From assembly GCA_037447655.1 (NCBI GenBank), contig JBBHKE010003456.1, positions 1 through 64,000 on the forward strand: a stretch of 64,000 nucleotides of DNA, read 5' to 3'. Under the pieces are notes generated by a model, which made no database searches, was not told the DNA's origin, and was given only the letters and a program-made list of their open reading frames with translations. The DNA comes from Zygnema cylindricum. Its lineage: Eukaryota; Streptophyta; Zygnematophyceae; Zygnematales; Zygnemataceae. Of this stretch, positions 1 through 64,000 are shown in pieces; positions within the stretch are counted from its first letter, which is position 1, and each line of letters opens with the position of its first letter. The position numbers were made by a program, and so were the translations under genes.

Positions 1-122
1 GTACTGAATATAACCCTAAATAGAATAAAGAAAAAAATAGAATAAACTACGCTATTTGAGAATAAAACAAAAAAAAAGCGGGACGGGATTAGCGTACACA
101 ACGCTAATAGCGATTGGCGGTG
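1..122. mobile_element. 3' end of a MITE (CACCG-TIR family), cut by the window edge
   Basis: The sequence matches the last ~120 bp of the complete element at 49438-49973: same A-rich stretch, same terminal block GCTAATAGCGATTGGCGGTG. It is followed by TA, the expected target duplication. A second short copy of the terminus (CGATATACGGTG) follows at once, suggesting nested or repeated insertion. The end lies about 40 bp upstream of the WASH start codon, so it may sit in the promoter or 5' UTR. Confidence 0.6.
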
Positions 123-161
123 TAGCGATATACGGTGTAGTTTGCCCTAACAGAGCAAGCC

Positions 162-3100
162 ATGGCTTCCTGGCAACCTTTTACTGTTCCTGGTGCGTTT
201 AACTGTTCGATGTTCACGGAAATTATACATGGATTCCTTAACTTATAGTTTTTTTGTTTTTTTCCGCTGCCAGTTACATTGTTTCTTCTCTTGGAGCTTG
301 ATATTAACCTTTCAATGTTTGACCTAAGGATGATTTTTCTTTTTATGGCATCATCAAATGCATTTTGGAATTATTATCTCTTTTTAAATGCATCAATCTA
401 ACTTTTAAATTTTATTTTTGCAAGTGCTATTCAACACCCGTAATCACCTCTTTCCAAAATATAATTAAAAAAAATATACATTTAAAATATATATAAAAAA
501 AAAAAAAAAAAAAAAAAATTTAAAAAATAAATAAAAAAAAAAAAAAAAAAAAAAATAAGCAATCGGACATCGAAATATATAATTAAGCAACCTGGCAATG
601 CTTTTCATAAATAATGCTTCGGGATGTTGAAACTGTGGTCGTTTCCATGTTCGGTTTAATCGCCGTAATTGATAACTGTGTCGTGGTGTTCTATGTTAGA
701 TTTCAGTTGTCAGTCTGAATCTCTCTCCTCCGGAGACCTACGCTCGTCTCTGTCACTCTCTTGCAACTCTGCAGCAAGTTGCTGATGAGATATTGGACAC
801 CATTGTCAATCGAGTAAGTTTACATTCCAAAAAAAAATAAAAAATAAAAATAATAATAAAAAAATAATAATAATAATAATAAAAATAATAATAAAAAAAA
901 AACAAAAAAAAAATGTTTGGAAGAGCAAAAACATTGGAAAAGTCGCCCGGACCATGCTTTCTACATCGACAAAGTCGAGCCTTCGAAGACCAGGAAATCT
1001 TTGAAAAAAGCAAGAAAAATAATAATAAGATAAACCTAGTTAAGTCCTTAAAAGAATGGGCCCTGTCCAACTTCTTAAATTCCTTATTAAAAGCATTGCA
1101 CACAATATAGAATTGATTGTCAAAAACTCCAGAAGATGACAAAATGATTCCCGGTTAAAAAAAAAGAGAGTGCAATTGGCTATTTGATAAGTGAAGGAAC
1201 CAAACGTTTTTATTGGTCATTTGATTTTTTGGTTTTCTGTTTTTTGGTCGTTTTTTGGTCGTTTATTCTTCTCAAGTGCTACTTTGTTTTATCACCAGTA
1301 CACCGTTCATAGCTACTACTGTACATGTTTTATCGTTTTAAATTTGCTCTAAGAAACCATTAATTAAACATTCAAGCCACCATATTTGGTCTAATGATAG
1401 TTTCTATTTCTTGATTTGCTCTAAGAAACCATTAATTTAACCTTCAAACTGCCATATTTGATCAAATGATATATATATTTTTTTTCTCGTGATTTGCCCT
1501 CAACCAAACCTTTAAGCCACCATATTTCAATTTTCTTGATCTGCTCTAAGAAAGTATCAGTTTAAAATCCAAACCACCATATGTGACTGTGCAAGTAGTT
1601 AGCGTTGATAACACTAATTAGGTCTCAGCTTTTTTTTGCCCTCCTAACACAAAGTAGTGTTAATGATTTCTTTTTTCCCCTTAACGTTAATTCTTGTTGC
1701 GGTCGTAGCATATATAAAGTTATTAACACTAAAGCAGTTTCCATACTCATTATTTCTTAACGCTAATAGTGATGCACGGTGTATTGCAATGTTTTTTTCG
1801 GTCAAAAATAAGTTGTATGGCTAAGAAAATTTGGCATCAATTATAATTATAATGTGGACAATGCTAATTTTCCAATTTGTACAATGAGCTTTTCCTCACA
1901 CTATGGTGAGAAAAACTAGATTTGAGCAGCATCTATGCCGCCCATCGTTATTAGAATTAGTAACTCTAATTCAACTGCATATTTTTTTAAGGCGAACTTA
2001 TAAGTCGGCGTTAATAACAATATTTGTTTAAGTGTTTCAAAATCAGTCACGTGGCAAAACTTAATTTAGTGTAGTTAATTGTGATAAAGTGTTAACACTA
2101 ATAATTCACTAACTCTAATAGCTATGTAAGGGTAGTCAACCGTTATAATAGTTGTTATTTAAGTAACTATGGTGAGTACTATGGTTACCTTCATAATGGT
2201 TTTTAAATGCAAATTACGAACGAAAAGATGGGACGAGGCAAATACATCATATGGGCTAAAAAAAAATTCAGACGACTTTAATTGTCACAACCACCTATTG
2301 AACGTTTTCATGCATAGGCTATTTTCACTACATTCTTTTTTTTATTTTTATTTATGTTTTTTTCCTGAATTAGTTTAATACGTAAAACTGGAGCCACCCA
2401 TTTGAAAAAGGCCTATAAATTACTTGTTGTAAACTAATAGACTTTGGACTTAACAAACCACTGAAATCAAAATAAGCCATCTTTAACTGAATTTTGTACA
2501 GAGAAACAACTACGTTAACTATATGGTTTCTCATCTTCTTTTACTATCTCACAAGATTTAGCGTGATATGCACAAGTTTCATGGAAAAGCTAACATAGTT
2601 TCTGACTCCTTTATTAGGGTTTCTTAGATACAAGAATTATGCTGTCAGGAAAATGATCACAACATTATTTTTAGATCCAGACAAGTTGTAGTTACTAGTA
2701 TAAGCTCTTACTTTTTCAACAAAAGAAGTAGAAAGTCTTCTATTGGTTCTTTCGGTTATCGTATTTTCTTTTTCCGGAGGAGAGGAATTTGTTACCGTAG
2801 TAACACGGTGTTTGAGCTGCAGTTGACAGTTCAACATTATTATCTTTTGCTCGTCTACTAACGGGCTATCATTATTTTAAAATCTGAACAAAGTGAACAA
2901 AATGAACAGAATGAAAAGTTGTTTAATGTGAGTTGAACTTTATTTACACACAAATTACTTGTAAGTACACAAAAGTACATTTAATGCATACAGACAGTAG
3001 ATTCAAAACACCAAAATCGCTACCAAACCCTGTTCAAATAAAATACGTATTTGACATTCATAAAGTGCGTGTAAAGGACTTTCGAAGTACAGAACTAACA

Positions 3101-4905
3101 ATGCAGTACAGTACTATTTTAAGTGTTGGAAACAAAAATGGACATAATTTCTTCTATTTTCGGGGCATTTTAAGTTACGCTGCTGTAGGAAATTTTTTGT
3201 TCATTTGATCTGTTTGTTTTTTCTTTTTTTAAAGTTTGACACTTTTCTTAAAAATATATATTGTAGAAAGATAATTATTTGAAGTTTGAATACTGTGTTG
3301 TTACAATAATGATCTTTATTTTTGGATGTATGGGAATTTCAATTTTTAGGTGAATGAGGAGCAAGAACGTCTTGAAGGTCTTTCTGTGAGGATTCAAGGA
3401 GCTCAGGTAAGTTTGTTATCTCGAATATTCACTTTTGTAAAGTACTTAGAAAAAGATCGTAGGAGAATAACTTCGTAGGAGGATTACTCTTCTAAAGTAC
3501 TTAGAAATATTCACTTTTGTAAAGTACTTAGGAAAAGATCGTAGGAGAATTACTCTTCTAAAGTACTTAGAAAAAGCTTGTAGGAGAAGAATTACTGTTC
3601 TAAGGTACTTAGGAAAATCTTGTAGGAGAAAAAGCTTGTTGTGGATTATTTTTTTTGAGTGAGAGAGAGGGAGAGGAAGGGAGAGGGAGAGGGAGAGGGA
3701 GAGGAAGAAGGGGAGAGAGAGAGAGAGTTAGTTTTTTGGCGAGGTTGAAGAAATTCGTTGTTGTGTTTCCACTGTTTGTATTTTTTTAATTTTGTTTGTC
3801 GCGGTTTTTAAAAAAGGTTTCTTTATGGGATAAAAAGTTGGAAACAGGCTCAAATAGTGGATATTGCGGGATCGAATCGTCCAATAAGAGTTTATTCCCT
3901 TTCAAATTATCCTTCAGTTTTACCTGATAAAAATGATTATATACCCCTTTTTTGTGAAAGATCATCGAGACAACGAGAAGGACTTCCCCCATTGGTCCCT
4001 CCATACAATTCCCAGGTACTCTTCAAATAATTTTATTCAAGAATTTTTCTGAACTCCGGACCCTTTTCTCTTAATTCAAGACTTTTTTTCTTAATTCATT
4101 TTTATTTCTTTCATTCCATTCCATTCCATTCCATTTATTCCATTTTTGGTTCAATTCCATTTCAGTCCATTTCCATTATTTATTCCCTCTCCCTCCCCTC
4201 TCCCCCCTCCCCCCTCTTCCCTCATTTCCCTCCCCCTCCCCTCCCCTCCCCCTCTCCTCTCTCCCCTCTCCCCCTCTCCCTCTCCGTCTTTCCCCTCTCT
4301 CCCCTCTCTCCCCCCCTCTCCCCCTCTCTCACTCTCTCCCTCTCTCTCCCCCTCTCTCTCCCCTAGAAGAATGAAAAAACCTTAAAAAGTGAACGTTTAT
4401 GTACACACTATTTGTGCCTTAACCCTTTTTTGTCCTTCTTTGGGAGGGAGTTTAGGCGTCCCCTGAGGGGGGAGAGGAGGCGAGGGAACTTTTTCGCTTT
4501 TTTTCAAAAACTGCCGCGGACCGACTTCCGGACCAAGAACAGTCTCCGGTACGGAAAATAAAAGACACAAAAAAAAAATCTTTAAAAGCATAAAAAGACT
4601 CTAACATGGCCTAAACAAGACCTAGAAAACCTTACTTGTTTCTTGATTAATTTATATATATATATACATATATATGTATATGTATATAATACATATATAT
4701 ACATATACATATATATATATACATATACATATATATATACATATATATATGTATATATATATTTATATACATAATATATATATATGCATATATATATATA
4801 TATTTTATATATATAATTATATAGATAGATAGATATATACGCATATCAACCATGTTTATTTATGTATATGTTATACGTAATATGTAATATATATATTTAT
4901 GTTTA

Positions 4906-4974
<69 letters not shown>

Positions 4975-6042
4975 TAACAATATGCTTTTTGTTTCTTAAT
5001 TTTTTTGCAGGAAGGTATAGGAGATGTGCCGGAGGATCTTCCCTCGGTTTCCGACCTCCTCCTTTTCAACACTTCTCAACTCCCATACTTCAAGTGAGAA
5101 ACGAATTCCACTCTCTCACACACTATTTAGTGTGGGTCACCTTTTTACACCGAATTAGTGTGGATATCTCCGCACTTCCGTCCCCCTCCCCTCCCCCTTG
5201 CCCTCGTCCTCTCCTTTTCCCTCTCTCTTGTCTCTCCTCTCTTCCTTATTCCTGCTTTCTTTCCTTTCTTCCCTCAAAGTTATCTATGTGTCTTTTGTCT
5301 TTTTTGTCAGTTATCCTTTTTTACCACGGCCTTCCCTCTCTCCTCTCTTCCTCCTTTCTCTCCCGTTTTTCCTTCAAGTTATCAATGGGTCTTTTGTGTT
5401 TTGTTGACAGTCATCCCTTTTCCCCTCTACCTTCTCTCCCTCCCTCTCTTCCACTTTTTTCTCTCGTCTTTCCTAGATTCCAAGTTAGTAATGGTTTTTT
5501 TATCTTATTTGGCAGTTATCGAATTGTCGATAATACAAAAACCGAACTTCCTAAGGAAATTTCTTGGAATCGTCCTCCTCCATTACCGGAGCTTCCCGCA
5601 GCTCCGGCAAGTGTGACAAGGGGTGACGCTGAAGTGAGTCTTCTTAAGGTTTTTTTTTTTTAAATGTATACTGTTGTTTATAAGGTTTTGTTAATTTGGG
5701 ATCTTTAGGCCTTTCACTGATAATTTTTGGAAGGATTTTTGAATTTTTGCTTTACTTTTTTATCCCTTTTTTTAAGCGAAGGGAGTCTGAAAAAATGACT
5801 GACGAGAAATCGAATGAAAGTAAAAAACGTATCTGACAACAACTTAGAGTTTATATTTCTATCCTAAGCATAAAACTAAGTTTTCATTTATAGTTTTAAT
5901 AATGTTGCCTTTTCTTTTTTTCGACAGACCAGTTTTGAAACAGAAGAGTACGGTTTTCGACCAACTCCTCAACCCATTCCTGCCCTCACTCTTCCCTCCA
6001 CTCTCCCGGAGCTCTCCATGGGGACTCTTCTTCCTTGGGAAG
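162..6042 (+). CDS. WASHC1: WASH complex subunit 1 homologue (WASHC1), exons 1-7, C-terminus not found
   Basis: WASH activates Arp2/3-driven actin assembly on endosomes as part of the WASH complex. I read seven exons: 162-192, 707-813, 3350-3406, 3848-4015, 5011-5093, 5516-5633, 5928-6042. All introns are GT-AG and phases agree, giving about 226 codons. The start at 162 gives [10 protein letters not shown], like the WASH N-terminus. Exons 2-4 encode the helical WAHD1-like region ([37 protein letters not shown]) and then [17 protein letters not shown], which aligns residue by residue with the family's conserved segment. Exon 5 carries [14 protein letters not shown], a WASH signature. Exon 7 is Pro-rich ([11 protein letters not shown]). 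The usual poly-Pro tract, WH2 and acidic tail were not located; the exon after 6042 is unclear because the DNA becomes CT-repeat. Half the usual length is present. Family assignment is from remembered motifs. Truncation or an unrecognised exon are both possible. Confidence 0.75.
471..560. repeat. A-rich low-complexity tract in WASH intron 1
   Basis: Long A runs broken by short T stretches. No coding or regulatory signal is visible. Another similar A/T tract lies at 828-913 in intron 2. Confidence 0.8.
1585..1781. mobile_element. Short MITE relic in WASH intron 2
   Basis: The left end (GACTGTGCAAGTAGTTAGCG) and right end (CGCTAATAGTGATGCACGGTG) are degenerate inverted repeats of the CACCGTG family. 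TA follows on the right. Length (~197 bp) is near that of the 217-bp members at 37126-37342 and 55877-56093. The left end is decayed, so its boundary is approximate. Confidence 0.4.
4176..4366. repeat. CT-rich microsatellite in WASH intron 4
   Basis: Imperfect CCCTCTCC/CTCTCCCC repeats. Long open frames across it are low-complexity artefacts. Confidence 0.85.
4647..4975. repeat. (TA)n-rich microsatellite in WASH intron 4
   Basis: Long TA dinucleotide runs with interspersed CATA and GTATA, ending ~35 bp before the exon 5 acceptor. Slippage-prone low-complexity DNA. Confidence 0.9.
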
Positions 6043-6924
6043 GTATCTCCATCTCACTCTCCCTCTCCGTCTCCATCTCCGTCTCCCTCTCCGTCTCCTC
6101 TCTCTCTCCCTCTCCCTCTCCCTCTCCTTGCAGTTAGCCCTCTTGCTCTCCTTCCTCTCTCTCCCTCTCCTTCTCCTTTTCCCTCTTCCCCTCCCTTTTT
6201 CTCTCGCTCCATCTCCCTCTCCCACTCCCTTTCCCTTTCTTTCTCCCTCTCTTTCTCCCTCGTTCTCTCCTCCATCCTCGTCACCCTCTCCCTCTCTCTC
6301 CTTCTCCATCTCCTCTCCCTCCCTTTCCCTCCCCTCCCTCCCTACCAGCCTCAAAAAAGTGAAGGAGGTATGATTCCTTTGCAGTTTATCTTCTTGTATT
6401 TGAGATTGAGAGAAACCTCTCTTTTTGTTTGACCATTGGGGAGGCTGCCTTCTTTCCATCCATCAAACCTACCCCTTAAGTACGCTGCCCAAATCGGTTT
6501 CCCTTGGTTTTACCAAAGAGCAACCATTCTCAAATTGTTGGCCACTATGTAGCTAAGCCACACTATAGGCGGCCCAAGGGAGTTTTTTGCTCAGTTCATC
6601 TATTCCCCTCGTCTTTTGTCCCACAAATACAGGAGGTATTCAAAATTGTGAAATGAATCTTTTTGCATGTAATTTACCGAAATTTGATGTTCCAAAATTC
6701 TAGCTATAATACTAAGCCCCGTTGGTCTGCATCCTCAAACGACTTCGGAAATTTCCCTTACAAATGATTTTACAAACTCTGTCGATTTATGGCTCTTTTC
6801 CAGCTCATTTTGACAACTATCTTTCTACGGCTTCTATTCAAATCGATAGAATTTGAAAAGAATTTATCAAAGTGAATCGGATTGATATTGACCTACTTTG
6901 ATGCCTTTGTCATCGTTTCCACAG
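6043..6924. other. CT-rich repeat and unassigned spacer between WASH exons and protease exons
   Basis: 6047-6345 is CT/CCTCTC microsatellite on the + strand. A Ser/Pro-rich open frame passes through it but has no recognisable domain. 6349-6924 is AT-rich with no exon I can support. The missing WASH C-terminus and the missing N-terminal half of the cysteine protease would both be expected here and are not seen. Deletion, rearrangement or an assembly join would explain this. Confidence 0.6.
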
Positions 6925-8739
6925 GGAGTCTTTGATGATGAAGATTGTTTTTCCAATGGAGTGGACCACGCGGTCGTTGTGGTTGGTTACGATTTGACCT
7001 CCAGTCCGCCCTATTGGATCATTCGAAATTCTTGGGGCCCGAATTGGGGCGACAAAGGCTACATGCCACTAAAAATTAGTGGAGGACCCGGAATTTGTGG
7101 AATAAATACCTTGCCGGCACTTATACCAATTGTAAAGAATGCAAGTAAGAACGGACCAGCTATCCCTAGTCATTACAATTCCAATTCAAATATGAAGTGT
7201 TTCAATTCTTTTCTTGGATGGAAATGATGACATTTACTTTCTACTTTATTTGTATCCTCATCTTCACCAACTGTTGAGATTTTTTGTCAAAGGGTTCCAA
7301 ACAGAAGCATTTTATATTGTCATATAGAGCTTTGATTGCTTGCCAGCAATGAAACAAAAATTTTTGAGTCTCTTTCCAAAACTATAGAACCTAATTCACT
7401 TATTTCTCAATAATATGCAAGTTGAAGAAAAAAATCAGGTTTGTTGGAAGAACTGTTTACACCTGTGAGGTTTATAATGGCAAATAATGGCAATTTTATC
7501 GTGAAATTCATCCCTCAACTAAAAGTAAAAATCTATGTGTTTTGTGTGCTTTTTTACGTTTATGCAGGCGACCCTTGTAACATAAACAGTTTTGCAAGGA
7601 AAAAATTAAAAGTGGCTTTTGGTCCCGGTCTGATGAATCCATGTGGCAACGGAGTTTGTATTCCGTCAGGAACATCAAACCTATGTGAATGCAACGAAAA
7701 CTTCGTGACAGTCACTAACACGGATGGCACACAAACTTGTGCTCCAGGTTTTTTCCTGACTTTTCAATATGCCACTCAGTACACCGAGTCACTATAAGAG
7801 TAGAGAAATATAGACCAATGGGCGTAATTTATTAGTAAAGTTGTATTGAGTTTTGTGTCCCATTATAAAAGAGATATTATTTTTTGTGATGTTAAGGTGT
7901 CATTGCACATTCTAGCTACTCAGATCAGAAAATTGGAAAGAAAAAGATAGTGAAGTTCTATTTTTGGGGTTTCGCTTGATTGTGCACCGTACTCTATGGT
8001 TGTTGCTCAACGACATGACAACCCTATTTTATGCCTTTATTGCGTTAGAAAGACGTCAGGAAATCCTTCAATTAACATTTTTAAAATTGATGGCTTTTTT
8101 AACATAAAAACTGATGTCCTATGTGGCGTTGCAGCCAACCCTTGTACATTTACCTCCAAAAATCCATGTGGCGTGGGTATTTGTGTGAATTCTGTGCTTT
8201 ATCCGGGAACTTACCTTTGTGTTTGCCCTATGGGCTATTCACAAAGTGATGTTGAGAACCTTCTCACCTGTGTGCCAGGTCAGCAGCAAAATAACGAACT
8301 CACAGAATCCTGACATGCCATAAGAAGTAAATTGAAAGGGCAAGATGGAACTCGGTTTTTCAAATGCGACCTAGTAGTGCTCCTGATTATTGAATCAAGT
8401 TGAATTGTTTCTGAATTTCAATTTATGTTTGCCATATGAGGTTTGAGATATGCTCTAATCTATACATCCTGGTTCACTTTTGCAGTTGTCATCCTCGGAA
8501 AGGCACTGAATTATTATATGGTTCCTGACAATGGAAACGTGACCTGCAATGCTATCGCTAGTGTGTATGGAGTCCCAAAAAGTGACTTTGCAAAACAGAA
8601 TGAGGTAGCCAATATCCGCCCATTAATTTTTTTTTGTGACGTTATTGAAATCGTCGTGTTTGACACGCCTCCAAAAGCCCACTCCCCAATGTTTAGAGAA
8701 TACGGCAACAATGTAATTGGTCCTGTTGAAAAGAGGTAA
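6925..8739 (+). CDS. Papain-type (C1A) protease C-terminal half with two EGF-like modules and LysM, disrupted by Copia-1
   Basis: Exons: 6925-7144, 7568-7747, 8135-8278, 8486-8739, all GT-AG with matching phases. Exon 1 has the C1A histidine (NGVDHAVVVVGYD) and asparagine (YWIIRNSWGPNWGDKGY) segments and the usual end GICGINTLPALIP. The upstream half with the catalytic cysteine is absent. Exons 2 and 3 each encode one six-cysteine EGF-like module and are symmetric phase 1-1 exons. Exon 4 encodes a LysM-like domain (YMVPDNGNVTCNAIASVYGV...), normally a binder of GlcNAc polymers. The protein was probably secreted or vacuolar. Copia-1 is inserted at 8724, and the LTR now supplies the final codons VEKR and a stop. 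The ancestral frame resumes after the element at 15003 and stops at 15025-15027, ending in Cys. Domain calls are firm; whether the gene is still active is unknown. Confidence 0.7.
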
Positions 8740-9622
8740 TTAATAGTTCACTTCTATATTTTAGTTAGAATGTAAAGAGAGAGAAAGTGAGAACCAAAGG
8801 CACGCCATGGCTGCAGCGTCATTTAGATGGAGGCAGCATGAAATAGAAGGTATTTTCCTATTTGTAGCAAAATATTTCCTTTGGTCGGATTTGAACTGGG
8901 GTCTACGGACTACTATCTAGACCTAAGCCTTATCCATTAAGGCACTAGCGAAACAATATATGTATTACGTTTCGCGCATATTGATCTATTTATTAAACAG
9001 ACTAATTTGCAGCAAACTAACGAAAACACGCATTAATCAATTCATTCATGGAAGCGAATCGAAGCAGCATAAATACAAATGATCGGACGGCCACAATTGC
9101 AGCCGCCATCCGCAATAAACTTTCGGCGGCCTTTAGGGATAGCGTCACGGGACGCCACGTGGCACCATACTATTGGAATTCGAGAAGATGGGAGGAAGAA
9201 CCATAGCTCCCGTTTTGACAGGCGTCACTTTGAAAGCCATGTCGTACAATGGTCGTACAATAAGTACATCGCCTAGTGTACCTTCTTGCACTATATAGTG
9301 TTTCTATTAGACTAGGGTTTAGTAGTAGGCAGTCGTAAGTAGGCAGACCAAGACTTAGTGAAATTTAGGTACCTCTCTCTAAAAGAGCTTGTAACTATAA
9401 AGGTCACCTTTGACCAGCTATAACTTATTGCTCACGGGAGCAAATTCAGTGATTCTTTTTGCATTTGACTCAAGGGAGTCTTGTCCTCACAAGGGTGAGA
9501 GTGGTCAGAATATTTTTGTGCCTGGGCGGCGCTTATTAACAAAAGTAAAAGGGACAAATATTATCCTAAAGGCTTTACATAGGCTGCTCATTCTTTAGGT
9601 CAATGGAGACCACAGAATTGCA
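8724..9622 (+). repeat. Copia-1 5' LTR
   Basis: Starts TGTTGAAAAGAGG and ends GAATTGCA. It contains a TATA-like palindrome CACTATATAGTG at 9289-9300 and, near its end, the gag ATG (9603). It differs from the 3' LTR by scattered substitutions and small indels (a few percent by eye), so the insertion is not very recent. Confidence 0.92.
8880..8953 (-). other. tRNA-like segment inside Copia-1 5' LTR
   Basis: Read on the minus strand, it shows an A-box-like start (TAGTGCCTTAATGGATAAGG), a 22-24-nt hairpin in the anticodon-arm position and a B-box-like AGTTCAAATCC. The partner in the 3' LTR (14249-14324) keeps a perfect CCGG-TTCAAAT-CCGG T-arm. No confident acceptor stem was found, so this is a tRNA-derived or Pol III-box relic rather than a working tRNA. 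Confidence 0.5.
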
Positions 9623-10668
9623 GGTTATGGGCCCACCTTCTAGGGTGCCCATATTTGATGGATCAGACTTTCTTTGTTGGGAAATGATGATGGAGGGAGA
9701 ACTATTTGAGAAACACCTATGGGGCATAGTGTCCGGACAAGTTCGATCTCCACCTCCACCTGGGTTTGAAAGAACGCGTTTTTTCGACACCTTCGCCTCT
9801 AATGTAGGTAGAATAGCTGCCACCATCACAGAGGATGAAGACGAGGAAAGAGAGGAGATTGTCATGTAAGGAGAAATAAGAGGAGTTGCAACTCAAGTGA
9901 CACCATTGCCGAAGGCCATATCGGCAGCAATACCACTTACAACGGCGACAAGGGTTCAGATCGAAAGATCAAAGTATGAAAAGTGGAACTACAAAGACAA
10001 GTTTGCTAAACTCTTAATTCTTCAAAGTGTAGCAAAGGGCATTGCCACCCCCCTTATGCATGTCAAATCTTCATCGTAGATTTATATATCACTAGTTAAC
10101 AAATATAAGAGTGGATCATTGCAGCACAAACAAATGGCAGGAAACAAGATTGTAGCTTATACTTATAAGGGAGGAAGCATGAATAATTGTTATAATGATT
10201 TACAAGCATTATTTGGAGAGCTAGAGATTGCAGGTAACTCATGGGCTGAGAGACAAAGAGTGAACACATTAATGATGAAACTACTTGAAGTGTATGAGAA
10301 TATCATTAATCGATTACAAGACATAGGATATAGCAATTGGAATTGGAATGACACAGTGGGAATGATTTTAGTGAAAGAAAGCACCATAGAGCTTAAGAGA
10401 GGGAGTCAAAGTGTTCAAGCATTGTGTGCAAGAGCTGATTGGCGGAAGCGTGATGAGGAGAGAGAGAAAGATCCCTATCGAAACTTTGGAGGAAGAGGAC
10501 AAGGAGTTGGCAGATTTGATAGACAGTGGAGAGGAACTTATGGAGGAGGATTATGTCACTTTTGCAAAAACCCGGGACACTATATGGCAGATTGTGGAAA
10601 ACTTGCAGATCTTCGACTAAAAGATGGCAATGGACCTCAAAAAATGGAGGAAAGGAAAAGGCTTTCCT
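9603..10668 (+). pseudogene. gag: Copia-1 gag (nucleocapsid/capsid), frameshifted
   Basis: The ATG at 9603 is inside the 5' LTR; translation crosses the primer site (METTELQVMGPPSRVP). The frame stops at 9869, resumes at 9897-10079 and continues 10119-10668. A CCHC zinc knuckle CHFCKNPGHYMADC lies at about 10554-10595. A UBN2-like gag core is suggested by EIWEALS-type relatives in Copia-3. Broken by at least three stops/frameshifts. Confidence 0.8.
9623..9634 (+). other. Copia-1 primer-binding site (half-tRNA type)
   Basis: GGTTATGGGCCC follows the LTR directly. It is complementary to the anticodon arm of initiator tRNA-Met (GGGCCCAUAACC) rather than to the tRNA 3' end. This is the priming mode known for Drosophila copia. 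The site lies inside the gag frame. Confidence 0.8.
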
Positions 10669-10789
10669 AACTCAAGTTCATGATGAGCAAAAAACGAAGA
10701 AATCGAACAGGAAAAGGAGCTTAAGGAGCTTGAGGAGCTTTTTCTTAATCCAAAAAACACTGAAAAGCATGTGACATTGCACGGAGACA

Positions 10790-11856
10790 AAAGTATGCTT
10801 TCGGAGGTAAGAAGGATCCACCTGAAGATGGGTGGATCATAGACTCAAGGGCCTCAATACATATGTGCAAAGATAAAAGGTGGTTCACTAAACTGAGAAA
10901 GATCCCAACAGTTGGGATAGAGTACGAAGATGGTAGAGTAGAAACCACAAGTGTTATTGGAACTGTTGACTTAAAGTTTCTAGTTGATGGAAAGGCCTCA
11001 ATTGTAACACTCTCAGACATTATTTACATTCCACAGCTTAGTAAGAACTTAATCTCAACAGCTGTCCTAGATGAAAAAGAGTTTGAAACAACTTAATCTC
11101 AACAGCTGTCCTAGATGAAAAAGAGTTTGAAACAGGAACTAGGAAGAAATGTTCACAGCAAGCTTTGATAATGAGGTTTATTTCATAGCTGAGAAAGGCA
11201 GTCAGGGAATGTTCAGAATTGTTATTTGCAATGAAAAGAGTGATCTCTACTCGTGTGCAAGTGAGATGATGCTTTGGCACAAAAGGTTGGGGCATGTGCA
11301 TCTAGATAGATTAAAGAAAATGAAGAAAAAATGAATAGTGGAGGGTATTTATTTTGAGGATGATGAGACCTTTGATGATTACAGTGGATGTGCCCAACGG
11401 AAGATTCATAGACTTCCATTTCCAAATGCAACCACATTTAGGAGAGAGAAAGTATTGGATCTAATTCACACCGATGTTTGGGGACCTGCTAGATATGCTT
11501 CACATGGGGGGAAAAGGTGGATGTTAACTATCACATATGATTGGTCTAGATACACGAAAGTATACTTTTTCAGACATAAGTCAGAGGTATTGAAATGTTT
11601 CAAAAAGTATAAAGTATGGAGTGAAAAACTACAAGAAACCTCAATAAAAAAGATAAATAGTGATAATGGGAAAAAATACACCTTAAGGGAATTTGAAGAA
11701 TATCTTAAAGAAGAAGGAATTCATCATGAGAAAACTGTTCCCTATAATCCGGAACAAAATAGAGTAGCAGAAAGAGTGAATAGAACTTTAGGAGATATGT
11801 CCAAAAGTATGTTAACTGATAAGAGGATAGGGTTGCAGTTTTGGGCGGAGTTATGA
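10790..11856 (+). pseudogene. pol: Copia-1 protease and integrase remnants
   Basis: A retropepsin-like site reads GWIIDSRASIHMC at ~10830, with the family glycine changed. A perfect 44-bp tandem duplication (11047-11090, 11091-11134) breaks the frame. Integrase follows: zinc-binding LWHKRLGHVHLDRL and CAQRKIHRLPF, then the catalytic core with IHTDVWGP, INSDNGKKY and PEQNRVAERVNRT (D,D,E). A stop truncates it at 11856; 11857-12310 is rearranged, AT-rich linker between integrase and RT. Confidence 0.8.
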
Positions 11857-12312
11857 ACTATGCTAATTTCATCTAAAATAAAGTCCTAACTTCAGCAAAT
11901 AAGGAGGAAACTCCGTAGGAGAGGTGGACAAGAAAAAAGCCTGATTTGTCGAGTTTCAGAGTGTTAGGAAGTTAAGTCTACAATTTGGATTCCGATAAGA
12001 CTAAATAGAAGTTAAAGGGGAGAGGGAAGCCAAGATATCTTGTAGTATATGATGAGAGCACAAAAGGATACGAAGTGTATGACTTTAAAAAGAGAGATAT
12101 AATTTTGTAAAACACATAGTGGTGATGAATGAAAAGAAGTCCATTGATCCATTCAAATATAATAAAGAAGCCAAATTCAGATTTAAAACAGATCAGTTTT
12201 CTGACTTTGACTTTGAAAATGAAGAGAAGAAAGAGGGAGAAAAAAAAAATCTGCAGATCTACCAAAAAAAAAAGAAGAAAGGACAACATCCGAGGCAACG
12301 CCACAATACAAA

Positions 12313-14082
12313 GTGGAAACCGATAAGGAACTTGATGAGACACCGGAATTCGAAGATAGGGGAGCTGAAAATCTCCCTAAACGAAACCCAAGGATACCTT
12401 CCATACCGGCGTCTGATTTTGAAGAGAGAATAAAAAGAAGTGAAAGACTTCAAGAAAGACAAGTAAATAACCAACTCACAAAGATGTCTCACCCAGATGA
12501 ACCTCAAACATACTTAGAGGCCATAAACACTCCCAAAAGTAGCCGGTGGATCACAGCTATAAATGAAGAAATAGCCTCTATCATGAAAGCCAATACATGG
12601 GAGTTGGTAAATTGACCACTGGACCAAAAACCGATCGGTTGTAAGTGGGTTTTTAAGCTTAAATTAAACTTGGATAATACCATTGAGAGGTACAATGCTA
12701 GGCTAGTTGCAAAATGATATACTTAGAAAAAAAGGATGGATTACGAAGAAACCTTTGCACCTGTAGTCAGATTTCCTTCAGTTAGAATCCTTTTAAGTAT
12801 AGCCGCAGCGGAGGACATAGAAATACACCAATTGGATATTGAAACAACCTTTTTGCACAGATATTTGGAAGAAGAAATTAACATAAGGCAACCGGAAGGA
12901 TTCGTTGAAAGTGGGGAAGAAAACAAAGTTTGCAAACTGATAAAATCACTCTATGGGCTTAAGCAAGCCTCGCAACAGTGGAATATAAAGCTCGACGAAT
13001 TTCTGACTGGTTCGGGGTATATAATAATTAGTTTAGATCACTCCATATATTTATTTGAGGATAAGGATGGGGTGATATATATTGCTATTTATGTGGATGA
13101 TTTAATGGTCTTAAGCAAGTCCTGAGATAAAATTAACAAACTAAAACAGGATCTTAAAAGCCGCTTTGACATAAAAGATCTCGGCGAAGCAAAGTATATT
13201 TTGGGAATTCAAATGGAGAGAGATAGAGGGAATATGATTATAAGACTCACTCAAAAAGAAACAATTGGTAATATGCTAAAAGAATTTCAAATGGAGAAAG
13301 CAAACGGATGTACTACTCCCATGGATTTGAAGAAAGTGTGTGAGGGGAGTGAAGAGGGAGGAATATTGAACATTAATGATGAGATAGATGAGATAGAAAA
13401 AAGATTTATGGAAAATATCCCTTATCGGCAGATTGTATGCAATTTAATATATTTTATAAATTGTACCCGGTCGGATATAGATGTAGCCGTAGGAGTCCTC
13501 AAGAGTCTAAATGAACCAAGAAAGAGAGACTGGGAGGCTGCCAAAAGGGTGATGAGGTATCTGGTGGGGACAAGGGAATTGTGGTTGCATTTAGGAGGGC
13601 AGCACACTAACATCACAACCTTGAGTTATACCAGTTATGGAGATGTGCTTTTAAGGCGGTGTACGACTGGATATGTGTTGCAAATTGGATCGGGTGCATG
13701 CAGTTGGAGTAGCAAGCAACAAAAAGTAGTTGCTCAGTATACTATGGAGGCTGAATACATGGCTTCTTGTGCTGCCACCAAAGAATTAATGTGGGTGAAA
13801 TCTCTTCTTAAAAAACTTGGGTTCATGAAGAGAAGAACTCAGAATGTTTTTTGTGATAATCAAGCTGCTATCTCTATTGCAGCTAATCCGAAACATCACT
13901 ACAAAACTAAACATATGGATATTACACTAAGCTTTGTCAAAGAGAAGGTTGAAAACAAAATCATTAAACAGGTTCAAAAAAATGATAAAGAAATGATTGC
14001 AGACATGATGACACAACCAGTACCTTCCCCTAAGTTGATTTATTGTAGAGAAAATTGTGGATTAAAATTGAAAAGTGACTAA
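12313..14082 (+). pseudogene. pol: Copia-1 reverse transcriptase and RNase H remnants
   Basis: The RT N-terminus reads SRWITAINEEIASIMKANTWELV at 12539, interrupted by stops at 12613 and near 12716-12725. The core 12736-13125 has YVDD at 13090-13101. RNase H is open from 13201 to 14082 with VFCDNQAAISIA and KTKHMDI blocks. Copia-type pol, inactive because of stops. Confidence 0.85.
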
Positions 14083-14095
14083 GAATTAAAGGGAG

Positions 14096-14997
14096 TGTTG
14101 AAAAGAGGTAATTAATAGTTCACTTTTATATTTTAGTTAGAATGTAAAGAGAGAGAAAGAGAGAACTAAAGGCACGCCATCGCTGCCGCGTCATTTAGAA
14201 AGAGGTAGAATGAAATAAAAGGTATTTTACTATTTGTAGCAAAATACTGCCTCTGGCCGGATTTGAACCGGGGTCTACAGACTACTATCTAGACCTAAGC
14301 CTTACCCATTAAGGCACTAGCGAAACGATATACGTATTACGTTTCACGTATATTCATCTATTTATTAAACAGACTAATTTGCAGTAGAATAACGAAAACA
14401 CGCATTAATCAATTCATGCATGGAAGTAAATCGAAGCCGCATAAATACAAATGATCGGACGGCCACAATTGCAGCCGCCATCCGCAATAAACTTTCGGCG
14501 GCCTTTAGGGATAGCGTCACGGGACGCCACGTGGCACCATACTATTGGATATTGGAGAAGATGGGAGGAGGAACCATAGCTCCCGTTTTGACAGGCGTCA
14601 CTTTGAAAGCCATGTTGTACAATGGTCGTACAATAAGTACATCGCCTAGTGTACCTTCTTGCACTATATAGTGTTTCTATTAGACTAGGGTTTAGTAGTA
14701 GGCAGTCGTAAGTAGGCAGACCAGACTTAGTGAAATTTAGGTACCTCTCTCTAAGAGAGCTTGTAACTATAAAGGTCACCTTTGACCAGCCATAACTTAC
14801 TGCTCAGGAGAGCAAATTCAGTGATTCTTTTTGCATTTGACTCAGGGGAGTCTTGTCCTCACAGGGGTGAGAGTAGTCAAAATATTTGTGTGCCTGGGCG
14901 GCACTTATTTAGCGGGAAAGTAGAAGGGGCAAATATTATCCTAGAGGCTTTACATAGGCTGCTCATTCTCTAGGTCAATGGAGACCACAGAATTGCA
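14096..14997 (+). repeat. Copia-1 3' LTR
   Basis: Pairs with 8724-9622. TATA-like CTATATAG lies at 14664-14671. The tRNA-like minus-strand segment is at 14249-14324. The gag ATG copy (14978) here reads out into the host sequence. Confidence 0.92.
14249..14324 (-). other. tRNA-like segment inside Copia-1 3' LTR
   Basis: Minus strand: A-box-like TAGTGCCTTAATGGGTAAGG, then a GGTCTA/TAGACC hairpin, then CCGGTTCAAATCCGG, a canonical T-arm with B-box. Better preserved than the 5' LTR copy. Probably captured from a tRNA or tRNA-SINE. Confidence 0.5.
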
Positions 14998-15002
14998 GGT
15001 CC

Positions 15003-15027
15003 CAATGTTAAAGCTAGTAAATGTTGA
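15003..15027 (+). pseudogene. Severed last codons of the protease-LysM gene
   Basis: If the element and one GGTCC copy are removed, exon 4 continues in frame here for eight codons (PNVKASKC with the split proline) to TGA at 15025-15027. The ancestral protein therefore ended in a cysteine. Confidence 0.6.
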
Positions 15028-15855
15028 TTGGTATCTAGCCCATGTTTTGCACCCCTCTAGGAGCATGTTTCACCTTTATTCGTTCACTTTTTACTCTATC
15101 CTCACAACTTATGAGTTTTCTTTCACTCGCTATGTCGTTTTTTTTTTTTTTTTTTTTAGTTCATTCACTATTTTATTCATTCACTTAGTATCACTCCGAT
15201 AGGAAAAATTAATTCTGAGCATTTTTTAGGATGAGCAAAACCCTACATAGATGTATGTGGTTACAGTTGGTTGTCTGTCCATAAAGCGTAAACTGATTAA
15301 AAATGTAGACAGGAAAAATTGTTTTTTCATGAAATCATGTTTATTTCCGTTTCACGTTTGTCTTTCACCTCACCTGTTGTTTCATGCACATGTGCATGCG
15401 AAAAAACTTTCTTTTAAAATAATTGTAGTTGATTGACATGCGCTCATGGAATGAGCGCACTCTAAATGTACAGTGTTGAACACTACAAGCATTCCGTTCA
15501 GTTTATGTAATTGCATTGTTTTTCGGAAATTGTAGTATCTTAACTGCAGCGTCCCATTGCCTCCTGGGACATTTGTTAATGTGACTGCTTATCGAAACTG
15601 CTCTCTTCCGTACACAGTCGCTGAGGTCAGTTATCGTTTCACATTGCCGTAACGGCTGATTGACGCCAATGTATGACCATCTCTTATTACCACCGATGCA
15701 TGGAAGATTTGTTTTTTTAAAAGATTTCATTTGAGCGCACCAATTCTCCCTTGAATTTTCTTCTTCCTTTTCAATCATCTTCATGCGGCCATGATGTTTA
15801 ACCACAAGTTATGTTTAATTATAAACAAACTCTTATGCTTGCAGGATGACAGCTG
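15028..15855. other. Spacer, presumably 3' UTR and flank of the protease-LysM gene
   Basis: No exon or RNA gene supported. A perfect 9-bp hairpin (TGCGCTCAT-GGA-ATGAGCGCA) lies at 15439-15459. A T17 tract sits near 15140-15160. Homology to Gypsy begins abruptly at ~15856. Confidence 0.5.
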
Positions 15856-16530
15856 TCGTATCATTTTCCAAAGAAACCGCGACCAATTTGCCCGAAACAG
15901 CTTCCACCATCACGACGGAATCACTCACTATTCTTGAGCGCTCCATTCAGGACAGCCATAGGGTTAAGGAAAGATTATGCATTTTGTCAACTATGATTTC
16001 TGATTCACCCAACCTAAAATCTACAGTGACATCCATCCCATTTGCAGCATTACAAGCTTTACAAATGAACCGTAATCTTGATGCTCTTAAGCCTATCTCT
16101 ACCGACGAGCGCAGTTCACTTGACCCACACATCAGTTTTTTAGATAATGGGAAGGGTGCATTTTTAGTCAATGGTGTCATACATTCATTACCACTTATGG
16201 ACACCGGTGCAAAACCAATTATTTTGGGGACTGAAACTAGTTCTGACAGCTGATAAACTTCAGTCCACTTCCACACGTTTACTCACCTCAGCGGGAACAA
16301 CCGAACCAATTTTGGGCATTACGAAGGATCCACTCTGTTTTAGGTTTCAAAATGGTATAGAATCTGATTTTGCGGAAGTTCGTGCTCACGCATTGGTCAC
16401 CAAATGTAGTGATTACGAGTGTTTAGTGGGGCAAGATGTGATTTTCAGAGTAGGAGGCGGCGTTGATATGTACGATCAAACTTTTTCCTACCGTCCTACC
16501 AATTATCCGGAGAAGAAAATTTGTCTCCCT
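15856..16530 (+). pseudogene. Gypsy A aspartic protease region
   Basis: A retropepsin active site LMDTGAKPI has its DTG at 16200-16208. A frameshift follows at ~16240. The downstream half ends with the usual retropepsin block (ALVTKCSDYECLVGQDVIF). Copy B has DTSA at the same site. No gag precedes it in this copy. Confidence 0.75.
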
Positions 16531-16682
16531 CTAATTTCAGCAAGCCAACCCATACCCATTATGGCTCACGCAGCCCAATCTGTCTCTGCTTATTCCAAAA
16601 ATTCGATGGGATTTGAAATTTTTCATTCTTTTTCCGCTGAAGAAATTATGCCCGATAGTCCTTCTTTGCCTGAACTTTTCAA

Positions 16683-17853
16683 TAATCCATGTTTTATTAT
16701 TCATTCTCGCGAGTTTGATCACATCTACAAACACACACTTCAGATTCCTTTATCACGGGTTTCACCTCTTCCTCTTATTTTTGTAGATCCTTCCGGTTTT
16801 CTTCCCATTAATTGGAAACCAATTCAGGCCAAACCTCATGAAGATGGTCTAGTCATTTTAGACCTATTCGCAGGCATAGGTACCTCTCTACTCTCATGCC
16901 TTCGCAACGGATTACTTATCAAGCACTACTAATCAGTTGACACTGACCCTTTAGCTCGGAAAGCCCAGACACATCACTGTAAACTTTTACACGAACAATA
17001 TCCACATCTTTTCCCTTAATCTCCCTTTGCTCACATGCATACAACCTTACCTCAAGATATTCGTTTGATAGGCAATCAACACCTTCTCGATGTGGAACCA
17101 ATTGATCTTCTCTTTGCTGGTTGGAAGTGTCGGGGAATGTCATGAGTAGGCAAAGGTCTCAGCTTAGCTGACCCTCGCACTTAATGATTCTTCGAATTAC
17201 TTCGTATCATGCATTTTTTGCAATCATTAGATCGACCATTGGGATATATTTTAGAAAACGTGGCAGCCTTTAACGATCGTCGACCTACGGTGTTAGCTGA
17301 TTACAAGTGGATAGAAGCATTAATTGGTCCTCCTCTTATCATTGATGCCGCTCGTCACGAGTCCTTAGCTCATTGCGTTCAATCTAAATGGACCAACTTA
17401 ATTGATATTGGTCGCCTTAGAGAAAGAAATCTTTGTGTTAGACCCCTTTTTACAGATATTCAAACTGCCCTTCTACCTTTTCTCAAAGTCCAAACATGTC
17501 AGCAACCTGATCACACGCCGAATAACAACATTAATGTCTCTGGTCAACCACTTAAAGTTCTCCCCACTCTAGTGTCTTATCCACACTCTCACGCTTTCTC
17601 TGTTGCTACGAAATATTCACACAGGCGGCCTAGATGAACGTACATCCCCACAACGAGAACTCTTTATGCTTTTCCTTCCCAACACTACAACTTCTCACGG
17701 TCTCACTGAATGACAACAATGCATCCTTTTGGGTCGTTTCTTGGACCCTCAATATGTCTCATTTGTCTTAGGCCTCGGATTTGCAGCAAGTCGTTACGCA
17801 CAAACCCATCGGTCTCAACGAGCTAGGGGGGAAGAATGCATTATCAATTTCTA
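16683..17853 (+). pseudogene. Gypsy A C5-cytosine DNA methyltransferase domain
   Basis: C5 methyltransferases transfer methyl from S-adenosylmethionine to cytosine in DNA. Seen in order: motif I LDLFAGIGTSLL (DLFAGIG at 16861-16881), acidic VDTDPLARKAQ, motif IV GWKCRGMS (catalytic Cys at 17128-17130; Pro of the usual PCQ is Lys, Gln is Arg), AGKG.SLADPRT, motif VI ILENV (17250-17262), motif VIII-like AARHESLAHCVQSKWTN, and a motif-IX-like LTE.QQCILLGR near 17700. Motif VIII (HR....WTN) recalls the Dnmt3/DRM type. Stops occur after HY at 16930, after GMS at 17143 (TGA where CGA is likely), and elsewhere. It sits between protease and RT, so it was part of the polyprotein. Enzyme now inactive in this copy. 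Confidence 0.82.
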
Positions 17854-18097
17854 AACACATACCTACACGATCCCAAATCACCATTATAGGGACACCTTCT
17901 CAATTTTTCCTCTTTCCATCTCTTATAAAACCATCTCCAGATGTCACAATCTACAATTTTTGAACCTTAGCCAAATATCATGGTCCATTCCGGCATATAT
18001 TGCAGCCCAATCTGCTCCCTCTAGTCATATGTCAACTTCTCCTCACTGGACTGTAGCCTTTCCTACTCGCAGCTGGCACAATTAGACAAACTGCTTA

Positions 18098-18576
18098 TTG
18101 GAAACACCAGTTGTTTACTCATTAGGTCAGTCACTTATCGCGGATGAAAAGAAAGCTTTTGCACAAGCCATGGAACCGATGATGTTTGAAGGTTCGGACA
18201 CTCCTAAATGGAAATTTGGCTCTAATCTCTCTCAATCTAAACATGACCTCCTAAACGAAGTGTTTCTTCGAAATATCAACGCTTTTGCTTTCTCTATGAA
18301 TGATCTTGGTCGCCATACCACCTATAAAATTCCTATAGATCTCGAAACGATCATCCCATTTTCAAGCCAAATCATTGCTTATCGAAAACGGAATGGGAAT
18401 TAGTGGACCAATGCTGCGCTGAATTAGAGTTAGTTGGCCTCATTTATCGGCCGGACTCTACTTTTGCAGCACCCACTATCATGCCCCGGAAAAAAGATGC
18501 CGAAAGAAACTTTACCGATCGCCGGATGTGCGGCGATAAGAGTGAACTCAATGCTACAACTATACAAGATCAACAC
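18098..18576 (+). pseudogene. pol: Gypsy A reverse transcriptase N-terminal part, core deleted
   Basis: Typical Gypsy RT entry: NAFAFSMNDLGRHTTYKIPI, then a block with GLIYRPDSTFAAPTIMPRKK and RMCGD. Relative to copy B about 0.5 kb, including the YIDD catalytic site, is missing at a junction near 18577, so this copy cannot encode RT. Confidence 0.82.
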
Positions 18577-18611
18577 CGTTTGTTCCTAGTTTCAACACTA
18601 TCGCTTCACCA

Positions 18612-19280
18612 ATGAACGATTTGCTCAAGAATGAAGTTCATTTCGTTTGGGGACCTGATAAGATTTCACTGTTTCATAAGTTGAAAGATGCCCTCTCTAT
18701 TCCTCCGATTCTCCGACCTCCAAATCACAAATTACCTTTCTGTCTACAAACAGACTTTGGTAAGCGTGGCATCGCGGCCATCTTAACTCAGCTAGAACTA
18801 ACAGGAGAAGAATACGTGGTTGCTTACGCAAGCAGAAGTAATAATCGTGTTGCATCAAATTACAGTTGTAATCAAGGAGAATGTTTGGCAACAGCTTGGG
18901 GTATTTTACACTTTGGTCACTACCTTTACGGAAAACCGTTTACACTTCTAACCGACCATCAACCCTTACATTGGCTGATGACGAATGATAAACTATCAGG
19001 AAATTAGCGCGATGGGCATTAACTTTACACGAATATGATGTGGAAATAATACACCGTCCAGGATTACTTAGTCTAAATGCAGACGCCATTTCTCGAAATC
19101 CTTTGCCAAAGACCATAGACAATGGAGTCCGACAAGATATCGATGACGACTTAGCTACTATGTCAGTAGGTTTTTATATCACATATTCTTTAACTTCGCT
19201 GCCCAAATCCCAATCTACTCCAGATCCATGCCGAGACGCAGCACTAATTCTTTTCCTCTCCTCACAAACTTTCTGACCAG
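18612..19280 (+). pseudogene. pol: Gypsy A RNase H and linker
   Basis: 18612-19007 encodes QTDFGKRGIAAILTQ, VAYASRSNN, and [12 protein letters not shown], the standard Gypsy RNase H order. A stop follows at 19005. 19040-19276 encodes the linker EIIHRPGLLSLNADAISRNP. Confidence 0.85.
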
Positions 19281-19852
19281 GCACTACATACGAGGAAGAG
19301 GAACGAGTAAAGAAGAGAGCTAAAAACTATATGTGGTTAGGTGGATCGCTAGTTCGATTGTTAGCAAACGGTAGTCACAGACACATACCTCGCCAAACTG
19401 AACGCCTCTCGCCGATCGAACAAATTCACACCGAGTTGGGTCACTATTGGACTAAGCGCACCTTAAGCTTGCTTCCAGCACACTATTGGTGGTCTAGGAT
19501 GCAATCTATTGTCGCATCGGTGTTGCACAAGTGTGCAATATGTGATGGTATGCGCACCACTTTTAGCAACCAGCGGACTATCCTTCAACCATTACCCATC
19601 AAAGGGTTATTATATCGCTAGTCGTGCGATTTGGCAGGTCCCTTTCCCATATCCAGGAGGGGGAAACAATATATAATGATCATGATTGAAAATTTTAGCA
19701 AATGGGTTGAACTAGTAGCGTTACCATATAAAACTGCAAAGCTCACCACCGCCGCTTTTAAGGAACATATCCTTATGAGATACGGCGCTCTAGCGAAAGT
19801 CCTCAAAGATCAAGGGACTAAATTCCGCGGAGAATTCTAAGAAATGCTAGAT
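19281..19852 (+). pseudogene. pol: Gypsy A integrase, N-terminal and core part
   Basis: HHCC zinc-binding module (IHTELGHYWTKRTL; CAICDG), then core CDLAGPFP with first Asp and DQGTKFRGEF with second Asp. Stop codons at 19619 and 19838. The frame is cut by Copia-2 at 19858 and continues at 31052. Confidence 0.85.
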
Positions 19853-19857
19853 GACAC

Positions 19858-20750
19858 TGTTGTTTTTGAAAATCTTTAAGTCTCAGCAAATTTATAGGAC
19901 GGCGGAAAAATAGATCTATATGGACACGCGTCATCACTTGAATCACAGTACAGGTTTTTGACACCGACAACGCAGCTGCGACGCAGATGGAACAAGCGCA
20001 GCTGCGGTTATTTTTGATATGATCTGTACGGACAACCGCAGCCTGCAACGCAACGGGTCAAACGCAACTGCGGATATTTTGGTACATAACAACGCAGTTG
20101 CTACGCTGCAAGACAAACGCAGCTGCAGCAAACTTTTGTATGTGATAACGTAGCTGCTACGAAGCTGCAGATATGTTTGAATATAATCAGGAATTGAACT
20201 GCGCTACTGCGGTTGATTCGAATTAAGTCAACGGACGAGATTCACTAAGCCAGGCGACAAGTATTTGATTAAATAACCTGTATAGGTTTCTTAGTCATAT
20301 TGAGTGTGCAAAGATAGATTAGTGATTAGGTGCACTTGACCTTAGTGGCAGTTTAGTTCTTTTGGACGTATCTTGTAGGACCACTTGTATCAGCGGCACA
20401 GCACTATGTAGAAATACAACTAAGTGAAGAGTATAAGACTTGGGACGTAGAACATTTTATGTATCCAGACTTCCAGACTGTGTAATCTGCATACTGTTTT
20501 TGGGAAACTTCTGAGTTGCATATCTTGATGTATGTTGGATCAATTGAGCTGAAACTTTGGGAGTTGTTAGTCTTTGTGATATTCTATACTGCTTTATAGT
20601 TTGAAGTAGTTTGGTTCATTGTATCAGATTTGGTGAGCTGTAGAAAACAGCTGTTTAATAGGATTCTTGATAAGCTTCTGTGAGTGGGATTATGTCTACT
20701 TCCACTACTACTGCTGATGATCCACTTGCTCCGGTGGTTGTAGAACAACA
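19858..20750 (+). repeat. Copia-2 LTR 1
   Basis: Begins TGTTGTTTTTGAAAAT and ends GAACAACA. It has a cluster of CGCAGCTGCG-like palindromes at ~19969-20175. Gag ATG is at 20692. About twenty differences from LTR 2 by eye (~2%). Confidence 0.95.
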
Positions 20751-23439
20751 GGTTATGGGCCTTTCATCAAGAATTCCTATTTTCTCGGGAGAAAAATACG
20801 CGTATTGGGCGGATATGGTGGAAACACACTTCGAAAATGTTAATCTTTTGGATATTTTGGATGGTTCACTAGCAGAATCAGATCCGTCATGGTCAAAGAA
20901 AAATTCGCAAGCTCGGTCAATTCTGAAGTTTTGTATTTCAGAAGAATTGGCCATGTCACGGATAAAAATGAAAAAGGCGCTCGATATCTGGAAATCTCTC
21001 AAGGATGATTTTGAAAAGGCTAATGTACAGGAAGAGTTATTTTTGGCTGGACGAGTTTGGGACTACAAATACACGAGTGGCACAATGGCTAAATATTGTA
21101 ACAAATTTCGAATACTAATAGATTCTCATGCTTGTGCAGGCGGATCTTTTCCTCAGTTTCAGCAGGCTGCTTTGCTAATGAGGGGTCTTCCTAATACTAT
21201 GAGAGCAGCGTCTGATAGGCTGAAACAAAAAGATAAAGCTAACTGGACACTACAGTTAGCTATTAATTTGATATTGGAAGAGGAGGCAGATTCTAAAATT
21301 CTTAATAGTGAAAAACACGTAGAGGCATTTAACACAGAATTTGACAAAAAAAGTCATGGATACAAATTTTGTCCTAAGCTTAAAAAGGCTAATGAAACAT
21401 GTCTATATAGGCCTGGTTGGCAGCAAAGCCAGTTTCATCAAGGCTTCACGCGATCGTCACAACGAGGAAATGCACTATTCTCGGCGTCTTCATCTCATCA
21501 TGACGAGCCTCTATCACTCTCTAACGAGGAGGATGATGATCTATTTGCAATGGCGGCAGCGATGGAGGGCGCTAAAGACAATGGATGGATCATGGACACG
21601 GGAGCATCGGCCCACATGTGTTGGAACAAGGCAGTTTTCAAAAATCTGAAATCAACACTAGAGAAAAATATCTACTATGCATGTGGAATGAGTGTGCAAA
21701 CGCGGGCTGTAGGCGATGTTTCCCTGCTAGTTGATGTAGAGGGCAAAGCTGTTGAGAGAACTCTTCATAATGTTCTTTATGTCTCGGATTTTAAGAAAAA
21801 TTTGTTCTCAACGTCTTTGGTAGAGAGTAAAGGGTTTGAGGTCAATCTGAAACACGGCAGGCAGGTTGTTAGCAAACATGGGAAAATTGGAGTTACGGGA
21901 ACTAGAGATGCCAGCAAAATGTATCGAATAGATATGCCCGATAATAAAGAAAATGATGTTTTGTATTCCGGTGCATTATCTTCAGATGAGCTGTGGCATA
22001 AAAGGTTAGGCCATGTGAATTATGATAGTAAGAAAAAGATGGTCACTGCTGGTAAAGTAGAAGGAATCACATTGTCAAACCAGTCACCTAAAACGTGTGA
22101 TGGATGTGCACTAGGAAAAATACACAGATTACCGTTTCCTCAGGAGTCTGAACACAGATCTACTAAACTCTTGCAACTCATTCATTCTGATGTTTTCGGC
22201 CCTGCAAAGGTACCATCTGCCGGGGGGATGAAATATATGGTTACGTTTACAGATGATTTTTCAAGGTTTACTAAGGTCTACTTCATGAAAGAAAAGAGTG
22301 AAGTCTTCACTCACTTTCAACACTACAAAGCGTGGGCGGAGAAATTACACGGTCGGCCAATTCTGGAGCTCAGATCGGATAATGGTGGAGAATATACGTC
22401 AAAAGAGTTTGAAAACTTCTTACTCAATGAAGGTATCAGTCACAAACTGACTGTCCCATACTCTCCGGAACAGAATGGGGTCTCAGAAAGACTTAATAGA
22501 ACTATCACAGAGAGCTCTAGGTCCATGCTTGCGGATAAAAACGTAGATCCGAAATTCTGGGCTGAAGCGTTAAATTGTGCAGTTTATATCAAAAATAGGA
22601 TAGGATCAAGATCGGTAGACACCACTCCTTATGAGATCTGGACGGGCAGAAAACCGGATGTCAGCCACTTCAAGGTCTTTGGAAGTAAATGTTTTATTTT
22701 GGATACGTCTAATGATAGATGGAAAATGGAACCTAAGGGATTGCCGGGGATTTTGTTAGGATATGATGATCACTCTAAAGGTTATAGAGTCTTTGTTTTT
22801 GAAAGACAGAAAATCATTGTCGCAAGGAATATCGTTGTGAAAGATGAACTAGACTCGATAGACTTATTTAAAATGACAGAGCAGCAGAAGCAGCAAAAAG
22901 TACAAGAATATGTCATTTTAGATAGCATCCATAATATTGTCCAACAGATACAAAATTCACCAGTGGTTCCACCAGAGTCGGACAATAATTGGGTTCCGCA
23001 ACAAGTTCGTTTCGAAGCGCAACAGCAGCAGTCAGTGCCTACGGATCGCAACCAGCGCAACAAGCGCAACGCACGGGATCCAACAATTTCAGCCTCAGAA
23101 TTTCCGGGGGGAAAAAGATCCAGTAGCCGCCTGCAAGCAAGTTCTCACTTTGCGTACTCGGCAGCCTCAGGGGAGCCTCTGACCATCCGGGAAGCCTTCT
23201 CCTCACCGGAGCGGAATCACTGGATCGAGGCGGCAAACGACGAAATGAAGTCGATCATGGAGGCTCAGACATGGGAGCTTGTGGACCTTCCTCCGGATCG
23301 AAAAGCGATTGGCAGCAAATGGGTATTCAAGGTGAAGTTAAATCCGATAATACCATCGAACGATACAAGGCTAGACTTGTGGCAAAGGGTTATAACCAAA
23401 AGGAAGGAATTGACTTTGAAGAAACCTTTTCTCCTGTAA
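20692..23439 (+). CDS. gag-pol: Copia-2 body 1 gag-protease-integrase-RT start, open until a 1-nt deletion
   Basis: The ATG at 20692 lies in LTR 1. Order: gag core (YAYWADMVETHFENVN...), protease DTGASAHMC (DTGA 21594-21605), integrase zinc module LWHKRLGHVNYD and CDGCALGKIHRLPF, core IHSDVFGP, RSDNGGEYTSKEF, PEQNGVSERLNRT (intact D,D,E), then the RT entry WIEAANDEMKSIMEAQTWEL and SKWVFKVKLNP. A one-base deletion near 23343 relative to body 2 moves RT to another frame, and this frame ends at 23439. No CCHC zinc knuckle is visible in gag. Long, clean frame: a young element. Confidence 0.92.
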   Translation: MSTSTTTADDPLAPVVVEQQVMGLSSRIPIFSGEKYAYWADMVETHFENVNLLDILDGSLAESDPSWSKKNSQARSILKFCISEELAMSRIKMKKALDIWKSLKDDFEKANVQEELFLAGRVWDYKYTSGTMAKYCNKFRILIDSHACAGGSFPQFQQAALLMRGLPNTMRAASDRLKQKDKANWTLQLAINLILEEEADSKILNSEKHVEAFNTEFDKKSHGYKFCPKLKKANETCLYRPGWQQSQFHQGFTRSSQRGNALFSASSSHHDEPLSLSNEEDDDLFAMAAAMEGAKDNGWIMDTGASAHMCWNKAVFKNLKSTLEKNIYYACGMSVQTRAVGDVSLLVDVEGKAVERTLHNVLYVSDFKKNLFSTSLVESKGFEVNLKHGRQVVSKHGKIGVTGTRDASKMYRIDMPDNKENDVLYSGALSSDELWHKRLGHVNYDSKKKMVTAGKVEGITLSNQSPKTCDGCALGKIHRLPFPQESEHRSTKLLQLIHSDVFGPAKVPSAGGMKYMVTFTDDFSRFTKVYFMKEKSEVFTHFQHYKAWAEKLHGRPILELRSDNGGEYTSKEFENFLLNEGISHKLTVPYSPEQNGVSERLNRTITESSRSMLADKNVDPKFWAEALNCAVYIKNRIGSRSVDTTPYEIWTGRKPDVSHFKVFGSKCFILDTSNDRWKMEPKGLPGILLGYDDHSKGYRVFVFERQKIIVARNIVVKDELDSIDLFKMTEQQKQQKVQEYVILDSIHNIVQQIQNSPVVPPESDNNWVPQQVRFEAQQQQSVPTDRNQRNKRNARDPTISASEFPGGKRSSSRLQASSHFAYSAASGEPLTIREAFSSPERNHWIEAANDEMKSIMEAQTWELVDLPPDRKAIGSKWVFKVKLNPIIPSNDTRLDLWQRVITKRKELTLKKPFLL
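20751..20762 (+). other. Copia-2 primer-binding site, body 1
   Basis: GGTTATGGGCCT directly after LTR 1; it pairs with the initiator tRNA-Met anticodon arm except at the last base. Translated as part of gag (QVMGLSS). The body 2 copy is at 25901-25912. Confidence 0.8.
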
Positions 23440-24750
23440 TAAGATTTCCAAGAGTTAGGATTTTGCTATCTCTAGCTGCTATAGAAGATATGGAAATCCA
23501 TCAAATGGATGTAAAGACGGCCTTTTTGCATGGAGAACTAGAGGAGACCATTTACATGCAGCAGCGTGAAATGTATGCAGAACCACGAAAAGAGCACTTA
23601 GTATGTAAACTGCTAAAATCGTTGTACGGCCTAAAACAGGCCCCGAGGCAATGGAATCTAAAACTTGATGAATTCTTAACTGGTCTAGGCTTTAAAAGGA
23701 TAAGCTCTGATCGCTCTGTCTATGTTCTACAGGGTGAGGATGGAATAGTATATATAGCTGTATACGTAGATGATCTACTATTAGTCAGCAAATCAATAGC
23801 TGGAATTAACAAAATTAAAACTGCTTTGAAATCACGGTTTGAGATGAAAGACCTCGGTGAGGCAAAAAATATCTTGGGTATTCAGGTAGAGAGGGACAGG
23901 AAAAACAGATTGATACAATTGACTCAAAAGAAGGCTATTGGAAACTTGTTAGATGAATATGGAATGCGGGGGGCAAAAGGATGTGTAACACCAATGGAGT
24001 TTCGGCATAAGTTAGAGGGGGAAGAAACAGAACCGGGTGTAATTGTCAGTGAAATTTTTGGGTCAGGGGAGGATGATCCTATGACACAGATACCTTACAG
24101 ACAGATAGTGGGAAGTTTAATATACTTCATGAATTGTACCCGTCCTGACATTGCTGCAGCAGTCGGGGTACTGAGCAGAAGTCTAGAGAATCCGAAAAAA
24201 ATCTGACCGTGATGCAGCAAGAAGAGTTTTAAGATACTTGGCAGGAACCAAAGACCTCAAACTCACACTAGGCGGAGGAGAAGTGAAGCTACAAACATGG
24301 AGTGATGCAAGTTATGGCGATATGCCGAGTCGAAAATCCACCACGGGATTCGTTCTTCAAATTGGGAATGGGACTTGCTGTTGGAGCAGCAAACTTCAAA
24401 AAGTCACCGCACAATCGACGATGGAATCAGAATATATGGCAGCTAGCTCGGCCCTCAAAGAACTCCTATGGGTGAAATCCATGTTACAAGAGTTGGGATA
24501 CATGCAGGTTGGCCCACAAGTGATCTGGTGTGATAACGAGGCTGCCATTGCCATTGCTTCTAACCCAAGTCACCATTTCAAAAGCAAGCACATGGATGTA
24601 AGATTACACTTTGTAAGAGAAAAAGTGTTCTCTAGAGTGATTAAATTATGCTATTTGCCAAATGCAAAAATGGTTGTTGATATGCTCACTAAAGCTCTTC
24701 CGGCTCCTAAACTGAAGTACTGTAGGGACGCAGTGGGATTAAGTGAGTAG
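23343..24750 (+). pseudogene. pol: Copia-2 body 1 RT and RNase H, out of frame with gag
   Basis: RT continues from ~23343 to 24206 (ERYKARLVAKGYNQKEG; YVDD at 23763-23774). A +1 change in an A run near 24196 shifts the frame; RNase H resumes 24206-24750 (SDASYGD, WCDNEAAIAIA, KSKHMDVRLHFV). Two single-base lesions inactivate an otherwise intact pol. Confidence 0.9.
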
Positions 24751-24805
24751 CTCAGTTGCTGCTCTAATCCAATGACAGGGATATATTGGGACTACGTGAC
24801 TTGCT

Positions 24806-24979
24806 AAAATTGCTATGTTGCTATGTTGCGATGCTGCGCTAGTTCCAAATCGCAGCTGCTCTGAAAATTGCTACGTTGTTATGCTGCGATGCTGCGCTAG
24901 TTCGAAATCGCAGCTGCTCTGAAAATTGCTACGTTGCTATGCTGCGATGCTGCGCTAGTTCGAAATCGCAGCTGCTCTG
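24806..24979 (+). repeat. 58-bp x3 minisatellite in Copia-2 body 1 3' UTR
   Basis: Three copies of a 58-bp unit starting AAAATTGCTAYGTTG and containing GCGATGCTGCGC and CGCAGCTGCTCTG. Each unit echoes the CAGCTG palindromes of the LTR. Confidence 0.9.
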
Positions 24980-25007
24980 ACATAGTGAGTCTAAAGCTTT
25001 AGGGGAG

Positions 25008-25900
25008 TGTTGTTTTTGAAAAGCTTTAAGTCTCAGCAAATTTATAGGACGGCGGAAAAATAGATCTATATTGACACGCGTCATCACTTGAATCACAGTA
25101 CAGGTTTTTGGCACCGACAACGCAGCTGCGACGCAGATAGAACAAGCGCAGCTGCGGTTATTTTTGATATGATCTGTACCGACAACCGCAGCCTGCGACG
25201 CAACGGGTCAAACGCAACTGCGGATATTTTGGTACATAACAACGCAGTTGCTACGCAGCAAGACAAATGCAGCTGCGGCAAACTTTTGTATGTGATAACG
25301 TAGCTGCTACGAAGCTGCGGATATGTTTGAATATAATCAGGAATTGAACTGCGCTACTGCGATTGATTTGAATCAAGTCAACGGACGAGATTCACTAAGC
25401 CAGGCGACAAGTATTTGATTAAATAACCTGTATAGGATTCTTAGTCATATTGAGTGTGCAAAGATAGATTAGTGATTAGGTGCACCTGACCTTAGTGGCA
25501 GTTTAGTTCTTTTGGACGTATCTTGTAGGACCACTTGTATCAGCGGCACAGCACTATGTAGAAGTACAACTAAGTGAAGAGTATAAGACTTGGGACGTAG
25601 AACATTTTATGTATCCAGACTTCCAGACTGTGTAATCTGCAAACTGTTTTTGGGAAACTTCTGAGTTGCATATCTTGATGTATGTTGGATCAATTGAGCT
25701 GAAACTTTGGGAGTTGTCAGTCTTTGTGATATTCTATACTGCTTTATAGTTTGAAGTAGTTTGGTTCATTGTATCAGATTTGTTGAGCTGTAGAAAACAG
25801 CTGTTTAATAGGATTCTTGATAAGCTTCTGTGAGTGGGATTATGTCTACTTCCACTACTACTGCTGATGCTCCACCTGCTCCGGTGGTTGTAGAACAACA
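25008..25900 (+). repeat. Copia-2 LTR 2 (shared)
   Basis: Acts as 3' LTR of body 1 and 5' LTR of body 2. Same TG...CA ends and length as LTRs 1 and 3. Gag ATG of body 2 at 25842. Confidence 0.95.
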
Positions 25901-28067
25901 GGTTATGGGCCTTTCATCAAGAATTCCTATTTTCTCGGGAGAAAAATACGCGTATTGGGCAGATATGGTGGAAACACACTTCGAAAATGTTAATCTTTTG
26001 GATATTTTGGATGGTTCACTAGCAGAATCAGATCCGTCATGGTCAAAGAAAAATTCGCAAGCTCGGTCAATTCTGAAGTTTTGTATTTCAGAAGAATTGG
26101 CCATGTCACGGATAAAAATGAAAAAGGCGCTCGATATCTGGAAATCTCTCAAGGATGATTTTGAAAAGGCTAATGTACAAGAAGAGTTATTTTTGGCTGG
26201 ACGAGTTTAGGACTACAAATACACGAGTGGCACAATGGCTAAATATTGTAACAAATTTCGAATACTAATAGATTCTCATGCTTGTGCAGGCGGATCTTTT
26301 CCTCAGTTTCAGCAGGCTGCTTTGCTAATGAGGGGTCTTCCTAATACTATGAGAGCAGCGTCTGATAGGCTGAAACAAAAAGATAAAGCTAACTGGACAC
26401 TACAGTTAGCTATTAATTTGATATTGGAAGAGGAGGCAGATTCTAAAATTCTTAATAGTGAAAAACACGTAGAGGCATTTAACACAGAATTTGACAAAAA
26501 AGGTCATGGATACAAATTTTGTCCTAAGCTTAAAAAAGCTAATGAAACATGTCTATATAGGCCTGGTTGGCAGCAAAGCCAGTTTCATCAAGGCTTCACG
26601 CGATCGTCACAACGAGGAAATGCACTATTCTCGGCGTCTTCATCTCATCATGACGAGCCTCTATCACTCTCTAACGAGGAGGATGATGATCTATTTGCAA
26701 TGGCGGCAGCGATGGAGGGCGCTAAAGACAATGGATGGATCATGGACACGGGAGCATCGGCCCACATGTGTTGGAACAAGGCAGTTTTCAAAAATCTGAA
26801 ATCAACACCAGAGAAAAATATCTACTATGCATGTGGAATGAGTGTGCAAACGCGGGCTGTAGGCAATGTTTCCCTGCTAGTTGATGTAGAGGGCAAAGCT
26901 GTTGAGAGAACTCTTCATAATGTTCTTTATGTCCCAGATTTTAAGAAAAATTTGTTCTCAACGTCTTTGGTAGAGAGTAAAGGGTTTGAGGTCAATCTGA
27001 AACACGGCAGGCAGGTTGTTAGCAAACATGGGAAAATTGCAGTTACGGGAACTAGAGATGCCAGCAAAATGTATCGAATGGATATGCCCGATAATAAAGA
27101 AAATGATGTTTTGTATTCCGGTGCATTATCTTCAGATGGGCTGTGGCATAAAAGGTTAGGCCATGTGAATTATGATAGTATGAAAAAGATGGTCACTGTT
27201 GGTAAAGTAGAAGGAATCACATTGTCAAACCAGTCACCTAAAACGTGTGATGGATGTGCACTAGGAAAAATACACAGATTACCGTTTCCTCAGGAGTCTG
27301 AACACTGATCTACTAAACTCTTGCAACTCATTCATTCTGATGTTTTCGGCCCTGCAAAGGTACCATCTGCCGGGGGGATGAAATATATGGTTACGGATGA
27401 TTTTTCAAGGTTTACTAAGGTCTACTTCATGAAAGAAAAGAGTGAAGTCTTCACTCACTTTCAACACTACAAAGCGTGGGCGGAGAAATTACACGGTCGG
27501 CCAATTCTGGAGCTCAGATCGGATAATGGTGGAGAATATACGTCAAAAGAGTTTGAAAACTTCTTACTCAATGAAGGTATCAGTCACAAACTGACTGTCC
27601 CATACTCTCCGGAACAGAATGGGGTCTCAGAAAGACTTAATAGAACTATCACAGAGAGCTCTAGGTCCATGCTTGCGGATAAAAACGTAGATCCGAAATT
27701 CTGGGCTGAAGCGTTAAATTGTGCAGTTTATATCAAAAATAGGATAGGATCAAGATCGGTAGACACCACTCCTTATGAGACCTGGACGGGCAGAAAACCG
27801 GATGTCAGCCACTTTAAGGTCTTTGGAAGTAAATGTTTTATTTTGGATACGTCTAATGATAGATGGAAAATGGAACCTAAGGGATTGCCGGGGATTTTGT
27901 TAGGATATGATGATCACTCTAAAGGTTATAGAGTCTTTGTTTTTGAAAGACAGAAAATCATTGTCGCAAGGAATATCGTTGTGAAAGATGAACTAGACTC
28001 GATAGACTTATTTAAAATGACAGAGCAGCAGAAGCAGCAAAAAATACAAGAATATATGTCATTTTAG
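25842..28067 (+). pseudogene. gag-pol: Copia-2 body 2 gag-protease-integrase, two stops
   Basis: Nearly identical to body 1 but broken by TAG at 26208-26210 (TGG in body 1) and TGA at 27306-27308 (AGA in body 1). An in-frame 6-bp deletion near 27395 removes two residues just before the second integrase conserved block. A 2-bp insertion near 28053 ends the frame at 28067. Protease DTGA and the integrase D,D,E blocks are otherwise preserved. Confidence 0.9.
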
Positions 28068-28108
28068 ATAGCATCCATAATATTGTCCAACAGATACAAA
28101 ATTCACCA

Positions 28109-29896
28109 GTGGTTCCACCAGAGTCGGACAATAATTGGGTTCCGCAACAAGTTCGTTTCGAAGCGCAACAGCAGCAGTCAGTGCCTACGGATCGCAACCA
28201 GCGCAACAAGCGCAACGCACGGGATCCAACAATTTCAGCCTCAGAATTTCTGGGGGGAAAAAGATCCAGTAGCCGCCTGCAAGCAAGTTCTCACTTTGCG
28301 TACTCGGCAGCCTCAGGGGAGCCTCTGACCATCCGGGAAGCCATCTCCTCACCGGAGCGGAATCACTGGATCGAGGCGGCAAACGACGAAATGAAGTCGA
28401 TTATGGAGGCTCAGACATGGGAGCTTGTGGACCTTCCTCCCGATCGAAAAGCGATTGGCAGCAAATGGGTGTTCAAGGTGAAGTTAAATCCAGATAATAC
28501 CATTGAACGATACAAGGCTAGACTTGTGGCAAAGGGTTATAACCAAAAGGAAGGAATTGACTTTGAAGAAACCTTTTCTCCTGTTGTAAGATTTCCAACA
28601 GTTAGGATTTTGCTATCTCTAGATGCTATAGAAGATATGGAAATCCATCAAATGGATGTAAAGACGGCCTTTTTGCATGGAGAACTAGAGGAGACCATTT
28701 ACATGCAGCAGCGTGAAATGTATGCAGAACCACGAAAAGAGCACTTAGTATGTAAACTGCTAAAATCGTTGTACGGCCTAAAACAGGCCCCGAGGCAATG
28801 GAATCTAAAACTTGATGAATTCTTAACTGGTTTAGGCTTTAAAAGGATAAGCTCTGATCACTCTGTCTATGTTCTACAGGGTGAGGATGGAATAGTATAT
28901 ATAGCTGTATACGTAGATGATCTACTATTAGTCAGCAAATCAATAGCTGGAATTAACAAAATTAAAACTGCTTTGAAATCACGGTTTGAGATGAAAGACC
29001 TCGGTGAGGCAAAAAATATCTTGGGTATTCAGGTAGAGAGGGACAGGAAAAACAGATTGATACAATTGACTCAAAAGAAGGCTATTGGAAACTTGTTAGG
29101 TGAATATGGAATGCGGGGGGCAAAAGGATGTGTAACACCAATGGAGTTTCGGCATAAGTTAGAGGGGGAAGAAACAGAACCGGGTGTAATTGTCAGTGAA
29201 ATTTTTGGGTCAGGGGAGGATGATCCTATGACACAGATACCTTACAGACAGATAGTGGGAAGTTTAATATACTTCATGAATTGTACCCGTCCTGACATTG
29301 CTGCAGCAGTCGGGGTACTGAGCAAAAGTCTAGAGAATCCGAAGAAATCTGACCGTGATGCAGCAAGAAGAGTTTTAAGATACTTGGCAGGAACCAAAGA
29401 CCTCAAACTCACACTAGGCGGAGGAGAAGTGAAGCTACAAACATGGAGTGATGCAAGTTATGGCGATATGCCGAGTCGAAAATCCACCACGGGATTCGTT
29501 CTTCAAATTGGGAACGGGACTTGCTGTTGGAGCAGCAAACTTCAAAAAGTCACGGCACAATCCACGATGGAATCAGAATATATGGCAGCAAGCTCGGCCC
29601 TCAAAAAACTCCTATGGGTGAAATCCATGTTACAAGAGTTGGGATACATGCAGGTTGGCCCACAAGTGATCTGGTGTGATAACCAGGCTGCCATTGCCAT
29701 TGCTTCTAACCCAAGTCACTATTTCAAAAGCAAGCACATGGATGTAAGATTACACTTTGTAAGAGAAAAAGTGGTCTCTAGAGTGATTAAATTATGTTAT
29801 TTGCCAGATGCAAAAATGGTTGCTGATATGCTCACTAAAGCTCTTCCGGCTCCTAAACTGAAGTACTGTAGGGACGCAGTGGGATTAAGTGAGTAG
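28109..29896 (+). CDS. pol: Copia-2 body 2 RT-RNase H, intact open frame
   Basis: Open for 595 codons: RT entry (NHWIEAANDEMKSIMEAQTW), FSPVVRFPTVRILLSL, YVDDLLLVSKS, then RNase H (SDASYGDMPSRKSTTGFVL, WCDNQAAIAIA) ending VGLSE and TAG at 29894-29896. No own start is needed because it is the polyprotein's C-terminal part. It lies in a different frame from the upstream integrase because of the 2-bp insertion. Confidence 0.92.
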   Translation: MVPPESDNNWVPQQVRFEAQQQQSVPTDRNQRNKRNARDPTISASEFLGGKRSSSRLQASSHFAYSAASGEPLTIREAISSPERNHWIEAANDEMKSIMEAQTWELVDLPPDRKAIGSKWVFKVKLNPDNTIERYKARLVAKGYNQKEGIDFEETFSPVVRFPTVRILLSLDAIEDMEIHQMDVKTAFLHGELEETIYMQQREMYAEPRKEHLVCKLLKSLYGLKQAPRQWNLKLDEFLTGLGFKRISSDHSVYVLQGEDGIVYIAVYVDDLLLVSKSIAGINKIKTALKSRFEMKDLGEAKNILGIQVERDRKNRLIQLTQKKAIGNLLGEYGMRGAKGCVTPMEFRHKLEGEETEPGVIVSEIFGSGEDDPMTQIPYRQIVGSLIYFMNCTRPDIAAAVGVLSKSLENPKKSDRDAARRVLRYLAGTKDLKLTLGGGEVKLQTWSDASYGDMPSRKSTTGFVLQIGNGTCCWSSKLQKVTAQSTMESEYMAASSALKKLLWVKSMLQELGYMQVGPQVIWCDNQAAIAIASNPSHYFKSKHMDVRLHFVREKVVSRVIKLCYLPDAKMVADMLTKALPAPKLKYCRDAVGLSE

Positions 29897-29951
29897 CTCA
29901 GTTGCTGCTCTAATCCAATGACAGGGATATATTGGGACTACGTGACTTGCT

Positions 29952-30125
29952 AAAATTGCTATGTTGCTATGTTGCGATGCTGCGCTAGTTCCAAATCGCA
30001 GCTGCTCTGAAAATTGCTACGTTGTTATGCTGCGATGCTGCGCTAGTTCGAAATCGCAGCTGCTCTGAAAATTGCTACGTTGCTATGCTGCGATGCTGCG
30101 CTAGTTCGAAATCGCAGCTGCTCTT
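29952..30125 (+). repeat. 58-bp x3 minisatellite in Copia-2 body 2 3' UTR
   Basis: Same three-unit array as 24806-24979, with one changed base near its end. It was therefore already present in the parent element. Confidence 0.9.
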
Positions 30126-30153
30126 ACATAGTGAGTCTAAAGCTTTAGGGGAG

Positions 30154-31046
30154 TGTTGTTTTTGAAAAGCTTTAAGTCTGAACAAATTTATAGGACGGCG
30201 GAAAAATAGATCTATATTGACACGCGTCATCACTTGAATCACAGTACAGGTTTTTGGCACCGACAACGCAGCTGCGACGCAGATGGAACAAGCGCAGCTG
30301 CGGTTATTTTTGATATGATCTGTACCGACAACCGCAGCCTGCGACGCAACGGGTCAAACGCAACTGCGGATATTTTGGTACATAACAACGCAGTTGCTAC
30401 GCAGCAAGACAAACGCAGCTGCGGCAAACTTTTGTATGTGATAACGTAGCTGCTACGAAGCTGCGGATATGTTTGAATATAATCAGGAATTGAACTGCGC
30501 TACTGCGGTTGATTCGAATCAAGTCAACGGACGAGATTCACTAAGCCAGGTGACAAGTATTTGATTAAATAACCTGTATAGGATTCTTAGTCATATTGAG
30601 TGTGCAAAGATAGATTAGTGATTAGGTGCACTTGACCTTAGTGGCAGTTTAGTTCTTTTGGACGTATCTTGTAGGACCACTTGTATCAGCGGCACAGCAC
30701 TATGTAGAAGTACAACTAAGTGAAGAGTATAAGACTTGGGACGTAGAACATTTTATGTATCCAGACTTCCAGACTGTGTAATCTGCAGACTGTTTTTGGG
30801 AAACTTCTGAGTTGCATATCTTGATGTATGTTGGATCAATTGAGCTGAAACTTTGGGAGTTGTCAGTCTTTGTGATATTTTATGGTGCTTTGTAGTTTGA
30901 AGTAGTTTGGTTTATTGTATCAGATTTGGTGAGCTGTAGAAAACAGCTGTTTAATAGGATTCTTGATAAGCTTCTGTGAGTGGGATTATGTCTACTTCCA
31001 CTACTACTGCTGATGCTCCACCTGCTCCGGTGGTTGTAGAACAGCA
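30154..31046 (+). repeat. Copia-2 LTR 3
   Basis: 893 bp, ends AGAACAGCA, followed directly by the GACAC target duplication. The precise end defines the LTR boundaries of the other two. Confidence 0.95.
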
Positions 31047-31051
31047 GACAC

Positions 31052-31613
31052 GCCCATAGACCATCATCGACAAGGCGAGATCATCCACAGGCTGATAGAT
31101 TGGCGAAACATGCAATTCAAACCTTCAAGCTAGCATTACACCAACATTGTTTGGAGAAACATATTATAATTTGGAACGAGTCCCTCGGTTACATTACCAT
31201 GGGATATCGAATGTATGAACAAGCGAGCCTTGCTAATTTCAGTCCATAATATGTCTTATTCGGGCCTTAACCCTTGTTGTGTACGAATATCAAAAAAGCT
31301 GCAAGCTTCGTGCTTCCCTTACTGTCAGACGAGGTTTTTTTGGAAAAACTTACTAACAGGACGCTGTCTTTTGCCCGAGAGATGCCCATGGCTTTTGAAA
31401 ACTTGCAGATTGCCCAACACCAAGATACTTTGGGCTTTGCCACTACACGCAGTGGCAGCTATCAGCCTTAGCAAAAGCCTTACAAAGTGGGAGATTATGT
31501 CTACTTACGGCGACAATCGTTCGATACTTTGGACACAAATGTTTCACCTGATATTCTCCGAATTATTGAAGTTAAAACGAATGGCATGTTAGGACTTCAA
31601 GGAGCAAATACAT
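31052..31613 (+). pseudogene. pol: Gypsy A integrase C-terminal part after Copia-2
   Basis: Resumes where 19852 stopped. Decayed HPQADG.VER block with the third catalytic position, then TFKLALHQHCLEKHIIIW, GYRMYEQA, and the SH3-like tail (VGDYVYLRRQSFDT, GMLGLQGANT). Several frameshifts. A TGA after GANT is shared with copy B. Confidence 0.8.
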
Positions 31614-31714
31614 GAAACTTTCGTGAGCATTCGAAGAAACGTGCTTCATGTTATTTACCAGATCTCTCCCAGGACAAGGACCCTATACGTATGCCTATCA
31701 CTGAGGCAATAGAA

Positions 31715-31849
31715 TGCACACTTTGCAATCGAGCCAACGGAGAAACATCAATGCTTTTATGGGACCATTGAAACTAGTGATTTCACATGGAGTGTTTGGT
31801 TCCTCCGTTAACAACGATTCCGGACGGTCATTGGTTTTGTCACGCCTCT
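31715..31849 (+). pseudogene. Gypsy A C-terminal PHD finger
   Basis: PHD fingers are C4HC3 zinc modules that usually read histone H3 tails. In one frame: CTLC (31715-31726), then MLLWDH with Trp and TGA where the next two cysteines would be, then FHMECLVPPLTTIPDGHWFC, ending HAS where the last Cys would be. Spacing, the H..C pair, the PPL..IP.G.WFC core and order match a PHD finger. Stop codons TGA, TAG, TGA (31769-31780) interrupt it. Copy B has the same stops. Confidence 0.68.
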
Positions 31850-32094
31850 TGAGAGTTACTAGTCGTATTGGCTTGCTCTTTGGCAGGCTAAAGATTTGGG
31901 GGGGGGTATAAACTGAGCCTCCTAGCTTCCTCTCTCACCCTACCTTTATTTTTCTTGTGATATGTTTATTTGTTGTTTATTGCTTGTACACATTTATGTT
32001 CACTTGTTTTTTGAGATGTTCATGACTTTGTTGCTTATTTCTTTATCATTTATCTTGTAGCTGATTGTGTTAGATTTGTCACATGCACGACAGT

Positions 32095-33345
32095 TGTCAT
32101 GCCGTATCACCTCGCCGCATTTTAACCGCATCTTAAGCGTATTTTCATCGCATTCTAATTGCATTTAATTGCATTTACTCCCATAAAACCGGCACTTTAA
32201 GACAAACGCCTCACTTATTTGAGTTTATTAGGATTTGGTTATGGCAGGATGTACAGATTGGAGTCAGTACGAGAAATTGCCAAGCACCGTAAAACGAGCG
32301 AACAAGATTTAGGTTCACACGTAGATTCGTTAGGCGCCAGAATTTACGCGAACAAGTTTAAATTTTCGTACGTACGATTGGCGAACTGAAGCGCCAACGT
32401 GGAAATATGTCAAGACCAGCAGGAATTCAAACGCGCCTCTACGGCCACAATTGATACAGACGAACGAACGATAAGGATTCAAAGTGCGCGCAGCAACAAC
32501 AATTGGTCAATTTTAAGTTGTGGAAACTATGATGTCTCACTCATTCATATGTAGCGTAGGAAGGGTTTTTATCCTTAGGTTGTAGATTTTGTAACGCAAG
32601 GCATATGATTCAGGTTGCCTATTGGCCTGAATCCAAACTAGGCGCAACAACTACATAAAACTCATGTATGTAGAGTAAGTTAGACGCTCAACTTTAGACT
32701 TGGAACTTAATGAATTTTAGGTGAATTTTGTGCTCACAATTTCAAGAGCACAAGAATTCATGCTTTCATTCTTTCTTTCTTTCTTTTTTGGAAGATTTGA
32801 TCTTTGCTTTTATTATTTTCTTATGAAATGGTCAGTACATTTTTAGTGACTATTTTTCTGGTCATTAAGCGTATTGTTGCCTAGCTCGCACTCAACTTTC
32901 TTTGTAATTTTCCTCGCAATTTAATCTATGCGGCTCACGTTGAGGCCTAACCGGTTTCTCTTCACTTCTTCTCTCGTCTTATCAAGTGGATTGCTGCTCT
33001 ACCTTTTTTTTCAGACTATTGCTGAACCTTGGATTGTGATTGGAAAGTTTTGGGTTTGCTTATGTGGTTTACTTGGTGATAGTTGATTAGGGTTGGCTTT
33101 CCTTATATGTTTTGGGTGTGACTAAATCTGGTTATCTCAAATTTGCTCGCAGTTTGGTACATTTTATGTTTATGTGTTGTGATATTAGGTTAAATCTTTA
33201 TTTATTAAACTCCTTCAAGGAATATAAACTGACCAAAGAGCATAGTGGCTATCCGTTGGCTTAATATTTTAAATCTTTATTTATTCAACTCCTGAAAGGA
33301 ATATAAACTATCCAAAGAGCCTAGTGGCTATCCATTGGCTTAATA
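32095..33345 (+). repeat. Gypsy A 3' LTR
   Basis: Starts TGTCATGCCGTATCACC. It matches, in opposite orientation, the interrupted LTR of copy B at 52590-45682 and the partial LTR 35572-33346. Its last ~155 bp is a direct duplication (33191-33269 and 33270-33345). The exact 3' end is uncertain because it abuts an inverted LTR at 33345/33346. Confidence 0.75.
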
Positions 33346-33934
33346 TATTAAGCCAACGGATAGCCACTAGGCTCTTTAGTCGGTTTATATTCCTTGCAAG
33401 AGTTCAATAAATAAAGATTTAACCTAATATCACAACACATAAACAAAAAATGTAGCAAACTGCGAGTAAATCTAAGAACCAGATTTAGTCACATTCAAAA
33501 CATAGAAGGAAAGCCAACCCTAATCCACTATCACCTAGTAAACCACAGAAGCAAACCCAAAACAGTTTTAATCACAATCTAAGTTTCAAGAAGAGCCTAA
33601 GAAATAAGGCTGAGGAGCAATCCACTTGATAAGACGAGAGAAGAAGTGAAGGGAAACCGATTAGGCCTCGGCGTGAGCCGCATAGATTAAATTGCAAGGC
33701 ATATTACAAAGAAAGGTCAGTGCGAGCAAGGCAATTGAACGCTTAATGACTAGAAAAAATAGTCACTAAAACTGTCCTAACCATTTCACAAAAAAATAAT
33801 AAAAGCAAAGGTCAAATATTCCAATAGAGAAATAAAAAAAGAATGAAAGCTTGAATTCTTGTGCTCATGAGATTGTGAGCACAAAATTCACCTTAAATTC
33901 ACAAAGTACCAAGTGTATAGTTGAGCGTCTAACT
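33346..33934 (-). repeat. Gypsy B 3' LTR, distal part
   Basis: Inverted copy of the end of the A LTR. The junction reads GGCTTAATATATTAAGCC, a perfect palindrome centred at 33345/33346. It continues past the solo LTR at 35218. Confidence 0.8.
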
Positions 33935-35217
33935 TGTTGTTTTTGGAAGATTTAGTTTCGCACATGCGTTCGCGTATTTGCGTGCGTACGTAATTTCCGA
34001 AATTAATGTGGAGGTTCGAACGGATTTGCGGATTGGGGGTTTATTGTACGAGTAAAATTAATTGACTAATTGAGTGGCGCTGAATGCGTAAGTGAAATGG
34101 ACGGCGGATCGCGAAGCGATCCGATGTAAAATATTCTAAAAAAGTCAAAATAGTACGTCGCACGTACAAAACACATTGCGACAGGCGACAGCTATAGAAA
34201 AGGACGCTTCCGGTACGGAACGTCTTATTTGGACATGTGTACTCTATATGCGACAGGCGCATTTATTGCAAACGACGCATATTCAGTACGGAAAAGATTT
34301 AGAAGGTACGGATTAATTACGGCAGTGGTTCGAGTTACACGTGGAGGGCGAACGACGTCCGCCGATATTTTCAAGGGATCGCATTATTTTAATGACGTAT
34401 TATTAGGTGGACTGTACATATGCCATGTTGGTTCACTACGTGGATTTATCTGCAAGTGACTAAGCGAGTTGTCGCTTATGACGCGTATTTTGCGGACGCG
34501 TCGGTGTAAATATTTGAAACAACATTGTTTTGTCGTATGTGTAATAATAATTTAGTATTGATCATGACAATTTTTATTTAGATGATCATTTAGGGTTTCG
34601 GCAGTTTAATTTGTGTGTTGTCGTACTTGGAGATAAGTGTACGCTTATGATTGGTTGACTTTCAGGTGTACACTTAAAGTTAGGATTATTTGTCGTAATA
34701 GGTTCTCATGGTTTAAAACTACTTAGTGGAAGTTACGTTGGTTAATTAGACACGTAGCGAATTGTTGACAGCTCGCAAGTGTATATATAGATTTGAGCTT
34801 CATTAGGAAAATCATCAATGCTTGTTAGAAAAGTAGGGACCAAAGATGTAGTATTTTAGGGTTGTCGATTAGGTCATGCACTTTGAATGATATAATGATT
34901 ATTTGATTATACTTTTGTTTATGTGTGATGCATTTGTTTGTTATTATTTATTTATGTTATTTTATATATGTTTGATATGCATTGTTTATGCATCTGTCCT
35001 AGGATTTGTTTATGTCGATTATTCCATCAAACCTTAGATATTGTCATAAGGTTTATTTATGTTGATTATTCCATGAAACCCTAAATGTTGTTTGTTGCGT
35101 CTATGTACGCATATGAAGGATGCATTTCAAATAATTGTTCATTAGCCTAACTTTGCTTAACATTTTGTTTGATAGTTTGGGTGGCTTCTGCGGTCTATTT
35201 TAGACCAAAGAACAACA
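33935..35217 (+). mobile_element. Solo Copia-type LTR in Gypsy B 3' LTR
   Basis: 1283 bp, TGTTGTTTTTGG...GAACAACA, flanked by TAACT (33930-33934 and 35218-35222). A TATA-like GTATATATAG lies at 34781-34790. The ends match Copia LTR style but the interior differs from Copia-1, -2 and -3. It is a different family reduced to one LTR by recombination. Confidence 0.85.
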
Positions 35218-35572
35218 TAACTTACTGTACATACATGTGTTATATGTAGTCGTCTGGGCTTTGTTTGGATTTTGGCCAATAGGAGACCAGAATCATATGC
35301 CTTTCGTATCAAAATCTACAACATAAGGATAAAAACCTTTCCTACGCTACATATGAATGCGTGAGACCTCCACGGGTCCACCACTTAAAATGGACCAATT
35401 GCTGTAGCCACGCGCACTTTGAATCATAATCGTTCGTTCGTTTGCACCATTTGCAACCGTAGATGCGTGATTGAATTCGTGGTGGTATTGACATATTTCC
35501 TCGTTGGTGCTTCAGTTTGCCAATTGTACGTACGAAGAGTTAAACTTGTTCGCGTAAATTTTGGCGCCAATG
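35218..35572 (-). repeat. Gypsy B 3' LTR, proximal fragment
   Basis: Continues the inverted LTR: the block with CCTACGCTACATATGAA and TTGGCGCC matches the A LTR. Similarity stops near 35572, so the first ~300 bp of this LTR are missing. Confidence 0.75.
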
Positions 35573-36183
35573 CAAAAGTATTACTTATAGACGTAAATGG
35601 CTCAGTCTTTTTTTTTGATTTTGGGTCTTTACAAACCTGCATCCTATAATGTTCTTGTTTTTTGGTAACTACCGAGTCACAAGGGTTTTTTAGGATTTTT
35701 GAAGGTTTTTTAAGTCAGGGCCTTTCATGATGGATGCCATTCTCATCATTCACAACTTCCATTAATATATTCTTCTTTTTAAATGCTAATGCTTTTTCAT
35801 TCAAAGTTAAGGGCTCACAAGTCTGAGCTGAGGATGCATACACCAAATTTCCCTCCTTATTCCTCAAGCGAAAAGACTTTATTAAGAAATTACTATGGTA
35901 AACCATTGAGTATATGCGAACAAACAATAAAAGACAAAGACGAAACTGGAAAACCGAATGCACGTGGATACAACTCAAGGGGGGAACAAAGCGAAAGAAC
36001 CAACAAGAAAAAACATTGAAAGATATAACAGGCACAAAATTAATAACAAAATAGCATGTCCTTTGTTTGTCGAGTTCATTCTTATTCCTCTTAGGAAAAG
36101 CGATGCTAGTTTGGAGGGATTATTTCCCCTCACCAACAATGTTGGTTCATTCCTTCCCTCGGATTCATGTTGCGCATCAGTTT

Positions 36184-36384
36184 GACTGTGTATGGCTATT
36201 AGTGTTAGTGTTTTCATAACATGTTTTTTGTCCGATTTTAGATTGGGAAACGTCAATTAAAAGGTGAGCATCGTAACTTTCCATCGCAACGGTCAGATGA
36301 ACAATCTAATGAGAAGAAGTATGCACTCAAAGAAGAAGTTTTAAGTGAAAAAAAAAACATTAACGCTAATAGCAACACGCGGTG
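36184..36384. mobile_element. MITE, CACCG-TIR family
   Basis: Left end GACTGTGTATGGCTATTAGT and right end AACGCTAATAGCAACACGCGGTG are degenerate inverted repeats; TA follows on the right. The interior (poly-A near right end, GGTCAGATG) resembles the other 217-bp members. Confidence 0.55.
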
Positions 36385-37125
36385 TAATGTATTCACTAAC
36401 TCTTCCAATTTTATGACCGAAGGTTCTTGCTCTTCTACCTCATTTTTAATTCTTTTTTGAGCGACGAGTCCTACTAGTGAGTTTTTTACTTACATAGTCT
36501 TCTACCGCCTAGCTAACCATACTGCCTAATTAACTAATCAGAACATCGCATCGTACAGTGGGTTTTGTACCACCTACATACAAACACCCAATTTCCTCAT
36601 AAATGAATATTTAATTGTATGCACACGAACTAATGTCACACACAATTTAAGATACATTCACTGACTCGGCTTTACACCATAAAGAACATGCTGCGTCATT
36701 ATGCTCCTCGCAAGTAGTCAACGACAATTATTGCATCTGGATGATGGAAAGGATATAGTTGTGCTCTCATTGTCTTTCACACTATTGTACCAAGTTCGAA
36801 TCCACTATTACCACCCTATCTCATCTATGGACTCGGAAATCGTCCCACGCGTCTCTCTTTCAGCAATGTTGTACACGGATCTTCTCCGGTACAGCTCAGG
36901 TGTTTCCAACAGGACACGCTTAAAAGGTAAAATTAAAAAGTACCTTTATACAGAGAGAGTGCATTTATTTTTGGTGCACTCTCACGCTAGTTACCTCCAG
37001 TTCTTCAGCCTAAGAGTAAATAATATTCTAAGTCTTCCTCTAGTTTCATTGTTGATGACGAAGATCGCCTCGTGTTTGGAGGATCCTCTACTAAAATTAC
37101 ATGAGGCTCTTCTCTCGGTCCACTA

Positions 37126-37342
37126 CACCGTGTATCGCTATTATTGTTAATGTTTTTTTTGCCGCTTAAAACATCTTTTATCCGTGCACGCTAGTTGGAT
37201 TATGGATCTGACGGTTGCCATTGAAAGCCAATATTCTCACCTTCCCATCGGCGGTCTCCATGTTAAAATCGGACACGTGTGTACGGAGAAAAGATATTTT
37301 AAGTGATGAACAAATTACTAACACTAATAGCGATTCACGGTG
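37126..37342. mobile_element. MITE, CACCG-TIR family, 217 bp
   Basis: CACCGTGTATCGCTATTATT on the left, ACTAATAGCGATTCACGGTG on the right. TA precedes it; the right flank is AA. Same length and layout as 55877-56093. Confidence 0.75.
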
Positions 37343-37734
37343 AACTTCTGCCCAACACTTAAAATCAGGTCCCACCATTTCCATCTCTCGCTATCGAGAG
37401 AAACTTTCAATTGCCGCAACACATGTTACCAACTAGTAGGCGTTGACTTTTGAAATCTCTTAGAGGCGTAATCTTCTTGTCGTGCATGTGACAAAGGAAA
37501 TGATAAACACGCAACACAACCAGCAGAAAGATAAATGACAAAGAAATAAACAAGAAAGTCATGGACAAATCGGGAAAATCTGCGACACAAATTTGTACAA
37601 GCAGCAAGCAACAAATAAACATATCACAAGAAAAATAAAGGTAGGGTGAGAGAGGAAGCTAGGAGGCTCAGTTTATTCCCCCCCCCAACTTTTTAGCCTG
37701 CCAAAGAGCAAACCAATACGGCTAGTAACTCTCG

Positions 37735-37869
37735 AGAGGCGTGACAAAACCAATGACCGTCCGGAACCGTTGTTAACGGAGGAACCAAACACTCCATGTG
37801 AAATCACTAGTTTCAATGGTCCCATAAAAGCATTGATGTTTCTCCGTCGGCTCGATTGCAAAGTGTGCA
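37735..37869 (-). pseudogene. Gypsy B C-terminal PHD finger
   Basis: Same module as in copy A: CTLCNRADGETSMLLWD..., then FHMECLVPPLTTVPDGHWFC. It carries the same TGA-AAC-TAG-TGA stretch after WDH and the same Ser at the last Cys. In B the frame runs on after it (HASRELLAVLVCSLAG). A zinc module in the place where chromoviruses carry a chromodomain; function inferred only. Confidence 0.68.
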
Positions 37870-37968
37870 TTCTATTGCCTCAGTGATAGGCATACGTATA
37901 GGGTCCTTGTCCTGGGAGAGATCTGGTAAATAACATGAAGCACGGTTCTTCGAATGCTCACGAAAGTT

Positions 37969-39033
37969 TCATGTATTTGCTCCTTGAAGTCCTAACATGC
38001 CATTCGTTTTAACTTCAATAATTCGGAGAATATTAGGTGAAATATTTGTGTCCAAAGTATCGAACGATTGGCGCAGTAAGTAGACATAATCTTCCACTTT
38101 GTAAGGCTTTTGCTGAGGCTGATAGCTGCCACTGCGTGTAGTGGCAAAGCCCAAAGTATCTTGGTGTTGGGCAATCTGCAAGTTTTCAAAAGCCATGGGC
38201 ATCTCTCGGGCAAAAGACAGCGTCCTTTTAGTAAGTTTTTCCAAAAAAACCCCGTCAGACAGTAAGGGAAGCACGAAGCTTGCAGCTTTTTGGATATTCC
38301 TACACAACAAGGGTTAAGGCCCGAATAAGACATATTATGGACTGAAATGATCAAGGCTCGCCTGTTCATACATTCGATATCCCATGGTAATGTAACCGAG
38401 GGACTCGTCCCAAATTGTAATATGTTTCTCCAAACAATGTTGGCGTAATGCTAGCATAAAGGTTTGAACTGCACGTTCCACCTGTCCATCAGCTTGTGGA
38501 TGATCTTGGCTTGTTCGACGATGGTCTATGAGCATGTTATCTAGCATTTCTTAGAATTCTCCGCGGAATTTAGTCCCTTGATCTTTGAGGACTTTGGCTG
38601 GAGCGCCGTATCTCATAAGGATATGTTCCTTAAAAGTGGCGGTGGTGAGCTTTGGAGTTTTATATGGTAACGCTACTAGTTCAACCCATTTGCTAAAATT
38701 TTCAATCATGATCATTATATATTGTTTCCCCCTCCACGATATGGGAAAGGGACCTGCCAAATCGCATGACCAGCGACATAATAACCCTTTGATGGGTAAT
38801 GGTTGAAGGATAGTCCGCCGGTTGCTAAAAGTGGTGCGCATACCATCACATATTGCACACTTGTGCAATACCGATGCGACATCAGATTGCATCCTAGACC
38901 ACCAATAGCGTGCTTCAAGCAAGCTTAAGGTGCGCTTAGTCCAATAGTGACCCAACTCGGTGTGAATTTGTTCGATCAACGAGAGGCGTTCAGTCGGCCG
39001 AGGCATGTGTATGTGACTACCGTTTGCTAACAA
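37969..39033 (-). pseudogene. pol: Gypsy B integrase
   Basis: HHCC module (IHTELGHYWTKRTL; CAICDGMRTTF) and core CDLAGPFP...DQGTKFRGEF are open from 39033 to 38551. TAA follows GEF, as in copy A. The next frame 38547-38335 carries HPQADGQVERAVQTF with the catalytic Glu. The tail 38310-37969 has the VEDYVYLLRQSFDTLDTN block. Confidence 0.88.
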
Positions 39034-39779
39034 TCAAACAAGGGATCCACCTAACCACATATAATTTTTAGCTCTTTTCTTTACTCGTTCCTCCTCCTCG
39101 TATGTTGTGCCTGGTCGAAAAGTTTGTGAGGAGAGGAAAAGAATTAGTGCCCCGTCTCGGCATGGATCTAGAGTAGAACGGGAGTTGGGCAGCGAAGCTA
39201 AAGAATGTGTGATACAAAACCCTACTGACATAGTAGCTAAGTCGTCATCGAAATATTTTCGGACTCCATTGTCTATGGTCTTTGGCAAAGGATTTCGGGA
39301 AATGCCGTTTGCATTTAGACTAAGTAATCGTGGACGGTGTATTATTTCCACATCATATTCGTGAAAAATTAATGCCTATCGCGCTAATTTCCTCATAGTT
39401 AATCATTCGTCATCAGCCAATGTAAGGGTTGATGGTCGGTTAGAACTGTAAACGGTTTTCCGTAAAGGTAGTGACGAAAGTGTACAATACCCCAAGCTGT
39501 TGCCAAACATTCTCCTTGATTTCAATTGTAATTTGACGCTGCATGATTATTTCTTCTGCTTGCGTAAGCAACCACGTATTCTTCTCCTGTTAGTTTTAGC
39601 TGAGTTAAGATGGCCGCGATGCCACGCTTACCAAAGTTTGTTTGTAGACAGAAATGTAATTTGTGATTTGGACGTCGGAGAATCGGAGGAATAAAGAGGG
39701 CATCTTTCAACTTATGAAACACTGAAATCTTAACTGGTCCCCAAACGAAAGGAACTTCTTTCTTAAGCAAATCATTCAA
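39034..39779 (-). pseudogene. pol: Gypsy B RNase H and linker
   Basis: 39779-39522 encodes WGPVKISVFHKLKDAL, QTNFGKRGIAAILTQLKLT and VAYASRRNN. The continuation to ~39360 is frameshifted (tethering DHQPLHW region). 39351-39034 is the linker EIIHRPRLLSLNANGISRNP. Confidence 0.82.
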
Positions 39780-40820
39780 TGGTGAAGCGATAGTGTTGAA
39801 ACTAGGAACAAACCTACGATAATAATTAGCTTATCGTAGGAAGGCTCGAAGACTCATGAGATCAACAAGGGTTGCCAGTTTGCCGATAGCCTCGGTTTTT
39901 GCTTAAGTGGTGTGATTCCCTTGGAGGAAATGAAATGTCCAAGGTAAGGCACACCCTCAGACCCGAAAGTACATTTAGTTGGATGACATTTTTATTCGAC
40001 CTTTTTCAGTTCAGTTAATACCCATTCGATATGAGCTGCGTGATCTTCAATTGTGGCATAGGCGATAATCAAATCATCAATATAACATTGTGCAAACTTG
40101 CAACCACCTAAAACTGAATCCATTACTTTTTAAAAAACTGGCAGGGCGTTCTTAAGTCCAAAAGGCATCACAAACCATTCCCAACAACCATCACTACCCT
40201 AAAAGGCGGTTTAATGCCTATCGTTCTCCTCTATTTCAATCTAGTTAAAGCCTCATCGTTAATCAAGAATACTAAAATATTTAGTGCCTCCTACATGATC
40301 AAATATTTATTCGGCCAATGAGGTTGGGTGTCGATCTTGTATAGTTGTAGCCTTTAGTTCACGCTAATCGCCGCACATACGACGATCGGTAAAGTTTCCT
40401 TCGGCATCTTTTTTTCGGGGCATGATAGTGGGTGCTCCAAAAGTAGAGTCCGGCCGATAAATGAGGCTAACTTCCTCCAATTCAGTGCAGTGTTGGTCCA
40501 CTAATTCCCATTCCGTTTTGGATAAGCGGTGTTTTCGCTTGAAAAATGGGACGATCGTCTTCGAGATCTATAGACATTTTATAGGTGGTATGGCGACCAA
40601 GATCATTCATAGAGAAAGCAAAAGCGTCGATATTTTGAAGAATCACTTCGTTTAGTACGTCATGTTCAGATTGAGAGAGATTAGAGCCAAATTTTCATTT
40701 AGGAGTTTCCGAACCTTCAAACGTTATCGGTTCCATGGCTTGTGCAAAAGCTTTCTTTTCATCCGCGATAAGTGACTGACCTAATGAGTAAACAACTGGT
40801 GTTTCCTATAAGCAATTTGT
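39780..40820 (-). pseudogene. pol: Gypsy B reverse transcriptase
   Basis: RT entry GLIYRPDSTFGAPTIMPRK lies near 40460-40410. The catalytic block CYIDDLIIAYA has YIDD codons at 40084-40073, followed by CTFGSEGVPYLGHFISSKG. At least ten stop codons interrupt it. This is the part deleted from copy A. Confidence 0.85.
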
Positions 40821-41060
40821 CCAATTGTGCCAGCTACGAGTAGGAAAGGCTACAGTCCAATGAGGAGAAGTTGACATATGACTACAGGGAGCAGATTGGG
40901 CTGCAATAAATGCTGGAATCGACCATGACATGTGGCTAGGGTTCAAAATATCGTAGATTGTGACATCTAGAGATGGTTTTATAGGGGTTGGAAACAGAAA
41001 AAATTGAGAAGGTGTCCTTATAAGGGTGATTCGGGATCGTGTAGGTATGTGTTTAGAAAT

Positions 41061-42240
41061 TGATAATGCATTCCTCCCCCCTAGTTGGTTGAGACAAAAA
41101 TCCGAGGCCTAAGACAAATGAGACAGATTGAGGGTCCATGACACGACCCAAAAGGATGCATTGTTGTCGTTCAGTGAGAGCGTGAGAAGTTGTAGTGTTG
41201 GGAAGGAAATGCATAAAGTGTTCCCGTTCTGTGGATGTAGGTTCATCTAGGCCGCCTGTGTGAATATTTCTAAGCAGACCGGGCCCATCAACAGAGAAAG
41301 CGTGAGAGTGTGGATAAGACACTAGAGTGGGGAGAACTTTAAGTGGTTAACCAAAGACGTTAATGTTGTTATTCGGCGAGTGATCAGGCTGCTGACATGT
41401 TTCGACTTTGTGAAAAGGCAGAAGGGCAGTCTGAATATTTGTAAAAAGGGGGTCTGACACAAAGATTTCCTTCTCTATGGCGACCAATATAAATCAAGTT
41501 GGTCCATTTAGATTGAACGCGATGAGCTAAGGACTCGTGACGAGCGGCATCAATGTTAAGAGGAGGACTAATTAATGCTTCTATCCGCTTGTAATCAGCT
41601 AACACCGTAGGTCGAGGATCGTTAATGGATGCCACGTTTTCCAAAATATATCCTAATGGTCGATCTAATGATTGCAAAAAATGCATGATACAAAGTAATT
41701 CGAAGAATAATTAAGTGCGACGGTTAGCTAAGCAGAGACCTTTGCCTGCTCATGACATTCCCTGACACTCCCTACCGGCAAAGAGAAGATCGATTGGTTC
41801 CACATCGAGAAGGTGTTGATTGCCTATCAAACAAATATCTTGAGGTAAGGTTGTATGCATGTGAGCAAAGGGAGATTAAGGGAAAAGATGTGGATATTGT
41901 TCGTGTAAAAGTTTACAGTGATGTGTCTGGGCTTTCCGAGCTAAAGGGTCAGTGTCAACAGATTAGTAGTGCTTGATAAGTAATCCGTTGCGAAGGCATG
42001 AGAGTAGAGAGGTACCTATGCCTGCGAATAGGTCTAAAATGACTATACCATCTTGATGAGGTTTGACCTGAATTGGTTTCCGATTAATGGGAAGAAAACT
42101 GGAAGGATCTACGGAAATGAGAGTAATAGGTGGAACTCCAGATAATGGAATCTGAAGGGTGTGTTTGTAGATGTGATCAAACTCGCGAGAATCAATAATA
42201 AAACCTGGATTATCGAAAATTTTAGGCAAAGAGGGACTTT
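41061..42240 (-). pseudogene. Gypsy B C5-cytosine DNA methyltransferase domain
   Basis: Motif I DLFAGIGTSLLSCLRNG (DLFAGIG codons 42034-42014), VDTDPLARKAQ, motif IV GRECQGMS (catalytic Cys at 41767-41765; the CQG is intact here), TGA after GMS as in copy A, motif VI LENVASINDPRPTVLADYK, motif VIII DAARHESLAHRVQSKWTNL, then LTERQQCILLGRVMD and FVLGLGF. The two copies complement each other at motif IV and VIII. Located between protease and RT on the same strand as pol. Shared stops show the family consensus was already damaged or that both derive from one dead copy. Confidence 0.83.
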
Positions 42241-42355
42241 CGGGAAAAAATTCTTTTGCGGATAGAGAATGAAAAATTTCAAATCCCACCGAATTTCCGA
42301 AATATGTAGGGATAGACTGGGTTGCGTGAGCCATAATGGGTATGGGTTGTCGTGC

Positions 42356-43129
42356 TTAAATTAGCGGGAGACAAATATTCTTTTCCGGATAATTGATAAG
42401 ACGGTAGGAAAAAGTCTCATCATACATATCAACGCCGCCTCCTTCTCTGAAAATCACATCTTCCCCCACAAAATACTCGTAATCACTACATTTGGTGACT
42501 AATGCGTGAGCACGGACTTCCGCAAAATCAGATTTTGTACCGTTTTGAAACCTAAAACACAGTGGATTATTTGAAATGCGCAAAACTGGTTCGTTAAATC
42601 CCGCTGAGGTGAGTAAACTTGTGGTGGTAGACTGAATTTTATCAACTGTCAGACATAGTTTCAGTGAAAAAGATGACCCCAAAAAAACTGGTTTTGCACT
42701 GGTGTCCATAAGTGGTAATAACGGTATGATACCATTGACCGAAAATGCACCCTTCCCATTATCTATAAAACTGATGAGTGGGTCAAGTGAACTACGCTCG
42801 TCAGTAGAGATAGGCCTAAAAGTGTCAAGATTACAGTTCAGTTGTAAAGCTTGTAATGCTGCAAATGGGATGGATGTGACGATAGTTTTAGGGTTGGGAG
42901 AATCGGAAATCATAGTAGATAAAATGCACAATCTTTCCTTAACCCTATGACTGTCCAGAATTGAGTGGAGAAGAATAGTGAGGGCTTCTAGCGTGATGGT
43001 GAAAGCTGTTTCGGGCAAATTGGTTGCGCTTTTTTTGGAAAATGATAATGGGAGACGCGTACTATACTGTTTACCCTCGCGATTATGATCAATTGTCCCT
43101 TTTTCAAACGTGGTTGCCCGCTTTTGCAT
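42356..43129 (-). pseudogene. Gypsy B aspartic protease region, open frame
   Basis: 257 codons open. LPLMDTSAKPVFLG gives a DTSA active site (codons 42706-42695), and the C-terminal block ALVTKCSDYEYFVGEDVIF is the retropepsin end. The region upstream (LPETAFTITLEALTILLHS) is shared with copy A and marks where copy A is truncated. Confidence 0.78.
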
Positions 43130-43399
43130 GGTTCAATTTCGTAAAATTCGACCAGCTAGCGTGGGAAGGTGGAGAACAGTACGGGCCATAGCAATTAGGT
43201 GAGTCACTGGTTTCATTTGAGCCATAAGAGTTGCAAACTAGTCTTTGATCATAGCGGCCATTTGAGTGTGCATTTCCTCTCTCTCTTTTTCTTTTCGATA
43301 CACTTTAGGTGGAGAGTTTTTTCTGGCTCTTTAACTAGTTCGACTACTTTGGCAGATCTAGCCGGTATTTCACCATTTCGAATCCGATTTTGATCTGAA

Positions 43400-45160
43400 A
43401 ATTCAAGGTTTTTGATGTGACAACGAAAAAGAAAGTGGCCCGTCTGTTTGCATTGAAATTATCTAGACACATCCGAGCATCATGCCCGGTCTTGCCACAT
43501 CAGAAACAAATCCTATTGGATGGTTGATTTGGTGGGGTTCCCATGGTTGGGACCCTTTGTGGTCGATTATTTGGCCCCAAGTTACGAGGATTTGGTGATG
43601 TGAAAGGGTAAGGCTCTTTTTGAGGGGCTTTTGGTCGATCGTGGGCCTCCCACCATCAATTCGTCATCTCGTATTCTACAGCGTATTGAGGTGCTTAGTC
43701 GAACATAAATTTGAGACAGTATGCTTGGGTAAGATGGCTATGAATAAATTTCTTTGACTATAAAGGAAACTATCCAACACACTTCTGGACAACTTCGGCA
43801 TCTCATATTAGATCGGGTCTCAATGCGGGTTGGAATGGCATATTGGTGGGGAACCTCCGCCATAGCCAGGTAAATAACATTGCAAAGCGCATCTAAGACC
43901 TCGGGAATAACATATTGATAACGAATTTCTGCTTGACCTATGCCCTCAGGCGTACCAGCAAACTGTGGAGAATATTCAGTCATGGCTAGTATGCCATCGT
44001 ACTTGCAGGAATATAAGGTAAGGGCGGAACCGGGTAGGTAGCGCTCGAGAAGGGAGAAAGCGACACACATGTCAAATCTATCTTGATAACGGAAAGCTAG
44101 ATCTCGCATTTCAGTGTTAAATAGCATTCAAAAATGAGATAAACTCATAGTATCCTTCAATCCGGGAAAGCAAAATTGAAGTTTACCATGAGTACCCTCC
44201 AATGTGGAGGCCATCAAAAAGACGAGTTAGTCAAATTGAAAGCCTGAATCAGTACTGACGGAGACCAAAAAGAAAGGAAATTTGAATCGGGTTCCCTTTC
44301 GTTATCAACCTGTTACACAAATAGCGTGGAATGAATGGATAACAAAGATGAGACGGTGGTTAAATATGAACGAGTAGAGGATGCTCTAGATTGAATTAAA
44401 GGACTTAACGTCAAAGAAACTGAATTTGATAAATTCGATTGATCAAAATTTGATGAACAGAAAGTTCCACCACTACGTGTAGATCCGTATAAGTGGTCAA
44501 GATTATCCCTATCATTGGGCATAAAAATGACTGAGATAGCTAAATAATCCTCTAATGGATATGCCCTATACAAAGTGCCGCAAATGCCAAACCATACCTC
44601 ATACGTTGGCAACAATCTGAAATATTCTGTAACAAGGCCACGATGGCCAAATCTAGTCAAGAGGCCACTTTTACCGAAACCTCTACCCTACAAACAAGTG
44701 GGCAAGGCCAAAGGGCCATATCTAAGAAGATAGAAAATTGCTAAACAAGCACCCACAGGTGCAGATCTAAAGCTCCACAAGCATAAAATTGTTCTATCAA
44801 AGGCCTCCAACAGCTAAATCTAACAATAAAATTCGAAGCGAAACAGACAACAAAAAAATTACAAAGCCACTCATGGCCAGATGGTAAGCTTGGAAAGCGT
44901 GGACAGTGCAGATGCTCAATACAATTAGGTCTAGGTGGACCCAATCCACTCACGTACCGTTTAAACATTCAACATCTATCCTGACACGTGCCTGCACCAC
45001 GAACTTACAGACCACTGTTAGCAATCTGATGATTGCCAAGGATGAACTGCGGTTGTTCGCTCCATTCAGAGTTTTGGAGAGCTCCCAAAAAAATGAATTA
45101 GCTCCACTATCTCGACTCATTGGTGAGTTATGTCACAATGCAAAGGATCGATGCCTCTGA
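43400..45160 (-). pseudogene. gag: Gypsy B gag with CCHC zinc knuckle
   Basis: Broken frames 44660-44313 and 44127-43738 precede a CCHC nucleocapsid knuckle CF.CGKTGHDARMC (codons 43508-43467) with one in-frame TGA. The capsid part has no motif I can assign. Position, order and zinc knuckle identify gag. Copy A lacks this part. Confidence 0.65.
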
Positions 45161-45681
45161 TCAACAACGAGCTAGCAAGAAACCTTAAATATCCAAATTA
45201 GTGTAGTATATTCTTGGCCCAAAATTGGCCAAGGAGATAATTATGTCAACTAAAAAGCGAATAATAAATAAAATTGCAAAACTAGTTATAGATTTTTCTT
45301 TTCTTTAGTTTTTTTTTTCAAACAACCAAGTACAACTTAGAAGGATATTCCAAAATGCAAGGATCTATTATCAGATCACAGAAACACACAAACTAATTTA
45401 AAATCTAAATTGAAGAAAATAGAGAAAAACTGAAAATTTTAAATTGCATATAATATAGGAAAAATGTCAATGTAAAATTGCGGAAAATAGAATCACACTG
45501 ACAATGTCAAATCACAAAAAAATAGAGCAAGACTAACTATGCCAAATTATACGTAATAGAAAGTGCGCACAATTTCAAATTGTAGAACAATAGGAAAACA
45601 TACAATTTCAAATTGCAAAACAATAGGAAAACTGACAAAATTGTATAACAATAGGAAACAGATAATTTCAAGAGCACAGGA

Positions 45682-46293
45682 ATATTAAGCCAACGGATAG
45701 CCATTAGGCTCCTTGGTCAATTTATATTCCTTACAGGAATTCAATATTAAATATTTAATTTAATATCACAGCAGATAAACTGAAAATGTAGCAAACTGCG
45801 AGCAAATCTGAGATAACCAGAATTAGTCACACCCAAAATATGTAAGGAAGCCAACCGTAATCCACTATCACCCTGTAAACCACACAAGCAAACCCAAAAC
45901 TATCCAATCACAATCCAAGGTTTTGCAACAGCTTGAGAAAAAAAGCTGAACAACAATGCACTAGATAGGACGAGAGAAGAAGTGAAGGGAAACCACTTAG
46001 GCCTCGGCGTGAGCCGCGTAGATTAAATTGCAAGGCAGATAACAAAGAAAGGTGAGTGCGAGCCAGGCAGTAGAACGCTTAATGAACAGAAAAATATTCA
46101 CTAAAACTATCCTGACAACTACACAAGAAGAAAAAAAAAGCAAAGGTCAAATCTTCCAAAAGAGAAAGAAAGAAAGAATAAAAGCATGAATTTTTGTGCT
46201 CTTGAAATTGTGTGCACGTAATTCACCTAAAATTCACTGAGTACTAAGTCTACAGTTGAGCGTCTAACTTACTGTACATACATGTGTTCTATG
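45682..46293 (-). repeat. Gypsy B 5' LTR, inner part
   Basis: Matches 33346-33934 and, inverted, 32680-33345. The internal end is placed near 45682 at AATATTAAGCC. No convincing primer-binding site follows it. Confidence 0.75.
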
Positions 46294-47157
46294 TGTTGTT
46301 TTTAAGAAAACTTTAGTCCTCTCTATGCCTCAGCTGTTAGGGAGAGAGAGCTATTCAGGACTTAAGTTATTTTTGGTTGAGTTCGGTTCAGTACTTACCA
46401 AAATTAGTGTGACAGTGAAGTTGGGAGTTCACGGTTCATTCACACTTGGGACACGCGTCGTCACTTGAGAGAAATGCGTGAGTATGTCCTCCGTGGACGT
46501 ACGGAAATTTGGCAAGACCACGGGAATTCGTGAAGTCAATTCTACGGTCCCAAATCCTCTAATCGGACGGTTGACAGTCGCCGCCAACAAATACTGACGA
46601 GGCGTGACTAGATCACTATCGGCGAGACTAGATCACTATCACTTTACGTTGTCCGAACTTCGGTGTAAATATTTGGTAGAACGTAATTTTGTATGTTGTG
46701 AATTAGTTGTTTAGTGTTGAGAATGTGGTTTATGACATACCTTCAGTACACACGTATACTCACAGTATTTGTTGTGTTAGAATGTTGGATGTACGGCTGG
46801 AATGCCTCCGTACAGCTTAGTGTAGTTTCAGTGTATAGAAGTAGGACTTAGTGAATTTGATTCATTAGGAACAAATGATATGAAAACTGTACACTCAGTT
46901 TTATGTAATTTCATTTCTGCATATCTCACAGATCTGTGAGCGGAATTCATTGATATATTGTGTGTGTGTTTCTTTGTATGTTATCTAAATTGTGGTAAAT
47001 TTTCAGGACCATTGGGGCGTTTTTCTGAAAGTTATAGTCTGTCAAAGTTGCTGTTCAGCCATCGGTATTTGTGGAAGCTTCCTCTTTTGATTTGTTATAC
47101 GATGACTACTGCTGCATCTTCTTCATCTTCAGTGCCTGCAGTTGTCTCAGAACAACA
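46294..47157 (+). mobile_element. Solo Copia LTR in Gypsy B 5' LTR
   Basis: 864 bp, TGTTGTTTTTAAG...GAACAACA, flanked by CTATG (46289-46293 and 47158-47162). Related to the Copia-2 LTR. Its end encodes MTTTAASSSSSVPAVVSEQ, a gag N-terminus in the LTR as in Copia-2. Confidence 0.88.
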
Positions 47158-47162
47158 CTATG

Positions 47163-47631
47163 TAGTCGTCTGCCCCTAGTTTGGATTCTGGCCAAAAGGC
47201 AACCACAATTATATGCCTTGCGTTACAAAATCTACAACCTAAGGATAAAAACCCTTCCTACGCTACATATGAATGTGTGAGACCTCCAAGGATCCACGAC
47301 TTAAAATGGACCAATTGCTGTAGCCGCGCGCAGTTTGAATCCCAGTTGTTGGTTCGTCAACATCATTTGCGGCCGATAATGAGCGTTCAAATTCGCGCAG
47401 GTCTTTACATATTTCCACGTTGGCGCTTCAGTTCGCCAATGGTACATACGGAAAATTAGACTTGTTTGCGTAAATTCCGGCGCCTAATGAATAGACATAC
47501 TGACCTAAATCGTGATCGCGCGTTTCATGGCGCTTGAAAATTTCGCGTACAGATTCTAATGTGTAAGACCTGCCACCACCATATTATACTAAACTCAAAT
47601 TAGTGAGGCGTTGGTCTTAAAGTGCCTGTAT
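47163..47631 (-). repeat. Gypsy B 5' LTR, middle part
   Basis: Shares CCTACGCTACATATGAA, GCTGTAGCCGCGCGCA and TTCCGGCGCCTAATGAATA with the A LTR at 32240-32680 (inverted). Ends at the Copia-3 insertion. Confidence 0.8.
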
Positions 47632-48803
47632 TGTTGATATTTGTGTATTTTCTAGGTTTATAATAGCATAGAAAAATACATAGGCAGCCTCTAACTCCCC
47701 TCTCGAAGTCCCCACACTTGTTGTAGTCACTAAAGGCTGGATAAGGAGCTAGAGCCATGGCTGCCTAAGCTCTCTAGAGAAGACACGAGATAAATTAGGT
47801 AGACTTACCAAAATATACTTGACAAACCCACTAATTGATCTTGGTACCTGACGTTCGTCAAGACACCCGTAGACGTTGGCTTTATCCATTAAGTCTAGAA
47901 CTAATGATACGATGTCATATGTTTGATAAACATATGAATATAAACACGTAGACTAATTCGTTTAACGACAATAAATACTTAGTGCATAGATACAGTTTAA
48001 TTTAGTAGAGAGTACGGTAAGGTTATGAAATGGATAACGCGCATTTGTTTCGAACGCGAAACAAATACCGCGCACGTATTTATGACGGCTACGATCAAAA
48101 CCTGGTTTGGATGGGACAGCCGGAAAGGATGCCAAGATTGCACAAGAAGATTTCGGTGGTTTGCGGTCATCGCCACATAGGATGACACGTGGCAAAATGA
48201 CATTGGAACGCGGCATCTCCGGGGGTTATATGAACGAATCAGGAGATGACATGTGTCGATATTTTGGCCATGTAGTACAATGGCCGTACAAAAAGTACAC
48301 CGGCACCTGTACTTTTCTGTACGACACAATAATTTGATTGGTGCCGTACGTCAATAGATAGAGTTTTAGAGAGAGATAGAACTAAGAAAAATTTAGTAGG
48401 TAGCAGCCTCTCTCCGAGGGAGCTCCTGTACAAAAGGGTCATCTTTGAACATTCATATCTATCAATTTACTTGACTATTTTCAATGATTCTTTTTGCTAC
48501 GGACTCACGAGAGTCCACCGTACATAGGAGTGTATTCGGTCAGAGTTTTTTCCTAACAGGGTGGCTGCATTTCTAAGGGAAAGTCAAAGTGGGTGAATGT
48601 GTCCAAAACTCATATTCTAACTTTGCATTCTGTGATGGAACTAAGCACATAGAAAGTCTTATTTCACAAGGGTGAAACTATAATGGGTCTTTGATTCTCA
48701 AGGGGTCAGTCATTGAGGTTTATATCGACTTGGAGTTGGCACTATCTAGATAAGCTTCATTTGGATATCAATTTTTGTGGGCAATGGAGCACACAGAGTT
48801 TCA
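47632..48803 (+). repeat. Copia-3 5' LTR
   Basis: 1172 bp. Shares scattered motifs with the Copia-1 LTR (GTCGTACAATGGTCGTACA-type block). Gag ATG at 48785 lies in the LTR. Confidence 0.9.
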
Positions 48804-50662
48804 GGTTATGGGCCCACCATCTAGGGTGCTTATGTTTGATGGAACAGGCTTCACTTATTAGGGATTTATGATGGAGAGATTACTTTTTGAGAAGCACTTA
48901 TGGGGAATTGTTTCGGGACAAGTGAGGTGTCCTCCACCGCGCTTTAGAGGAACTCACTATGGAGAATCATCTGGGGCTGCCGAGAAAATCAACCGCATTT
49001 CAAATGCAAAGGAAGGTGAAGGGAAAATCATTGCCATGGAAGGGGAAAAATGAGAGAAGGGAAAAGGAACACCGATGGTGAGGGGACCTAAGCTCTCGAC
49101 TATGGTTCCACTTGTAGGGATTAAACCTGAAGAAAATGACAAAAAAATATGGGAATACAAAAACACTATAGCAAAGCATCTCATACTTAGAAACGTGTCT
49201 AAGTCTATAGCTATCACTCTTATAAACTTAACGAAGTCTTCAGAGATATGGGAAGCACTAAGTCAGATTTATAAGAGTGAGACTATTTAGAGGCCGCAAT
49301 TAGTAAAACAAGAAATAGATGCCTATGTTTATAAAGGCGGTAGCATGTTAAAATTTTGCAATGATATTGCTGCGCTATATGTTGAGTTTGCTAGTGCGCG
49401 ATATGTAGAATCTGAGGAGAGAAAGATTAATACACTACACCGCCAATCGTTATTAGCGTGGGAGTTTGGTTAGCATATAATAATAATTATAGTGGTGTAC
49501 GCTATTTAAGAATTTGAAAATTTTGGAAAAAATCATACTTTCTTATTATTTGATTATGGTAATTTGGATCTTTGAAAAAAAAAAAGCCGGTCGCAAATAT
49601 GCTTACACTAATATAAGTCTCCGTACAAAATCTGACAAATCGTACACAAATCGTACATTCACACGGTCGAAACGCGGCTGTCGGACGAATATGTGGGAAC
49701 GGGATTTTTTACGACCTTGTTTTTTTTCCTTTTTAGAACGCACATTCTCGTGTGCTGCGGTTACTAAAACTAATTTATTGTAATTTTTAACTTAAAAAGG
49801 TACATTTATGTACGGTCTGACACTGACCATACACAACACTATTTAAGAGACAACGAACTGAAAATAACCCTAAATAAAATAAAGAAAAAAATAGAATGAA
49901 CTACACTAATGGAGAATAAAAAAAAAAATTGTGATGGAATTAGTGTACACAACGCTAATAACGATTGGCGGTGTACTTATGAAACTCCTAGATGAGTACG
50001 AAAACATCATTTGTCGTGTGCAGGCAATGGATGGCTCCTCATGGACTTGGAGCTTTACCATGGGGATAATTCTTGTGAGGGAAAGCACTTTGGAGCTTCG
50101 TAGAGGAAGTGACAAGGTGAATGCATTTACAACTAGGAACAGCGGTGATGAGCGGAAGCGTGGTGAGAGGAAGAAAGACAAAGGTAATCCTTATCGGAAC
50201 TTTGGTAGAAAGAGAGGGAGAGGAAAAGAAACGAGAGCTTTGAAAAAGGGGGTTTGCTACTTTTGTAGGGAACCGGGTCATTATATAGACGAATGCCCTT
50301 GTTTGGAAGAATTTAGAAGTTGGAATGTGGATGAGGAGGCAGAAGGGGAAGAGGAGAAAGAGGATGAAGATATGTTGGAGCGTCTCCGCATCGGTAATAT
50401 GGGAAAAAGAGAAAAGCACACAGAAATTCCACAGAAACAACAATGGGCTTTTGGAGGTATAAACAAAGTAAAGAGAGAGGAGGTGTTTGAGGATGTCAAG
50501 AAGTGTAGAGTGTATGACTTAGAAATGAGAAAGTCAGATCTAGGATCCATAAGTGACAACGGAAAAGATAAAATTAATGAGGATTATTTTATAGATATTT
50601 TGGAAACAGAAAACTGGTTGGAAAGGGGACTTCAACGGATTTCGATGAAAGGGGAGAAGTGA
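48785..50662 (+). pseudogene. gag: Copia-3 gag, split by a MITE
   Basis: Begins in the LTR (MEHTEFQVMGPPSRV) and crosses the primer site. TAG near 48860, TGA near 49051 and TAG near 49288 break the first half. The MITE interrupts after KINT. The second half resumes MKLLDEYENIICRV and has a CCHC knuckle CYFCREPGHYIDEC (~50248-50290), then an acidic EEAEGEEEKEDEDM stretch. Homologous to Copia-1 gag through this point. Confidence 0.85.
49438..49973. mobile_element. Complete 536-bp MITE with TA target duplication, inside Copia-3 gag
   Basis: Terminal inverted repeats CACCGCCAATCGTTATTAGC and CTAATAACGATTGGCGGTG, flanked by TA (49436-49437, 49974-49975). Removing it and one TA restores continuity of gag with the Copia-1 homologue. 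No transposase frame. TA duplication suggests mobilisation by a Tc1/mariner- or similar TA-targeting transposase. Confidence 0.88.
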
Positions 50663-51284
50663 AACTAGAAGGGGTTTTAAAGGATAGGGGAGAAGAGGAA
50701 TATTTCATGAAAGGTATAGGGGAGAAGAAATATTTATTGGGAATAAATTTAGAAAGTGAGAGTGGAAAAAAATCCATGGGAGAGAGTGAAGAAAGTTCAG
50801 AAAATGGGGTAATTATCATGGATAGAAATATAAGTTTGGAAGATGTAGTTTTTATGAGGAACTTAGTGGGGACTCTTGATTTAAGGATAAATTTGGGGGG
50901 TAATGGTTTTGACATCACTAATGGGAGTGATGCCATCTATGAAAGTGTGTCTCTAAAAGGGTTAGTATATGGGCATATGTTGTAAATTGGAGATGGGGCT
51001 GGTTGTTTGGACTGCAAGAGGGAAATCAGTTTGTGTGTGGATGGAAAAATTATGAGGTGGATAAAATCTTTGCTCGGAGTTATGAAATTGGAATGCTTGA
51101 TAAAATGTGTGATCAGCAAGATGGAATGTTTATTTCAGCTCATCTAATGGACCTTTTAAAATATGAGGGTATTGTCTTAAAGGGTTATAAAAGGAAAAGG
51201 AAAAGAAAAAGGAAAAATGGGAGGGGGTATTTTGGTTTTTATGTGTGGGAGTTGAAAGGAACATAAACTAGAAAATAAGGAGAG
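50663..51284 (+). other. Copia-3 3' body of unknown coding potential
   Basis: Open frames 50659-50985 and 51003-51266 are charged and resemble nothing I recognise. A Lys/Arg run (KRKRKRKRK) encoded near 51190-51215 precedes the end. It occupies the place of pol. Could be an extra gag domain or filler. Confidence 0.4.
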
Positions 51285-52494
51285 TGTTGATATTTGTGTA
51301 TTTTCTAGGTCTATAATAGCATAGAAAAATACATAGGCAGCCTCTAACTCCCTTCTCCAAGCCCCCACCACACTTGTTGTAGTCATTGAAGGCTGGATAG
51401 GGAGATAGAGCCATGGCTGCCTAAGCTCTCTAGAGAAGACACGTGATAAATTAGGTAGACTTACCAAAATATACTTGACGAACCCACTTATTGATCCTAG
51501 TACCTGACGTTCGTCAAGACACCCGTAGACGTTAGCTTTATCCATTAAGTCTAGAACTATTGATACGATGTTTGATAAACATATAAATATTAACACGTAG
51601 ACTACTTCGTTTAACGGCAATAAATACTTAGTGCATAGATACAATTTAATTTAGTACAGAGTACGGTAAGGTTATGAAACGGATACCGCGCATTTGTTTC
51701 GAACGCGAAACAAATACCGCGCACGTATTTATGACGGCTACGATCAAAACCTGGTTTCGATCGGACGGCCAGAGAGGATGGCGAGATCGCGGAAGAAGAT
51801 TTCGGCGGTTTGCGGTCATCGCCACATAGGATGACACGTGGCAAAATGACATTGGGTCGCGACATCTTCAAGGATTACGTGAACAGATCTGGAGATGACA
51901 TGTGTCGACATTTTGGCCATGTCGTACAATGGTCGTACAGAAAGTACACCGACACCTGTACTTTTCTGTACGACACAGTAATTTGATTGGTGCCGTACGT
52001 CAGTAGATAGAGTTTGAGAGAGAGATGGAACTTAGAAAAATTTAGTAGGTAGCAGCCTCTCTCCGAGAGAGCTTCGTACAAAAGGGTCATCTTTGACCAT
52101 TCATATCTATCAATTTACTTGACCATTTTCAATGATTCTTTTTGTTGCGGACTCAAAGGAGTCCACGCTACATATGAGTGTAGTTGGTCAGAGTTTTTGC
52201 CTGCCACGGTGGCTGCATTTCTAAGGGAAAGTCAAAGTGGGTGGATGTGTCCAAAACTCATATTCTAACTTTGCATTCTGTGATGGAATTGAGCACACAG
52301 AAAGCATTATTTCACAAGGGTGAAACTATAATGGGTCTCTGATTGTGAAAGGGTTTGTCATTTGGGTTTATATCAACTTGGATTCGGCACTATCTAGATA
52401 AGCTTCTTTTGGATCTGCGATTTCTGTGGGCAATGGAGCACACATAATTTCAAAATCTGCGTTTTCTGTGGGCAATGGAGCACACAAGGTTTCA
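51285..52494 (+). repeat. Copia-3 3' LTR
   Basis: 1210 bp; longer than the 5' LTR mainly because of a short duplication near its end (GTGGGCAATGGAGCACACA occurs twice). Confidence 0.88.
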
Positions 52495-52590
52495 GGTATT
52501 ATGTGAGTAAGTGCGATTAAATGCAATTAAAATGCGATTAAAATGTGGTTTAGATGCGGTTAAAATGCGGCGACGTGATACGACATGACA
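52495..52590 (-). repeat. Gypsy B 5' LTR, outer end
   Basis: Minus strand starts TGTCATGTCGTATCACGTCG at 52590, matching the A LTR start at 32095, then AATTGCATTT-type A/T repeats up to the Copia-3 junction. Confidence 0.85.
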
Positions 52591-55555
52591 GGGCGTACCA
52601 CATTACAACCTGTATAGAATCGGCGACCACATGCCAATCTAACACCCTCCCCATACATTGTGCCCACCCACACGTTGCACTACCCTGTTTGTCCACACTC
52701 TCGTTCCTAACCCCCCTTCTCAACCCCCCCTTTTCCCCCTGTCCCCACCTTGCACCATGCACATAAAATGCACAACATGGGATGTAGACTGCATTGCATG
52801 GATTGAACAAATTATGCACATTGTACGGATTGTATCGATTGAGTCTGTCTGGCAGCAGAGCGGCAAATCACATCAGGGATGATAAGATGCGAAAAGAGAC
52901 ACACATGGTGGTGGGAGGGACGGGGGGGGGCAAGGGGAGGTGGCGCCGAGAAACAGTACAGGTGTGAGAAGAGATTAATTCTCTCACATTTCTCTCTTTC
53001 TTCCGAATCTTTGTCTTCCTTTTTCCTCCAACTTCTTTGATTCCCTTCAATGTTCAAACGTGGGACAATGCTTTTTGAGGAAGAAAAACGGAGATCCATC
53101 CACCCTCAAACACATCACACATTTAACCGATTTTTAGAGACGCGGAAGAAAGAGAGTGAGAGAGAGGGGGTAAGAGACAAAAAGAGAGGATGGCGATAGA
53201 GATACTAACTTATAATAACAACTTATAACGCGCAGCATTACATATCGTTGTTGAGTTTCGAGATGTTACAGCCTCCCAAAAAGGTGACTACATGTACCAA
53301 GGCCCAACTCACAGTTTCATACCATTTGCTTCACATATCTTCGATAACTTTGACTCTTCCTTGTAATTTTCTTTTCGTGAAAACGCTCAAGGATCCTTCG
53401 AAGTTCGAGGACCTGACAGCCCTTTTCGAAATCTCATAAATCTCATATTGACTTTCTAACACCAATTATCTGTGTTGCCCTTCAACGTTCTGAAGGTTTG
53501 GATCATATCCTACTAGACATTGTGGTGAATAATGGTGAAGGATTGGAAGACTTACCCCCGCGCCACCTACCACACAAAGCCGATATTTATAGTTCAAACC
53601 TTTAGTGTGTCATAGTCTTAGGCCTACGTATCTAAGGTAGTTTTAATGTTTATACCGTTTGGTTTTTATTTTTTCTTTTTGTTGTTCTTGCTTTCCTCTT
53701 TAGCCGTTTATTTTGTTGAACCTTTGTTGTGCATTTATTATTTTATTGTTTTGGTCTATTTACCTTTAATAGTCGTCTAATATTTTCTGGCACAATATTA
53801 TTTTGTACTTTGATGGTCTTATCATTGCGTTTTTGGAAATAAAGTCTTTTCTAAAAAGAATCTTTGACCAAATGTTAAGTTATATTTCTAAGTTTTGGTG
53901 AAGTTTTATAAACGTTTGTAACTATCACATAAGTAAATTTAAAAAAAATCAAAGTAATAAGTAACGTATTTGGACATTGGAACACTCTGAAAAATAGTAC
54001 GGATAATCGGCATTAAAATTTTAATTTACACCTTAAAGTTTCCTTTACACGGGCACCAACCTAAGGGCACTTCCCTTTATTAACCAAACTTAGTCTTGTT
54101 ACTTTGTTTTTTAGCAAAGATTTTCTGTACTACATCAAGAGCGTTACGATGTAACGAAATTGTGACAGATGTAGACGTGGGTGTAATTTGTGACTATTCT
54201 AGACGGCTACAAAACTTGCGACAATTGATGATGTTAACAAAATAGAGTTGTAGGCGTCTCGTTTTTTGTGACATTGTAGATGTTTAGGGTTTGTGACATT
54301 TTGATGTCACATTTACTATTGAAAGCATCTACGTCACTAATTTTAAAACTTTTTCCCATGGTTTCTAGATTTTGTTATTTTGTCTTTTCTCACTCTAATT
54401 GCTATCAAATGACGTCCAAAGATAGTCAAAAGTAATTTTTTTTTGAGATCTTTCGTTTGGTACTATTATTGCCATTTTTCATTTGTAGAATTGTGAGATA
54501 GACGCAGATAGTGGGAGGGGAACAGAGAAAGAGACGCCTTCACGGTTGCTTTTGACAAAATGGTAATGTTGTGTATCGACAAGAAATTTATCGTGAGAAC
54601 ACCAATACTGATAGCTATCGGTTATCGAACAATCAGGGGTTTTGATATATTGCTCTGAGACCAACAAATTCCTTATCGGCGATAAGTGAAAAAAATATAG
54701 TACGCTATATAATAGTACTTTATAATATACTGTATTCTATTTTATACTTTATATAGCATTGCTACCACGTGTAACAAGCTGTTCCGTACTCTGTGTAACG
54801 ATATAACGACGGTTCAATACGGCGGAATAAGCCGTACAATTGTACGGTACAACCACACAATTATCGTTGATAGTTATCGGTACCTTTGTTATTGGTGATG
54901 AAAACCGATATTATCGGTTTTTCATCGAAGATAACACCAGTTTCGATATATCTTACCAATATATTGATTATTGGCATAACCTTGCCGATACACAACAGTA
55001 AATGGCGTCCGTTGGCCAAGACGGCCTGTCTACTTAAAAAAGTGCACGGAAAAACTACGCATATGTTGTAAACGCGCAATGGGTTTTTTGTTTTTGGTAC
55101 TCCACAGAGAAATTTTTTCAAAAGCCTCCGACGCGCACCTCACCCTTTGTCTACTCGTTCACATCGTGAAACTTTAGTTAAAATAGAAACGCGCTAGACT
55201 ACAAACAGTACATCTAAAGTTTCAAAGTGACGCAAATTATATTGCGGTAATTTCATTTTTTTGGTATCACTGAGGATTTTATCGTTGCGGGCTAAGTTTT
55301 GAAGGAAAACGATAGAGAAATACTCTTAATTTATCACATGGGAAGTGCCCTACATCACAATTCAAATTCCCAAACGAGATGAAACAGTATCGGCCGTTCA
55401 AAAGTACGCCGCGACGCGAAACTCAAATTTCTAAAAGGAATCAAAATCGAATCGTGCTCCGGTGCCTGAAACACCGTCAAAACCCACGGACGCCCGATTC
55501 TTCAAAATGGATCCAACAAAACACCAACTAAACTGTACAAATAAAAAGTACAGTA
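52591..55555. other. Gene-poor spacer
   Basis: No exon series or RNA gene supported. 52670-52760 is C-rich. 53900-54900 is AT-rich. 54600-55010 is rich in TATCGG/CCGATA words and may be an old TIR element like 56267-57107, but I could not fix its ends. Confidence 0.45.
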
Positions 55556-55773
55556 TACCGTGCATCGCTATTAGCGTTAATAAATTTATCGTCCCTAAAA
55601 TCATCTTTTTTATGTACACATTTGTCCAATTTTCAAGTTAAGACCGCCAATCGTAAGGTGAGAGTCTTTACCTTTAAATCGGAACCATCAGATCTACTAT
55701 TCGACATGTGTGTACAGAGAAAATATTTTTTAAGAGACCAAAAAAACATTGACATTGATAGCGATTCACGGTG
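55556..55773. mobile_element. MITE, CACCG-TIR family, 218 bp
   Basis: TACCGTGCATCGCTATTAGC on the left and CATTGATAGCGATTCACGGTG on the right. One terminal base differs. The interior (TCATC..TTTATGTACACA) parallels 37126-37342. Confidence 0.7.
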
Positions 55774-55876
55774 CTGTACACGAAACACGATCACCAAAAT
55801 GTTTGTACTTAAAAGACAACTAAAACCGTGTACACGAAACGTACGCATGGAAAATTGCCAACGACACAAAAAGCTA

Positions 55877-56093
55877 CACCGTGAATCACTATTAGTGTTA
55901 ATTTTTTATTCGTCTCTTAAAACATCTCTTCTACGTACACACTTGTTCGATTGTAAAGCTGACAGTTTTAACTGAAATATAAGATTCTCAACTTCCGATT
56001 AGCGGTCTCAAATTGAAAATCGGACAAGTGTGTAGGGAGAATTTTTTTTTTGAGAGGCGTGAAAATTATTAATCCTAATAGCGATACACGGTG
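55877..56093. mobile_element. MITE, CACCG-TIR family, 217 bp, intact TA duplication
   Basis: CACCGTGAATCACTATTAGT and CTAATAGCGATACACGGTG, flanked by TA at 55875-55876 and 56094-56095. Confidence 0.82.
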
Positions 56094-56266
56094 TAGACGT
56101 GACCCACGACCAAATTACACCGCACTTTCAACGAACCAACATCGCTAAAGCGTCAACGATTCGACATGATTAAAAACCCAACTTGCCTTTTATTTGTTGG
56201 AAAATGTCACAAAAGCGAGAGAAACGATGCCATTGGCTGGAACGGTCGATTTGGCGTGGTGAACAG

Positions 56267-57107
56267 TAGTGCTGGGAATCGGGTAATTTCATATCGCGAT
56301 AATTTCGTTTTTTGATATATCGAATATCGATCAAGCAAAGTTCTCGATAAATCGTACCGATACCAACATAAACTATCGCGATATATATCGCGAAATATAG
56401 TATTTTATAAATTTAATATTTTTTACAATATGTTATTGTAGCCATAAAGACAAATTTTCTGATACGCCACGTACGACGTGATTTGCGTTCCGTGACTTAA
56501 AGGTAGACGCCGCAAAATTTAACCGACAAAAAAGTACTACCACTGTAATTCATATAGTTACTTATTTGGGGTATGGTTGCATTAGGAGGTCTTTATAATA
56601 GCACCGACAACAAAATTTCTGTATTAGAGAGGCCTCGGTGACATCGCGTATCGTCTTTAAACAAGTTTTTACATACGTGTTTAATTTGAGTGTTTCTTTG
56701 TAAGTTGACGATCAAATCTCTAAAATCGTCAAAGATTTGAAACCGACAATTTTCGTATGGAAATCCGTACTTGCGTGTTACATACGTGTACTTTGCAAGT
56801 GTACCGCGTCAATGTACCTTAGAGATCTCCTTCAATCTGCTACTTTCAGGAAAAAACCGTATTTCTTTTCGGCAAAGATCTTACGGTCACCTTTGTCTAA
56901 GGCACGTGACTTTGGAGACCTGTGAAAAATTTCAGTATTTATTTTTTTAAATGCCTCGATATATCGACGATACGATATATCGGCGATATATATGTGTATT
57001 ATCGTGATGATTTTACTTTCAATATGTCGAAGCGATATATCGATTATCGGGTACCTCAAATTGGATATATATCGCATATCGGAAACGGTCCTCGATACCC
57101 AACACTA
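56267..57107. mobile_element. hAT-like MITE, 841 bp, 8-bp target duplication
   Basis: Ends TAGTGCTGGGAATCG and (reverse complement of right end) TAGTGTTGGGTATCGAGG. Flanked by GTGAACAG (56259-56266) and GTGAACAC (57108-57115), 7 of 8 matching. TAGNGNTGGG termini and 8-bp duplications are typical of hAT elements. The interior is crowded with CGATATATCG-type palindromes. No transposase. Confidence 0.8.
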
Positions 57108-57418
57108 GTGAACACTATTCTGAGTCAACGGACCGTTCGATGAAACTAGTCAATGTTTCCGCAAACAAAGGGTGAGAATGCTAGGGCAGTTGACGGTCGG
57201 CAAAATGCGGGAAAAAACCGGCCGACTGGGCTTTACTCAAAAACAGGCATCGACTTCGCAATAAGTATGTGACTCCAGTTTTCCTTTCAAATATATTATA
57301 CTTGGCAGTCTGTTTATCCTAAAGTGAAGTAATTTCTTCATCGTGTTACTCTATCATAATAAAGCTTGTCACCTCCTTCACTCAAACGCTAAGTGTTCTT
57401 CTGATTTAGCAAGGATCA

Positions 57419-57668
57419 TCTCCCTCTCCTCTCCTCTCCTCTCCTCTCCTCTCCTCTTCCTCTCCTCTCCTCTCCTCTTCTCTCCTTTACTCTTCCTCTC
57501 CTTTCTTATCCTCTCCTATCCTCTCCTCTCCCTCTCCTCTCCTCTCCCGCTCATCTCACGATCCTATCCTCTCCTCTCCTCTCCTCTCCCTCTCATCTCC
57601 TCTCCTCTCCTCTCCTCTCCCCTCCTCTCCTCTCCTCTCCTCTCTTCTCCTCTCTTCTCCTCTCCTCT
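57419..57668. repeat. (CCTCT)n microsatellite
   Basis: Imperfect TCTCC/CCTCT pentamer array ending ~50 bp before the N gap; likely why the assembly broke here. Confidence 0.9.
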
Positions 57669-57720
57669 CTATTTGAATTTACCGACTCTTCATTCCACAC
57701 TACTTCTGAACCACTATGTT

Positions 57721-57730
57721 NNNNNNNNNN
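57721..57730. other. Assembly gap (10 N)
   Basis: Ten N. True size unknown. Order and content across it should not be trusted. Confidence 1.
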
Positions 57731-57792
57731 TTACTAATTGTGGTGATTGTGGTGTATGTGTTCGATTTTTTGGTATTTGTGGATAATTGCAG

Positions 57793-60017
57793 GTGGGAAG
57801 GGTACCGGTTCTAATCGGTTTCTTATTCGAACTTTTAGTGGTTGTTCCTCTTCAAGTCCCGATCAACGAAAGTCCCGTTTTTCTTCTCGGCAAAGATTGG
57901 GCTTTAGGATTGTTGTTTCTCGGACCCGTTTGGTACGTTAACGACTCCTTTCTATACAAAACTTAGAAAAAAACTGAAATAATATCCTTAATTAAATCTT
58001 TTAAATATGTGGATGAGAAAATTGTTGTAAGCCTGTCCATTGGGCAACAATTTAACACTCGGATAAGATTTGGTGTACTGTACAGTTCCTTAAAGTAATC
58101 GGTGCAAAAGTGCTGTTTTTTTTCAAATGAAATGGAAAGCGAAGGGGACGAAACAACAAATAATGCGTGTTTACATTTCTTAAGTGTGAAATAGAAATCA
58201 CCATTAAAGTGGAAAACATCCATGAAATTTTTTGAAGTCAAGAACATATATTTCTATGAGTGGTGTTTTGCCACAAAACCAATTATTTCCTTTTTAAAAA
58301 TTTCAGACCGATATCAAAGGTGTAGAAAGTACAAAGTCACTTGTATCAAAAATCATTTTTAATAATCACCATCAGCAACAGTTTTCAATAATCATATCAC
58401 TGATTTATGGTCTTGAGGGTGAGGGGAGAGGGACAGAGGGAAGGATGGACTTACTTGGCTTTTATTGCAGGAGAAGGTCAGAGTTTTACGTTGCATTTTA
58501 GTGTTGAAGCTATCCTCTATTGACAATTTCTTTTCACATTTCAGTTTTATTTTTTGTAGTGATGTACACCGATTGAAATCGCAGACGATATATTGTTTTG
58601 TTGGTATATTGTATTACCAAGATTTTGAAAAGTCGATAGTTGTCAGTTCGCCAATAACTACCGACATTGGACAATTGCCGATGGTCGGCCGATTTTTTTT
58701 ATTTTTTCTCACTTTAAGGTGTCTGACACTTTACAGCTGAATGCGTACTGCAAAAAACTGTGTACCATAGGGTATTGTACAAATTTTTGAAATGCGAAAT
58801 TTTCAAATGTGTTTTGCATATTTTCAGTGATGGAGATCTGTTGGAAATGGAGACATCCTGCAGTTCTAAAGGTGTCAAGCGCACGTTTTAAGATTTTAGG
58901 GTTAGGCCATAGGATTACGTATGAACTATTGAATCACAAACTTTTCTTTGTTTTTGTGCATTGTCACGGACAAGATTAGTCTGAAGGAAAGACATCGTAG
59001 GATCCTAAAGAAGGTATCAAGCGCATCCTCAAGGATTTTAGGGCTAGATATTTTCCACCTTCCCTGGAAGTCCTCCATTATCTGTTATTATCTGTGAATC
59101 AAAGAATTAGGACAGACAATCAGAACAATACACTTCCCCTCCTCTCCTCTCCTCTCCTCTCTTCTCCTCTCCTCTTCTCTCTTCCACCTCCACCTCATCT
59201 CTTCTTGTCCTTCCTCAATTAAATTATGACCATAAATGGACAGCTGCTACCTGCCACTTTAAAAGCTTCACATGAGAGCTTTTTTAATCTGGATAAACTG
59301 AAATGGAGAATTACAATCAATGTCGGCGATGTGGCGATTATCGGCCGGCCGTTCAAGATATCGATTATACCCTGAAAAAGTACATGTTAATTAGCTGCAA
59401 GGCCTGTTGGCTGTACATCACTAAGTTTTTATATCCATTTTTACCCGAAAGGTTCTTGATGGTAGTTCAAGTAAAAAACTACCATCAACCATCATCGATT
59501 CAGGATCCTTGTCTTATTTCCAAACTGTTTATTATAACAATACATGAGCTAGTTTTTCAAATTTCTCTTTGCCTTTCTCATTTTCCTATTCGTTCTTGCC
59601 TTACCCTGTCTCCCTTTGTTTTCCTTCTCGTTTTGTCAATTTGTCCTTTTGTCCTTTTTGTCAGTTTGCAAACAGGTAATGATGGGACAGGCGAATCTCA
59701 TCGCAGACAACAGCTGGCGAGCACAGTGGGAGCGCGTGAAAACCGACAGATTCAGACGTTTAAACGGTTAATGGGTTTTCCGTGAAATCGTGACTCCTGT
59801 TCTCTGAGATCTCTATCTCTTTTGTAATCGCAAAAGGTATTTTTCCTCTTTTGGGGTTTTCTCTATTTGTGAACTCTGCCGTTGACCGATTCGCTTGGAT
59901 CGCTTGTTTGGGACTTATTTCGTTTTTTACGGTTTGAGAAAACTAAGCAGATGGCTTGGAGATCTCCATAATTCGATTAGAGACGACCCGTATTTAGTGG
60001 GGGAGAAGGTTACATAA
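57793..60017 (+). pseudogene. DOA10/SUD1/MARCH6-type ER ubiquitin ligase, C-terminal exons, disrupted
   Basis: The family is a polytopic ER-membrane E3 ligase of protein quality control (plant SUD1/CER9, animal MARCH6). Exon 57793-57932 encodes LIGFLFELLVVVPLQVPINE then SPVFLLGKDWALGLLFLGP, close to plant SUD1. 59676-59768 encodes DNSWRAQWERVKTDRFRRLNG. It is followed in frame by TAA (59769-59771), then WVFREIVTPVL. The frame shifts near 59803 to AKGIFPLLGFSLFVNSAVDR then FAWIACLGLISFF. It shifts back in a T run near 59925 to WLGDLHNSIRDDPYLVGEKV and TAA at 60015-60017. So all C-terminal family blocks are in order but with one stop and two compensating shifts. Either a decaying gene or consensus errors. 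The N-terminal RING-CH and most membrane spans are not in the window. The 57932/59676 splice phases do not agree cleanly. Confidence 0.65.
58557..59423. mobile_element. Possible hAT-like MITE in the DOA10 intron
   Basis: TAGTGATGTACACC at the left and the inverse TGTACATCACTA at the right, ~867 bp apart. TATCG/CGATA words inside recall 56267-57107. Flanks ATTTTTTG and AGTTTTTA match only 6 of 8. It contains a short CTCCT microsatellite (59136-59176). Confidence 0.4.
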
Positions 60018-63000
60018 TTTTAAGGGGCCTAACAAAGAAAGTCAGAAAGGAAGGGCAGAGGAGGGAGGAGTGAAGGGAGGAGTCTAATCCAAGGTCAATA
60101 GGTTTGAGGAAAGGGGAAAGTGGAGGGAAAAGGAAAAGTGAGAAAAGGAAAAAGAAAAGACAATTGTAATACGAGGAGAAAAAAAGAAAAAGGAAAAAGG
60201 TGGAAAAAGAGGAAGGGGGGGAAATGGAGTATAGTTCTTGTGCTTTCAATTTTATAGTTTGGAGGATTTCGGGGATTCACCATTTTAGGGAAAATGAAGC
60301 AAAAAAAACAAAAAAAAAAGGAAATCAAAAGATGTATATTGATGATGTAAAAAAAATCGATGTTTTTTGAGAGAGTTCGTAGTTCGCAAAAAACGTTCTA
60401 GTTTTTTTTCCTTTTTTCTTTTTGAGTTTTTACAGCTTTACGAGCCATGCTGAGCAAAAATACAAATATATTATTTTCTTGTTAACAAAAAAAAAAACAA
60501 ATGAGATATAGAAGTGGAATCGCAGTTTTATTATTTTTTTTGTCTCTATTTTCTTTCGTTGTTGTCTTTTGTAGATATGTTTATGTTATTTTTCTCTTTT
60601 CCAGGTGAAGGTCCACCTTATTTGTACTGATTTTAAGGATCTGTTCGCAAAATTTGATAGAGAAGTGAAAGGCGACAATATTTGGGTAGGAGGGAGACGG
60701 AAAAGGAGAGAAAGAGGGAGAGAGAGGAAGTCTGTTTCTGAACACCTGTCTTTGGTCGTAATCTGGATTAAGATCATTATCGTATTGTTGGAAAATTGTA
60801 CCAAAAAATAAAATACCAAAAAAAAATAAAAAAAATGAGAAATTGTTTTTGCTGTTGAAATATTTGTATCTGTTTGCATTCCCAAATTTTGGAATTCCGG
60901 TTTTGATTCTGCTATTCGGCTTTCGTTTTTTTCGATATTTTCGTTTCTCGGCTTCTCAATTTTTTATATCGCTTTTAGCGTCGGGGATTTGTATAAGAGA
61001 TTAAAAAATGGAACAAACGTTAGAAAATATCTTTTTGTTTCTGGGTTTACATCCTCAATTTACTTTCGGTTTGAAATGTGATTCTTCCATCTTAACATAA
61101 CTTTGTCAGAAAGTGACTGTGACTATTTTCACACTTTTTAGCACATGCGGTCAACTGTTTTGCAATATACTGATTTGTTGCTTGTAAAGTAGGTGAGTTT
61201 TGGAAACTGTTTCTCGATGGTGCAAAAATACGTGCTTGTACTCGTAATAAAACTACACCGTATTGAAATTGGAAAGGTTCTCAGAGCAAACAGGCAGTGC
61301 TACCACTCCCTTCAAGCCAAAGGACACTAGAGATGTGTATGTTCATTGCAATATACAGGCGTCGTCGTTGACAATCGGAGTTCTAGGAAGCTCACCGATT
61401 TGTACTATTTTGGTCCATTGGTGTTCAACTGCAAAATTTTAGTTGGATTCGACATAGTAGCCAAGGGATGATCGCACCACGTCTACACTGTCAGGCTAAA
61501 TGGATATTTTGTCGCATCGACATTAACAAATTGCAGATATAATTTTTTCAATAGTTGTACATACGATTATCACATAATCTTCTTATGATCTTGGTGAAGA
61601 CTTACCAGGTTTTCTCGTCGTGTATAGCGAGCAAGGTATATTGGTAAACTATGTATACTTCCCAAAAGGGTATCCCTAAGTGATATATCAAGCAGGTGAT
61701 CACCATTTGTTGATTTCGCCTAAATCGACGATACATTGCTGACTGTATTGATAGCTCGAAGTGTCCTTTCGTTCAAGAGTAGCTTGTTGTAGATTCTTAG
61801 AAATTTAGTAAGTTGGTTTCGATGCACCACTTGTTGTTTGTCATCGACTTCAAAGTTTGACTCTTTTATCACCATTTTTGTGGCCTTAATGGTTGCATTT
61901 TTATTGAGTTGGTTTTCAATTGCGAAGTTAATTGAGCATCTCAACCCCTAAAATCAATCAGAACAGAATTTAGGTGCGACAGATTGCAAGGAAGATTTAG
62001 ACAAGTCCTCCGAGGATTTTCTACCTACGCAGTTGTGCATGTCAAACATTTGAATATAGAGGTCTAGATAGCTCTCCACCGAACCTCCTCACTGGTTTTA
62101 ACCGTCAACGTGTATCGGTCGCCCCTCAACGAGCAAAAGTCGCGGCTCTCCACCGATGAAGCATGGTACAAATGATAAACGGGGCCTCCAAAATCTTCCA
62201 CCAGATGATCCAATCCATGTCAGCTATCTTCAGGCTTGTGGACCTTAATTTGTTAGGGTTGTGGGTTGTCATCTACATTAGGTTTCTTCTCTTTGAGGGT
62301 AGTCGTCTTTTGTAGTTTTAGTTAGTTTTGGTGGTTACTTGTTTAGTTAGTGCTGTCTTTGTTATTTGTTTTCTATGCCTTTACCTATTTTCTCTCGGCT
62401 ATTGTAGTCTTTAAATGTGTTTTTTTACACCCCTTTTTACCCTTATGGTTATTCCCTCTCACTTTTGGCGATAAATATTTTCTCCCAGCTTGTACGGTCA
62501 CCTTTTACTTTCCAAAAATGTTGTTTTTTTCCCGTCCTTAAATAATGGCTTACAAATGATTTCAAGTTCTATTTTTCAAAGGTTTGAAATCGATCCAGGT
62601 TTGTTTGTAGTCAGTTGAGATATAATACTCGTGAATATATTAGGGATTCTCTCTAATCTTGTGTAAAAAGCGGTCATTTTAGGGTCATTTTGCAAATCCT
62701 ATGCCCAATGAAGCTTAATGAGCGTGATAGCCGCGGGAAATTAGGTGGGCCATGTATTTTAATATGCACGTATTAAACAGGCCAGACTAAAAAAACAGGA
62801 AAAACTGAAGCTGCCCGTGAAAAGTTTGAAAAACCTTTTTAGACGTGGAATGGAGGAAATCTATTTTTGCCCAATTCGGGAGAAATCCCGAAAGAGTACT
62901 GACACGCGTAAAAGAGTCTCACAAACTTTTAACCTTCCCGTACTTTTTCCTTCTGTTTGTACTCGCCCCTCGGCGCCTTCCAAAGCATGCCCGCGGTCAT

Positions 63001-63627
63001 CCCGTGGCCGCAAAAAGTGGCCGTCGCGAAATTCGACCCCGAAATGACCACTTTTGGACAGTGGCGGCCAAGGGGGGAGCGCAGGCCGTAAGTACGTTTT
63101 AACGTTTTTTCCACACGTGTAAACTTAACACACGCCGTTAAAGAATATCTCGCTTTTGATTCCTTTCACGGCCGTGTCGTACGTCTACTGCTTAGTCTCT
63201 TTAACTTTTTCAAGCGAATCGAATGCATGCGGTTAACAATATCGCGCTTTAGATTCCTTTCAAGGCCGTACCGTACATCTAACGCTTGGTCACTTAAGAC
63301 TTTTTTCAAGCGAATCGAATAAACGCGGATTAGAATATCTCACTTTTGATTCCTTTTTCTGCCGTACCGTACTTTTAACCGTTTGACTTTTTTCAAGCCA
63401 ATTGAACGCACGCGGTTACGAATATCTCGCTTTTTACCGTACCGGTACCCGTGCCATTCTCGACCCGTACGACTAAAGCTGCTTTCCACATGTGAAAGGA
63501 AATAAAAGAGCGATTTCCGCAGACCAAACCTCAATGGAACTGAAAAACGGATCTGAGTGGACAAAGATCGTGACCTGGCTTTTGGTCTAGAATTTCCTGT
63601 CAGTGTGACGTGGCGAGCTCGCAGCCC
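60018..63627. other. Spacer without supported genes
   Basis: 60030-60230 is purine-rich (GGA/GAAA). 60290-60560 has A and T runs. 60605-60811 is open but has no conserved block. 62800-63480 is richer in GC and CpG and has three related ~100-bp stretches (TATCTCGCTTTTGATTCCTTTC, then CCGTACCGTAC, near 63146, 63240, 63330, 63420), possibly the promoter region of the next gene. Confidence 0.45.
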
Positions 63628-63960
63628 ATGGCGCCCACCATGGTCATCGCGACAGTGCTGATGTTGGTGTGCCACGTGGCACTCGTAATGGGAGATTACA
63701 TTGGAGTCATGCCGGAACCAGACAGTACGTTTTCCCTTCCTTTGACCTTCCTTTTCTCTATTCTATTGTGCAGTACATGTATTCACACGTGCGAAACGTA
63801 TCTTTAATTCGCTGCTCTGCCGCTTCTCTGCCGATCCTGCTGCTGCAGAGTCGGCTCTGGAGGCGGTGAAGGCGGCGATTGTGAACAAAGGGAGCTTTCC
63901 CGAAATCAAATGTGGCGGAGGGTATTTCGTCTGCGATGATTCTCGTCGCGTGATTGGCGT
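63628..63960 (+). CDS. Start of a gene for a secreted protein, partial
   Basis: Exon 1 63628-63724 starts at the first of two close ATGs and encodes a signal peptide (MVIATVLMLVCHVALVMG) followed by DYIGVMPEPD. GTACGT donor. Exon 2 63849-63960 starts after CAG, phase agrees, and encodes SALEAVKAAIVNKGSFPEIK then CGGGYFVCDDSRRVIG, ending at GTGAGT. The gene continues beyond the window. I do not recognise the family. GC content rises here compared with the TE-rich part. Confidence 0.55.
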
Positions 63961-64000
63961 GTGAGTGGCTATCGATGCGTGCAATCTCTGCTGTCATGAT

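What the first reader, a model, noticed from the sequence alone, without database searches (positions are those of the whole stretch)
31715..31849. PHD finger downstream of integrase in the methyltransferase-bearing Gypsy (copy B at 37735-37869)
The C4HC3 spacing and the PPL..IP.G.WFC core are recognisable in both copies. It occupies the place where chromoviruses carry a chromodomain. A histone reader beside a DNA methyltransferase in one element would be a writer-reader retrotransposon, perhaps combining targeted insertion with local methylation. I know of no described Gypsy family with both.
Basis: partly seen in the sequence, partly recalled or inferred. Interest (0 to 1): 0.88.

Follow-up and report, generated by a model that had tools for sequence, protein, structure and literature searches.

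The report
Gypsy retrotransposon with PHD and methyltransferase
Two dead copies in this window belong to a family of jumping genes, with relatives in green algae, whose protein carries both a DNA-methylating enzyme and a domain that probably reads histones, so the element may write and read chromatin marks as it copies itself.

Summary
Both window copies are fossils: their PHD stretch keeps 5 of 8 zinc ligands and has three shared stops. Elsewhere in the genome the PHD is intact. One copy has a single 2395-aa frame: Gag(CCHC)-protease-DNA methyltransferase-RT-RNase H-integrase-PHD; subfamilies differ mostly at synonymous sites. The PHD is not a local host exon: of 96 element proteins found elsewhere, 87 show a C4HC3 PHD, 51 a related methyltransferase, 46 both; PHD follows the integrase core in 86 of 86. 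Named hosts are six algae and a liverwort. Nearest solved relatives include readers of unmodified H3, and the Trp typical of H3K4me3 readers is absent (0 of 106). The methyltransferase is DNMT3-like. Two copies show split direct repeats and 4-bp target duplications. The closest published element, KnitGypsy-Dnmt3 (PMC5890265), has no 'PHD' in its main text, but its figure was not visible; its enzyme gave no methylation in yeast, a test its authors call inconclusive. Architecture is shown; histone reading, targeting and methylation are inferred.

The parts
31712..31888 (+). PHD-derived stretch of copy A (the finding); 4 stops, 5 of 8 zinc ligands kept
   Evidence: tblastn with the L009 PHD, E 6e-20; ligands; stops
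37696..37872 (-). PHD-derived stretch of copy B; 3 stops, same ligands lost
   Evidence: tblastn E 4e-22
31094..31708 (+). Integrase C-terminal part of copy A
   Evidence: tblastn 72% identity to L009
19391..19864 (+). Integrase core of copy A, cut by the Copia array
   Evidence: tblastn 75% identity
18585..19093 (+). RNase H of copy A
   Evidence: tblastn
18346..18657 (+). Reverse transcriptase remnant of copy A
   Evidence: tblastn 62% identity
16822..17824 (+). DNA methyltransferase of copy A (6 stops; motif IV altered)
   Evidence: tblastn 74% and 58% identity in two pieces
16113..16641 (+). Protease region of copy A
   Evidence: tblastn
19865..31047 (+). Copia array interrupting copy A (approximate limits; not part of the element)
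   Evidence: repeats 5.15 kb apart; ORFs; break points
31905..32091 (+). Repeat B1 of copy A
   Evidence: 86% match to the copy B end
32095..33340 (+). Repeat A2 of copy A (right limit approximate); starts TGTCATGCCG after GACA-GT
   Evidence: self-BLAST; motif
37876..38490 (-). Integrase C-terminal part of copy B
   Evidence: tblastn 73% identity
38491..39000 (-). Integrase zinc binding domain and core of copy B
   Evidence: Pfam Integrase_H2C2 E 1e-13, rve 1e-6 (under its cut-off); tblastn
39298..39806 (-). RNase H of copy B
   Evidence: Pfam RT_RNaseH_2 E 1e-13; tblastn
39896..40586 (-). Reverse transcriptase of copy B (9 stops)
   Evidence: tblastn 79% identity in the main piece
41092..42073 (-). 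DNA methyltransferase of copy B (5 stops; DLFAGIG, ECQ and ENV still readable); Pfam alone did not match the two ORF pieces tried
   Evidence: tblastn 74% and 65% identity; Pfam none
42257..42793 (-). Protease region of copy B
   Evidence: tblastn
43372..43565 (-). Zinc knuckle region of copy B Gag
   Evidence: tblastn
43665..44214 (-). Gag of copy B
   Evidence: tblastn
37478..37679 (-). Terminal B repeat of copy B, ending CATGCACGACA
45681..47632 (-). Pieces of repeat A1 of copy B (45681-46300 and 47159-47632)
   Evidence: self-BLAST
52495..52590 (-). First bases of repeat A1 of copy B, parted from the rest by inserted DNA
   Evidence: self-BLAST, end printed

Best explanation
The window holds two dead copies of a Gypsy-type retrotransposon with split direct repeats whose polyprotein carries a DNMT3-like cytosine methyltransferase between protease and RT, and a PHD finger as the last domain, on the end of the integrase. 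Most likely the PHD works as the chromodomain does in chromoviruses: it stays on the integrase and tethers the pre-integration complex to histone H3, probably to tails unmethylated at K4, away from active promoters. The methyltransferase most likely methylates the element's own new DNA or fresh insertion. Shown: architecture, many copies, selection on protein sequence, recent movement, DDE-type 4-bp duplications in two copies. Inferred: histone binding, K4me0 preference, targeting, methylation.
Confidence: 0.47

Rival explanations
1. The PHD is a structural zinc module of the integrase (multimerisation, DNA or protein contacts) and reads no histone mark.
For: Nearly constant spacing to the integrase core (372-400 aa in 90 of 91) and position next to an SH3-like end domain would suit a structural part.
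Against: Features of H3-reading PHDs are kept: Asp after the third Cys in 100 of 106, MLL before it in 80 of 106; nearest structures are mostly histone readers.
Confidence: 0.25
2. The PHD with the DNMT works as a true writer-reader: the PHD brings the methyltransferase to H3K4me0 chromatin, as the ADD domain does for DNMT3 (ADD recalled, not tested).
For: Both domains in one frame; DNMT3-like enzyme; PHD of the unmodified-H3 kind.
Against: The PHD is about 1070 residues from the DNMT, at the far end beyond RT and integrase (coordinates), and a protease region lies in the polyprotein, so they are likely separated; proteins with PHD but no visible DNMT exist.
Confidence: 0.15
3. The DNMT is a catalytically dead or re-purposed domain (ECQ), kept for nucleic acid binding.
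For: Glu replaces the usual Pro before the catalytic Cys in 50 of 63 read; KnitGypsy-Dnmt3 DNMT inactive in yeast, inconclusive.
Against: The Cys of motif IV, EN of motif VI and HR.R of motif VIII are invariant in 25 aligned rows; the second own family has WPCQ; purifying selection.
Confidence: 0.12
4. The PHD is a host exon captured only at this locus, or a chance resemblance.
For: None found.
Confidence: 0.01

Closest known systems
KnitGypsy-Dnmt3 of Klebsormidium nitens (PMC5890265; abstract, sections 9 and 10 with figure legends, and passages read)
   Same: Gypsy Pol with a Dnmt3-related DNMT, intronless, purifying selection, repeats arranged as in DIRS elements.
   Different: No word 'PHD' in the main text. 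Whether its Pol has a PHD is unknown here: the figure is not held, and no protein named Klebsormidium came up.
Chromoviruses (Ty3/Gypsy with integrase chromodomain; PMC3605345, passages including part of the abstract read)
   Same: Chromatin-reader domain at the integrase C-terminus.
   Different: Chromoviral chromodomains are compared with HP1; the PHD here looks like an unmodified-H3 reader.
CR1-like non-LTR retrotransposons with esterase and PHD domains (Kapitonov and Jurka 2003; seen only as a reference title)
   Same: PHD inside a retrotransposon.
   Different: Non-LTR element, not on a DDE integrase; no DNMT known to me.
SymbioDIRS-Dnmt3 and SymbioLINE-Dnmt (PMC5890265, passages and section 10)
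   Same: Retrotransposon-borne DNMT; split repeats in the DIRS type.
   Different: Tyrosine recombinase or endonuclease instead of DDE integrase; no PHD mentioned.
Arthropod retrotransposons with a methyl-CpG binding domain (de Mendoza 2019; title in a reference list; paper not held)
   Same: A retrotransposon that captured a reader related to DNA methylation.
   Different: MBD instead of PHD; no DNMT known to me.

Membership tests
Ty3/Gypsy retrotransposon | Domain order protease-RT-RNase H-integrase with DDE (rve) core | tested here: met
   hmmscan of four pieces of the L009 frame; pieces of L013 and L011 agree as far as scanned
Ty3/Gypsy retrotransposon | Conventional LTR at each end | tested here: not met
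   Split direct repeats A1-coding-B1-A2-B2 in C1344 and C2234
Ty3/Gypsy retrotransposon | TG..CA ends with short target duplication | tested here: met
   TGTC..GACA ends; 4-bp duplications TTGG and TAGA in 2 of 4 copies with both ends seen
Chromovirus | Chromodomain at the integrase C-terminus | tested here: not met
   No chromodomain match at E 0.01 in integrase-end pieces of L009, L013, L011 or in five relatives
DIRS element | Tyrosine recombinase | tested here: not met
   rve integrase found, no Phage_integrase match in the scanned pieces; the non-coding parts were not scanned
KnitGypsy-Dnmt3 | DNMT3-type methyltransferase inside Gypsy Pol | tested here: met
KnitGypsy-Dnmt3 | DIRS-like repeat arrangement | tested here: met
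   against the legend read
KnitGypsy-Dnmt3 | Common descent with the K. nitens element | not testable with these tools
   No protein named Klebsormidium was retrieved
PHD finger PF00628 | C4HC3 ligands, score over the gathering cut-off | tested here: met
   40-41 bits against 24 in L009, L013, L011; ligands incomplete in the window copies themselves
H3K4me3-reading PHD | Trp two residues before the His ligand (recalled) | tested here: not met
   0 of 106; Gly in 92
DNMT3 | Closest similarity to DNMT3 catalytic domains, with motifs I, IV, VI, VIII | tested here: inconclusive
   DNMT3A best PDB match, but motif IV has Glu for Pro in 50 of 63 read and no tree with host DNMTs was made

The most novel reading that the evidence does not exclude
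A lineage of Gypsy-like elements found in chlorophyte and streptophyte hosts uses an integrase-borne PHD to insert into H3K4-unmethylated chromatin and a self-encoded DNMT3-like enzyme with an ECQ active site to methylate its own DNA there: a retrotransposon that both reads and writes the host epigenome. The integrase-PHD union is older than the split between its two main clades, and the DNMT later changed its place in the polyprotein.
Probability: 0.33. Interest if true: 0.87.

Novelty: new variant of a known kind. Interest (0 to 1): 0.73.

Why it matters
It would show a second route to chromatin-aware integration beside the chromodomain, joined in one element to a DNA methyltransferase. It makes an open question testable, why some retrotransposons keep DNMTs: relatives with PHD alone, with both domains, and with the DNMT in another place offer natural variants whose insertion sites and methylation can be compared.

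Tried and rejected
Local host exon: rejected. Chance motif: rejected. Chromodomain or tyrosine recombinase: not found in the pieces scanned. Species: not identified; the rbcL search did not complete, and the nearest protein hit had 63% identity. Fold of the methyltransferase: never accepted. dS for most between-subfamily pairs is saturated or undefined, so only its excess is used. PHD of the C82 copy: first missed by a text pattern, then found cut by a deletion. TSD of window copy B: none. In VIA-align no chain described as an H3K4me3-reading PHD stood in the 50 rows, which proves nothing. P0097-P0106 match as host PHD proteins and were dropped before the counts of 96. In one search one of the 61 motif rows (P0024) was a false pattern match; one search recounted inside the DNMT interval (50 E, 12 P, 1 A, 26 not read, of 89). 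The second own family does not fit my strict C4HC3 text pattern: its first pair is spaced C-x3-C.

Full report
What is in the window. The window is G000:C2587:1-64000 of a 352.8-Mb genome in 2689 contigs; the species is not identified. Translating 31715-31849 (+) gives CTLCNRANGETSMLLWDH*N**FHMECLVPPLTTIPDGHWFCHAS; the copy B stretch differs at 2 of 135 bases. A profile of seven intact PHDs of the same genome scores 117-120 bits at these places and at most 8.0 in 20 shuffles. Three of eight ligands are lost and three stops are shared by both copies, so both most likely descend from an already broken copy. Domain searches place the rest: copy B runs on the minus strand from Gag at 44214 to the end of the B repeat at 37478, with its first repeat broken into pieces up to 52590; copy A on the plus strand is parted by a Copia array into 16113-19864 and 31094-32091 plus its A2 repeat. 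No Gag or first repeat of copy A was found. A and B are 89-94% identical over three long blocks.

The living family. A Pfam search of the whole genome for PHD gave 984 candidates, of which 150 were scored, all over the cut-off; not all are elements (L001 and L010 look like host genes, by inference). DNA_methylase gave 782 candidates, 123 scored. Pairing the lists, 20 of 150 PHD hits have a methyltransferase hit upstream on the same strand (16 of 20 at 3.9-4.2 kb); no pair within 9 kb has another arrangement. These are lower bounds. L009 (C1344) holds one 2395-aa frame; pieces of it match zf-CCHC and Asp_protease_2 (both under their cut-offs), DNA_methylase, RVT_1, RT_RNaseH, Integrase_H2C2, rve and PHD. 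L013 and L011, whose frames are interrupted, give matching domains in the pieces scanned. A second family (L022, L039, L040) has DNMT, RT, RNase H, integrase and a C-terminal stretch that matches the PHD at 36-39% identity (E about 1e-7) but with its first pair spaced C-x3-C, outside my strict pattern.

Selection and youth. Between three subfamilies the PHD differs by dN 0.11-0.18 with saturated dS, and differing codons are mostly synonymous (PHD 17-23 synonymous against 8-12 non-synonymous of 47). For the methyltransferase, L009 against L020 gives dN 0.089, dS 0.772. C1407 and C1344 copies are 99.92% identical over 6002 bases, with different 3' flanks; the two A repeats of C1344 are identical over 931 bases. 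The family moved recently.

Ends and repeats. C1344 is A1(931)-coding-B1(242)-A2(931)-B2(243); C2234 has the same order with 1135- and 193-base repeats. Ends are TGTC...GACA, flanked by TTGG and TAGA on both sides respectively. The C449 copy and window copy B show no matching duplication, and the C1407 5' end was not found in the stretch fetched. B1 and A2 are joined by GC in the five copies read (C1344, C2234, C1506, C1407, C449) and by GT in window copy A. This is the split-repeat plan that the legend of PMC5890265 describes for KnitGypsy-Dnmt3, with a DDE integrase instead of a tyrosine recombinase. I infer that the GACA-GC-TGTC junction records the joined ends of the DNA copy.

Relatives elsewhere. 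A search with the integrase end plus PHD gave 106 proteins; 96 are element proteins. Named sources are Haematococcus lacustris, Volvox africanus, Chromochloris zofingiensis (read from the code Chrzof), Pseudoscourfieldia marina and the liverwort Calypogeia fissa, the last a short match without a visible PHD; methyltransferase searches add Mesostigma viride (code Mesvir) and Closterium sp. NIES-54. Most rows are unnamed. C4HC3 is found in 87 of 96, a methyltransferase related to that of L009 in 51 of 96, both in 46, PHD after integrase in 86 of 86. Of 80 proteins in which RNase H, integrase and its end were found, 74 have a PHD, 61 a DNMT and 56 both; one search was made with the DNMT, so the DNMT share is biased upward.

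Two plans. In the own families and P0003 the DNMT precedes RT; 79 of 89 relatives with a DNMT have it between RNase H and integrase (some judged from the DNMT-integrase gap alone). A quick integrase tree of 115 rows, without bootstrap, puts the four own rows with 11 others in one clade (SH-aLRT 98) and 94 rows in another (89); six rows, mostly long, stay outside, among them P0091, whose DNMT precedes RT. Of those 11 others only P0003 shows a DNMT; the other frames have 0 to 172 residues before the RT match, or no RT, so a DNMT upstream in another frame would not be seen. In a DNMT tree of 82 rows one clade for the ten pre-RT or protease-DNMT rows is not rejected (AU p 0.649). Simplest reading: integrase-PHD is ancestral, and the DNMT was moved, or taken twice from similar sources.

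Mechanism. Best supported: the PHD stays on the integrase and guides insertion to H3 tails unmethylated at K4, in the manner of a chromodomain; the methyltransferase marks the element's own DNA, as the abstract of PMC5890265 suggests for other retrotransposon DNMTs. Only the anatomy, selection and youth are shown here.

Known or new. Paper searches brought no Gypsy element with both domains in the listings and passages I saw. KnitGypsy-Dnmt3 is the nearest, and its figure could not be checked. I therefore call this a new variant of a known kind.

Noticed in passing
P proteins; L009 3325-4344: Retrotransposon DNMTs mostly carry Glu in place of the Pro of the PCQ motif (50 of 63 read, of 89), while other motif residues are invariant in 25 aligned rows. 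The effect on catalysis is unknown.
   Followed up: partly
Relatives: The DNMT domain occupies two different places in the polyprotein: before RT, or between RNase H and integrase.
   Followed up: partly
L009 and flanks (C1344:85514-96154), C2234:512656-523870: Split direct repeats together with a DDE integrase and 4-bp target duplications; the B1-A2 junction reads GACAGCTGTC.
   Followed up: partly
P0037, P0056, P0063, P0113, P0134: Some relatives carry a G-patch domain (PF01585) in the same protein.
   Followed up: no
window 20000-31047: Copia array with near-identical sequence 5.15 kb apart and 58-base spaced tandem repeats, interrupting copy A.
   Followed up: partly
window 32653-33935 and 35218-35568: Palindromic and inverted fragments of the A repeat beside copy A.
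   Followed up: no
P0087 (Pseudoscourfieldia marina): A 600-residue gap between RNase H and integrase without a detectable DNMT; content unknown.
   Followed up: no
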